Part shown: positions 1 to 64,000 of the stretch, piece after piece
How positions within the stretch are numbered: the first letter of the stretch is position 1
How the letters are laid out: each line of letters begins with the position of its first letter
NCBI RefSeq assembly: GCF_964355755.1
Contig: NC_092680.1
Coordinates: 15,725,001 to 15,789,000, forward strand
DNA length: 64,000 bases
Direction: 5' to 3'
Source of the DNA: Antedon mediterranea
Lineage: Eukaryota; Echinodermata; Crinoidea; Comatulida; Antedonidae
Notes under the pieces: model-generated
The model's input: the letters and a program-made list of their open reading frames with translations, nothing else
What the model was told of the DNA's origin: nothing
Databases searched by the model: none
Position numbers and translations under genes: made by a program

Positions 1-95
1 CTACGGTTTATACTCCTTATCCGAGAAGGCTCGTTCTACCACCAGAACCATTACACGCATGAGCCTCGAACCCATGCTGATGTTATGGCTATGTC
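1..95 (-). repeat. SINE fragment cut by the window edge
   Basis: This stretch matches the part of the full SINE at 55247-55613 that spans its head/body junction, with only scattered differences: the 'cggtttata..ccttatccgagaa' block, then 'ctcgttctaccaccagaacc', then a B-box-like segment (tcgaaccc on this strand, gggttcga on the minus strand). It has the same minus orientation. The 3' body lies outside the window, and the tRNA-like A box has been lost. Confidence 0.75.
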
Positions 96-191
96 AAATT
101 TTTATTTAATACAAAAGATTAAACTGTATTTTCCTTTTTTCCATTTATTATTGGGGCTGTATTTGTTTGATTTACTTAACCAGACATAACA

Positions 192-382
192 CAGAGCCAG
201 GGAACATTTTCGCCAGTGTAGCGTAGCAAAAAGCTATACAAAACAACCTTATTGCTACACATTTTGAAAATTGTGTAGCAAAAAATACAATACAAAACTA
301 TGTTTCTCGACTTAAAAATCAGTTTGATTAGCAATATTGCTAAACAAAATTTTTAAATGAAAATTTTCCCTGAGAGCCCTGT
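192..382. repeat. Possible short inverted-repeat element (MITE-like)
   Basis: The left end (cagagccagggaacattttc) is an imperfect inverted copy of the right end (gaaaattttccctgagagcc). The interior is AT-rich with repeated 'gctac/gtagc' motifs and no coding potential. The ends do not match perfectly and no target duplication is clear, so this could be chance. Confidence 0.35.
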
Positions 383-1640
383 TTTAAATTCAATTTCTTA
401 TCTTGGGTCAGAGAATTCCAACAAATTTTTTATTTATAGATTATCTTGTCATAGTGAATTCTGCAAAATTTATATATAAATTATAAAAACCACATCCTAA
501 AGTGGAATAATGAAGTTATTTAAAGTATTTCATTACATCATCATATTGCTGTTTATAAGACTACTTATGACATCATATGTAACATTTACTGTTATATAAT
601 ACCATTGTTCATAATTTATTAGTTATTAAAATTAAGATTTCTTTTGGTATATCCTTTCTGATAAAATAATCTTGTTGAGTAATTTGTAATCTTGTTTTGT
701 TATAAATAAATGCGTAGGAGAGGAAAGAATAATGGAAAGTAATAGAATTGTTAAACGGATGATTATACATAGTGTTTAGGCATATTTTTTATTTAAAGTA
801 TGATACAATAACATTGGCATTTGATCTTATTATAATAGAACGGAAGTGTCCACGATAGTTGATACGTAATCGTAAGAAAAATAGACAGAAAAGCCATAAT
901 CTCATATTGGATTTAAGATTTTAGTGAGATTGTGGGTGACATTCCAATCGTATATCTAGCGTTGTTTGCACTGGGATTATTCAACATGGTTACTCAATAT
1001 GGTTTCTGTAGTCTTACTTTATCAATATCACACTGAGTTAGTCTATTTCGTGCTTACCTGGATAAACCAACATTTGCCCAATCTCTCTAACAATAGAGCT
1101 ATAACTTGAATATATAACATTTTATGAAAAATCCCTATCATTATAATGATACATTCCATGATCCCTGCCATCAAGTGGAAACATCCCAACAAACAACCAT
1201 CATCACTTATTATAGACTACCAACACCACATTTAGTTCTGTGTAATTTGGTCAGTGATCCTTTGGTCAGTCCCTGGCTAAATTTATTGCATAAAAAGTCC
1301 AATCCGAATGCTGGCTAGAATTCACTTGGCATCCAATTAGATTAATATTTAAATTTACTAACCGTTGACTGCCAAGTACATGCCATGATGTTTTCATCAA
1401 GTAGTAGAAAATCAATAAAGGGTTTTCCTGCGTCATTTTTGTATTGGACTCTCTTGATTGGTAAAAATAGAAGAGTGACTGGCAACAATTTCATCACCCC
1501 TGCCCAGTAAAACTTAGATCTTGGTATTAACTATGCTATTACAAGTTCAACATCATTTTTGTAAATCTAAATTATTAATCCAATTGTGCAAACAATTTTC
1601 AAAATGACCTATGGTTTTACTAGGTAAAGTTACCAAGTCC

Positions 1641-1775
1641 AGTGTGAACAAGGATTATTCAATTGAGTTCCAACTAATTTCAAGTACTGTATAGTGTGAA
1701 CAAGGATTTAATAGTCAATTGAGATCCAGCTATTTTCAAGTTCATTGTGAACAAGGATTTAGTGAATTCAGCTTT
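1641..1775. repeat. Three-copy direct repeat, about 50 bp period
   Basis: The motif 'gtgaacaaggatt' followed by 'caattgag' and 'caagt' recurs at about 1643, 1695 and 1746, with copies diverged by substitutions and small gaps. It is non-coding and has no inverted ends. Confidence 0.6.
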
Positions 1776-2431
1776 TTCATTTTTTTATTAAAGTAATTTT
1801 CCTTCAAATTTGACTTTTGATCTTTCTTCATGACCATCTTTCCTTATTCTGGCCTTGATATTTTATTAAACCCTGTGAATGAACTTAAATTCATTTCATT
1901 GCTTGATGCCAGCAGTGCCTATTCTGTATGGTAATTGGTAGCACTTTGATTTGCTATAGTTTTAACTGTATCTAGTTACCTTCTGTCAATTGTAATGACT
2001 TTATTTACCACACAATAAAACTGTGGTAAACCACTAGATTGTGCTCATAAAATACAATTTTTAAATGACCCATGATGTGACCAGGATCTGCAATATATTT
2101 GTGAGCAGTTGTGAGTGTTGTCATTCTTAGTTAGTATCAATCAATCAAAGTAACATTGTTCAATTTGAGAAGCATAAATTATTTTAAAATCTTTAATAAT
2201 TAATTTTTGATTTGAAGAAGGAAGTTGTATAGATTAATATAATTTACACAGTGTTGTCTGGCATGTTTCTAATACTCAATAGCAGTTAGCTTTTTTTCAG
2301 CCAATACATATTACTATTAGTAAAGCAAAAGTCTCTCATAAAACAAATAAAATCAAACGTTGAACTAATATTGTATTCTTTTTGTGTTGTTTATCTTGCC
2401 TAATAATTCAATTTAAATAATAATATTTTAT

Positions 2432-2660
2432 ATTTAAAAATAGTATTGTCCCCAAAAATCATGGAAAATGAAGGTTAATAAAATCATACTTTATTGCCAT
2501 TTTGCAGTTTTAATAAAGTTATTCACTTCTGTAACAAAAAACACCCAAAAATAAATTTCACTTATAAAAAGACCAAAGAAACAGTTAATTTTAACCCAAA
2601 ACCATTGTCTGACAGACAATTTAAGCATTTTTTTTGGTAATTTTAATTACATGACATTAA
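2432..2660 (+). repeat. Dispersed repeat family R1, copy 1
   Basis: It shares with 54885-55141 (same orientation) and 35895-36145 (opposite orientation) the blocks 'cagttttaataaagtta', 'tcacttataaa', 'aaccattgtctgacagac' and a run of T. The family's other end, seen in other copies, reads close to ttaaagatgtattgtcccc. No ORF. It is probably a non-autonomous transposon. Confidence 0.6.
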
Positions 2661-5251
2661 CATGGCATATTCAACAATTATTCCAGAGTAAAGTCTACAC
2701 TAAATAGTAGTTTACTTTTATGTACTGTACAGTATAGTTACTTAAATTGTATTGTTGTTAGGACATGATGTAGGTTACAACATAGTAGGTCAACTCTAGA
2801 TGCAATAAGAGACAAGATATACTTGTCAATATCTATATTGATCATATTCCAGATTTCACATAACTTTCATGTTCTTATGCAGTGCCAACTTTTTAAGACA
2901 TCATATTTAGGATGAAATTATATTTTTTGTTAGTATTCTTCTAGCAAAAAACAAAAATAAATGTGGAAAACATACAGACCATGTTAACATTTTTTTTTAT
3001 TAAACATTATTTGAAAATGTTCATTATAATAATTTACAAATAATAGGAATGGTGAATTTTATTCAAATAAATATTCAAAAGTAGATTATTATAGAGTAAA
3101 AATATAAATACTGTAAATACAAATGTTGCATGTACAAAAATGTTTATGCGTAAATTTATTAATTCATATTGCATTTAGTTGTTTTTTAAATTTTCGAATA
3201 TCTGATTGCCCACCACAAAAGATTTTATCTTAAAAAAAAATATTTCTGTTAACTGTATACATAATGTTCTTGTGGTAAATAAACTACAAATTGAAATGTT
3301 TTAACTATTGAATTTTATATAATTCTTTGACTTCAAACAAAAATATATTTAAAAAATAAAATGTTATTTTTCTTCAAAAAGATTTAAGAGAATTGGAGTA
3401 ATTTATATGACCTTTTGTGACATTTGAGAAATTGAAGAATTATCTGGAGTAAAATTAAGACCAGATGAATTGTGATTGGATTGAGCAGGGAATATGGCAG
3501 AAGAAGTATTTCATTCATTTCAATAGATTGTGACAAGGTCAACGAACTGTAATTTTTATTATTGTACTATGCTATGTACAATAAAAATAAAATAAATACC
3601 ATTTTTTATTTTAATAAATGCCGAAAACATTTACTGTTTGGGAGTGTTTTTAGGAGGTGTTTATTTGGGGGAAGCGTTTATTTTTGGATGTAATGTGGTA
3701 CTGTAACATATATTTATCAAAATACCCCTTTTTTAATATGACAAAATATAACACAATTAATATCGAGAAGTTGATATAAATACAGTAAAAATCAAAATGC
3801 TTGGTAAATTGTAGATCATGTCAATCAATGAATTCTACTAGAAATAGAAATGTGTTGTAATAGTACAATATTGTTGTGTAATGCATATGGCGGGGTATTT
3901 ATTCGAGGAAATAAATAAAAGTTTATTCAATGTGGAGTTTATTCAAAGCAAGGCTTATTAAAAATAAGCTTATATTATAATAATGTCTACTTCAATGGTC
4001 AATCTGTATACTAACAATATCACCCCTAACCCTATATTTGTCATTTAAACCAATGTTCATGGCAAGGTTATAGGTAGTTGTTAAAAAAGCTTACAATTAT
4101 TTACTTCGACTGTCACCCTCTACCCGCCTACCCAATGTTTGTCATTGACCAATTTTTACGATTAAGACTAAATGCACCGGTTAAAAAAGCTTATATTTTC
4201 TTTTTTAATGGTCAATTCATTGAACAATACCACCTCCTCTCTATTATATTTGTCATTTTAAACCACTTTACATGATTAAACAGTGATTATGGTAAGCTAC
4301 AGAGTATAGTTTGTCCACTATTAGTGGTCAATCAGTTATTTACAATGTCAAGTGTATGTTTAGGTTGACCACAAATATTTATCACATAAGCCAAAAGATC
4401 TATCTGTAAGTATGTTCAAGAATATTAAAATGTATCTTCTTTAAAATATCTCCTAGTTTTAACAATTATTCTTAGAAACCTCATAGAATTCTATGATATG
4501 TTGGTGACATTAAATTTTGAGCACATTATTTTGAAATCATAACGTTAAAATAACTATACTCAGAGAAAAATACATTTCTCTGAAACTTTGGTTTCCAGTA
4601 AGGAAACCTCCTTTCCTATTAAGAAATGATCATATTCATTGTAGGTTATGTCTATGAGAATTGAACAATTATAGAAAATCTAAAACAGATTTGCTTAGAA
4701 ATAGGAAATTTAATAAAGATTGAATTAGCAACATATTAAAGCCAGGCATGACTACATCATAGTGTGTGTATGATATTAGCAAACTATGTTCACTGCATAA
4801 AACAGTAATACCTGTACTGTACAGTATATATTATTTTCTTTACATTTTGTACTAATGAATACAAAATCATGAATGGATGCAAAGATACTGTATTTGATGG
4901 AATTAAGGAAAACTAAAAAAAAAGGGCTACAAATGCAGGATACTAAAATCTTGTGATTGGTTGACCTAATCAAAACCAATAAGTGAACAGAGACAAAGAA
5001 CCTTTTCCAAAATCAGTATCAATATTAAGTTAAAAGATTATTAATAAACAAATAATGAACAGTAAATTAAGACTTTTAATATTATTTGTTGAAAGCCTGA
5101 CTGTCTTCAACCAGCTCCAACTTCCCATTAAACATTATAAACATTATATAATGTATAATTCAAATACCTGCATAGACAGGGTGTAGATGGGAAACAATCG
5201 GAACAAAAATTGCCTCAAAAATATTTATCCATTTTATGTTTGTATACTTCT

Positions 5252-5435
5252 ACAGTGGAAACCCATTTTTTGACATCCCCCCCCCCCCCCAATTCAGGGA
5301 ACATGTTCTCATAAAAAAAAAACAAGAGAATTATATGTTTTATGAATGAAACTGATCACCTTATCAGGAGACACCCCTATTAAGGCGTCCCTATAATACT
5401 GTCCATTTAATACTGTAGGAGTTCTACTGTATTAT
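5252..5435. repeat. Dispersed repeat family R2 ('cccctattaagg' type), copy 1
   Basis: The stretch has 'cagtggaaaccc', a poly-C run, 'gacacccctattaaggcg' and 'aggagttctactgta'. The same vocabulary recurs at 12420-12690, 13700-14035 and 28655-28835. The copies are diverged and carry no ORF. Confidence 0.55.
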
Positions 5436-5833
5436 CTATAAACATTTTGTACTGTAGTCTCCAAACCATAAAGAAATAAAATATGAATGAATAAAAAATA
5501 CCTTTGATCCTACCGCTTTCTGCTTCTAACGCTGTTCGACTTGGGTCTGTGTGTAGTAGAAATCAAAATGAATTTGATTCTGCATCTTCATTGATTTTTA
5601 TGTAAATTTTATTTCTATTTTTATAATGAAGAGCCATTATCTATTATGCAATATGCATTGATTCAGAGAAATCTGCGTCAGTTTGACACCAGGACATATG
5701 GTTATTAAGAAATTTGAAATAATGTATAAGATATTGAAGAGCACTTTAGACCAGCCTCCTAAAACGAGGAGACAATAGTTGCGTTGTTCTGACCGGTACA
5801 CTAATACTGTTTAATCTGAATATCGTGTGCTGG

Positions 5834-5839
5834 TATAAA
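5834..5839 (+). promoter_or_regulatory. Possible TATA box
   Basis: TATAAA is set in a locally GC-richer context (ctggtataaaggcgctg) about 100 bp before the candidate first exon at 5939. In an AT-rich genome this motif is frequent by chance, so support is weak. Confidence 0.2.
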
Positions 5840-5938
5840 GGCGCTGTTTGTGTTCCGATTAAAAGGCATCCAGAGTTGCCTCACTATCTTTATATTAAGA
5901 TTCACTGACATATCATTGTTATTGTTTAACTATTATCT

Positions 5939-5977
5939 ATGGTGTACTCAAGAAGAATGGTCCGAGAATATGGATTA
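5939..5977 (+). CDS. Candidate first coding exon of the unrecognised plus-strand gene
   Basis: An ATG with an in-frame stop codon shortly upstream opens 13 codons (MVYSRRMVREYGL) and meets a good donor (gtacgt) in phase 0. The first firmly supported exon, at 10202, can be read only in phase 0, so the two would join in frame. The joined protein would be about 111 aa. A match of phase alone is modest evidence and the intervening intron would be 4.2 kb. This could be a chance ORF. Confidence 0.35.
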
Positions 5978-7149
5978 GTACGTAGACAATGTACAATTAA
6001 AGTCTCTTTAAAATTGAATGAAGTTTAGTGAAGTGGTCTACTTTAGAAGTAAAGAAATATTTCATATGTTTCTTAATGAAGTTGTCATTTAGTAAGATTA
6101 TGTTAGTTATATTTCTTTTTATTTAAGATCAAACTATTTATGGCCAAATAAAAACAGATTGTTAATTTCATGTCCAGGATTTGAAATATTTTTGTTCATG
6201 TACAGGGCTTTAAAGGATGTGTTTACTCTTGATATTTCTAATTTTATTTACAAGAAACTCATTTTGTAAACACTCTAGTGATGTGATTTGTATGCTTATA
6301 AACTTACTAGCTTGACCAATGATTCCATGAAACAGTTTTTGTAACTCTCTCAAGGAATTAAAATTTGTTTACAACTAGTTAAAGTTTGTATGTGCAAGCC
6401 AGTTATTGGTATGAGATGTGGTCAGTATAACTTTCCATGACCCCCTCCTATTCCCTACAGTGTTTGTTGTGGTAATGAAATCAATATCATATTATATGGC
6501 CAATGCAATTCTATCTACCAATGAATAAAGTAGATAGTGTATTGTATTCCCAAGAAAAGGAGTAAAAGTTTGCCAAGTCCAAAAGGAAATTGTTATTGTT
6601 AAAATAATACAGTCAAAAAACTGTCTTGTTATGTTATACTTAATGAATTTATAGATGCAGATCTATTAGTATGCATTATTACAATCTTGTAGAAAACACC
6701 AATATTTTGGTGAACAAGCTTTTGTATTTGGTGATGATAAATTCATAAAATGTTATGCTTTTTCAAACAAAAAAGGAAATAAAGAATTTAGAAAATTGAA
6801 AAATAATTTTTTGAAATACGGAAGTTAGAGTTAATAGAGTAAATTGTAATGTTGGAATAGTTAACATATATTTTGGCAATGATTATGATGTATATTGGGT
6901 TTTAAAATAAGAAAACAAGTTTTCTTCAAATGTTACTGTAATGTACTAAAATCCCAACAGTTTCTAGATTAATGCCATGCAAAATCAATTAAATTTTGTA
7001 TTAAAAAAGTGTTTAATCAATAAATAAATAAAACAATGTGTTGTTGGCCAAGTTCTTCAAACTCTAACCTATCCTTTTCAAAGCAAAGGATTGCAGTCAA
7101 TATGACAATCAATCTGTCAATACAATTGTATACAGAATATAATACAGTT

Positions 7150-7762
7150 CTTACCTTTGTCAACAAACTATATTATGTTCTCACCAAACTATAATCTTGT
7201 CACCAGACAATTTTTTTGTCACCAAACTATAATCTTGTCACCAACTATTATTTTGTCACCAAACTATAATCTTGTTACCAAACTATAATCTTGTCACCAA
7301 CTATTATTTTGTCAACAAACTATAATCTTGTCACCAAACTGTTATTTTGTCCCCAAACTATAATCTTGTCACCAGACTGTTATTTTGTCCCCAAACTATA
7401 ATCTTGTCACCAAACTGTTATTTTGTCCCCAAACTATAATCTTGTCACCAGCTATTATTTTGTCACCAAACTATAATATTGTCACCAACTATTATTTTGT
7501 CACCAACTATTTTTTTGTCACCAAACTATTATTTTGTCCCCAAACTATAATCTTGTCACCAGCTATTATTTTGTCACCAAACTATAATATTGTCACCAAC
7601 TATTATTTTGTCACCAAACTATTATTTTGTCACCAAACTATTATTTTGTCACCAAACTATAATCTTGTCACCAACTATTATTTTGTCAACAAACTATAAT
7701 CTTGTCACCAACTATTATTTTGTCAACAAACTATAATATTGTCACCAAACTATTATTTCCAA
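7150..7762. repeat. Minisatellite, 18-19 bp unit
   Basis: About 30 head-to-tail copies of 'ccaaactataatcttgtca' and the variant 'ccaactattattttgtca' occur here. Units alternate irregularly between 18 and 19 bp and between the two spellings. A 104-codon ORF inside is a by-product of the repeat (recurring ILSPN). Confidence 0.9.
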
Positions 7763-9274
7763 AATAAATATACAAAATGGTTGTAGTTTTGTCTTGCGTT
7801 ATACACTAGTTCTTAAACTGAGGTATTTATACAGAATTGACCATTCGGTGTACATGAGTTGTGTACACCAATATGGTATGGCACGTTGATGGTGTTACTT
7901 ATTGATATTAAATCATATAATTCTCAACTATTTATTGCACATACTTGTTGAGTTCTAAGTGATCACAATATTATATATAATTAATTAAACTTTAATATAC
8001 ATTTTTCTTATACTGTAGCTTTAGTTATACAGTACATTGAAATACAGATGCATAGACAATGGATTTGAATGTACCTCGTAAAAAGACAAACCCATTTGAA
8101 AAGAAATTAATCTCAATGATTTAAAAACTATACGCTGTTTTATAATAATATAAAAGCCTTACTCTATGTTGCCTATTTCAATTTCTATATTTCAATTGGT
8201 GAAATATTGATTAAATATATACTTTAATTGTTTTCGTAAGTATTGACGAATACAGTTAATTATTAATTTTATAAAACAATTGCAATATTTGGCAAGAGAT
8301 GATAAAAGTTGTCCGAATATTGATGAATCTGTCCAAGCCAAAATACATTTAAATTAGTAATAAAATGAAGCATTCCAGCATTGTATTCTGTTATTCTATA
8401 AAACTTGTAAATGTAGTGCCCTGTCCTAGAACCTATACCTGCGCTAATTTATCTAATGTACTTTTGTCCTAGTTCTGACGGCCTATTCTACTGCCCTATT
8501 TTTGACACCACAGCTGTACTGTTCTCATTTCTTCTATTGCCTAGTCATTTGGCATAGTCCCCTGGTCTAGAACCACCCAAGTCCCTGACCTAGAACCCGC
8601 CCTAGTCCCCTGGCCTAGAAAATGCCCTAGTTACGTGTAATGCTATGTTGTAAAAACCTACTTTCGTATGGAACGTAGAATGTATTTTTGACAGGAATAG
8701 TAAGTTTAGATAAAACATTTTATGTACAGTACACTAATGCCAAAAGCTACACCAGTACATTTTTCAAAGTTCTTAATTTTAAACATTATAATTTTTTTTT
8801 CATTCTTTTTTTCCTGATTTTTTAGCGATATTTATATGTTCAGTATTAAATTATCTACATATCATTTTGAATATATGTCTTTTTTTGTACGAAAATACAA
8901 CTGAAATTGAATGTTGTGCGATATTCATTTCTTTGTTCTCTCTCTATATTTTATAGTAATAGTATTATTAATGAAATAAATTGAATCTTAGTGTGACCTT
9001 CAGTAAACGAACTTTTATTTTGACTAATTGCTTGCACACTGTTTAGCAATAATGCTGTTGGACAGTTAGCGGCTTTCTTTATCAATATCATCATGGCTCT
9101 CCCACATTCTTAATATTATCCAGGAATAGTCTAACTAGCAACATAGGCCTCATTGCAGAAATTGAAACTACCTTAAAAAGGCTTGGAAAAAATCCAGGCC
9201 AACACAAATGATATTGGGAGAGTTGATCAATTTTGCATAGAAATGCATTATTTGTAAATTTTTGTTATTTAAAA

Positions 9275-10055
9275 TAACTTTATAATTTCGTTATTATTTA
9301 ATAAAAACCTTTAACCAAATGGATTGTTTTGATATTAAAGTTGATGTACACTGTACTGTAAACTAGTAGGCCTTGTCAATGGTATACTGTATAATTATAG
9401 AGGATAAAGGATTCTACTCTACATAAGAATAGTTGGACACAAAGATGGCCGGTAGTGTACCACATGACTTTCTAATATCTGTGAACGGAATGTCATAACT
9501 CTTTGAATATATGTCTATGTGAAGAACAATGTGGTTAGTTAGTTAAAATAATGTTCGCAGTAACTTTATAATTTCGTTATTATTTTAACAAACACCTAAG
9601 AGTAGTTGGACACAATGATGGCCGGTAGTGTACCACATGACTTTCTAATATCTTCGAACGGAATGTCATAACTCTTTGAATACCGTATATGTCTATGTGA
9701 AGAACAATGTGGTTAGTTAGTTAAAATAATGTTCGCAGTAACTTTATAATTTCGTTATTATTTTAACAAACACCTAAGAGTAGTTGGACACAATGATGGC
9801 CGGTAGTGTATCACATGACTTTCTATTATCTGTGAACGGAATGTCATAACTCTTTGAATATATGTCTATGTGAAGAACAATGTGGTTAGTTAGTTAAAAT
9901 AATGTTCACATTAACCTTATAATTTCGTTATTATTTTTAAAAAAACCTAAGAATAGTTGGACACAAATATGGCCAGTAGTGTACCACATGACTTTCTATT
10001 ATCTGTGAAAGGAATGTCGTAACTCTTTGAATATGTCTATGTGAAGAACAATGCG
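9275..10055. repeat. Tandem repeat, about 178 bp unit, four copies
   Basis: The phrase 'agttggacaca..gatggcc' starts near 9430, 9605, 9783 and 9955. Each copy is followed by 'accacatgactttct', 'ggaatgtc..aactctttgaa', 'tctatgtgaagaacaatg' and 'aactttataatttcgttatt'. The middle copies are nearly identical and the outer ones are more diverged or partial. It is non-coding and ends about 150 bp before the exon at 10202. Confidence 0.9.
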
Positions 10056-10201
10056 ACAAATTCTGATGTCAATTTATGCATCAATGGATTAGAAATAAAT
10101 GAAAATGTTTCACTGTAAAATCTCAATTTTTTTTTTCTTTATGTACCTAGCTGTTATATTAATCATAATGTTCTAATTATTAATATTACTATTAAATTTA
10201 G

Positions 10202-13200
10202 GCTGATCTGACATTATTACATCAAGATGTGAAAGGTCACAGTTATGATGTCAGCTATGCTATCAGGTAAGACTGTTTATACATAGTAAGTTATGACACA
10301 AATATGTTCAGCTGTTAAAGATTTGATGATAGTTCATGATCATTGAAGTTTACAGTTGTATTTTCACCCAAAAATGGCCAGATAATTGTAAAAATTATAT
10401 TTTAAAATTGACACTCTTCAGACAGTGCTTCTATTGGTTTATAGTATTAAATAATGCTTTTTGTATGATAATGACATGTGTTGCCGAAAAGTATAGTAAA
10501 CATATGTATTACAATTTACATATAAATGTCTTTATCAATTTCATACTGTTGTACTAAAGTATTCCCCACCCCACATCTATTTTTAGAGAAGAGAATACAA
10601 TTTCTTTATTTTTTATCAATATAATAAATAATACATGGTTTTTTTTGTTGCCGGTCAGTTTCCCTATCTGTCTTGTCAGTGTACAGCTCTGTATATTATC
10701 AAATATAATTAGTGAAGATGGCGTGGGAAAAGAGAAGCATCTGGCCGTGTGTGAGGTCTTGTTGCTGTTTTGCTTCTTTGAATGGTCAGTTGCTTTTAAT
10801 GAAGCGTGGAATAACTCGTTGAAGTGACCAAATTGACAACGACATTTCCACCTTTATTTCTCCTTGTGTACATTTTCAGTATTCTTCTTACATTAAATTT
10901 TTACCTCAAAAAGTTTGCTGGGATACAGTTCACGGAAACTCAAGTAAACCGTACATATGAAAGGCAAATTGAAATTGCCTTTTTACATATGAAACGCAAA
11001 TTGAAATTGCTCATTTCGTCTGGAATGTTTCAGGCTAACTAACCACTACATGTTTTGACTGGAATACCATACTACAGCACAGTACTATAACATTACAAAT
11101 GATTTCAACCATGGCCAGCATCCGGATACATAATGACTTAAGCAAAATTGACCTGTGATTCTCAGTTTATATTTTAATTAAATTAAAATTACGCTAAATA
11201 CAATTTAAAAAGATATATTTATTAACATTATTATTATTAACATAATTTATTTTTGACTTCTGAAAATTAAATAATAATAATAATAATAACGCAACACAAA
11301 GACTTGTGCACAAAGCAAGTAATTTGACAAATCACAATGGATTATTCAAACTGTCGCTTGTCATTGGTAAACTCGTTTACGTTCCATCTCCGTCATTGCA
11401 TTGCGTCACTAGTGGAACCATACTTAAGTATCATAAAAGCTACCAAATACAATCTTTGTTACCAATTTTCTGGCTTACTAATTATTCCTAAAAACTTCAT
11501 TGGTCAATTCTCCATATGGATACAACTATTCATGGTTGGAGATTGGTAATTTTTCATTTTTCTGCTGAGCAATGTAAAAGCCTTCACTTCGTTACTAAAC
11601 ATCACGTTATCACGCATAGTGTATAGTTAACGCATGTAGTGTAGACGTGTATGGTTTTTCGCATCTAGTGTAGACGGGTATGGTCATCACATACTGTTGG
11701 CCATACGTGTATGTTTATACTGTGTAGAATAGACCAGCGTTCCTCAACATTTTTTGACCGCGACCCCATGATTCTATTTTGGGAATTCATGTGACCCAAC
11801 AATGGGTCACAACCCATAGGTTGCAAAACGGCGGTGTAGGCCTATGTAAAGTTGTTTGGGTATATTATCGCATGTACTGTAAGATACGTGTGGTTGTGTG
11901 CATGTACTGTACTCGTGTGGTCATCGCTTGGCCAAATGTAGGCTAGGTCAATGATGGTTACTAACTGTCAGTATTTATTTCAATCTATGGATGTAATACA
12001 AATTTAAATTTCCCTGTTACTCACAAGTTGTTGACAAGTTGATCCTATCAATTCAACCTTGTTTCCTGACGCAACTCCATCACCAACTCTGAATGTTGAC
12101 AGTTGATGAAAGGTGTTTTGATAGTACCATGATGATTTGTGGTTAAGCCCATCTTAAGATATTATAAGCCCATCCCTCAAAATTTTAAATAACAAAATAC
12201 ACAAAATGATGTTGATAAAGGGAAACGACTACAATTTGTTCCCTATATGTATAGGGATGATGACTTGTGTATAAGCCCATCTTAAGATATTATAAGCCCA
12301 TCCTTCAAAATTTTAAATAACAAAATACACAAAATGATGTTAAAGGCAAACGATGCAATTTGTTCCCTATTATAAGTATAAAAGCTCACTCACAACCAAA
12401 TATGCTTACTGCAAAAAAAGTGTAACAGACAGTAGATCCCCTTTTAGAGGGGTGGGTAGGAGGTGTACACCATTTTAACGCCATTAAAAGGTTTCCCCTG
12501 AATATGGGTTTGGCCATGGTATAAGCATTCATGTTACCCTTGGTTCATTTCCACGGAAAAGTGTACCCTTTATGTAGGTGTCACCTTTGAATAGGGCTTA
12601 CCCCTAAATAAGGGTTGATCATGTGTTAAAACATAATATAACCATGTTCTTTTCACAGGTGTCCCTTTGATAGGGATGTTTCGAAGTAGGCCTGTCTACA
12701 GTAATCTGTCCCATTTCTTGTAAATCATCTCAAATGTCCCGTATCTATAAAGAAAGACTAGTTTATTTTCAGTGGTAGAGACCTTCGGATGTTTGTGCGT
12801 TAATAGTGCTATTAACCTCGGATAAGGACTATAAACCGTAGGTCCAGTGTAGACATCTAGCTCGTGTGCACTTTAAAGAACCAAGTACATCTTTCGAGAC
12901 GAGTAGGGGGTTACCCCGGTGTAATAGTACATCACAGCCACTGATCACCAACTGGGCCCTCTGGGAGACCAGTCTTTGACTGAAGAGGTTACCCAGTATA
13001 AATATATATTTCAAGTTATTTATTTTATCTTGGTCATCCCTGGCCCCCATATATATCCATCAAGAAATGGTAGCGGATGTTTCTAGTCATTTAATAAATT
13101 GTTATTTTTTGTTGTTTAACCATTGCCATCAATCAAACTGTGTTTTTTTCATGATGTACAGTAAAATTGTTTCCTGTAATTATAGGAGGACGAAAAAAAA

Positions 13201-16200
13201 ATGAGAAAAGAGAAACAATGTGTGAAAGAATGGCAATTTATATAAACTATAAGCAATACTGAAAACTACTATAAAGTAAAATTACCTAAAGCTGATCAAC
13301 AGCAGTGAATAAAAGAGTTCAGTATAGACGCTATTTCCACACAGAATGAGAGCATACAATGATACTGTAGTAAAGGTCTTTCTAACCAGCTTCTTAAAAA
13401 ATATCAGCTAATTCATGCTAACTTTGCATCAGAGTTATCTTGTGTCCTTCCTATAGAACTGATTTACTTTTTATCTAATTACTGATTTTGCAGATAAATT
13501 TTAATAGAAATACTAAACTTCTCATCCTACAGTAAATATTACAGACCATATCACATCATCAGTACAGAGAGTTGTGTAACAACTCCCTCATCAGTATTTT
13601 GGGTATTTTGCTGAATTTTCAATGTATTTGTTATCCTATTGTGCCATTATGCCTGTATGTGTACAAACTATGGAAAAGAAAAGAAGAATTGTGATAGTAG
13701 AATCCCTCTTATATGGAACACCCCTATTAAGGGGGCACTTTCCTGTAAAGCGAATGAGTACTAAAGTACTGTATATAAATAGACTAACTAACAACTAACA
13801 CCCAGATTAGGGGACATTGTTGGATCCAAGGTGTTTTGTTAATAGGGGTTCACTGCTATATTTTGTACCACATTGTACTCAAATACAGTTACTGTAAGAC
13901 CTCTGAATAGAGGTGTCTTCTGAATAGAGGTGGCCCTTTTTGAAAAGGTACAGTACATTGCCTCTTGTTCATTTCATAGGAAAGTGTTGCCTTAATAGGG
14001 GTGTCTCCAGAAAAGAGCTGCGGTCTTCAACTGTAACTCCCTAACTACACCATGCTTTTCATGATACTGTGTTATGTTTTCCATCACTCTATGTCAATGA
14101 AAGATCCTATTTTGAAAGTTGTGAACTGGAGACAGATGCCTGTATTCATTACTTGTATTTGAGTCTTTAGGGAATCAGTTCTGGCAACGTATTAGGCGTC
14201 ATCAGATTAAGCGAAAATATCGAAAGTCATTTGTGTCAATTTTGTGTGATGTAAATCAATGTTGCTCGAAGATGTGTGGGGTCAGTTTTGATAGTGTAAC
14301 CTGTAATATCCACTGAAACAATTCTTTGAAATTAATTTATCTGAGATTAATGACATACTCTAAAGAAACCTAATGAACTTTAAATGTTTCATAAAAAAAA
14401 ATGCTTTTGTAAAAAAGAATACTTTAAAAATAATAAGCAATTTATAATCTCTCCTATACAAATGGTTTTCCATTTTTGTCAATATTTAAGGTCTTGTTTT
14501 ACTCTTCTAAATTCAGAATATGCCATTCAAATGTCTACACGCATTAGGGCAGGCACAGCTACAGTATGCTATGTTAAAAACTGTTTAAATTGTTACAAAT
14601 TTGCGTTCACTGCAGTATGTTTTGTTTCAAATCATGGTGATACCTTATACATTCAGTTTAAATACCCCAATGTTCATTATATATAATCACTCTTTGTGAA
14701 TCTTATTACTTCCTGATTGGTCCAATATGCTTCCTAATTTATCGGTTATTGAGTAAAGCCATTTATAATGCACAACCTCAACAAATTCTAAATAAATCGT
14801 CGAAACACTTTTAATGTTAAAATTCTCAATATGTCATGCCTTTTTATAGAATATTTTATTGTTACATTTTTATAAATCAAAGCTGGGGGTAAACATCGAA
14901 CCCAAACACTTTACCTAAACACGGTTAGGGGAATACATGCATTACTCGTAATCCTTATCAATCTCCTTAGAGCTTTGACACATAAGAAGTGAATTTATAG
15001 GTCTGACAACATCCTAGGTTCATGGTCTAAGGGACCTGTACTTTTTTATTTTACAAGAGTCCGGGGAAAATTATACATACCCTTTCACAAGTGGGTGTAC
15101 GCGGTGGTATTAGGGTGCTAAAATTTATGTTAGACGCTTTTTTTTGACAGTCGCATTTCCTTTGTCATACGACATATCGGCGAGCACCAAGATGACTCCC
15201 ATAAATAAACTTATCACTGAAAACCGAATTAATTCTAGATCTGTATTTCAAATTTAACCAAATTAGATATATTCATTGCTTTGGCATTGGTGTTAAATGT
15301 GGAACATAAATTGTTAACCATTTCTATGTAATTGATGAGTTTTTTGACACCAAACCACCCCTTTGAAAGTGTGTTCGATACTATATTCATTCACTTTTGG
15401 GTCTTCTCTAACTTCTCAGGACTAAGTACTCATTTCTAATAACCCACCCAAATGTTTAGGCTAAACTTTGTCGATTCATGACATATACAATCCGTTGTGT
15501 CGACTCATTCGTTAAATTCTCAAATTAACTGTGATGTATTTCAGGGTACATTTAATTGATATCATTGAACTATGTGATTTCTTTAAAAGTAGTTTCTGGG
15601 TGGAGTTCAAGGCTTATTAAACCTAGGTACCTCCCGTGGGTAAAAAGTTACCCAGTAAACTAACAATTCTATTGGTTGATAGGCTCGTAGAAATAACCCT
15701 GCGGATAAATAAAGGATTTATACCTCAAAGGATCGGGTAACATGTCAAATTTGATCATATCGTGACCTTATTCTGGAAAATGAAATGCGAACGTGTCCTT
15801 GTTCGTTTATTTTCTTTAATTTACAACATCGAGAACATGGCGAATTCGCTTATTCGAATAGTCTATCATAAAATGATTTATAGAAAAAAATGTCGTCTTA
15901 GTATTTGTTTATAAATTTTAATGAAGCTCATGTTTGATCCTCACTGACCTTAAACTTATATTAAAAAATTAAAGTTCGTTTTTAAAGTGCACCGCTGAGT
16001 TTGCCTCTCCACCTTGTCAAGTTGGAACAATTGTATCAAAGCTATAGAGTCCGGTTATTTAAATGTGTTCATGTACTACTACTATGCTCCTAGTTAGAAT
16101 AGGAATGTGCCTTTTAAACACTAAGGCATCAAAATCTGAAATACATGTTAATAAATGCCATTTTTAGTGGAACTACTTGTAGCTGGTGTGTCAATTCTAT

Positions 16201-19200
16201 AATTTGAGGTTTTTACAAATTGTTAAATGTATTCAAATAAATAAATTATGTATATAATTCTCACTAGAAGTGAATTGAATTTTAGATAATTCTTCTTATT
16301 CAATTGGCACAAAGTCAAAAGTGTTTTAAAAATGTAGTTCTGATAGTTGTCTAATTATTTTGTAGTATTATCTTTATATTAATGAATTAATATTTACAAA
16401 TTAATATTAGATAATCATGAGTTTAATATTTTTATATTACTGTACAGTATATACTCCTTCACCTAGCAAAACTTTGTTTGCTCCAAGATGTGTTTTGGTA
16501 GGTTATGAAAGGGGTATTAGATAAAGGTACCACTCAAAATAACCGTAACAAAATAAATGTATAAAATGTACAATTTCCTGGGGAAAAAATATATTTATGA
16601 ATGTAAACATCTTTGTTTTAATTAAATTTTTTATAGAAAAACAAAAAAACGATATTTTAGCAAAGTGTAAATGCTCTGTGTTTCATAATTTACAATTATC
16701 TCTTTAAAATGTTGCAATAAGCAGTTCTTTGTGAGTTTTTTTACCATTTTTTTTCTTAGTTCAAGGTATCATTCAAGTTCATGTGTTCAATCACCTCAGA
16801 AGGTACAAGTACGATAGTTTAACTACTAAGTATAGATTGCGTGCAACACGCTCTAAAACACATCTCGTTTCAATTATACGGAATGTTCGCGAGTTCAACT
16901 AAAATTACCCTTGTCTCTAAAAGGAAAATGCGAGCGTATAATATTTTGGTTTTTTGTCTCTGTCTATCATACGTGTATGTACAGACTTATTTATTTTTAA
17001 GTTCCTTTAAAAATACACTGATGAAAAGACAGTTCAACTATGAATCTCTTTTAATATAAATCGGCTTTTAAAGTATATCTAAAAGTCATTGTGTTCCCAA
17101 CAAATTTACTTAATGTTATGTACTTTACTCAAGCCATAGCCAGTGGGAACAAAGCTCTCTTTTTCCTAAAGTGCCCTTTTCAAACTAGACACCAGCAATG
17201 AATGTTGTAATAAATAGGGCTAAGCATAAATCGATGATCTTTGTGGAACATTGAATGCCAATGCCATATAAAAATCTTGGCTACATGGTTGGTTCTGTTT
17301 ATTCAGTTGTAAGATCTTTGTTTACTATTTAAAATGTTATTTTCATTTAAAGATATATGGTCTTCCTAAATATGAACAAATACTGTAGATTACATAATTG
17401 TTTACCTATTCAATTTGTGGTAAAAAAAAACTATTATGTGACATTAATATGGCCTCTTTAACATTATATTTTTCAAGGGAATATCTTTATGTTTGCAATA
17501 GGTATAAGAAGATTCTTGCGAGTTCCATATACAGTAATTCTAGAGTTTGGTTTATAAAAAATGAAAAAGATCTGAGACTTTGGATTGAAAGATGTGTTAA
17601 CAATGATGATAGATATGTATCACAATCAAGGTGATAACAGATGTTATGAAAGGTTGTTGATAAATGTGTTAAGAAAGCTGTGAAGATAACAAATTGTCAT
17701 CTTGTTGAAAGAGATGTTGACTGAAAGAATATAAATATTGAATAGAAATAATGTTGGAATTAAGATTTACTCCAGTAGTAGTGCACCACCATGAGATCTT
17801 ACTCTTAGGTGCAGCACCATGAGATCTTACTCTTAGATGCAGCACCATGAGATCTTACTCTTTTGTGCAGCACCATGAGATCTTACTCTTTTGTGCAGCA
17901 CCATGAGATCTTACTCTTTTGTGCAGCACCATGAGATCTTACTCTTTTGTGCAGCACCATGAGATCTTACTCTTAGATTTTTTTTTTTTATTTTTTATTT
18001 AATTTTCAGGCAAACATACATGACAACACAGCGGTGCAGCACCCTGAGGATTGCCATGAGTGCAAAGCACTATCGAGATGGCTCTCCATATACTGCACTA
18101 GAACATATAAGACAAACATATACACAAGATGCTCTACATAGACAAAGACTTATTATTAAGTCTTTGGGAGTGGAGTTGTAAATTGTCATGAGAAAAAAAC
18201 CCTGACATATGACAGGACTTGAACCCAGGACCCTTAGATTGGTAGCCAAGCATCATAACCACCAAGCCACAGCTCCACTCCTGCACCATGAGATCTTACT
18301 CTTAGATGCAGCACCATGAGATCTTATCCTTAGATGCAGCACCATGAGATCTTACACTTACAGTATGTGCAGCACCATGAGATCTTACTCTTAGATGCAG
18401 CACCATGAGATCTTACTCTTAGATGCAGCACCATGAGATCTTACTCTTATATGCAGCACCAAGAAATCTTACTCTTAGATGCAGCACCATGAGATCTTAC
18501 TCTTAGATGCAGCACCATGAGATCTTACTCTTATATGCAGCACCAAGAAATCTTACTCTTAGATGCAGCACCATGAGATCTTACTCTTAGATGCAGCACC
18601 ATGAGATCTTACTCTAGTCTTAGATGCAGCACCATGAGATCTTACTCTTAGATGCAGCACCATGAGATCCTACTCTTAGATGCAGCACCATGAGATCTTA
18701 CTCTTAGATGCAGCATATGCACCACCATGGGATCTTACTCTTATATGCAGCACCATGGTATCATACTTTTATGTTCAGCACCATGGGGTCTTACTCTTGT
18801 GTTCAGTACCATATGATCTTACTTTTTTGTGTTAGCACCAAGAAATCTTACTCTTATATGCATGCACCATGGGATTTTACTTTTATGTTTAGCATTATGA
18901 GATCTTACTGTCCTATGTGCATCACCATGGGATCTTACCGTCCTATGTTCAGCAACATGAGACCTTACTGTCCCATGTGTAGCACTATGAGATCTTACTG
19001 TCCAGTGTGCAGCACCACAGGACCTTACTGTCCCATATGCAGTACCATGAGATTATACTGTCCTGTGTGCAGCACCATGATATCTTACTGTCCAGTGTAC
19101 AGCACTATGAGATCTTACTGTCCCATATGCAGCACCATATGATCTTACTGTCCTGTGTGCAGCACCATGATATCTTACTGTCCTGTGTGCAGCACCATGA

Positions 19201-22200
19201 TATAATATCTTATGTGCAGCACCATGAGATTTAACTGTCTTGTGTGCAGCACCATGAGATTTAATTGTCCTGTGTGCAGCACCATAAGATCTTACTGTCC
19301 TGTGTGCAGCACTATGAGACCTTTCTGAACATAACTGTCTTGTGCGCAGCACCATGAGATTTTACTGTCCTGTGTGCAGCACCATGAGACCTTACTGAAC
19401 ATTACTGTCTTGTGTGCAGCACCATGAGACCTTACTGTCCTGTGTGCAGCACCATGAGACCTTACTGTCCTGTGTGCAGCACCATGAGACCTTACAGTCC
19501 TACTGTCTGGAGTGCCGCGTCATGTAGGACCTCACTGTACTATGTGGAGTACCACATGACTTCACTGTACTGTGTGGAGCACAATTTGTCCTCACTATCC
19601 TTTGTTCAGAATTAGCAGTCCTTTTTCCATGATAGTTATCTCTGCCAACAGTCAGTAATGTTTGGTTTTATCTGGAAGGAAAGTGTCCATCCATGAGAGA
19701 TAGTAAACATCATTGGACAGTATAGGTTGATATTTTGTTAATTGTTTTTTTTTCTTATTGTTTCTTTCAGTGCTGTTGAAGCTATGCATGATAGCAAGAC
19801 ACCATTTAGCAATATTGAGTCTCTACTAAAATCATCAATCTACCATAAACAACAGCTTAATGAAAGGTCCGCTGCTCTCAGGTACAGTATGTTGTTTTTT
19901 TATAGATATTTATTTCATACAAATCCCTTAGCAAGTACCTCAAACAATTACAGGATAAATTCATTCAATCTTGTATTTTATTTTTTCACCACATAAACAA
20001 CAAAATGCTTTACATACTAATTATACAAAATCGTAGCCAAATGGGATTTAAGGCAGAGTCTCAAATATATATATCATGCTTATAAACTAATATATTATAA
20101 AATGATCTCATTTGAGGCTAGGTACTGTAGTAGAAACATTCATGTGTTTCAACCCGGGCAGTAGGTCGAGATTGAACCCGGTACTTGAACCCGGGATTTA
20201 AAGGGGCTTGCTCCAGCTGTAAGCCTTAAAAACAGTAGGTTACAGATATTATAATTGACAAATTCAACTAGCTATCAATTTGCTAATACGGCTTGTGAGG
20301 CTCCATATTTTTGTTGTGTCATTCTCTTTAATTTAATTCTTTTTCTTAGATTTGATGGAAAAAGAATGTTGATATGTAATTGACTTTTTCTTATAGGGTG
20401 CAATCAAAACAAGAAAAACGGTCAAGTATTAGTTCAAGTCCTCAACGACAACTACTTTCAGGTACAGTATAAAAGCCATTGGCAATATAACCAGAAACGT
20501 TCGCGACTTGAAACTTTCGTGAATCGGTTACATTGTCCATTTTCGCAACATAAAACTTTTTCACGAAGTAAATACTTTAACAAGGTACAGTAGCATCAAT
20601 CCATCATGGGTGCAACCTTTTTAGTTACAATGCATGTACTCTGTGAAGGCGGGCAATGGACGAGAGAAGCCCTTGATCAATGTTAGGACAAATCAAGGTA
20701 CTTTAAACAGTCCTGGCTTTGTTTGTATCAAACCTGTTAGTGACGGTAATCATCGCTGTTGGTTTCGATTTAATAAATTAAAAATAAATAAATAAAATAA
20801 AATAATGCATTGCTGTTTGACCACGCCCAGGCATCATTGTACAGTATTTTCTCACTTAAAAAGAATACGACGTCCAATTTAACCGCCAGTATGTGATAAA
20901 GCAAACAAAACAGATTGCTATCAGTAGTAGGCACATGTGTTCTGAAATTACTTGTATGAGTGTACGGTATTATTAATACTCGATAATTCCTGAAAATGGT
21001 TTACGGCATAAAACTTTCGTAAATATCATTTTTGGAAAAAGGTATTTTCCATCTTAAGGAATTATAAGTTATATTTGTTTCCAGTGGCAGATCTAGGATC
21101 TGACAAAGGGGGGTTTGGGGGTGGGGTGGCCACGAAAGTTGCAAACGAGGTGCGTAGGACCGAGTGGGGTTACAGTAAGTTTAGGAAGGGGTGTCCCTCT
21201 CCGGAGCCTCAGACAATTTTTTCAAAAATACTGTAGATGCTTGCTTGCACACACGGACCAGGGCGGTAATTAACTGAAATGGAAAATGGTGTATTTTTGG
21301 AGAGTGATGACGTCAGCATTCACACGAGGAAAATAACTTGTGGTTATTTTCCAAAGATTTAAACTTTTGAATTCATAAATAGTAATTAAATTCTTAGCTC
21401 TTTCACTTTGTAGGCCTATTTACACAACTAATGCTTACCCCAGCTCTAGGCCTACTCTTCTTAATTAAAAAAAGATTAAGATGCGTCGAATCCAAGTCTA
21501 GCGATGGTCGCGGGTATGTTGCATCTTTTTTTTTTTTTTGAGAATTAAAGGGAATGGCTAGCCCTAGATCCACCACTGGCTTCATTACTTATTTGCATTG
21601 GAACAGGTTTCTTTTTTTCTAAAAACTTGTTCTGATCTTCATCCAACCTAAAAGAATGTATGAGAATCAGGACACAGTGTTACTTTCGTTTCGTAATTCG
21701 TTTCGTAATATTTATTCAACCAAAAAACATATTATTTAACATAAATATTAAACATTTTAACATAACATTTCTACTTATTTTTTGGCTGGGATCTGGTATA
21801 GAAGTATTAAACTTGTCTCAATCAGACCCCTAACAAAATAAATATTAGAAATAGTTTAATAAGGAAAAAGGTATACAGTACGCCTTATTTAGACTTAAAA
21901 TTATATAAGTAATTATGAAAATAAATATATGTAAATGACAGTTATATTTTTACTCATGGTAATTAGACAAATAAAAACACTTTATACATTTCTTAAAAAC
22001 TTTAATGTTAATATTTAAAAGAAAATTCACTGTATTGATTCAAGTTCACAAACATTCAGAGTAAATGGAAATTTATTTACAATATGCTTTATACAAACAT
22101 AGTCTCATGTCATGTGGAGTTCATTAGTGTGTTTATCTACAGTATCTACATAATTGAGGAAAATGCATTTAAATATTTAAGATGTTATTTTAGACTGTCT

Positions 22201-25200
22201 TTATGGAAATTAAAGTACATTATTAAACATTGTTGTTTATGTTGTTAGAGTTGTTTATTTCCGTCACTCCCTCAGGCAAACAGCATGTACTGTATGAAAA
22301 AGAAAACAAAATGGACCACCTTTATTAGAAAAGAAGTAATTATATGCTAGAACGAAATTGACTTCTGTATTTCATTCCAATTTAGAAATCCGTATATTTT
22401 GACTCCAATTTCACACAGATGTAGCCTGGGCGTTATGGCTGAGTTGATTCGCAATATTTAGTGAACTACTTCTAAGCTCTGCTACTTTGTATAGTTTTAG
22501 ATAGTTTATACACCTGTTTCAGACTAGTGTTACTGCTAAGGCTTTCGAGTTCCTTTGGGAGCAGCCTGATTGATAGCGAATTCCCTGTCATTTCACTTCA
22601 TCCCTAGCTGTCATCTTGTCCCGCCCCCGTGCTTGTTCTGATGGTATACTATGTGTCTGTAAGTTCATTGCTAATTTGTCAGTCTGTCTTTGTGTGTAAA
22701 GATCCTAGGCCAGGTGCTTCCTACTCTCTTTGCTTACCCTCTGATTGGTTTGATGTACGCGTCATGTCCAATTAGGAGCTAAATGTATGCAAGTATTATA
22801 GACAATTGTTGATCTAAGCTTATCAGTATACTGTAGTATATAAACAGTCTAATTATAAAAGTGGGGGGGGGGGGGGGAGGAGTTGGGGGTTTTTCGTAAT
22901 AAGCTGTGTTTATCAGCTGATTTTATTTTATACACTTTTACTATATCTTGTTTTGTATTCATTGTGTAAAGTAATGATCTACTGTATGTATCGATGTAAA
23001 TTGGGGGGGGGGGGGGGTGGTAGGATAGGGGTTGATAGTTGCTTTTGCCTTTTTTTTCTTTTCTGTTAATTGTTATATTTTATATTGTGAAGGATGCACC
23101 TTTGTGCTAAGTGTGCCACCGATCTAAAGGTGTAATTCCAAATAAATAAATAAAACGTTTAGTACTTTCTTGTGTTCTTCAGTGTTAACATCTGTTGATG
23201 TGGAAGTAAATCTGTGTAGAACAACTAAATGCTTTATTTACTTTGAGCTATTGGTGTAAAATTGATTCAAATTGAGTTTGATCAAAAATGATAATGTTAG
23301 TGTCTTAAATTCTACGTTCACTTTACATTCATCGTCTATAAACTTATTATGTTTAAATAATACCTCCCAAAGGTATATGTATATTAATTTATAAAGTACA
23401 AAACATAAAATTTTAAATTAATTTTAATAATGAATTTCTCAATCAATCAATACATTTGACTGATTACTGATAAGAGTAAATATTAATAGTCTACAGATTA
23501 AAGGTAACCAATATAATTATTACTGATGATGTTGTTTAGGAACAACGAACATGCTTGCCAAGAATATTTTTATTATATTAATCTCAAGTTTATTTTAATT
23601 TTATTCTTACAGTAGGCCCTACACTTAAGCTGATATATAAATTATTTAAAACATCCAGTGTTGTTCCTAAATGTATAATTATATATAGTATTATAATCAC
23701 AATAATTATAGGCCTAAGATTATTAAATACAAATATATTCAGTTTTACAGTTTTATAAAAAAATATTTATTGATTAATTCAATCTACAATTTATTTATTT
23801 TCTAATTTTAAATTCTGAAAAATGTATAAATTAGTTTGTTATTTTTAATTCTTGCACAAAACAAATTTCTACATTAGTATGAACAAACATAAAAGCATTT
23901 ATTTGTTACATTTATGTGAAATTTTGATAATTTCAACAACTGTGTTTGCATAATGATGGATGCATGTTTCTAAACTTGGTTCCCACTAGGATGCAATGCG
24001 ACGACGTAAGCACAACGCAAAGGAATTGACCAATGACCAGCAACAATTTGAATAACCCATTGCTTGTGATTGGTCAAATTACTTGTGTTGCACTTGTATA
24101 AGTGGGAACCATGCTTTATGCGTCTTTTACAGTATAATGTCACTAGCTCCATCCGTGTCACAATTTATTACATATGTGTTGTGTGTAAATTATTACAGTG
24201 CAGATCAACAGATAATCACTGATTACTTATCAATTAAACTCTATGGTACAAATTGTGATTACCTTTGTGGCGGTACTATAATGAATACTACAGTAATATT
24301 GGAGTACATACTACTACACCATACTACATTTAAAAACAATACATGGTTGGTTAGTTGAACTGTATAATTTGAAATTAAACAGATTTCTAAATTTAAACAC
24401 ATTTTATATTGACACCTGCTAAAGAATATTCTGCTTAATATTATTTGAAGGTAAAACTTTATATAATATGTAAAAACAAATATAAAAGCTGTAGATAATA
24501 TTTTTTAAGGATAAAAAATTCCCAAAGGTTGTGTTATTTTCAGTGTGATTCAGGATCACTGCCCTACAGATATTAAATTCCAACTCCCCAAGGAAAACTG
24601 GCCTTCAGTGACCCCTACTCAAAAGTGTTACCAACAAAGTGAATTGCACATCTACAACTGTAAACACTAGCCATACTGATTAGTAACTAAGGCAAAAGAC
24701 ATTGCCAAGGGAATGGTTTGAGAGAGCCCACGCCGAGACAGACATCATGATAGTAAATTTTCGTTGGTCAGCCATGGTTCTGATGACAGATTTGGCTATG
24801 GGTGATGACTTCAGATGGTCAATACAGCTGTTGTCTGTTTCAGAATTCAATAGTTGTACTGTAAGGCCACTATGGGGGCAGGAAGTTGTGTTTATGCCTC
24901 AAGTCCACCCATGTACTGTACATTGAACTTTTGGTCTGTATTAGTAATTATTATTTAGTAATTTTAAAATATCACACTCTTTGTTTAGTTTAGATTTAAT
25001 ATTTACTTTATTTTGTACTTATTATCATGATATTTTGAGAAAATTAAATGTTTTATAAGAATAAAACAAGTCAAACAAGAAAAGAATCTTTTATAATACT
25101 ATAAAAATACTAGGAACATAGTAGGCCTATAAGTATAGATATTAGATGTATGCAATTAAAAATGTGTAACAAATCTGTAGTATCTATGGAAGTACTATCT

Positions 25201-28200
25201 ATGTAGGTTTATAATATAGGTTTTTCATTTGGTTCTTCTTTAGATGCATTTCATCTGTTACTGTAACTGACCCCTTTTTTATGATATTTAACATGTTTTA
25301 ACAAGCTTGTTAATGAGTGTCTTTTGGTTCAAAGGCAAAACATTGGTAGTATAACTTTGTGGCTAGCGGTTTAACCACCAACCTCAGCTTAATTACACTA
25401 TTATAAATATTGATTTTCTGCGGTTAGTTTTGACAAGCCAAGTATGGTTGTTAACGTGTTAATTAATACGTTAATAGGTGGATGTATTCAGGCTACATAG
25501 CTTGAATAATGCAATAGTGCTAGGGTGATAGGCAGATTCGGGGTGGGGTTTAGGGGGTTGTATTGAGTACTTTTGTACAGGATTGTTTAAAGGCCAGGTG
25601 CGGGCAAAAAATGTCATACATTCCAATAATTATCGATCTATAGTTTCCCCTAGGTTTCATAATTTTTGGGATTTTTTTGTGTTACACCAGCTTGTTGAAA
25701 ATAAGCACTTTCTTATCAGTGGGGAGATAAAATTACACAGTAAAATCTCTATTCTTTTGTACACAAATGTTGCATTTTTAAAAAACTATGAAACGGTGTG
25801 GTATATCCACCATCTTTTTTCTTCTTCTAGGGAGTCACCAGACATGTTATTGCACTACCTACTAACTACTGAAAAAAAGTCTTCCTGGTTTTTAGAGCAG
25901 AATTTTGCCAAATTTTGTATTTTACCATTTTAAGGGAAATTCATATTTTTTCTTCTTGATTTTTATTACAAATGTGTTTGATTTATGTACAATTAATCTG
26001 ATATTATATTTAAAATTTATGCCTTGTACCTAAGGTGGACACTATTATTACCCATCTACACAAATCTGATTGACCAAATGTTAGGGTTGGTACAGAGCAA
26101 AATCCAGGATTTATGAAATAGTGGTGCATTATAATAGACTTGGGCAGAGCCTACCTCCTTCCAATTGTTCAGCAGAGATTTGACCATTTTAAAGTGTGTT
26201 TATATATCCTTCAACTATTGTTATGTTATTGTTATAATAATAATGTTAGAAAATGTAATTTTTTTGTGTAATAACTGACTTTCAGATATTTTAATACCAA
26301 AATTCCACATTTCCACTACTCGTCATAAAAATTGTATAAAACACTCTTGTGTTGAAATAAAGCATTCTGAATTGAAAACCTTTAAATACATACACACGCT
26401 GTAGGGTTGACAAAGATAATTATTATTAAAACGAAAAATATGTTGGATGACAGCCATCTAATATAGGTCTAAACTATAAGTGAACTTGTTTTCAAGGAAC
26501 AATTGGAGAAATCATGATTGTTAGTTTTGACTTAAACTTAATATGAAGCATTTGATTAAATTTATTCATGACATTCAGTAACCATCTGCAGTTAAGTTTA
26601 AAATGTTTTCACTTATTGAAAAAAAAAATGAAAGTGTCAAAACGCAATTTTAATTCTTTAGTAAACTTGCTCTAATGTTTATTTATGAAGCCTACGTTAA
26701 AAAAAAAAAGATTTTTTTTAGATAATCGTTTTAAATAGAATAATTAATAATAATTTTGGAGAATAGTTAAGAATACATATTTAACAATGCATGCAATTTG
26801 GAGGTAACTTAGTGACCTAGTATTGGGTTAATATCTTTTTTAATCTTAAAGATGTATTGTCCCTTGAAACACAAAAAAATTAAAGTCAAAATATACTAAA
26901 TTTTTATTGGCCATATCAAAGTAATATTAAAGTTATTCACTTTAAGTCGAAAATTCGAGCCAAAAACAACAATTTTACGTAATTAACAGCTAAATTAATT
27001 TGATTACATTTCGTCTGGAAAATAGTCGCGATTAAAAGTAAACAAAGATTTTAAACCATGAGTACGCATTATGCATGATGCTAATTAGGATTGTTTACAA
27101 CCCGTCATGGTTGAGAAGGTGTTTTCACACAGGTCGCGAGGAACTTTTATGATTATGCATACAGAGTAGCCAAATAAGCGCGTTGCATTATAAGATATGT
27201 TTTGATCGAAAACTTTGACTGGAAGTCAGTTATTTTTTGAACCAAAAAACGTCTGTATTTCAGTTAAATGATTTTTTTTCCGACTAATTTTTGGTGAAAG
27301 GTAATAACTATTATGATACTTCAAAATGACCCAGTTTTTTTCGAAATCTTATAAATGTTAATAATATAGTTTTTGTTTGAGTTCATACTATTACTATAAT
27401 TACAATAATACATCAACATTATTTTTATAGGTTTTTGCTATTCTAAAGTATTTATTCGTTTTACATGAAAATGTCCCCTTAATAAAAATGTCAACAAGAA
27501 GTAGGGATTCTACTGTGTAGTCCACTCAGCAATTATTATCACATTGGAAGAGGACTGCATTTCAATTTATTTATTCAAACGCTAAATTTGTATAACATTG
27601 CCTTGAGCATTGTGTACTATTATAAAATGCTGTAACAATTTAACACCCTAAAGGTTGTAAGACATAGTTTAGCTGTTGAATGCTTTGGTCATATAGGACT
27701 GTACAGTTGCTGACAGAATTCAGTTCCTCTTGTGCCATCGGTCAGTAGTATTGATGTACTGTAGATATGTACAGCATCTGTATCTACTTTTAAAATTATC
27801 AGAGCTCAACTTTTACCTTCTAAAGCCAAATATAATATCATATAAAACACCTAAATATATTTCTGTCATTTGATTGGACAATTGTGGGTTACATGGCATG
27901 TAATAGTTTGTATTATATAACACCTATATAAATTCCTGTCATTTGATTGGACGAATGTGGGTCACATGGCGTGCAATAGTACGCACTATTCAACGATCGT
28001 TAAATAGTACTTTTTGAAACATTTTTGTTTGTTATTTAGATGTTATATAAAACAAATAATGAATGTTTTGTATTCGTGCAATGGTACAAATAATGGCACG
28101 AGGTGAATGATGAAAGGTTATATCAACGAGGCAAAGCATTATTTGTATACTATTTAATGATCTTGTGATAGTACTTTTTTTGTGTAAACAAAAATCTTGA

Positions 28201-28923
28201 AAAAATGTGCATGAAATCCAATAGAAGCATAATCTTGTTTTGTGCAAACGGAAGCAGTGATGCGCCCAAAACATGATCTCTCCCTCACAACAAAGAATAG
28301 AACAATGGCAATGACAAGGATATACAGTACTGCAAAAGCTGATAGGTTTTTGTATTTTTAATACCTGAATACTTAATACTGTGCAACAGCCATATGAATA
28401 ATATAAGTAGTGTAACCAATTTAATGGATAGGGCGAGTAAGTAGTAATAATTCCATCACCAATGGATATCAACTGTTAGACATGTAATGTGTTAATATTG
28501 AATCAACTAACTATTAATCTGTGGATAGCCTCTGTGGGAGTTTGATGTCAGTCATCTTGAGACCACACAGCTGTTTGGTGGACTAATGCTGTATGGTGGC
28601 AGTATGCAACTAAATATTAAATATGTGATGTTATAAAAATAATTTGATATGACACTAGAACCCCTTCTTGGGACACACATGACACGCTTATTAAGGGGAC
28701 TCCTATAAGGGACACTTTCAAACAAATGAAAGGCAAAACACTATCCACTTCAGAGGACACCTTGATTAAGGAGACACTTTGGTGGATTTTTTGTGAGTGC
28801 ACGTGCCTTTATAGGAGTTCTACTGTGGTTTAATGTATTTCAAAATGAATAATTTTTGTTTGTTTTTTAGGCCGCCCTTCACATGAAAATGCTTCAACGT
28901 CAACGAGCCCAAAACTCGAGTGA
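10202..28923 (+). CDS. Unrecognised spliced gene, C-terminal part
   Basis: Four exons join in one frame: 10202-10266 (entry phase 0; the other frames have stops), 19771-19881, 20397-20461 and 28871-28923, ending at TGA 28921-28923. Acceptors (tttctttcag, tttcttatag, gttttttag) and donors (gtaaga, gtacag, gtacag) are good, and phases match at each junction. The predicted tail is 98 aa. It begins ADLTLLHQDVKGHSYDVSYA, continues with a helix-like stretch (SAVEAMHDSKTPFSNIESLL, then SSIYHKQQLNERSAALR), and ends in a Ser/Thr-rich, probably disordered segment (SSISSSPQ, ENASTSTSPKLE). There is no signal peptide or membrane segment in this part. Introns are 9.5, 0.5 and 8.4 kb and hold many repeats. 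I do not recognise the family. The start is uncertain (see 5939-5977) and more exons may lie upstream. Confidence 0.7.
11268..11289. repeat. (AAT)n microsatellite
   Basis: About seven perfect AAT/ATA triplets. Confidence 0.85.
11735..11835. mobile_element. Relic of a hAT-type DNA transposon end
   Basis: The stretch 'accagcgttcctcaac' followed by 'ttttgaccgcgacccc' and 'gggtcacaaccc' follows the usual layout of hAT-family non-autonomous ends (CAG-n-GTTCTCAAC with a nearby 'cgaccc' block). Only one end is clear. The assignment rests on resemblance to the general pattern. Confidence 0.45.
12130..12380. repeat. Two-copy direct repeat, about 120 bp
   Basis: 'catcttaagatattataag' followed by 'cccatcc' and 'aaaattttaaataacaaaat' begins at about 12150 and again at about 12271. 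Both copies run on to 'tttgttccctat' with only small differences, so this is a local tandem duplication. Confidence 0.85.
12420..12690. repeat. Dispersed repeat family R2, copy 2
   Basis: It has 'agatccccttttagagggg', 'aggtgtacacc', 'gaatagggcttaccc' and 'ggtgtccctttgataggg'. This is the same vocabulary of short G-run and C-run steps as 5252-5435, and it is strongly diverged. Confidence 0.45.
12808..13050 (+). repeat. SINE central and 3' part, plus orientation
   Basis: 'ctcggataaggactataaac', 'gtaggtccagtgtag', 'cactttaaagaacc' and 'ttcgagacgagtaggggg' followed by 'ttaccccggtgta' match the reverse complement of 55380-55510 almost base for base. The tRNA-like head is missing. The far end (from about 12960) diverges from the full copy. 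Confidence 0.8.
13700..14035. repeat. Dispersed repeat family R2, copy 3
   Basis: It carries 'tagaatccctcttatatgg', 'acacccctattaagggggca', 'ttaataggggttcact', 'ctctgaatagaggtg' and 'ccttaataggggtgtctcc'. It looks like two R2 segments side by side. No coding potential. Confidence 0.5.
17775..19500. repeat. Tandem array, 28 bp unit (gcagcaccatgagatcttac...)
   Basis: The unit is gcagcaccatgagatcttac plus about 8 variable bases. Spacing is 28 bp in the clean stretch (for example 18369 to 18397). The variable end changes along the array: mainly 'tcttttgt' and 'tcttagat' at 17.8-18.7 kb, then 'tgtcctgt' or 'tgtcccat' at 18.9-19.5 kb, where copies are more diverged. Repeat-derived ORFs (recurring CSTMRSYCP) occur on both strands and have no independent support. 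A SINE interrupts the array at 17977-18281. The array ends about 270 bp before the exon at 19771. Confidence 0.92.
17977..18281 (-). mobile_element. tRNA-derived SINE inserted in the 28 bp array
   Basis: On the minus strand the element opens with a tRNA-like head: an A-box-like 'gtggcttggtggtta' after 'ggagct', then 'tggctaccaatctaag' and a B box 'gggttcaagtcc'. It continues through about 200 bp of body and ends in an A-rich tail, seen here as the T run at 17978-17989. Copies of the 28 bp unit flank it on both sides, so the array is older than the insertion. Confidence 0.75.
19500..19620. repeat. Degenerate tail of the 28 bp array
   Basis: Phrases such as 'ctgtactatgtggagtacca' and 'cactgtactgtgtggagcac' continue the 28 bp rhythm with heavy divergence before the array fades out. 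Confidence 0.6.
20470..21080. other. Intron DNA, nothing identified
   Basis: This is non-coding sequence just after the exon at 20397-20461. It contains 'attaaaaataaataaataaa'-type low complexity near 20770-20805 but no gene. Confidence 0.5.
21082..21578. mobile_element. Non-autonomous DNA transposon with CAGTGGCAGATCTAGG ends
   Basis: The left end cagtggcagatctaggatc is an inverted match to the right end cctagatccaccactg (reverse complement CAGTGGTGGATCTAGG). The interior of about 500 bp has G-rich and C-rich stretches, a T run near 21526-21539 and no transposase. Ends of this CAGTGGCGGATC type are common for cut-and-paste elements in animals. A target duplication is not obvious. Confidence 0.7.
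21600..22400. other. AT-rich intron DNA, nothing identified
   Basis: The stretch is low in complexity and AT-rich. No ORF or repeat structure stands out. Confidence 0.5.
22425..23157 (+). repeat. Possible 3' end of a non-LTR retrotransposon
   Basis: A stretch richer in GC than its surroundings ends in 'gatgcacctttgtgctaag', 'gtgccaccgatctaaaggtg' and an (AAATA)n tail at about 23138-23153, a layout usual for LINE or SINE 3' ends. It includes two G runs. No reverse transcriptase sequence is present, so the class is not certain. Confidence 0.35.
22862..22881. repeat. Poly-G run
   Basis: An interrupted G run of about 17 bases; a second lies at 23003-23018. Such runs can form G-quadruplex structures and are error-prone in sequencing. 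Confidence 0.8.
23977..24112. mobile_element. Short inverted-repeat element (MITE), GGTTCCCACT ends
   Basis: tggttcccact at the left is exactly inverted at the right (agtgggaacca). The interior of about 115 bp has 'gacgacgtaagcacaacgca' and paired 'attggtcaa' / 'ttgaccaat' motifs, so much of the element can fold on itself. No coding sequence. Confidence 0.75.
24113..26840. other. Intron DNA, nothing identified
   Basis: Several ORFs of 74-116 codons occur but show no family motif or credible splice context. The AT-rich sequence includes ordinary microsatellite-like stretches. Confidence 0.5.
26843..27490. repeat. Possible R1-related repeat
   Basis: The left edge 'cttaaagatgtattgtccc' matches the end of repeat family R1 (compare 55120-55141 reversed and 41135-41160). 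The interior differs from the other R1 copies, and the right edge ('aaaatgtccccttaataa') is only loosely similar. It may be a relative with a different interior or just one end. Confidence 0.35.
27840..28180. repeat. Repeat-rich segment with a local duplication
   Basis: 'cctgtcatttgattggac' followed by 'aatgtgggt.acatggc.tg' occurs twice (about 27864 and 27934). The following sequence has inverted motifs ('aatagtactttttgaaac' against 'gatagtactttttttgtg'). The 146-codon minus-strand ORF that crosses it has no recognisable domain. It probably derives from a transposable element. Confidence 0.45.
28655..28835. repeat. Dispersed repeat family R2, copy 4
   Basis: 'ctagaaccccttcttggg', 'acgcttattaaggggac', 'cttgattaaggagacac' and 'ataggagttctactgtgg' belong to the same family as 5252-5435. 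It lies just before the last exon of the unrecognised gene (28871). Confidence 0.55.
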
Positions 28924-29365
28924 TGAACCATGCATATTTGTAGGCCTAAAGCAAATGCTATTTAAAAGTAACACAAAAGGAAGAGTAATACAATATTGAA
29001 GACAATGTTAAACCAAAAGTGAAAGAAGCACAATTGGTGATTTTTTTCACTAAAATGTAAAATAAGATTTATATGTAATTTACTTTTGAGTATAAAAATG
29101 TGCTTATTTTTTTATACTAATATTATTTAATACTACATATAGTGGTGTACAAAACTGTCCATTAAATCTTTATTTGATATGATATGCACCATAGTTGTTT
29201 TGCCTTTCATTGGATTTGGAAAATTATGTTTGGTTTTTTTTACAATATTCAAGTGAATTGGGATATAAACATACCAACTTCAATGTGTGGTTGTTTACAT
29301 GATCAGATATTTTGACTAATTTAACCCATAAGTATGCAAGTTATATCTGACCCTATTTTGATGAT
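28924..29365 (+). other. Probable 3' UTR of the unrecognised gene
   Basis: The sequence after the TGA stop is AT-rich. The variant poly(A) signal ATTAAA occurs at 29161-29166 and no canonical AATAAA is convincing. The transcript end is not fixed by the sequence. Confidence 0.35.
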
Positions 29366-29548
29366 ATCAAATAAGTATTTAAAGTACTGTACCTAAACGA
29401 GCGCCAGGTGCTGTACACCTGGGTGGAGAGAGGCAAACGTAAGTAAAGTACCTTGCCTAATTGCACAAGCAATGCGGCAAGAGTTGGATTTGAACCAATG
29501 ATCTCACGATCAGTAGTCCAACGTCCAACACAATGCGCCACACACCCT
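29365..29548 (-). mobile_element. tRNA-derived SINE
   Basis: Reading the minus strand, 'gggtgtgtggcgcattgtg' gives an A-box-like head. It is followed by 'ttggactactgatcgtgag', a B box 'ttggttcaaatcc', and a body that includes 'aggcaaggtactttacttac' and a small hairpin 'ccaggtgtacagcacctgg'. The head differs from both the 55.2 kb and the 18 kb SINEs, so it is a separate family. Confidence 0.75.
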
Positions 29549-31799
29549 TACAACTGATATAAAAATGATATAAACTTGAGATGAGAACATCATTCTAAAA
29601 TCTAATATATTTCTATAGGAGAATTTTCTAGCCTTGTGTAGAAAGTATGTCAGATATGTTTCTATGCCATATTAGTGCTACATCATGGAAGAGGCCCACA
29701 AATTGTTATTAATAGAGCACAACTAATTTGCAAGCCCTACTAACAAGAAAGGTTATCGTATTACTTTTAATCGGAGATGACATTTCCTCTGTATTTTATT
29801 GAAAATTTAGTCCCGACTGTCAGAAAGCAGGACGCAAAAGCGTCCTCCAACATCTCCGCCCTCGTTTTTCTACGGTTTGTTTATCGTTTCTGTCAGTCAC
29901 CCGCTTGGTCTCTGTGGAGGTCCTACTTTTTGTTTTTTTTAATGACTTTTTTGTGATTAAATGAAGACGAAAGATAAAATTTGTGAAGGATATGCGTAAA
30001 CACCTTTGTGTTCACAACTTATATTTAAAATGAGTAACAAGTCTGTTGCGGTATTGTTTGTCAAAAGTTGAATAAAAACTTCCATTGCTTGTTGACAGAT
30101 TATGTACGCCTGGGGACAACATAGAACCGGGCCAAGGACAGTTTACGATGAACCCCAAATTTCTATAGTGGCATGACTTGACAAAGATTTTACCTGGAAA
30201 TGTCTGGCTTGCTTCACAAAAAACCAGATCTATTAACAAAATAAAAATTAATTCATTTCTGAACCAATATTATTAGTACATATTAAATTTGTTTGAAAGG
30301 GGACAAACCAACCTTGACAAGGCTGGGAATTCAGATAGTGTTCTCAATAGCATTGGTTCAAAATTCCCAAAACACAACAATTTGAGTGAATTAAAATGAG
30401 AATTTGGTTTCATTATACACTAGCATATGTTGCCAATTATTAAGCATCATTCAATGTAACCCCTCTTCAATCAGTAGTTGATTCTTCCATGCAATTTAAA
30501 ATGATCTCGCATTATTGCGATCAGCTGGAGGACTAAAACCGCATCAACCATTTTATAGACAAAATCTTAGAAAAGGTGAAATGCTGTCATAGACCGTCAC
30601 GTACAACATACGAAGCACGTACAAATATGCAAGTCAACTTGTGTAGGTGTGATGGATAGTTTCAATCAAATTTAATCGATTTTGTAATGCGACGATATTC
30701 TTACGAAATGCCTATTTCCATCTACAAAGAACGTTTAAATTGAAATGTTTGTCATGTATATTCAGACACACTATAAATATCAAAAGCTTCGACTTGATTT
30801 AGCCAAAATTTTAATCTAATCATAAGCATTTTACTGGGGTTGGAAGAATTTATAGATTACTTCAGTTTTCTGAAACTCCAAATTCAAACACCCATTGGTA
30901 CTGTATATGAAAATCCTTTTGTTATAATGTCATTTCATAGACTATGCACACTGTAGCCTGCTTAGTCCCTGAAGACTGCTGAGTCCCTTAAGAACCAATT
31001 ATTCCTCCTTATATGAACACTATGCTCAGATTTTTACGGGAATAATTATTTGCTAGATAAATGTTGATTCCCACTTGTATTTATTCCAAAGATAAGTAAC
31101 TTTGCCGACTCTTTTGTTTGTTTTGGTAGTCTGATTAAATTGTTATCAAAATAATCTAAGCAAATAGTGTTAATGTTAAAACAAACACAAAAATCAAACA
31201 CAAACCAGCTGCAAAAATCAACTTATTCATTGTTATTGTCTGTTCTATGAAGAAATATTTTATATACACATTTTGAATTTCAAAATATACATTCTTCAAA
31301 ATTTCAATCAAGGAGCTTCAGAATTCAACCTAGTTATTTTACCGGTTTGAATTAACCATCAAAGTACACAAGTATATTCTTTGAATATAGTGATGATTCA
31401 TGTAGATATGTGAAACATGTATTCAAATTCAGTATTAGGGTTCGTGCATGTCATGTAATTGTTAGATATGTCCTACAACTAGAGTTCATGCATTGTGACA
31501 GGTTTTGAATTTGACAGTAGAACTTCTCTTCACATACTGTAGCCATTGTGTATAATGTGAAAGAAATCAACGATCTCTATTCTGGTCAACCTAGGAAATA
31601 AAGAAGAACTAAAAATTAGTGATCATTGAAGTAGATACTTTAATATTGTATATAATAAATAAATAAACTAAATTGTTAATAGAGTAGTAAAGTAGAGTTC
31701 CAAATTGATTAACATTTAACAGAAAGTTGTTTTCAATTGTTTTAAAAGTGGGAAAATTAATTTAAAAACAAAATTTTTGTGACAAAATGAGGTGCTTAC
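29549..31799. other. Intergenic or 3' region of WDR93, no gene resolved
   Basis: No exon could be supported. The last WDR93 coding exon or exons should lie somewhere here, because the exon ending at 31800 has a good donor (gtaagc). If that donor is not used, the frame runs on about 27 codons to a stop near 31716. A 75-codon minus ORF at 30012-30239 has no recognised motif. Confidence 0.4.
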
Positions 31800-34700
31800 C
31801 TTTGCATGGCGTAGTTTCTGAACAATATCTACATCATTTTTTAGTTTCTTCCAGCGATCCTGCATCCTTATCTGCCTCTTATTCTGAGCTGCAAGCCTAA
31901 GGAATACAGAGGTAAGCACACTATGTTATTTCTCATCGCAAGAATGTTTGCTAAGGGTATGGGGATACAGAAGATACACTGCAAATATGCGCTCTCATCC
32001 CTATCACCGCCTCAGCCTGCTGACAAACGTAATAAACCACTTTTTATGTTATGTTTTTATGTCTTTAGGCACATGCGCCCACGGAATACCAAAAGTAAAT
32101 TAATCACTGTCCTATCAGATTGGTGGTAATCTCCCGATATAGGGGCTATTTTGTGAACCAGGGTAACACCCTACTTGAATGCTTAACTGGGTTCTTTAAA
32201 GTTCACATGGGCTACTTGTGTACACTGGACCTACGGTTTATAGTACTTATTTGAAATAAGTTGTTCCACCACAAGAACTAGGAGGGACTCACCCACAGAC
32301 CCATCATGCCGATAATGTTGGCTAATAAAGTACAGTAAATGGTTCCCCTGCCTTACTGCTCGGTTATTGACTCGCTCAATGGCTCTGAAAAGAATTTACA
32401 AACGCATAAATCACTGTCAAAATAGATACTGGTCACATTATCATTTGTATTACCTGTCAGCTAGGTAGGCATCAAATCGTTTCTCAGTGCTGATATGAAC
32501 TGTGAATGGCTGAGGCTCCTGTACATTTTGCCAGTAGCTTTCTAATGGTGGCGCTGAACGCAGTTGAAATACGAATATTGAGCTGTCTTCGTTTTGTAAA
32601 ATGTAATCCTTATCAGAATTTACCTTGTTAGCTGTAAAAGATAACATTGGTTCCAAAGTATCATTGAAATATTTGGTAATACAGCATCTCATTTATATCA
32701 GATAAAACATCACATGTGAAACACATGTGATGTTGTAATACCAAATATTCCTATGATACTTCAGAAATAGATACAGTACTGAGATTAGGCTGATATACAG
32801 TATGGTGGCCATTTTGAGGAGTTTTTGCCGTTTCTTTTAACCTAATTAATTATCTAGTTGTACCATACCTCTATGGGTATAATACACTCTTCATCTGTCC
32901 AGTATTGATGATATTTACCTTTCATAAACAACATCTGTCCCTCTGCTCCTAGCGTTATTACTGGTGACCATGGTATGGACAGCTGATATGATTCCGGAAG
33001 AAGTATTTCACATATTACATCACCTTTCACTGCATCATATAACATTACAGTTCCTGTCTTACACGCTGTTAAAATCTATATAAAACATGATTGATTCTTA
33101 CATTATTAATTGATTGATTTAATTTGTATTAAAACAGACCAAAACATAGAGAACATACATACAGTGAAATTAGAAATAAAGAATGAATGAATGAATACTG
33201 TACACATGGAGACACAATTACAAATGGAAGAAAAAATTTATTGAATGCCTGGATAATCTAACTATTTCTAATAGGGTCCATAAGCAAAGGGAATCATTTT
33301 GGTCCCCCCCCCCCACCCTCCCCTTTTTAACTGCATGTTAATGTTTTGAACTGGGGTTGGGTCAACCGGCTTAGCTACAGTGATTTAGTTCACTAAGTTG
33401 ACCCTGGTCTCCCCAAGCTAATGTGATTTAGTTAAGTAAGTTGACCCTGGTCTCCCCAAGCTAATGTTTTTTTATAAAATATAAACAACCAAATGAAATA
33501 TTTCCATTGTTTATGATGCTCTAAAGAAATGTTTATAGTTATTGTTATAGTCTAGTTGCTCTTGTTTAACCCATAGAACTACAGTACTGTATTTTGAGAT
33601 TTACAATTAATAATCAGCAAAAATTTGATTCATGATTCTTCTGGTATTGATCGGTATTGATTTACTTTTATACAGTAGTAGCAAATCTTTATTCCAGTAT
33701 TAAATTTTCTCTACTCTCTCGCAAAAAAAAATAGAACGTACCACTTGAGGAATTAATGGAAAAGTCTGAATGAAGCAAAGCTTTTCAACCTCATAGGTAG
33801 ACTTCTTCACAATGCTGACGTTCTGTGTTGTTTGTGTACCCCCACATGGTATGCTTGTGAGTGAGCCATCACTGCACCCTACAAGGACAATACAAGGCTG
33901 TTTTGTGGCATAAGGTGCGTTGGTACCACCAGTGCTTTCACTCAGAACATTTGGGTTGAGGAACTTTATGTACGTGACAAATCCACTCGATGAAACCTTC
34001 TGTACTTTTAAAGGAATACCTACAATTAAAATATACACATTTGTTTATGATTGGAACATTCTTGTTGTACAGAAAATAGTAAAATGCATTATTAGGTCAA
34101 ATCATGGAGTAATCAAATTGTTAGTTTTATGACCCCTCGATCATAACATTTTGTTTAATTTATAGAAAACCTTATTTCTAATTTCAATTACGAAAGTCAA
34201 TTACTGTACTGGCTAAAAAAAAAAAATCATAAAAAAAAAAATTCCCAAGACCAAAAAAATTGTAAGAACATTATTATCACAATAATATCTTAAATGGGAT
34301 ATTTTATTTCCCATGCATACATACCATAGAGCATATCCCATACTAGCAGCATTCCGTTCTGTAAGCCTATAGCAAGCAATGACGTGCATGGGGTTGTTGA
34401 AAGAACAGTGATAGGGCTAGAGTGTGGCCATACCATTTCAGGTTTATGTTCTATGTCTGAAAATAATTAAAAAAAAATCTTTCTGCTAGCAAATTAATAT
34501 TATAAGGGGAGGGGTAAAGTACTACAGTATATAGTACTTTGAAGACACCACTGTATTATTACATTTTTACATATTGGCCAAATTAGACGCTCAATGACAA
34601 GTTAAAGTTTGGTAATACTGTACAGTATTATAATGACAATTTGATGAAACCTCCCTAAAAGAGGTTTTGAAACAGCAGTATCAATACAGTATCAAATACA

Positions 34701-37700
34701 GTATTTTATCAACAGGATACTGTAATAGGATATGCGGCAGAAACAGACCCTTATTGTCCTTGCTTCAATATATTTAAAAAATTATCCAACATTTAAATAA
34801 ATACAGGTCGGTTACAGTAGTAGACAAGCATTCAGTTTCACTATAGGTTAACAATCATTCTAAAAATTCAAACTGACTTCAAGTTTGAAAAAAATTAAAC
34901 AATTTAGAGGATAAATAAATCATTGTTGACGGGTAAATCAAGACGAAAATGATTTTTGAAAACTTGTTAGCATTTAATTATCTCAAGTTTGACACTTTTA
35001 TACATGAATATCAGATAAGTCATAAAGAAAATTGAGTGAGAAATGGCAGGACTAGCTAAGCATATTTTTGATGAACATTCTCCACTGAGACACAAACAAT
35101 GTCTACAAGGAATATTTTCTTATCTTATGTGTAAAAATACTGAAATAATTTTTTTTTAAATAGGTCGATATGCAAGTGTTCTAGTTTTAGTAATCCATTT
35201 GGGAGGAACATAGGGCCCTGGGGTTGTTTTTGTTATGACCCCCTAAGTTTTATCAATGCCTAAAACATGCTTTACAAAATTTGTAGACCATTATATGTAG
35301 GGCTTCTTTAGAAAAACTAGTATTTATACATCAATGACGTTTATGACATAGAACAACAACTAAAGCCGATTTTCCAATCGAAAGCATCAGATTAATACGC
35401 TTGTATTTTAATCTTCCAAATCCCTCTCTGTGACGAATTCTAGTTCCTTGCGTTTTTTGCTTTAGCAAAATTGATAGTTTTAATTGTTTCTACTCTCTTG
35501 CGAAGCGCACAATTCCACAACCAATCACAGTTGAGGACTTGAGCACTCGTGCGAATCGAAAAGCTCAGAGCACTCGTGCGAATCGAAAAGCTCAGAAGAT
35601 ACGCAATGAACATGAAAATCACAGATATTAGCTCTTGTAGTGGAAAGGGTAGCACAATCAGTTTTGACCCCTCTTTGAAACAAAGGAAACATTGCAATAT
35701 AACCAAAATACAATAATTAAATGTACCTTTTGCTTGTTTTAACAGGCTATAGTGGTATAGGTTTGTTGAGCCAGACCAAGCCACTGCAATGCTGTTTGGT
35801 CGTCCTGTGTTTGCTGGCAATTCTAATCCTACAGGTAGCATTCTGCCAGCATTCAGAAAGACGCATAATGATTGTGGTCTGTATTAAGATGAAAGTAATA
35901 TTAAAGATTTATTGCCCCCCTGAAAAAATATTTTTTTGAAATTTGTTTATTGAATATGCCATTTTAATGTCACATAATGAAAAAACTGTAATTTAAAGCA
36001 CAAAATAGTCAAACTGGATGCCAGCCAATGGGTTTTTGGTAGAATTTAACTGTTTATTTTGTCATTTTATAAGTGAAAACATTATTTTTCGGGATTCTTT
36101 TTCTACGGAAGTGATTAACTTTGTTAAAAAAAACAAAATTACATACAGTATTCAAAGTCTGATTTTAATAATCTTCATTTGTCATCTTAAAAATTAAAAT
36201 TATTTTTGTTGTTTAGCATTGCGATAATGATTTAGAGGAAGACATTATCAATCATTGGAATCTCACACATAAAATGAAAATTATCCACTTTACTGTATGT
36301 GGCCGTGTACAATATGTTAGTTTGGTTAAAAGATTGCCTACACATGTACTATTTGACTATCACATTCAGATTATGAAAGCTAGTAATGAGGGTCTACTGT
36401 AGTTTATCCATTTTCATATGGAATTCCGGGATTATTGTCATAAAGCTAAATTAAAAACATTCTCCACCTTGTTGGTGTTTTTGCTTCTTCATCTTTGCGC
36501 AAACATTTGAGATCTCTTTCATGAAGGTGTTGGAAAACAGTTGACCTGAGGTCACAGTGAGCTTCTGTGATAAGATGTTTAGCTCCAGATCCAAGAATAA
36601 CGCCATCATCAAGCTTGCTCAAAGCCACTTGAGGTGTACAGTTTGCAGTACCTTCATTTTTAAAAAGAAAATTGTTATAATAAATGCCATCATTACTCAA
36701 AAAACTGTAATTTGTATTAGTAATATATTTCATGACATATGCAATGAAAGAAATAATATACTATCCATCCACACTATAACATAACATATCTCATTATTGG
36801 TATCAATTCCAGTAAAAAAAATAATATAAATGAAAAGCAATAGACAGAATCTAAACCTTAAGCTCTGTCTACACTAGCAAACTTTATATCGTGTCCATAT
36901 ATCGACACGATGTCATATCAGTACCATATTTGGGCATATAACTATCATATTTGGGCATATAACTACCATATTTGGGCATATAACTACCATATTTGGGCAC
37001 ATCACACTTTTTTGTCAAACTAGTGTGATAGTGTAGACAGAGCTTAACAATTGTGGCAGATACCTTGTAGTAGAAAAATAAGAAACATGGCACTGCAGTA
37101 AACCAAACATTATTCATGCACAATTTTACCTGTAAATGGTGGAGGTGGTTTTACTCTCAGAATGTGTACAGGTCTTGAGAGATTGCTTAGATTCATTGCT
37201 TTGGCATCTGAAGTCTTTGATTCTGTCACGATATCCATACTTTGAGTACGGGATAATGGAATCTGTTGATGTACAAAAACATTTTTAGCTGACTAAAGGC
37301 TCAGTACATTGAGACCATTTTGCAAAAAGCAGAGTTTTATTCAGTAGAGTTGGATAAGCTCTCTAAAGTAAGCTACTTTGAAACAGTTATCATTTAACTA
37401 TGACTTTTGGGTCAAGTCAAGTTATACTGAGTTCCGAATGTATCCCCACCTCGGGTATAAATCCACCCATGACTTTAAGATCATCTTCTTATACAATCAT
37501 ATCCCCAGGTAAAGTCCCAGTGGACAGGGGTCATAGGCTGACGTTGATTTTGCTTTGATATATATATATGTATATATGACTTAAGGGCCAGTGTCGCCGG
37601 AAAGCTCTGCTAATTTTTCTGACTGTTTTGATTTAGCTTTTTTCTTATTTTATTTTATATCTCCATTGAGATCCAGAGCATTGTCATTTTTGTTTTGCCT

Positions 37701-40177
37701 TTGGATTTTAAAATATTATTTACCTTTGATTGATTCAACTGTAGCAAAAAGAGGAAACAATCAAAGAAAGCATTGTGGGAGTAAACTGCAGCTTCCACAA
37801 TCACACCACACTGTTTGATTGATATATGATGTACTCACTTGTGATTTGCTTGTTGACCTCTCCAACGGCACACCACTTATATGGTCCGAGGGATCACTTA
37901 CATCAATAGGTTGGTCACCAACTGCATCCTATGGCATCAAACGAAATCAAGGATAAGTAAATGAATGCATGATATGCTGATATCTTGCAGCCTCAAATAT
38001 TGACTACTGGCACAGTCAACTGTATACTGATTAAATAGTTATTTACATGCATGGTTGACCATGCTTATAGATAGATTTATATGCACATGTCAAAAATAGC
38101 ATATCAAACTGTAAAGCTCTGTCTCCACTATCAAATTAGTTTGACAAAAAAATGTGATGTGACCAACTGGTAGTGATATGCGTAAATATGGTAGAGATAT
38201 GACATCATCATGTCCATACTTATGGGCACATCACATTTTTTGTCAGAAAGTTTGGTAGTGTAGACAGAGCTTTAGTGTAAAATGTAACATAATTCTACTG
38301 TACATGTGCTTGTTCCATTCTAGTCTTTGCTTGGCTTCCATGTTTCAGTGCATTGTTGGCAGCTGTTTCCAATTCCTGTTGCCAGTTGTCTCTGGGAACT
38401 TTGTACACATCTAGCCATACCTCATCATTGCCTAACATTTTCAAAACAAATATGTTAAATAAATGCTTAAGTCTAAGTAATTGATTAATCAACGAGCATT
38501 TTAGTTGGTTTTAAAAAGGTATGAGGTACGTGTCTTAAAAGAACCTAGTTCATCTTTCGGAAGAGTGATGGCTAAAACAGTGGCGACCCCACATCCAATA
38601 ACAAGATGACATCTTGGATGCATCATCTGCTTGTGATATACTGTAAGCTATGCTGATCATCCTCTAGAATTTAGAAAGCTTTAAGATATGTTAAACTGAA
38701 TTCTTCAAACATACAGATACACTATTCCCTCAAATAGGTTCAACTCAATAACACACTTTTTTGCACAAAACATTTAAAACAATTAAAAATATAAAAGTTT
38801 GAAGGACATTGTGTTCAACTAGACAAAAATCTAAAACAACTTCTTCGTTTACCACCAGTCATAGATACAGCCATATAGTCTGCCTCATTTGATAGAGTTA
38901 CTCCTGTTGCTTGCGCTTTCATTCCATCTTGATCATTTAAAATTCTGAATAAGTGAATGCCACCGAATGCATAAAAAAACATTCTCAGGATACCTGAAAG
39001 TTTAAAAAAAACATTGTTAAATATTTCATTCAAATTTAAATTTTGTAGGCCTTAATAGAAATTACCATTACTTTTTATTTTAGACTTTTTTTCCCAACAT
39101 TCATGAATATTCTAACGCAACTCCAGGCCCCACTAATCAACTCAAAATTTGCCACAGAAGTTGAAATCGAACGGGCAATAAAATAGGTAAAATGTTTAGA
39201 GTTAAGAATTCTATATTTTAAAAGAAATATTACCTAATTCATCAATAGTGGTAACTAAATACATTTGGACTCCAATCAGCGAGATTTCCAATACGCTAAT
39301 CGCAACATCTTGTTCCCAATTTGCTAAAATAATATGTTGTGTTGCATCAAGGACTGCGAGTCCAGTAGGTAAACCAACAAATATATAGCGACCATCTGGG
39401 CTCTCTTTTAGACATGTTCCTTTTCCAAGATCCTATTAAGAAAACACACACATTTATAAGAATATTATGCGAGTAGAGATCAGGTATCAACTGAGTTTTG
39501 ATAGGTCAGTTAAAAAAAGGTCATGCATGCAACATACTTTTTGCAGTTAATTCAATACTGACTCATTTTAGCAACTGGCATAATGTGGTTAAGGATCTGA
39601 GGGTTATGTATTATTTTAATTTTCTGATTATTTTTCCTAATTTTTTTCCCCTTTTTTGAGAAACAAACAGCAGATCCGATCGTCTTTATTTACCGTTAAT
39701 ACAAACACAAACAGCGTGGTAGTTTTTTATCCTCATGAGGTCAAAATGAGGTTGAGCCCGGGAGAGCCATGATATTATGATGATCCATATATAAACAAAC
39801 AGTACATGATCAGATGAAACGTTTTTTATAACAAACAAACAAACAATATAATAAAAAATTGGCAATTTTCAATTTGGCCAAGTAACAAACAATATAAAAC
39901 AAATACCAGTAGTAGGTACCTCTAATTGAATTGCATCCTCGCATTGTGTTGGCTTATAACGAGCAGCTTCTTCGACTCTAACCTCTTCACGGATGCTAAG
40001 TTGCTCCCAGGCCCGGTCAAATATTTGCACCAATAGTTTATTTATCAATCGAAACGGCTGAGGAAGTGGATCCCGTAACTGATCAGGATCGGCGAGGAAG
40101 TCATCTTCATCGCTTGATAAATTGGTCAAAGTATCAGGTGTTATTGACATTAAATTCTTGCGAACGTAAACAGGCAT
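31800..40177 (-). CDS. WDR93: WD repeat-containing protein 93-like, 3' end unresolved
   Basis: Fifteen minus-strand exons join in one frame: 40177-39920, 39432-39234, 38993-38853, 38431-38304, 37928-37839, 37262-37130, 36651-36468, 36337-36294, 35828-35727, 34456-34325, 34019-33742, 33075-32919, 32631-32454, 32384-32357 and 31883-31800. Together they encode 712 codons, against 686 aa for the human protein. The N-terminus has an acidic stretch (SSDEDDFLADPDQL), then LPQPFRLINKLL and FDRAWE, which is what suggests WDR93. WD-like blade segments follow (SPDGRYIFVGLPTGLAVLD; LLAIGLQNGMLLVWDML; ILTACKTGTVMLYDAVKGDV). The C-terminus is basic and helical (NKRQIRMQDRWKKLK). WD proteins act as scaffolds; a ciliary or testis role is only suspected. 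The 44-nt exon 36294-36337 is the weakest, required by phase but with a poor acceptor tract. I chose ATG 40175-40177 because upstream in-frame sequence lacks another ATG. Confidence 0.75.
32040..32135. repeat. Dispersed repeat, partner at 51985-52080
   Basis: 'tttttatgtctttaggcaca', 'ccaaaagtaaattaatcac', 'tgtcctatcagattggtggt' and 'aat' match 51985-52080 in the same orientation ('atgtctttaggaacatg', 'agtaaattaatcagtgccct', 'ataggtggtaat'). Here it lies against a SINE fragment, so it may be part of the same SINE family. Confidence 0.6.
32140..32345 (-). repeat. SINE fragment, same family as 55247-55613
   Basis: 'gggttctttaaagtt.acat', 'gtgtacactggacctacggt', 'ttatag.acttatt' and 'ttccaccacaagaac' match the full copy in the same orientation at lower identity. 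It sits in the intron between WDR93 exons 32454-32631 and 32357-32384, just upstream of the latter. Confidence 0.75.
33370..33470. repeat. Two-copy direct repeat, about 47 bp
   Basis: 'agtgatttagttcactaag' or its variant is followed in both copies by 'ttgaccctggtctccccaag' and 'ctaatg'. The repeat is intronic to WDR93. Confidence 0.8.
35540..35595. repeat. Two-copy direct repeat, about 27 bp
   Basis: 'gagcactcgtgcgaatcgaa' followed by 'aagctca' occurs twice head to tail with no differences. It lies in an intron of WDR93. Confidence 0.85.
35895..36145 (-). repeat. Dispersed repeat family R1, copy in WDR93 intron
   Basis: The left edge 'attaaagatttattgccccc' and blocks such as 'gccattttaatgtcacataa', 'gatgccagccaatgggtttt' and 'cattttataagtgaaaa' are the reverse complement of the R1 copies at 2432 and 54885. 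Confidence 0.65.
36858..37047. mobile_element. MITE with TTAAGCTCTGTCTACACTA ends
   Basis: ttaagctctgtctacacta at the left is inverted as tagtgtagacagagcttaa at the right, a near-perfect match of about 18 bp. The interior has four copies of a 21 bp unit 'catatttgggcatataac' plus 3 bp and a 'gtgtccatatatcgacac' palindrome. It is intronic to WDR93 and has no ORF. Confidence 0.85.
38112..38274. mobile_element. Second MITE of the same family
   Basis: taaagctctgtctccacta and tagtgtagacagagcttta form the inverted ends. The interior keeps 'atgggcacatcacatttttt' and 'atatggtagagatatgacat' motifs in common with 36858-37047 but lacks its internal 21 bp repeats. It lies in a different WDR93 intron. Confidence 0.85.
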
Positions 40178-40844
40178 TTTCAGTTTAATATGTACGAAGA
40201 CATGCAATGTAAGGTTTACCAGAAGATTGTTGATTTGAACTGCAATTTTAGCTTAAAATTGTCTTACGAATCTGAAGTAAAGCTTGCTGTTGCTCGGCAG
40301 CCATCAACATTGCTTATTGTGGTGTCAAAGGTCATGCACTCAAGTTCAGTGATGCAGAACCACCATAACACAACTTTAGTTGAGTTGGAGTGTCTTTCCT
40401 CCTTTGTTTGTCATCCATGCAGCACAGCCTAGCAAATTTAATTAATTTAAATAATTCACTGCTAATTAACTGATAAAAACATCGCTTAGTAGTAGACGCA
40501 AGCTAATTATTTGTAAGGCATGCGTTCTTATTCAGCTTCTTATTAGGCCAGCTAGGCAGGCCCCTCTCTACTCTTCTACTTTTTACTTTTCTAAGCAGCA
40601 TGCACCAGCAAGGAGATTGCATGGGGGTGCTGGTCAACTCGTACCCAAACGAATCCGTACTTCATTTACAGATAGAAACAAGATATTAGACACATAGCTA
40701 CATCCATTACATGTACGATATTTACTTTCCCTATACGAGTGTCAAGAGCCTCGTTAGCAAATGTAGGCCTATACCATTTTAATTTTGTTGTACTTGGGCC
40801 TAACCAATAAATAACCTTATATTCTATTTTATTTACAGAATGTA
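40178..40844. promoter_or_regulatory. Shared upstream region of WDR93 and LINS1
   Basis: The two start codons point away from each other with 667 bp between them, so this interval must contain both 5' ends. The LINS1 ATG follows a spliced acceptor (tattttatttacag, exon from 40839), so at least one 5' exon lies here. A possible donor 'gtaagg' is at 40513. I see no TATA box in a convincing place. A 80-codon ORF at 40190-40432 has no family signal. Confidence 0.5.
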
Positions 40845-43800
40845 ATGGATGAAATCAACGACATAGTAATCAAGAATGCATGCCTTGCCAAAACGAAAGG
40901 TTTACTTCTTCATAAATTTTCTGAAGCACTCAAAACCATCACCATACCCCCTCAGCCATCTGAAAACACTAGTAACAATACATGTACCTCCAGAAACAGT
41001 AACTACCACCTTAAACTATTGGTGTTATCAAGCTTGGATATGCTAGCAAGTAGAGGTGGATGCAACTCAGCAGAGTCTATCTTGAGAAATCTCATTCAGG
41101 AACAAAAGCTTATTGAAATTTTGGTAGGTTTTAAATTAAGATATATTGCCCCCCTGAAATTGTTGTTGAATAATGCTAGACCAGGATGAAGTTAAGATGG
41201 GTGACATCCGGCTTTTTACATTTCTGTGACAAGCTATCCTTTGTGACCAATTTTCACCTACAGTACTTGTCAGTCATTCGATTCTGTTTCGAGCTGTCGC
41301 GTGTTTACATCAATCACATGACCAAAATAATGTTACGGCTTTCTTACTTTAGTAAAACATAAAGAAATGATAAGCCTGAAAATAATTAACTATAATTGCA
41401 ATGTATATTACCTATACTAGCAGCGGTTTTTTGTCCACTCCAATAGCCCGGATGTACACAATGATTATGGTACAAAAATGCTATCATTTCCGAGCCAGAT
41501 TACACCAATCTTAATTTCCTGATCTATGCCATTTTAATGTCATTTAGTATAACTTTAACCAAAAACATACATCTTTAAAACTAATTCTTCAAACAAGTAA
41601 AGTAGATTAAATTAAGATTTAGAGTATCAAGGGTATGTCAGGTAGACAATCAACTTTGTATAAAAAATGTTAACAGTATACTGTTTCATTTATGTTGTCA
41701 TTATCTTTAGTATTTTCATAATACAATGCTCATGATTGGTTGTCATCATTATCAATCATGATAATACTATTTTCATTTTTATTATTATAAATATTATTAT
41801 TATTATATTATTGTTTTCCATTTTAATTCTTTCAGATCAATTGCCTTAGTGACAATGATGCATTTGTGGCATATAGTGCATGTAAAGCAACAGCTACTCT
41901 TCTTTGTTCTCTGAAATCTCTGGTAATTATTTTATTTTTGGTACATATTTTAATGAAAAATTAATCTCTAATCTACTGCCAGGGTTGTGTAACTCATGAC
42001 TTATTCAACTCCACTTTATAATAAGTGTGATAGATTATAAAATAGTTTATCCATCTTCAAATTGTTTAATTGTATTTTTTTTGTAGGATTTCTATAAGCT
42101 TGCTGATTCACTGATAACCAATTCATTCAACAAGTATAAGTCAATTGAGATGTATGAATCATGTAAAGGTGAAATGCAAAAAAAGACTGTCTATCCCTGG
42201 GAAGTTGTGACCACTGTACTCAACAGAATCGGCACACAAGAAAACAAGGCTAAGTCATGTTGCATGAATGATGGTTATCAGCCTGGTCCTGAAAATGGTC
42301 TAATAATATTTGCTTATATTTTGTCTTAAATTTAATGTGAAAACATTCTCAAAATGTTTACAGAATTACAGCAATATAAAATAAATTCATCTGGTTCCGA
42401 ATATAACTGGAAAATTATTAGTTTTATACCAATTGTGTATGTATTTTTTGGTTCAACATAAAATTAATAATTTTTCAGTTAAGAATTAGAGCACGTTCAT
42501 TATCACCATTAGATAAGGCTATTCCCAATTGTCACACATGAAGCGTAATTGACATCGAGTTCGAACAATACCATGAAAGCCCCAGTGGTCTAATGGTTAG
42601 GACATCTGCATATCAAGCAGGCGGTCCGAGTTCGAGTCTCGGTTGGGGCGACTTTTTCTCATTCTCACAGATTTCCTCATCTTTATCGTTTCAAATTAAT
42701 TAATTAAATTTCAGTATATCACCGGGCGGTTTAGAATTAATGTTCTTTGCCTATTGTGTTTATATATATAAAAGTATCTCTTCGGAGATCCCGTCTCGTG
42801 AATAAAAATACTGAAAGATGAGGGCGTATCAATTTGATCTCTGTTGCGCGTGCGTACAACTGAGGACTACTGCTGTTCCGCCGTACCACGCCGAGAATGT
42901 TACAGAGTCGTTATCCAATCGAGTTCGAACAATACCATGAAAGCCCCAGTGGTCTAATGGTTAGGACATCTGCATATCAAGCAGGCGGTCCGAGTTCGAG
43001 TCTCGGTTGGGGCGACTTTTTCTCATTCTCACAGATTTCCTCATCTTTATCGTTTCAAATTAATTAATTAAATTTCAGTATATCACCGGGCGGTTTGGAA
43101 TTAATGTTCTTTGCCTATTGTGTTTATATATATATATATACTTACTTTTGAACCATAATAGTATTACAACATTTATGTTATTGTTTTAGGTTTTATAACT
43201 TATTGCTGTAAGACGGTGCTTGAATTACTTAACAATCCAGAAGAATATAACACCATATGTTACATGATAGAGGATAGTAGCAAACAAGAGGATGAGAATG
43301 AGAACTGCTTAATGTCTATACTGTTACTTATTGAAGCGAGTCTTAAATACGCAATCAAGAATCTGACTGAAGATGTAGTATCCATCCTGAAAAGTTGTGA
43401 AAGCTTCTTTGCGTGTATCGCAGATAGTCTCAACAGATGTATCAATCCACTTGTCTATAAGAAAATACTGGACATGCTAAATGTCTACCTTTTCAACATG
43501 AATGAAAATGAGAAACTCAAATGCACAGTTATATTATCAACCAAACTGCTGTCTATGACCAAGGGTGACCTGTTTGAAAATGCTCCATACAAAAATGTAT
43601 ACATGGCGTTTGGTGGATCTGTTTTTAGTGATTATTCAAATCTTGGAGATGAACATCAAAAAGGAGATATGGAAATGTTGAGGAAGCTGTCTGTGCTGGT
43701 TGTTAAAAACTGTGAGGTGATAAACATGACATCTTCACTTACAAACTTACATTCTGATGTAACTAAAAGTTTTAACAAACTTTCACGTTATGTAAATTCA

Positions 43801-45042
43801 AAATTAGGTTTCAAATCAAACACCATTTGTGATTGGCTATTCCACCTGTATGCTGATAATGATGCTAGTCTTATTTGTATAATGTTCTTGCTGTTAAGAA
43901 TACATAATCAGAGTTTATCAACTGACATTAAATCAGATCCACATGAAGTGTTTCAAAGATTCCTAAAGACAGTTGCTTATGATCATAGCGTTTTGCTGGA
44001 TCTGTTGATTTCAGATGAAACTGAATTTTTAGCTTATTTTGTGCAATATTTGCATACAGTTGTTTCCAGTTGGTCGGCTTTTAAGGAACTTCATTCAAAT
44101 TTAGATTTACCAAGCACAGATAATGAAGTATATAAAACAAAACCAGAAGATATACCTAGTGTAAGTAAAGGAACAGTAATGAATAACTCATGGCAAAGAG
44201 AAGAGAATGAACCAACAGGAATTATAATTAAACCAGAAAAAAATCAAAATATTGATAAAGATTTAGAATGTTTAAACAAAGAACATGAAACACTTGATTC
44301 CACACCATATAACATTGATGGTTTGATAAAAGAAAGTCAGAACGAATTTGAAGATGGAACAAAGCATTCTAAAATAGAGGCTTTGAAAAGAGATCATGAT
44401 GATAATAATGTCATGAATGAATTAGGTGAAATGGATAAAAAAGCTAGATATTCAGTGAACTATGAAGGTAGTGGCTTGCCAATTGGTGATGCTACTACAG
44501 TTTCTTCTAAAGTACATTGTAGTGACAGTAAGCCTTCAAACCAGTGTACTGGTGACCTGGAGTTTGTAAACCAGTGTACTGGTGACATTGGGCCTGTAAA
44601 CCGGTGTACTGGTGACATTGGGCCTGTAAACCAGTGTACTGGTGACAGTGAGACTGTAAACCAGTTTACTGGTGACAGTGAGACTGCAAACCAGTGTACT
44701 GGTGACAGCAAGACTGCAAACCAGTGTACTGGTGACCTGGAATCTGGAAACCAGTGTACTGGTGACATTTTAATGAGTACTCCTCTGGTTCTTACCTCTA
44801 GCAATGATAATATAGATATCACCACAAAAGTTGACGTCATCGGCTTAAATGATAGCTCTGATAATGATAGCTTTGATAATGATTCAGACGATGATGATTC
44901 CTCATTAGATAAAACAATGACCACTTTGATAAGGTTAAGACTGTCGATTGAGAGAATGGTCAATCGGAGGTTATTTCCTTTTCATGTGAACTCACTACTG
45001 AAATTATTAGAGAATGTCGAAGGATTGTATGAAAATCAGTAA
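40845..45042 (+). CDS. LINS1: Protein Lines homolog 1
   Basis: Four coding exons (40845-41123, 41836-41922, 42087-42297, 43190-45042) join in frame to 809 codons plus stop; the human protein is about 757 aa. Family signals: the N-terminal helical block (residues about 40-125), AFGGSVFSDY near residue 330, VLLDLLISDETEFLAYFVQY near residue 460, and the C-terminal block (MVNRRLFPFHVNSLLKLLEN) at the very end. Lines proteins are helical-repeat proteins named after Drosophila lines, a regulator of embryonic patterning and Wnt-related signalling; human LINS1 is linked to cognitive development. Between the two conserved C-terminal blocks sit a Lys/Glu-rich linker, an 8-copy decapeptide repeat (residues about 643-722) and an acidic Ser/Asp stretch (NDSSDNDSFDNDSDDDD). 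The start is the first ATG of the exon after a 5' acceptor; an upstream coding exon cannot be excluded. Confidence 0.9.
41128..41585. repeat. R1-related repeat in LINS1 intron 1
   Basis: The left edge 'ttaagatatattgccccc' and the right edge 'aacatacatctttaaaa' are loosely inverted. The segment near the right ('gccattttaatgtcattta') matches the R1 copy at 35895-36145. The middle is unique. It begins only a few bases after the exon donor at 41124. Confidence 0.5.
42579..42650 (+). tRNA. tRNA-like gene, anticodon ATC (Asp codon GAT), copy 1
   Basis: The 72-nt sequence folds as a cloverleaf. The acceptor gccccag pairs with ttggggc with a G discriminator. The D arm is tggtctaatggttagga (box A). 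The anticodon stem tctgc/gcagg encloses loop atatcaa with T33. The T stem ccgag/ctcgg is perfect and encloses ttcgagt (box B). A TTTTT pol III terminator follows at 42653-42657. Anticodon ATC (42612-42614) would read Asp GAU, unlike the usual GTC; the G73 discriminator fits Asp, while the D arm resembles eukaryotic tRNA-Glu. There is no intron and CCA is not encoded. It lies in the last LINS1 intron on the same strand. It may be functional, a decoded variant or a pseudogene. Confidence 0.75.
42943..43014 (+). tRNA. tRNA-like gene, anticodon ATC, copy 2
   Basis: This is identical over all 72 nt to the copy at 42579-42650 and lies within the duplicated block. The same pol III terminator run begins at 43017. 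Both copies keep every stem, as would be expected either under selection or if the duplication is very recent. Confidence 0.75.
44539..44778 (+). repeat. 30 bp coding minisatellite in LINS1
   Basis: Eight 30 bp units each encode a decapeptide beginning NQCTGD (one NR, one NQF), followed by variable LEFV, IGPV, SETV, SETA, SKTA, LESG or ILMS. Because 30 is a multiple of three, unit gain or loss keeps the frame. Variation falls mostly in the last four codons. Confidence 0.93.
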
Positions 45043-45640
45043 TTTAATTATTTCTATCAACAGTTTAGAAGAAAAAATCAGAATTAAGTGAAAAAAATAA
45101 TGATGGAATAGTATATAGTAGAGGGATTTTTTTTCATAAAATGGCCTAATTTCGACCTTTTTATTTTTCTGGTTACTAAATAGAATAATTGACATGCGTA
45201 GAACACATAATTTAACTCTGTGCATGTTAATTATGATATAGTAAAGCAGTTATGTAAAAAAATAAAATGGTTGAAAATGTTAACCCTTTTATTGGTCTGG
45301 TCTGCAAACCAGTGTACTGGTGACCTGGAGTCGGAAAACCATTGTACTGGTGACATTGAGTTTTTAAACCAGTTTACTGGTGACCTGGAGTCTGCAAACC
45401 AGTGTACTAGTGACATTGAGTGTGTAAACCAGTGTACTGGTGACTTGGAGTCTGTAAACCAGTGTACTGGTGACTTGGAGTCTGTAAACCAGTTTACTGG
45501 TGACTGGAGTCTGTAGAACAGTGTATTGTATCAATGGTTAAGAATAAAAAATCAGGATCGGATAAAAAAATAATGATGGTATGGTTTGTCCATTAATAGT
45601 TTCTTTTAAATAAAATAAAGTCTTTGGTACAGTACAAATT
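45043..45640 (+). other. LINS1 3' UTR
   Basis: Sequence after the LINS1 stop at 45040-45042. It contains the second minisatellite (45302-45520). A candidate poly(A) signal AATAAA lies at 45609-45614, followed by 'gtctttggta'. The converging CACTIN transcript probably ends near the same place (AATAAA on the minus strand at 45676-45681). Confidence 0.55.
45302..45520 (+). repeat. Second copy of the LINS1 minisatellite, after the stop codon
   Basis: Seven 30 bp units of the same repeat lie about 260 bp past the LINS1 stop. They stay open in one frame of a 98-codon ORF (45220-45516) as NQCTGDLES-type units, with NH, NQF and CTSD variants. The last unit has lost one base and ends the frame. There is no evidence that they are translated. 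Confidence 0.9.
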
Positions 45641-45932
45641 TTTGTAATAAATGAAAAAAATGTGTACAATAGTGTTTTATTAACAAATTTGCATAACTTT
45701 ATGCACAAAAAAATTACATTTACATTATATAAAACAATTTAATAGAGCTTGCCAATTAATGAATGTCGTAAGACTGTACTCCATCAGTAGGATATGCCTA
45801 TAAAAAAACTGAGGAAGAATATGAGCAGTAAATACTGTACTTATCAGCAGAATATCCAGGATGCATTATTTTTTTCGTCTATGAGGCTAATGCAGAACTC
45901 ATGAATAATTTATGATTAATTATGACATTATA

Positions 45933-45954
45933 GGGTCGCTATATAAAGCGACCC
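45933..45954. promoter_or_regulatory. Perfect 8 bp stem hairpin
   Basis: gggtcgct and agcgaccc flank a 6-nt loop (atataa). The stem is GC-rich in an AT-rich neighbourhood. The position is in the likely 3' UTR of CACTIN (minus). It could be an RNA structure or the remnant of a repeat; no function is known. Confidence 0.5.
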
Positions 45955-46344
45955 CGTGTCAACAGGTTTTGGAGGTATAGGCTTTAGACTACCTAAGCTC
46001 CCTGGATTCATCAACATCATCCGTGTTTTGTTTAATAGTTGAGAGAGATTTTTGAGAAGTTATATGTAGGAAGTAATTCTTTATCATAGAAAAACATTAG
46101 GGTCATGCATTAATCATGATTTCTGCCTTAACCTAATAGGAAAACAAATACTGCATCCTGGATGCCATGCAAAAATGGTGAGGGTGAAAATAATGATGTA
46201 TACACACTCATTGTTTAAGACTGGTGTACATTTCCATAAACTATATTAAATTAAAATGGCATCAATTTAATGAACTCTGTCCACTCAAACATGGCATCAG
46301 TATGACCAACAAATAACCTACATAACAGATCAATTCCCACACAC

Positions 46345-49300
46345 TTATCTTCTGTAGCGATATCTCTTAAATCTAAACCAAAGCTGGAATATACTGTTAC
46401 TAAATTGACAGCGAAAGCCATGCCTGTGGCTGTATTCCCATTCTCTGTTCACAATCTTGAAAGCAATATCCTATGATAAGAAAACAAATATTGTACATAA
46501 ATGAAACAACATACTGTATTCTTCCAACATTAGTTGTAGAAAAAAACCTTTTACTTTTACATCTCGCCCTGATTCGGTCTGGCACCCTGAGAAAAATTTT
46601 GCAAGCATGCTTTCAGATCGAGCACGAATTCAATTATTCATTATCATGATCTTATGATTTCAGAAAACAAATGGTTTCTTGATCTACGTATTTGAAGCCC
46701 TAATAAGGAATGGATTTAAATCGTACGAGTTTGGTGTGAATGATCCTATGCTTTACAACTAAACCCATTTTGAACGATATTTTTCTCAGGGCACCGGACT
46801 GAATCTGGAGCATGATGTAAAAGTGGGGTTCTACTCTACTAAGGTACACAACCAGGATACGTGCAAACAGTTTTCAGATTCAAGGTATTACAGCTAATGT
46901 TTAAAATAAATTAGATGAAACCAAGCATTTACCTCGTATGGTGGTCCAGCATTGAACCGCAACACAGCAAAATCTTCATTGGTGGTATCAGGAGTTACTG
47001 TGTACTCTGGTGCAGTTCTTTTGTCAATCAAATCAGGGTAAAATATCTGAAATTTGACAATTAAAAACATTAGGAATTACTAACACAGTTTGAAGCAGTT
47101 GATTTTGTACAGAAGAGACAAACAAATGTGCAGAATTATATTCAAACATGGGTGTTAATTTAATAAGTAATAAGAAGTTTACAATAATGCACTATTTTAG
47201 TTTATGAAGCGCCCTTTACCGGAGCCTCACAGTGCAACATGAAAAGAATAGCTACTGAAATAGGTGAGTTTTCAAGACAGATTTTAATTGAAAAGGGGAT
47301 GGAGTGTGACGGATCGAACAAGGAAGTTACCAGTTCCAGATCTCTGGTGCTTGAGCAAAGAAGCACGGATTATAGGTTGGTTCTAGGTGGTGTTAGCATA
47401 AGAGGATCCGTTTCAGAACTTACTTCAGATAGTAAATTATATATTGATGTTATGAAAGTACTCACATTAAACTTGTATCCTTGCACAACCTTTGGTGGTG
47501 GGTTGTCCATATCATAATGAGTCTGGTTATACTTGTTCCATTCAAAACCCTACATTATTAAACAAATAATATTTACTACAATATTGAACACACTGTTTTA
47601 TGAATCAATACTAATGTATTAAAACAAATGAATTTATTGCTTCACTAGTAACTTCAGTAAAAATTTATAATAATTACTTTTATTATTCTATTGTTAAATA
47701 ATCAGAAAATCAATAATTTCTAGTACTTACTGTGTGGACACGGTTAAAGAAACGTGGTTTCCTGGGACGATATTTGTCAGACCAGAGGTACGGCTCCTGT
47801 TTCTTGATGTCCATCTCAACTGCAAAAGTTGCTTCATCTGACCCCATACCCATCCGTGCCTTCTTGATGAACTCACTTTCAGCTGTATCCTATAAAAAAT
47901 AATAAAGAATATTGCAATGAAAAATGTTATCCCTTTTACACAGACAGTGAAAATGAGGATTTGGTTGAGAATGTGTTACAATTTTAATACATGGAACACC
48001 GAATTGCGAAATTGTACATTGATGTTGCCTGCAAGATGGAATGGAGGCAGTGCACAGTTTATCAGAGGAAAAGGTGAAAGATACAAGTTCTGGTGGAAAG
48101 AAGATGATGGCTCTGCAGGTGGAAGAGTAAGAGCTTTCAGGTAAAGTTATTGTGAGGAGAAAGAGTGACAGAAATATTTTATTAGTGAGGTACAGGATAA
48201 GCAAGTAATTTTTTTTTTCATACAAAATGCACGAAATGCTTTACATAAAGCTAATCAAAAACAGTTTTGTGAGGAAAAACTGCCTTAAGCTGCTTTCTCA
48301 TCACAACAGACACCCATGTTCATGCTCGACGTGAAAGCACACTTAACACTTGCAATATATTTCTCAGGGCACCCGACCGAATACAGGCGCGGTGTGGAAA
48401 CTGCTTAAACGGGATTTGAACTCATGATCATTAAACACTTACCTTAGCTGATCCAGTGGCCATTAGCCTTTTACGTAGGACTTCCAATTTAGCCATGTCT
48501 TCTTCTGGATCAAAGAGGATAGTGTCTGGTGGCAGATCCCGTGTTCTCATTAGTGCTGGTGAATACCTGCCCTCATTGTAGTCATCATGACTCTGCTGTT
48601 GAAGATCTTCTTCTGTGATCAATGCTTCCACTCTAAAAAAAGTAAAAGAGATTCATTTAGTGCATCAAAAATTGGAATAAGTAAATCGAAGTACTGTCTT
48701 GTAACAATATACACTGTAGATTGGTAGTACCAACCAAAGCTAAGCTGTTCAACCCTTTTGTATCTTGTATCAAGACAAAAGCACCAGTCATGCAGGCTTG
48801 GCTGATGCTGGTGCAGAATGAAGGGAAATAATAGAAGCCTTATAACAAAACTTAACATTATTTACCATAAAATATATTGTAGTATATAAGTTTTTGTTTC
48901 TATATATATATCTCATATGCCTAAATTATATTTAGTAATTGGTATTACCATAAATCTTCTAATTGTAACCCTGGGTTATTATTCTTTGATTGTTTTTTTA
49001 GGGTGGGTTACTATTAGAAGGGGGGTTACTATTAGAGTAGTGGGTTACTATTACTAATCTTAATCTAACTTTATTTTATTATTAAACTCTTTATTTATTT
49101 TTTAAACTCAAAAACACTCAATCCTCCTCCCCCACTATCGAGATCAACACGAATTATCTCCTTATTTTCAAAATATGGCTGCATCATAAGTTTTTGTGAC
49201 TATTAGAGCAGTGGGTTACTATTAGAGTGTGGGTTACTATTAGAAGATTTACGGTATATTCTTTTTAACTGCTGCAGTATAATAGTAATGCAAATTTGAC

Positions 49301-52300
49301 AAATAAATGTTAAAATAAACATACTCTTCATCTTCTGCATCATTACTGGTAGAAGGCTGATCCTCTTCCTTTCCACCTGTCGCTCCTTCAGGTTTCTCCT
49401 CTTCAATGTCTTCATCTGAATCTGAACTGCTAAGTTCAATCTCTCCACTTCCACTAACAGCAGTAGGCTGCTGCTCAGATGAACCAGAAGGAAACATAGG
49501 TTCACTCTCGACCCCTTGCTGTAAAATAATATAGTATGACGAATGTTTTCCATTTGTTGACAAAAGAAAGAATAATGACTGCAGTATGGTGGAAGCTTTA
49601 CACAAAGGTACTCTTCATAGGGGATGAAAATTGTTGTATAAGTAACTTTCAGTTTACTTCACTTTGAGATGGTTGTACTGTATAAAGCGCATTAGAAATA
49701 TGTATCCATTAACCATTATAGAACCCTCAAAACAAAGGCTTAGTATTATTCTGTAACTTGAAGAAACCTTGTCAGTGGCGTAACGTAGGGGCCAAATTAA
49801 TTCTTCTGGTTTAACACTCATAAAGGCCCACCAACACTGGGTAGATGCATTGGGGCTGCTTATGCTCTAGGCCCTGCAAGCTCTGAGGCCCCTTGATGTA
49901 GCCAGTGAGAACTCATAGCCGTTATGCCACTTTTTTTAATGCGAAAAAATACCAAAATGATAAGACAAGGAAAAATTAAACAAATAAGACACATTACCTG
50001 TTGTCTTAGCACTAGTAGTTTGTTTCGTAGCTTGGCCTGATGCCTTTCCTTTAACCTGGCTCTGGCAATATATGCTTTCAAATTTTGAAGGAGTGTCTCC
50101 CAGTACCCAATATCAACAGCGCCATCATCCCCATTTAATCGACTCATGATCTGCTTTTGAAGAAGCATCAACTGGCTATGCTGAATGAAGAAAAGACAAT
50201 AAAATTATACTTAGAGAACAAACTCTTAATGGGATACTTCAAATTAGTGGAAACACATTCCAAAAAAGGAGGAAATATATATTTTACGCTATTAAACTGT
50301 GTCGAATGTGTCCTCTTAAAAAAAGAAAAGTTGAGTACAGTTTAAAATCAAGAAGACATGGAGAAGTGATTTTCATCTATTTTTTTTTTTAATTAGAAAG
50401 TCTTATTATTTTTTTAATTTCGTTTTTATAATAACAATATAAAATGTCAACAAACATATAGTTATATTGTTTTACTTACTGTTTTGCCTTTGAAGATTTT
50501 TTCAACTTCCGAGCTAACAGAGTTGTTGATTCCTTCTCGCCTATCAGCACCATCTAAAAACACAAGGTATTATTCATAAAAAATAACTGTTCTAAATTGG
50601 AAATAGGTTAGAGTTAGGCATGTTTTGCCGGTCGTAGATTGCAAAGTGCAATAGAGTGAGGCAGTGATGTAGACCAGATCGAAAAATTTTAGATTGGTGG
50701 AAATGGCTAAAAAATAGACTTTGAGTTTGTTTAAAATATACCCTGATCTTCTTGGGCTTAATTTGCATAAAATAAAAATGGCTTATTTTGAGTATTTATT
50801 GTAATATAGTTGACATAGATTCCATAGATATAAACATAAGGTACTTTGATTTTGATTGTTTCGGCTATATTAACCACCCTTGTAAAATTACAGTAACGTT
50901 TGTACTTGACAATTTATCTCATATTGTATGATCGTGTGATGTTTCATTGAACTTTATTTTTTTTTTAATGTACAAGAAAACAATATTAACTGAATGAACT
51001 AAGATAACCCAAGAAAGTTTAAGAAAAAAAACCTATTTCCATTGTCAGACAGTATTGCATATTCGCTAGCCATGCTCTAGCTAGCCTAGGTTGCTAAAAT
51101 CACATAGTCTTATGATATCAACCAAACATGCCTTACCTAGGCATTCAGGATCTATCTTCTTTAGCTTAGCCAGCTCATCATCTGTTATCAATGTTATGTC
51201 TTGCCAGTAATCTACATTTTTCTTGTCATCTAACTTCATATATACATCAATGTCTACTAATAAATTTTCTAAATCCGTAATTGTTAAACCCTAGAATAAA
51301 AATAAAGATGTGTCAAACCGAATTAGGTATTTAAAATGTTACCATTAAAATATAGAAATGCAAACAAAAAAGAAATAATACGATTACAATTTACTTATTT
51401 ATTATTTCCAAAGTATTTTTAAGGTTTGTGAGACAAATATTAAATTAAGTAAAACCACCTACCATTAGGACTTTATATGGCTCTTGTATTTCTAGAGAAA
51501 AATCGCCATCGTCATCCTCAGCGATGTACTGTGCAAGCAAGTCAATAGGCTTAGCTGTGGATTAATTAAAAATATATATTGTAATATATTTTTCATACTA
51601 AGTAATACATACAATATTACAACTTATACATTTTAAGTTTTATTGTTAGCACACATGTACTACAAACTCTGGAAATGAAAGGTTAATGTGCAGTCAACAA
51701 CATATGAAAATCAGAATAGAAATGGGTCCATTTTTCTTAAACGATTTTAAATCGTCTCTCACGGTTACATTCATTGTATTACTACAGTACTGTATTTGGG
51801 CAAATAGTGATAACGTATGATTTATAAGGGAACAGAAGAGTAGAGATCTCTGATATTGATACTTCTACCAAAACAACTTTTACCTCTGCCATCTTTGATT
51901 CTAATACTGGAACGTAGCTTGGCTTGCTGAAGATGAAACTACAAACAAAATTAAATATTATTAAATTTCTGTCAAATGCATTTTTATTTTATGTCTTTAG
52001 GAACATGTGGTCAAGGATGACCAATAGTAAATTAATCAGTGCCCTATAAGATAGGTGGTAATACCAGGACACAAAGGATATTTTTTTAGTAGGTTTATCA
52101 TGCATCATGCAGTGTAATTAGTTGTGTTTTCAAACATCAGGAAACCAAATGTCATGTTTGTTTGTGATCATGTCAATAAAGAATACTTATCTTATACAAT
52201 GTTAAAGTAATACGAGAACATCATCTATGAGAGTGAGTTATACAAATGCAATTTGAATGACAATTTTGTAGTTTTATCGAAGTTTATCATTTAACAAAAC

Positions 52301-55300
52301 ATTTTTTTTATTAATTGTTCAGGTGGACAATATATCGTTAAGAAGTAAGATATGCTTGAATTACTAAGAACAATGTACTCAGATGGCACTTGAATCGTTT
52401 TTTGCAGAATCATTTTTTTTCCGGTGTGTTGGTCCTGTTTTTGTATTGTTATTGATACCATGAGATAAATAAATAACAAAAAAAATACAAATGCTCTTTA
52501 CTGTTAAAATAAATGAACAGAAAGTTCTGTATTTTGCTGGTAAGCCTTTAAATTGTTTACTTACATTATCCTCTTGTTGTTCCCATTCCTTAAAAGATTC
52601 TGCTTCCCTTTGTCGCTGCATTAATTCCTACAATTTCAAGGACAGATTTTGTTTATTACAAAATGTATAAGAACTCTAGTATACATTTGAATATAAAGCA
52701 TAGTTTGCTCTGGAAAAATGTGTAAACAATTTACTATAAGAAAAAATTCAGAAAAAAAAACAGAAAACAATGTTTTGCAGAGTATAGCAACTAGACCATT
52801 AGCACTCAATAAAGAACTGAGCAGTGTTTTTATTACTACAATTTCAAAACATACACTAATAAGTTTGCACAGTTTTTAAGGTTGTTAAAAAAAAAACAAA
52901 GAATTTTATTATTATTTTTTTTTGTTTAAGATATATATTTATTTCTAAAAGTGAATTAAATATTTCGGAGACAGTTTGTTAAAAAAATGATTTATGAATA
53001 TTAATTTTTAGAAAGGTACCCCTTCTTTATTTATTTTTCAATGTTTGTGTATTCTGTATACTGTATGCATATTTGATTATATTCTATATTTATCGGTTTT
53101 TATCATACTAATATTTGGCAATTTTTAAGAAAAATTAATATTGTTATTTTATTATGATAATGGACAAATAAAGCATTTTAGTATTCAATTTGTTTTATTA
53201 AATATCTATTAGAGCTACAATATTGCGACTTTCTTGAATGGTTTTTCCACACTGGTTAACTATTTTTCATAAAGTAAAACCATTACCATTTCTTTTTCTC
53301 TTTCTTCTCGTTCTTTTTCTCTTTCTAACCTTCTCTGTTTAACCTTTTGCAGTTCAAGCTGTAAATAAACATTACATAAGTAAGGAATAATTGGTCAGAT
53401 GTTTGCCCTACTCTGACATAATTACGCTGTATGTGTCCGTCTGTGATCTAGACATAATTTGTACTTCATACTAAGTACATGGAGAATAATTTTGCAAGTA
53501 ATTCTCGGGTAGGACCCACAAGCTCCAGGTCCGTGGACTGGAAAATGTAACAATATTACGCTGTATGCATCTGTCTGTGATCTAGACAACCACAGTTAAA
53601 GAATCATATACATTTTTGGTGAATCTGGATAAGACTTTTTTCCAAAAACCAGCTTTGATAAAACTTTATTATTTATAATAAAATCAGTGTGCAGAAATAC
53701 ACTTACCCTGTTTTCAATCTGCTTATGTCGACTTAACTTCTTAATTACATTCGCATCAGCATCTTTTAATCCAAGTTTGTCATTTTTCTAGATTGTAATG
53801 AAAATATGTTATAAAATGAGGCAATTTATCACTATAGTTGAGTTTAGATGTTGCCTGGTTAAGGCAGGTGTGCCACAAATTAAAATTGTAGCCATAAAAG
53901 TTTTCTCGGATAAGGACTAGAGTCCACTGTTCAATTGTACACAATTTGCTATTGTGCACTTCAAAGAACTTTGTACTGTATATGATTTCCTGTTTATTCT
54001 ATTGTGAATTAAAACTTGTGAAACATTTGTTTGTGCAAGGAGGAAAAAAATAAAATAATAATACTTGGTTTGTGAACACCTTTTATTTTATATGATTGAA
54101 TAAATAAAAATATATTTGTGTCTTAGTATTCTTGACATGTCTAAGATATAATTGTCTTACCTTATGCCAAGTGAACATTTCTAATAGGTTTGGATCAGCA
54201 AAGGGATTGTCTTGGTTTGTGTAACCCTAAAAGTGAGAAGAAATCAAAGCGTTAAAGGTTAAAGATATGACATTAAACATAATAATCTATACTAGCCACT
54301 ATGGACCTGTTCTGCTGTGAAAAAAAACTTAAATACAATTACACCTACAGGTAATTTAAAATAACCGGGTATGGCTTTTATAACAGTTATTTAAAAAGAC
54401 CCAATTGATGTTGGAAATTGATATTGCTGTGTCACTGTTATTTGATTGATTGTATTTTCATTTTGAGTAATGAAATGTTTTTTGTCAATGACCACCCATC
54501 AATTCACCGACTGTTTGGGAGCACAAACTTAGCTAAATATGCTATATTAAAAATTATATTTTAAATTATATAATTGTTTTGTTATTTGGGATTATGCACC
54601 AGAAATAGGCCCTATAAGGGCAACAGATCCAGTCATCACAGGTCAAGTTTTATAGCATTTTACCATCATTTCTTTATCCCATCCCATTTTTTCTTTTCTT
54701 TTTCTTTCTTTAGCTAACTTCTTTTCTTGTCTTCTAGCCCTCTTTTCTTCTGGTGTTTCCAGGGCCTTCATCACTGACTTCTGCTTTCTGAAACAAATAC
54801 AATGAATCCTGTCATACACAATTTTTATTTTAAAATGTTTCATATCAGTAATAACACAAATCAAAATCACATACTGTTATTTTGTAGTTTTATAAAGTTA
54901 ATCACTTCCATAAAAATTTTCACTTATAAATTGACAAAATAAATGGTTATTCAACCAAAAACCCACTGACTGGCAGCCAATTTAACCATTTTTTGCTTTA
55001 AATTACAGTTTTTTCAGGTAAATACATTTTGTTTCGATCCAATTTTTGGTCAAAGTGGATAACTATATGTTACATTAAAATTGCATATTCAACAAAAATT
55101 GTGTTAAGAATTATATTTTCAGGGGGACAATACATCTTTAAGGCACAAACATGAAGAAGTTAATGTACTACTGTATGTTGCTCTAGTACAATTCCACACT
55201 AGTATAATTTAAACAGAAGCAATTCAAGTACATACGCATGAGTGTTAATTTTTTAATTTTAATTTTAATTTATTCGACTTCTCACTAACTCAGTTAGTGA

Positions 55301-56315
55301 AGGATCTGGACCAACAGGTGGTAAACACCTCTAAAACGGTCCAGTCCCAATTTGCACAGTGGTTGTGTGTGACAGTGGCTGTGTTTGTGTGGACTAGTAC
55401 ACCGGGGTAACCCCCTACTCGTCTCGAAAGATGTACTAGGTTCTTTAAAGTGCGCATGAGCTATGTGTACACTGGACCTACGGTTTATAGTCCTTATCCG
55501 AGAAGACTCGTTCTACCACCAGAACCATGGAGCGAGTGAGCCTTGAACCCTTGCCGATGTTATGGCTACGTAATTACGGTTCCACTGTCTTAACCGCTCG
55601 GCCACTCACTCGCTTGTAGTCATGTCTCCTGGAAGTACAGTATGCAGTCTTAAGGCCAATTTACACATACAGGCTGACACACGCTAATGAATAAAAATAT
55701 AGAATCTATGTAATTAATGTCTCTTCAAACACAAAACGCTTTTTTCTTATACCTTTTCTCTTCCTTTGTCATTTCTCTTGGTCTGGATGGTGGACTTGAC
55801 TTTCTTCGTTCTTTTGAGGGTGAACTGTGCTTGTGTTTCCGCCTGATGGGGGATTTTGAATTTGAACGCCTAGAGTGCTTTCTGTATCTGTTCTCTGGAC
55901 TACTGTTACTGCTACTGTCATCACTTGAACTGAAGTAGATGAATTGAACATGAATATATTGCTTTCTCAAGCTCTGTATTTAATTTTTTTTAATATTTAA
56001 TTTAAGAGTGTAAAATAGGGCCTAGTCTAGCCTAGGGCCTAGTTAGTAGTACTATTTAAAAAACCCACACAACAGTCTTACACAAAAAATATATTCAGCA
56101 CGCAGGATCACTTCCTCAAATTTTACAGATATTTTGTTGCAGCAAAAAGAGTTCGATTTCCGGCATTAATTTATCAGATGGTTAAAAAGCATGTCTGGCC
56201 TAGCTTACTTGACCTACCTGTACCGTCGTTTCTTGGATTTTCTTTTGTATTTAGCTTCATCTCTTTCTCTCGACCGTGATCTGTGCTTTTTATGTTTCTT
56301 TTCACTTCTACCCAT
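46345..56315 (-). CDS. CACTIN: Cactin
   Basis: Eighteen minus-strand exons join in one frame to 701 aa (human 758 aa): 56315-56218, 55929-55753, 54787-54664, 54226-54161, 53787-53707, 53358-53287, 52627-52565, 51938-51884, 51554-51463, 51290-51137, 50553-50480, 50180-49998, 49518-49325, 48632-48443, 47889-47731, 47549-47466, 47046-46933, 46470-46345. All junctions are GT-AG. The N-terminus is RS-like and basic (MGRSEKKHKKHRSRSRERDE). A conserved ALETPEEKRARRQEKK coiled-coil region follows, then the central cactin domain (about 200-415, with IGYWETLLQNL), an acidic linker, and the C-terminal domain (about 545-701) with YRPRKPRFFNRVH, FEWNKYNQTHYD, NPPPKVVQGYKFN and the terminal FKRYRYRR. Cactin is a nuclear factor of activated spliceosomes, needed for accurate splicing, and was first found as a partner of the IkB protein Cactus in Drosophila. 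The gene looks intact. Confidence 0.97.
46540..46834. mobile_element. Non-autonomous element with long inverted repeats, CACTIN intron 17
   Basis: 'ttacatctcgccctgattc', 'ggtctggcaccctgagaaaa' at the left is inverted on the right as 'ttttctcagggcaccggact' and 'gaatctggagcatgatgtaa', giving about 45-50 bp ends with some mismatches. A related single end ('atttctcagggcacccgacc') lies near 48357-48400 in another CACTIN intron. Confidence 0.7.
49773..49932. mobile_element. Short inverted-repeat element, AGTGGCGTAAC ends
   Basis: agtggcgtaac at 49774-49784 is inverted as gttatgccact at 49921-49931 with one mismatch. The interior is about 135 bp, locally GC-rich ('gctctaggccctgcaagctc') and non-coding. 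It lies in the CACTIN intron between exons 49998-50180 and 49325-49518. Confidence 0.7.
51985..52085. repeat. Dispersed repeat, partner of 32040-32135
   Basis: It shares 'atgtctttaggaacatg', 'agtaaattaatcagtgccct' and 'ataggtggtaat' with the WDR93 copy, in the same orientation. It lies in the CACTIN intron just upstream (in transcript order) of exon 51938-51884. Confidence 0.6.
53900..53995 (+). repeat. Diverged SINE core fragment
   Basis: 'tctcggataaggactagagt', 'ccactgttcaattgtacac' and 'gtgcacttcaaagaacttt' follow the order of the 12808-13050 core at lower identity, in an intron of CACTIN. Confidence 0.5.
54885..55141 (+). repeat. Dispersed repeat family R1, copy in CACTIN intron 2
   Basis: 'agttttataaagttaatcac', 'tttcacttataaattgac' and 'cactgactggcagccaattt' match 2432-2660. 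The right edge 'cagggggacaatacatcttt' is the family's conserved end. Confidence 0.7.
55247..55613 (-). mobile_element. Full-length tRNA-derived SINE
   Basis: On the minus strand it starts with a Leu/Ser-type tRNA head: A box gtggccgagcggttaagac, then a long variable region and B box agggttcaaggctc. The central part ('ttctcggataaggactataa', 'ggtccagtgtacacatagct', 'actttaaagaacctagtac', 'gagacgagtaggggg') is the segment conserved in all other copies in the window. The body ends in a (taaaat)n-like tail at about 55247-55275. It lies in the CACTIN intron between exons 55753-55929 and 54664-54787. Confidence 0.85.
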
Positions 56316-56559
56316 ATCTATATAAAAACTGTTTTGACCTTTCTTAACGAAAATCTTGTCTGGGATATTTCAGAAAAAAAAAGCAGCAGCGTAAACAATA
56401 CGAAAACAAAAACGCCACCTAACGGTTGGAGAGTTGTTTTTTTGGTAAAAAATAGATGGCGCTGTTTTATTTTTAAGTTATTAGAGTGTTGTACAGTACT
56501 GCAATTACAAATCAACATGAAAGAGTGAATTTTGATTAATAATTTTGAATTCTCTAATT
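56316..56559 (-). promoter_or_regulatory. CACTIN 5' UTR and proximal promoter region
   Basis: The stretch lies between the CACTIN start codon and the repeat array. It is AT-rich with no clear TATA or initiator. Only about 245 bp separates the ATG from the first palindrome, so promoter elements may overlap the repeat. Confidence 0.4.
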
Positions 56560-57004
56560 AGTTATCCGCTTGGTATACCAAGCGGATAACTCCTTGTTAT
56601 TGTATGAGATCAACAGTTTTTTTCTGTATTATTAGTTATCCGCTTGGTATACCAAGCGGATAACTCCTTGTTATTGTATGAGATCAACATTTTTTTTCTG
56701 TATTATTAGTTATCCGCTTGGTATACCAAGCGGATAACTCCTTGTTATTGTATGAGATCAACATTTTTTTTCTGTATTATTAGTTATCCGCTTAGTAGCG
56801 GATAACTCCTTGTAATCGTCCTGTTTCATCATCTTTTTTTTTTTTTTTTTCTGTATTATTAGTTATCCGCTTAGTAGCGGATAACTCCTTGTAACTGTAT
56901 GAAATCATCTTTTTCTGTATTATTAGTTATCCGCTTAGTAGCGGATAACTCCTTGTAATCGTCCTGTTTCATCATATTTTTTTTTTTTTTTTTTTTCTGT
57001 ATTA
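56560..57004. repeat. Array of six hairpin-forming palindromes
   Basis: Three perfect 32 bp palindromes (56560-56591, 56634-56665, 56708-56739) have arms agttatccgcttggta and its complement. Three shorter ones (56782-56807, 56861-56886, 56925-56950) have 11 bp arms agttatccgct around tagt. Spacing is 74, 74, 74, 79 and 64 bp. Each is followed by 'ccttgttattgtatgagatc' or a variant, a T run and 'ctgtattatt'. The stretch directly precedes the 1.51 kb units. Confidence 0.95.
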
Positions 57005-58518
57005 TACTTCTTTCCTTCTGTCATTTTTGTGCGTCGCGTTTCTCTGAAACGTGTAAACAGAACAAATCGTAACTTTGTCAACATATCGACATTTACGTGA
57101 ACTTGTGCACCTCCTATTTTTGAATGACGTCAGAGTTGCGCAACGTGACTTACGCGCGATTTTATGAATTTCAATGATTGATCATAGACTAAAAACCAAA
57201 CATAACTTTGTTTTGACACTTTGTGAAAATTTAAGTTACATCAAGCGCAAACTTTCTATGGATTAAAAATAGCATCTTTCACAAAAAGTTACGCGCGCAC
57301 GCGCGTTTAAAATTTTAGAGTGCGAAAAATCAACTTCTAATCAACTTTCTATGCGTTTCATGTCATTTTGAGCATGTCAAAAATTCCCACGCGCGCGAAA
57401 CTTTTTACGCACGCGGTGCACACGTAGCGTTAAAAACATATTTTTTTCGCGTGATTTATGTTTTTTCAGCCTTTTATAGTAATGTTACCAACTTTTAAAC
57501 AATTTCGACTTAAAATTACGTCATACGAGCACGTCGAATTAAATAATTTGCACGCGTTTCTGGTGAAAAAGTTCAAAAATTCGTCAAAATTATGCCTATT
57601 TTTAAACAGTCATAGATTCTAAACTACATGGAGAACTTTTTTTTAATTACATATTCTGGAAGTTGATGAGTTGTAGATATCGAATCATGCATTAATATGG
57701 CTAACCGGACATTGTAACGTCATCGTATGGCCACGCAAATATAAAATATAGGATTTTTGTCTCTTTCGTCATAGTTCATCACATTTAATAGAGCGCATCT
57801 CCACTTATTCGTTGTCCATTTTCACCCCGATTTTAATATATTCTAGGTCAATCAACTATCTTTTGCATGAATTAAAAATTTTTTAATTTTTTCAACGTCA
57901 TCATGCCTAAAAATTTAAATTACGTTGGTCATTAATTTCATCTTTACAGTAAATTTTAATCTGTTATAGCTCGTAAGAATAAAATGTGATAATCACGATT
58001 AAAACGTTTTCAGGAAGCTATTGTATTGTAGATACAAAATCATGTGAAAATTGCTCCAATCGAATGTTGTGACGTCATCATATGGCCAGTTAAATACAAA
58101 AAGTCGTATTTTCATCTTTTGCGTTATATTTCATTACATTTAAAAGAGCGCGCATCAATATTTCACGTATTCAAATTTCTTCTACACGTTAATATGTTGT
58201 TGCTGAGATAATTTCATTCTGAAATTTCTACTTTTGCATTTCATTTTGAAACCGTCAAGATGTTCAAAATTACAATAAAATACGGGTCCCGTAATTTCAC
58301 CTATTTTACACTGTTTGTGATATGTATACAGATTGTACTGTGTATACTATGTATATGACACAAAATAACAGAATTCAGAAATAACAACATATCATATTCT
58401 TCAGTTCAGGTCATAATGCCTTAATATTTTTCTGTGTGCAATATTCTAACGTATGACGTGCACATGGCGTTTGTCGAGCGGATAACTAACTCGTCATAGT
58501 GACGAGTTTCATGTCTAG
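57005..58518 (+). mobile_element. Helitron-like tandem unit 1 (type A)
   Basis: This non-coding unit of about 1.51 kb starts 'acttctttccttctgtcatt' and ends with subterminal 'gcggataact', a stem-loop at 58488-58508 (aactcgtca-tag-tgacgagtt), 6 nt, and CTAG. A terminal hairpin before CTRR is the Helitron 3' signature. The 'gcggataact' is the inverse of 'agttatccgc' in the preceding palindromes, which would be subterminal inverted repeats. Sections near 57640-57800 and 58010-58170 resemble each other, so the unit contains an old internal duplication. No Rep-helicase is encoded. Confidence 0.7.
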
Positions 58519-60032
58519 TTCTTTCTTTCTGTCAATTTTGTGTCTTGCGTATCTCAAAAACTTGTAAACAAAACATTTTATAACTTTGTCAACATGTGGG
58601 CATTCACGTGAAATTGTGCACCTCCTATTGTGAATGACGTCAGAATTGCGCAACGTGATTTACGCGCATTTTAACGAATTTCGCGTATTTAACATAGATC
58701 GAAAACCATATAGCAATTTAAATTGCAACTTAACAAAAGTTTAATTTATATCTCGCACTAACTGACTGTGGAAAAAAAATGGCATGTTTCACACGAAGTT
58801 ACGCGCGCACGGGCGTTTAAAATTTCAAAATGCGAAAAATCAATTTCTAATAAACTTTCTACGCGTTTCATGTCATTTTGAGCAAGTCAAAAAATCCCAT
58901 GCGCGCGCATATTTTTACTCGCACGGTGCGCACGTAGCGTTGAAAATAAATTTTTTTCGCGTGATTCATGTTTTTCCAGCCTTTTCTAGTAATTTTACCA
59001 ACTTTTGAACAATTTTGACCTAAAATTACGTCATACGGGCACATCCAATTGGATAATTTACGTGCGTTTTTGATGAAAAAGTTCAAAAATTTGTCAAAAT
59101 TATGCCTTTTTTTAAACATTCATAGATTCTAAACTACGAGGTGAACCTTTTTTTAAATTATATATTCTGGAAGTTGATGAGTTGTAGATATGGAATCATG
59201 CATTAATATGGCTAATCGGACATTATAAGGTCATCGTATGGCCACGCGAATATAAAATATAGGATTTTTATATCTTTCGTCATAGCGCATCACATTTAAT
59301 AGAGCGCATCTCCACTTATCCGTTTTTTATTTTCACCCCGATTTTGATATTGTCTAGGTGAACGAACTATCTTTCGCATGAGTTAAAAATATTTTAATTT
59401 TTATGACGTCATCATGTCGAAAATTGTAAATAACGTGGGTGACTTATTTTCATCTTTACAGTAAATTTCAATCTGTTATAGCTCATCAGAATAAAAAGTG
59501 ATAATCATGATTAAAACGTTTTCTGGAAGCTAAGGGATTGTAGATACGAATTCATGTAAACATTTTGCCAATGGGATGTTGTGACGTCATCATATGGCCA
59601 GTTGAATAAAAAAAGGCGTATTTTCATATTTTGCGTAATATTTCATCACATTTAAAAGGGCGCGCATCTATATTTTACGTATTCAAATTTCTTCTACTCG
59701 CTAATATGTTGTTGCTGAGATAATATCCTTCCGAAATTGTTATTTTAGTGTTTCATTTTGATACCGTCGCCATGTTAAAAAATGGAATAAATGGCGGGTC
59801 CCGTAATTTCACCTATTCTACACTGTATGTAATATGTATACAGATTATACTGTTTATACTGTACTAAATGACACAAAATTGATAGAATTCAGCACTAACA
59901 ACATATTATATTCTTCAGATCAGGTCATAATGCCATAATCTTTTTCTGTGTGCAAAATTCTAACGCATGACGTGCACGTGGCGTTTGTCGTGCGGATAAC
60001 TAACTCGTCAAAGTGACGAGTTTCATGTCTAG
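58519..60032 (+). mobile_element. Helitron-like tandem unit 2 (type B)
   Basis: It joins unit 1 exactly at CTAG with no spacer. The layout is the same, ending in a stem-loop at 60002-60022 and CTAG at 60029-60032. It differs from units 1 and 3 throughout: for example 'tttcgcgtatttaacataga' replaces 'tttcaatgattgatcataga', and near the end it has 'cattttgccaatgggatgtt' and 'ggcgggtcccgtaatttcac'. Confidence 0.7.
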
Positions 60033-61542
60033 TACTTCTTTCCTTCTGTCATTTTTGTGCGTCGCGTTTCTCTAAAACGTGTAAACAGAACATATCGTAA
60101 CTTTGTCAACATATCGACATTTACGTGAACTTGTGCACCTCCTATTTTTGAATGACGTCAGAGTTGCGCAACGTGACTTACGCGCGATTTTATGAATTTC
60201 AATGATTGATCATAGACTAAAAACGAAACATAATTTTGTTTTGACACTTTGTGAAAATTTAAGTCACATCAAGCGCAAACTTCCTATGGATTAAAAATAG
60301 CATGTTTCACAAAAAGTTACGCGCGCACGCGCGTTTAAAATTTCAGAGTGCGAAAAATCAACTTCTAATCAACTTTCTATGCGTTTCATGTCATTTTGAG
60401 CATGTCAAAAATTCCCACGCGCGCGAAACTTTTTACGCACGCGGTGCACACTTAGAGTTAAAAACATATTTTTTTCGCGTGATTCATGTTTTTTCAGCCT
60501 TTTATAGTAATGTTACCAACCTTTAAACAATTTCGACTTAAAATTACGTCATACGAGCACGTCGAATTAAATAATTTGCACGCGTTTCTGGTGAAAAAGT
60601 TCAAAAATTCGTCAAAATTATGCCTATTTTTAAACAGTCATAGATTCTAAACTACATGGAGAACTTTTTTTTAATTACATATTCTGGAAGTTGATGAGTT
60701 GTAGATATCGAATCATGCATTAATATGGCTAACCGGACATTGTGACGTCATCGTATGGCCACGCGAATATAAAATATAGGATTTTTGTCTCTTTCGTCAT
60801 AGCTCATCACATTTAATAGAGCGCATCTCCACTTATTCGTAGTCGATTTTCACCCCGATTTTAATATATTCTAGGTCAATCAACTATCTTTTGCATGAAT
60901 TAAACATTTTTTAATTTTTTTATCGTCATCATGCCTAAAAATTTAAATTACGTTGGTCATTAATTTCATCTTTACAGTAAATTTTAATCTGTTATAGCTC
61001 GTAAGAATAAAATGTGATAATCAGGATTAAAACGTTTTCAGGAAGCTATTGTATTGTAGATACAAAATCATGTGAAAATTGTGCCAATCGAATGTTGTGA
61101 CGTCATCATATGGCCAGTTAAATACAAAAAGTCGTATTTTCATCTTTTGCGTTATATTTCATTACATTTAAAAGAGCGCGCATCAATATTTCACGTTTTC
61201 AAATTTCTTCTACACGTTAATATGTTGTTGCTGAGATAATTTCATTCTGAAATTTCTACTTTTGCATTTCATTTTGAAACCGTCAAGATGTTAAAAATTA
61301 CAATAAAATACGGGTCCCGTAATTTCACCTATTTTACACTGTTTGTGATATGTATACAGATTGTACTGTGTATACTATATGACACAAAATAACAGAATTC
61401 AGAAATAACAACATATCATATTCTTCAGTTCAGGTCATAATGCCTTAATATTTTTCTGTGTGCAATATTCTAACGTATGACGTGCACGTGGCGTTTGTCG
61501 AGCGGATAACTAACTCGTCAAAGTGACGAGTTTCATGTCTAG
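60033..61542 (+). mobile_element. Helitron-like tandem unit 3 (type A)
   Basis: It is nearly identical to unit 1 along its whole length, closer than to its neighbours, with the same starting phrase and CTAG at 61539-61542. The similarity indicates recent copying of a two-unit block or conversion between alternate units. Confidence 0.7.
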
Positions 61543-63069
61543 TTCTTCTTTCCATCCTTCTTTTTTGTGGATCGCGTTTCTCTAAAATGTGTAAACATAA
61601 CATTTCATAACTTTGACAACATATGGGCATTTACGTGAAGTTGTGCACCTCCTATTTTTGAATGACGTCATAGTTGCGCAACGTGACTTACGCGCAATTT
61701 TATGAATTTCAATGATTGATCATAGATTAAAAACCAAAAGTCATTTAGTATTGACACTTTGACAAAATTTAAGTCATATCAGGGGCAAACTTTCTACGGA
61801 TTAGAAATGGCATGTTTCACAAGAAGTTACGCACGCACGCGCATTTAAAATTTCAAAATGCGCAAAATTAATTTCTAATCAACTTTTTATGCGTTTCTTG
61901 TCATTTTGAGCATGTCAAAAATTCCCACGGGCGCGCAATTTTTTACGCACGCGGTGCGCACGTAGCGTTAAAAACATTTTTTTTTTCTTGAATTATATTT
62001 TTCAAGTCTTTCCTAGTAATTTTGAAAACAATTTAGACCTTTTCCAATTTAAATAACGCCACACGAACACGTTGAATTAAACATTTCATGCGCGTTTTTT
62101 ATGAAAAAGCTTAAAAAATCGTCAAAATTTTGTCTTTTTTTAAACAGTCATAGTTTCTAAAGTAAACCGTGAACCGTTTATTTTTATTACAAAATCTAGA
62201 AGTTGATGAGTTGTAGATATCGGATCATGCATCGATAAGGCTAAAAAAACATTGTGACGTCATCGTATGGCCACACGAATGTAAAATATAGGATTTTTGT
62301 CTCTTTCGTTATTGCTCATCACATTCAATGGAGCGCATCACGCTTATCTGTTTTCCTTTTTCTCCTACATTTATTTATACATTGTGTAGGTCAATCAACT
62401 TTCTTTAGCATGAGATAAAAATATTTTAATTTTTATGACGTCATCATGCCTAAAAATTTTAATTACGTGGGTCATTAATTTCATCTTTACAGTAAATTTT
62501 ATTCTGTAATAGCTCGTAAGAATAAAATGTGATAATCACGATTAAAACGTTTTCTGGAAGCAATTGGATTGTAGATACGAATTCATGTAAACATTTTGCC
62601 AATCGGATGTTGTGACGTCATCATATGGCCAGTTGAATAAAAAAAGTTGTATTTTTATATTTTGCGTAATAGTTCATCACATTTAAAAGGGTGCGCATCT
62701 ATATTTTACGTATTCAAATTTCTTCTACACGTTAATATGTTGTTCCTAAGATAATTTCCTTCTGAAATTGCTATCTAAGTGTTTCATTTTGATACCGTCG
62801 CCATGTTAAAAATTGGAATAAATGGCGGGTCCCGTAATTTCACCTATTCTACACTGTATGTAATATGTATACAGATTATACTGTTTGCATGTATATACTA
62901 TATGACACAAAATTGACAGAATTCAGCACTAACAGCATATCATATTCTTCAGTTCTTGTCATAATGCCATAATCTTTATCTGTGTGCAATATTCCAACGT
63001 ATGACGTGCACGTGGCGTTTGTCGTGGTGCGGATAACTAACTCGTCAAAGTGACGAGTTTCATGTCTAG
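61543..63069 (+). mobile_element. Helitron-like tandem unit 4 (A/B mosaic)
   Basis: The first half follows type A ('tttcaatgattgatcataga'). The last third follows type B ('cattttgccaatcggatgtt', 'ggcgggtcccgtaatttcac', 'cagattatactgttt'). It ends with 'gcggataactaactcgtca', the stem-loop and CTAG at 63066-63069. Confidence 0.7.
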
Positions 63070-63071
63070 TT

Positions 63072-63097
63072 AGTTATCCGCTTAGTAGCGGATAACT
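63072..63097. repeat. Palindrome at the start of the next unit
   Basis: Arms agttatccgct and agcggataact flank tagt, identical to the short palindromes at 56782-56950 and followed by the same 'tgtaatcgtcctgtt' and T run. It marks a fresh hairpin-bearing start after four units. Confidence 0.9.
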
Positions 63098-64000
63098 GCT
63101 TGTAATCGTCCTGTTACTTTTTTTTTTTTTTTTCTTATTTCTTTCTCCCTCATTTTTGTGTCTCGCGTATCTCAAAAACTTGTAAACATAACATTTCATT
63201 ACTTTGTCAACATATGGGCATTTACGTGAAGTTGTGCACCTCCTATTTTTTAATGACGTCAGAGTTGCGGAACGTGACTTACGTGCGATTTTATGATTTT
63301 TTATGATTGATCATAGACTAAAAACCAAGCATAAATTTGTTTTGACACTTTGTGAAAATTTAAGTCATATCAAGGGAAAACTTTTTGTGGATTAAAAATG
63401 GCATGTTTTACAAGACGTTACGCGCGCACGCGCATTTCTCCTCTATTTTTGTGTCTCGCGTATCTAAAAAACGTGTAAACATAACATTTCATAACTTTGT
63501 CAACATATGGGCATTCACGTGAAGTTGTGCACCTCCTATTGTGAATGACGTCAGAAATGCGCAACGTGACTTACGCACAATTTTATGAATTTCGCGTATT
63601 TAACATAGATTTAAAACCATAGAACAATTTAAATTGAAACTTAGCAAAAGTTTAATTTATATCATGCGCTAACTTTCTGTGGATAAACAATTGCGTGTTG
63701 TACACAAAGTTACGCGCGCACGCTAATTTAAAATTCAAAATGCAAAAAATCAATTTCTAATCAACTTTCTACGTGTTTCATGTCATTTTAAGCATGTAAA
63801 AAATTCCCACGCGCGCGCTTTTTTTTACGCGCGCGGTGCGAACGTAGCGTTGAAAACCATTTTTCTCTCGTGATTTATGTTTTCAAGCCTTTTATAGTAA
63901 TTTTACCAACTTTGAAACAATTTCGACTTCAAATTACGTCATACGGGCACGTCGAATTGGATAATTTATGTGCGTTTTTTAGGAAAAAGTTCAAACATTT
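63098..64000 (+). mobile_element. Helitron-like tandem unit 5, broken and cut by the window end
   Basis: It starts as type A (gcacctcc at 63235), but at about 63437, inside 'cacgcgcatttctcctctat', it restarts with a type B head (gcacctcc again at 63529, 294 bp later; 'tttcgcgtatttaacataga'). The unit then runs to the window edge. The restart looks like the joint of an unequal exchange. Confidence 0.7.

Follow-up and report, generated by a model that had tools for sequence, protein, structure and literature searches.

The window, a 64,000-nt stretch of the Antedon mediterranea genome, contains CACTIN and a plus-strand array of ~1.5-kb units. Three CactinC_cactus matches on the minus strand (C11:15771348-15772564; window 46348-47564) confirm that the array lies beside CACTIN, as the initial annotation had stated, with the matches ~9 kb away. 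Rfam at gathering scores returned only two tRNAs. In the array, palindromic 5′ ends from 56558 are followed by units whose 3′ ends lie at 58518, 60032, 61542 and 63069, spaced by 1514, 1510 and 1527 nt. Each unit ends with AACTCGTCA-nnn-TGACGAGTT, forming a 9-bp stem, followed by TCATGT (6 nt) and CTAG (58488..58518 is one such terminus), and the next unit follows directly. The palindrome AGTTATCCGC...GCGGATAACT starts at 56560, 56634, 56708, 56782, 56861, 56925 and 63072, while GCGGATAACT starts ~40 nt upstream of every unit's end. The gapless 1.51-kb layout and the paired palindromes and inverted repeats described earlier were thus seen again. The array continues beyond 64000 to 69859 in window numbering and contains eight cores in total. 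Its outer 5′ end is TTAGTTATCC; a chance 5′-end match in the left flank was dropped.

The array reads as a balanced word of eight 5′ ends and eight 3′ ends. Six of the 5′ ends form a stack on the left, each with a leader that is assigned by type to a core further right. The first, E1 (epsilon, 56558..56631), runs from the palindrome TTAGTTATCCGC to CTGTATTA, where the next insertion splits it, and is paired with the last core of the array, U8 (68338-69859, beyond the window). The following leaders are likewise interrupted: E2 (epsilon, 56632..56705; core 64942-66465, beyond the window), E3 (epsilon, 56706..56779; core U4), E4 (beta, 56780..56858; core U3) and E5 (alpha, 56859..56922; core U2). 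The innermost element, E6 (beta, 56923..58518), is uninterrupted and comprises the 5′ palindrome, a T-run leader, core U1, the 3′ subterminal inverted repeat (subTIR), the stem-loop and CTAG. The displaced cores U2 (58519..60032, with stem-loop and CTAG at its end), U3 (60033..61542, 98.2% identical to U1) and U4 (61543..63069, matched to E3 by leader-core type) have no 5′ palindrome and are incomplete copies. E7 (gamma, 63070..64000, on to 64941) carries a 5′ palindrome of its own and, internally, a duplication of ~290 nt. The leader and core types in the window array are exact mirrors of each other.

The family element starts with a TT[A/G]GTTATCCGC palindrome and a T-rich leader; the ~1.5-kb core that follows has no long ORFs and is succeeded by the 3′ subTIR GCGGATAAC, the stem-loop and CTAG. 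SubTIRs are therefore present at both ends, the 5′ one being palindromic (TTAGTTATCCGC / GCGGATAACTAA). Across the genome, 827 sites match a 31-nt 3′-end pattern exactly, as compared to none for the reversed control. The family is dispersed as single ~1.55-kb copies with defined ends, and 53 of the 100 exact 3′ ends listed lack an exact neighbour within 6 kb. Among 20 such isolated copies that we fetched, a 5′ end was recognised in 11, one of which (L027) spans just ~0.61 kb, and in nine none was recognised; eight of the 20 sit in the leader of a relative, and one (L036) adjoins interior core sequence. The family thus differs from a satellite that is confined to homogeneous arrays; the initial annotation had named occurrence only as long centromeric satellite arrays as a refutation. 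Its expectation that single copies would share the CTAG end was borne out, with T as the next base at 100 of 100 recognised 3′ ends, while the expected TC start was not found: the 5′ end reads TT[A/G]GTTATCC.

The flanks at nine of nine chosen sites are TNA and TT. These sites represent seven of the 20 isolated copies, L012 and the window array, the set omitting L027 and L041 for a left flank other than TNA, as well as L029 and L042, which are preceded by CTAG. Inside arrays, a plain T-run rather than TNA precedes some 5′ ends. The site TNA^TT is compatible with A^T or T^T, since the flanking Ts make the exact cut ambiguous by one T. When nine joins were searched for empty sites, all 40 scored candidates fell to one join, L031, whose host is a relative with a different 5′ palindrome; eight of eight fetched copies of this site were empty, and the L031 insertion shows no target-site duplication, the presence of which had been named as another refutation. 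A second search, of seven other joins, yielded no uninterrupted site, as the flanks are unique or, for L036, lie in a repeat with the two halves apart. L012 combines two 5′ ends with a single 3′ end and is bordered by host-like flanks, which suggests that transposition can begin at an outer 5′ end and halt at the first 3′ end.

Judged from sequence features, the termini match those of non-autonomous Helentrons (HINEs). The earlier assignment to a Helitron or Helentron layout therefore holds for Helentrons; for canonical Helitrons (Helitron1) the 3′ CTRR after a hairpin is present (CTAG), but the 5′ end begins with TT instead of TC, and the autonomous relative has a Helentron endonuclease. This relative, a Rep-helicase element of the kind the initial annotation had proposed to look for, is 16.6 kb long and has the same terminal plan, with a palindromic 5′ end and a 3′ stem-loop plus CTAG. 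It encodes Rep, a PIF1 helicase and an endonuclease antisense to the termini. Its 3,070-aa frame at C8, scanned in pieces of 2,361 and 708 aa, contains Helitron_like_N (5.6e-37), PIF1 (7.1e-28), Exo_endo_phos (3.1e-9) and OTU (3.8e-10) domains. Since this ORF is antisense and enclosed by an element whose ends follow the same plan, we dropped a reading of the 1.5-kb units as the autonomous element's 3′ part, downstream of the ORF and in inverse orientation. The window-type elements are 74-81% identical to the autonomous copy in the 5′ part and, in two of three, ~82% identical over the last ~60 nt. The C8 element is a relative rather than the window type's exact partner, and no Rep-encoding element with the exact window-type ends was found. 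A 1,235-nt t-type element consists of the first ~1,150 nt (94.5%) and the last 62 nt (91%) of the autonomous relative. Among the autonomous elements, 26 of 50 lie in same-strand clusters with 20-48 kb spacing.

The leader of E1 and core U8, which are 11.7 kb apart in the window array, are joined without interruption at all 40 scored candidates elsewhere, with 93-100% identity; a wrong leader-core pairing reaches 93% at most over the full length. We also compared the order of leaders and cores at 16 loci, of which 14 had testable leaders (31 in total), using types defined once the leaders had been seen. Mirror order accounted for 23 of the 31 leaders, the maximum possible when order is ignored, as compared to 16 for the same order, and this value was reached by 10 of 20,000 within-locus shuffles and 0 of 20,000 across-locus shuffles. 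The result draws much of its strength from the window and from the epsilon library entry, which was taken from the window after the E1-U8 join had been seen: the match fell to 18/31 without this entry (846/20,000 shuffles), to 18/26 without the window (176/20,000) and to 16/26 without both (1670/20,000). A first permutation run, in which the tolerance merged types and the library held no epsilon copy, gave 22/31 for mirror and 19 for same order (within-locus 69/5,000, across-locus 0/5,000). In a strict stack test, 18 of 28 matched; two of these matches depend on very low core scores (23 and 28.5) and a third on the most permissive tag tolerance. Of the ten misses, most come after a leader or core that is absent, and one stems from the lack of an epsilon library copy.

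A fully balanced parse was obtained for four of the 16 loci only, namely the window array, C5:9.14, C9:13.63 and C3:29.21, the last once a half-deleted palindrome was counted. The remaining loci have missing 5′ ends or cores, or closers of related families, which we tentatively ascribe, as judged by eye, to deletion, composite transposition and unrecognised families. Where family sequence lies to the right of an array 3′ end, it begins within the first ~100 nt of an element in 63 of 63 cases, although the six reference units each contain 13-19 TNATT sites. The recognised ends by strand number 80 and 76 on one and 2 and 0 on the other, and all 29 close neighbour pairs are on the same strand.

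We consider it highly probable (about 0.88) that the array is a stack of HINEs, nested by self-insertion into leaders. Elements would insert into T-rich DNA, commonly at TNA^TT and without target duplication, as the flanks of the nine sites and the one set of empty sites indicate, and the favoured target in relatives would be the leader immediately internal to the 5′ end (...TTTTCTGTATTA^TTCTTTC...). A new element would split the leader of the resident, leaving the resident 5′ end in place and pushing its core to the right, so that, with repeated splitting, the 5′ ends would accumulate in a block and the cores would come after it in mirror order. For the window array, the nesting order would be E1 (epsilon), E2 (epsilon), E3 (epsilon), E4 (beta), E5 (alpha) and E6 (beta), from the outermost to the innermost, while the gamma elements E7 and E8 would have entered the leaders of E2 and E1, respectively. 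From the shared ends and the deletion derivative, we infer that an autonomous Helentron mobilises the window type by rolling-circle chemistry.

The gapless, head-to-tail and same-strand arrangement would also be expected if rolling-circle read-through or circle concatemers had inserted a multimer of one element in a single transposition, as the initial annotation had supposed. Joined-end amplicons are described for a Fusarium Helitron subgroup in the cited part of PMC5148889, and the outcome resembles the rolling-circle amplification of truncated Helitrons that the cited part of PMC12628747 attributes to Xiong et al. However, adjacent window cores are just 85.7-86.6% identical, as compared to 98.2-98.8% for same-type cores further apart, and the 5′ ends are absent from the internal units and stacked outside. 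Nested self-insertion is preferred because of the mirror pairing of leaders and cores and the uninterrupted occurrence elsewhere of the outermost leader with the last core, which make read-through very unlikely for this array, although some CTAG|TTAGTTATCC junctions outside it could have arisen in that way.

Such junctions, seen at window 63069/63070 and elsewhere, might instead reflect a site preference that places a second element beside the CTAG of the first and not in its leader. We regard this as similarly improbable, as three of the four internal window junctions join CTAG to a leader remainder without a 5′ end, the epsilon core resumes downstream of each gamma element, and the CTAG|TTAG junctions are also compatible with insertion at TTA^TTAG between stacked leaders. 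Least likely of all is the expansion of an ordinary 1.51-kb satellite by unequal crossing-over: while the spacing is regular and the loss of leaders and cores in some arrays suggests recombination, the adjacent cores are not homogenised, and the solitary 3′ ends, the single copies with defined ends and the empty site argue against it.

Recursive nesting makes the insertion order readable and explains the stacking of 5′ repeats, and the stack shows one way in which rolling-circle-type elements can build satellite-like DNA. Mirror pairing with uninterrupted joins provides a test applicable to other Helitron arrays and satellite-like repeats. More tentatively, Helentrons may home onto the 5′ leader (hairpin and T-run) of resident copies, with self-nesting as a preferred, safe-harbour route that builds satellite-like arrays and leaves the 5′ "minisatellite" as a record of past nestings; the same rule might extend to relatives with other 5′ palindromes, such as the host of L031, and to autonomous elements.

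The kind of element is already known, and self-insertion has been put forward before, in Fusarium Helitrons; what is new is the deep mirrored stack. As described in the cited sections of PMC4067079, Helentrons, HINEs and DINE-1 elements share with the Antedon family the palindromic 5′ subTIRs, a 3′ subTIR ~40-60 nt from the end, a 3′ palindrome, TT or T-rich insertion and a Rep-helicase-endonuclease partner, and one D. ananassae Helentron has an antisense ORF; relative to that description, the 3′ CTAG and the mirror-ordered nested arrays are particular to Antedon. FoHeli/Helitron2 of Fusarium oxysporum, according to the cited parts of PMC5148889, is similar in its asymmetric terminal inverted repeats, hairpins, reversed ORFs, TNAT preference (FoHeli1 and 2) and multiple 5′ termini for a single 3′ terminus, for which self-insertion was proposed. 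Those accounts describe short duplications at the 5′ end and a single nested case, whereas the window array is an eight-element stack that keeps its displaced cores, with nesting tested by order and uninterrupted joins. The Cg_HINE elements of the Pacific oyster, in the cited portion of PMC7492417, are likewise non-autonomous Helentrons that spread satellite-like repeats through T-rich insertion without target-site duplication, but their arrays are central repeats within one element, while the repeat unit here is the element core. Plant Helitron arrays (Xiong et al. 2016, as cited in PMC12628747) are also tandem with many 5′ ends, many having a single 3′ end; in the window array, every core keeps its 3′ end. 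Those arrays were explained by rolling-circle amplification, whereas here the order and the sequence types favour recursive nesting at a hot spot.

In the last 7.4 kb of the window, the layout described by the initial annotation is indeed present. From window 56558, six blocks, each composed of a palindrome (TTAGTTATCCGC...GCGGATAACTCCTTG), a leader and a T-run, are followed by units of ~1.51 kb that each terminate in GCGGATAACTAACTCGTCA-nnn-TGACGAGTTTCATGTCTAG (3' ends at window 58518, 60032, 61542 and 63069). In the source assembly (354 Mb, 18 contigs), the array extends beyond the window, as far as C11:15794859 (69859 in window numbering). Across the whole array, 5' and 3' ends number eight each and read from left to right as the balanced word (((((( )))) ()) ()). 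The CACTIN matches lie at window 46348–47564 on the minus strand. Elsewhere in the window are two tRNA genes that score equally in Rfam and lie 364 nt apart (42579–42650 and 42943–43014), a 626-aa open frame (43162–45042) in which a 30-nt tandem repeat codes NQCTGD-like motifs, and minisatellite arrays at 7156–7758, 9424–10053 and 17781–19596 (units of 19/37, 173 and 28/30 nt, respectively).

Leaders and cores were assigned to types, in a list drawn up post hoc, after the leaders had been seen. The alpha leader (AACTGTATGAAATC) is joined to the core TTCTTTCTTTCTGTCAATTTTG in 8/9 uninterrupted copies, the exception being a copy whose core start is gone, and the beta leader (AATCGTCCTGTTTCATCA) to ACTTCTTTCnTTCTGTCATTTTTGTGCG in 5/6, the sixth continuing into a different palindrome. 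The gamma leader (AATCGTCCTGTTAC) accompanies CTTATTTCTTTCTCC in 3/3 copies and the delta leader (AATCGTCCTGGATC) ATTCTTCTTTCTTTCTCCTCC in 2/2, while the uninterrupted form of the epsilon (eps) leader (TTATTGTATGAGATC) with TTCTTCTTTCCATCC was seen only in a joined leader–core search. Read from the left, the window array has leaders of types eps, eps, eps, beta, alpha, (beta), followed by cores in the sequence (beta), alpha, beta, eps, [gamma], eps, [gamma], eps. The core order is the exact mirror of the leader order, and the two gamma elements bring their own 5' ends. Cores of the same type are 98.2–98.8% identical and those of different types 84.5–89.9%, whereas direct neighbours share only 85.7–86.6%, and thus do not come from one local amplification. 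A gamma element and an epsilon core occur as a pair twice (63070–66465 and 66466–69859, 98.6% identical), and may have moved as a composite or arisen twice at a hot spot. Within the gamma elements, the start of the core is repeated in a ~290-nt tandem duplication (window 63134–63427, and correspondingly in the 66.5-kb copy), with no 3' end between the two repeats.

The initial annotation attributed the gapless joining to rolling-circle read-through, in which one transposition inserts a multimer, whereas under nesting each new element splits the leader of a resident copy. The mirrored types, the unlike neighbouring cores and the uninterrupted join between the outermost leader and the last core argue against read-through. 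This join was sought with a 204-nt query, uniting the outermost leader (56558–56631) with 130 nt of the last core, counted from its start at 68338; the two lie 11.7 kb apart in the array. The junction was spanned in 40/40 scored candidates, at 93–100% identity (39 at ≥95%; 1,835 first-look candidates). When the outermost leader was paired wrongly, with an alpha core, identity over the full length was at most 93%, and the matches above 95% were leader-only or began at position 31 or 60. The order itself was tested at 16 loci, a subset of the places from the unit search picked before parsing, 14 of which have leaders outside the innermost one. Mirror order gave 23/31 leader–core matches versus 16 for the same order, 23 being the maximum when order is ignored; shuffles reached 23 in 10/20,000 cases within loci and 0/20,000 across loci. 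In the library, epsilon is represented by the window join that the joined-query search confirmed. Without this entry, mirror order gave 18/31 (maximum 18; same order 14; within-locus shuffles 846/20,000), without the window 18/26 (maximum 18; same order 13; 176/20,000), and without both 16/26 (maximum 16; same order 13; 1670/20,000), with across-locus shuffles at 0/20,000 in each of the three. Mirror order therefore attains the maximum every time, but at loci other than the window, order by itself has only weak significance. With looser settings, an earlier run matched 22 in mirror order versus 19 in the same order (shuffles 69/5,000), and strict stack matching paired 18/28, three of these doubtfully. 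At C10:12.80, a late-cut leader (cut after CTGTATTATACTTA) pairs with a late-cut core (cut before TTTCCTTCCG).

The placement of the joins points the same way. When a six-unit library was compared with the 200 nt to the right of 74 array 3' ends, 63 showed family sequence there and 11 no match, and all 63 adjoin the first ~100 nt of an element; each reference unit holds 13–19 TNATT sites, only 0–2 of them within the first 100 nt. Of 20 apparently isolated copies, eight lie in a relative's leader region and one beside a core interior, while 11 gave no match. Across 18 loci, 80 (one a chance match) plus 76 recognised ends lie on one strand, versus 2 plus 0 on the other. Against nesting, only 4/16 loci parse in full balance: 5' ends are missing at C5:30.32, C7:27.45 and others, and 5' ends without cores occur at C6:15.26, C5:17.08 and the fetched locus L012. 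Where a cause of imbalance can be seen, it is a palindrome that is half deleted or fused (C3:29.21, C5:17.79), a closer from a related family or a composite element. L012 has two 5' ends and one 3' end, with flanks TCA/TTT, an end layout that agrees with the proposal for the FoHeli elements of Fusarium that transposition begins at an outer 5' end and halts at the first 3' end (PMC5148889). Nesting in the window array is sited in the leaders, and nested self-insertion of non-autonomous Helentrons is very probably its origin (probability about 0.88, a figure that reflects the weaker order tests in the reduced sets).

The family is dispersed and has defined ends. The unit search returned at least 95 matches on several contigs (24/2,901 candidates scored), and a 31-nt 3'-end pattern has 827 exact genome matches versus 0 for the control. 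The first 100 places listed, on C1 and C2, include 47 with a neighbour no more than 6 kb away, and these neighbour pairs share a strand in 29/29 cases. The 5' palindrome was recognised in 11 of the 20 isolated copies and absent from nine; ten of the 11 span 1.53–1.69 kb and one 0.61 kb (L027). In 9/9 sites with both flanks (seven isolated copies, L012 and the window array), the insertion is preceded by TNA and followed by TT; four other sites, two of them without TNA, were excluded from this count. T directly follows CTAG in 100/100 recognised 3' ends from 38 loci, and TT in 90.

Target-site duplications, named initially as a feature that would speak against these elements, are absent from the one insertion with empty sites. 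Of the 57 rows matched by the joined flanks of this isolated copy (L031, one of the 11 without a family match), 41 run from before the junction to well past it. At the join, 8/8 fetched host copies read TTTA^TTTATTTA, with zero length difference in seven; the eighth has one extra TTTA, which is a microsatellite step. As the Ts around it do not allow the cut to be placed exactly, it may be either A^T or T^T. The host, too, is a repeat: its 5' end is palindromic (GGTTATATGC...GCATATAACC) and its leader T-rich, so that L031 is inserted into the leader of a different family of similar appearance. At the eight places fetched (L044–L051), this second high-copy repeat has a TTTA-rich leader and, in some copies, several 5' ends in a row, and may nest likewise. 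For seven other joined flanks searched, an uninterrupted site was not found.

An autonomous relative with a Rep-helicase frame, also sought on the initial annotation's suggestion, was found, and its end plan is common to the window family. PF14214 (Helitron_like_N) has 87 genome matches; among the 50 rows used, of one score class (E 3.5e-37 to 3.2e-32), 36 have open frames of at least 3,000 aa. The relative, C8:24041139–24057787 (16,649 nt), starts TTGGTTATCCGCAAC...GTTGCGGATAACC and ends GCGGATAACCCGAACTCGTCAAAGTGACGAGTTCAAATCTAG, and no other recognised ends were found inside it. It contains a 3,070-aa antisense frame, of which 3,069 aa, in two pieces, match OTU, DUF6570, Helitron_like_N, PIF1 and Exo_endo_phos, with a Herpes_teg_N match in the N-terminal piece. 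Rep, helicase and endonuclease together form the Helentron set (PMC4067079), and a small number of Helentrons and Helitron2 elements are reported to have antisense ORFs (PMC4067079; PMC5148889). The relative's 5' part is 74–81% identical to window-type elements, and its last ~60 nt are matched at ~82% by 2/3 of those tested. A neighbouring 1,235-nt element, which combines its first ~1,150 nt (94.5%) with its last 62 nt (91%), is an internal-deletion derivative. Large Helentron Rep frames also form same-strand clusters with 20–48 kb spacing (26/50 rows used; neighbour pairs 17/17 on the same strand), at C8:799805–936138, C1:14509036–14554478, C1:23049359–23174901, C3:20304795–20361319 and C4:19884407–19945938, possibly as nested or tandem autonomous elements.

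Transposition would proceed by rolling-circle chemistry with mobilisation in trans, and nesting may be a general rule beyond the loci read. The hot spot could stem from homing on the 5' hairpin, or simply from a preference for a TNA^TT target that is long and T-rich. Mirror-ordered nested Helentron arrays are not described in the titles and abstract openings searched, a coverage that excludes most subscription papers. PMC12628747 cites McGurk and Barbash for dimers formed through site preference in Drosophila, and Xiong et al. for rolling-circle amplification in plants. Among the papers found, the nearest precedents are the Fusarium self-insertion proposal (PMC5148889) and the work on oyster HINEs (PMC7492417).
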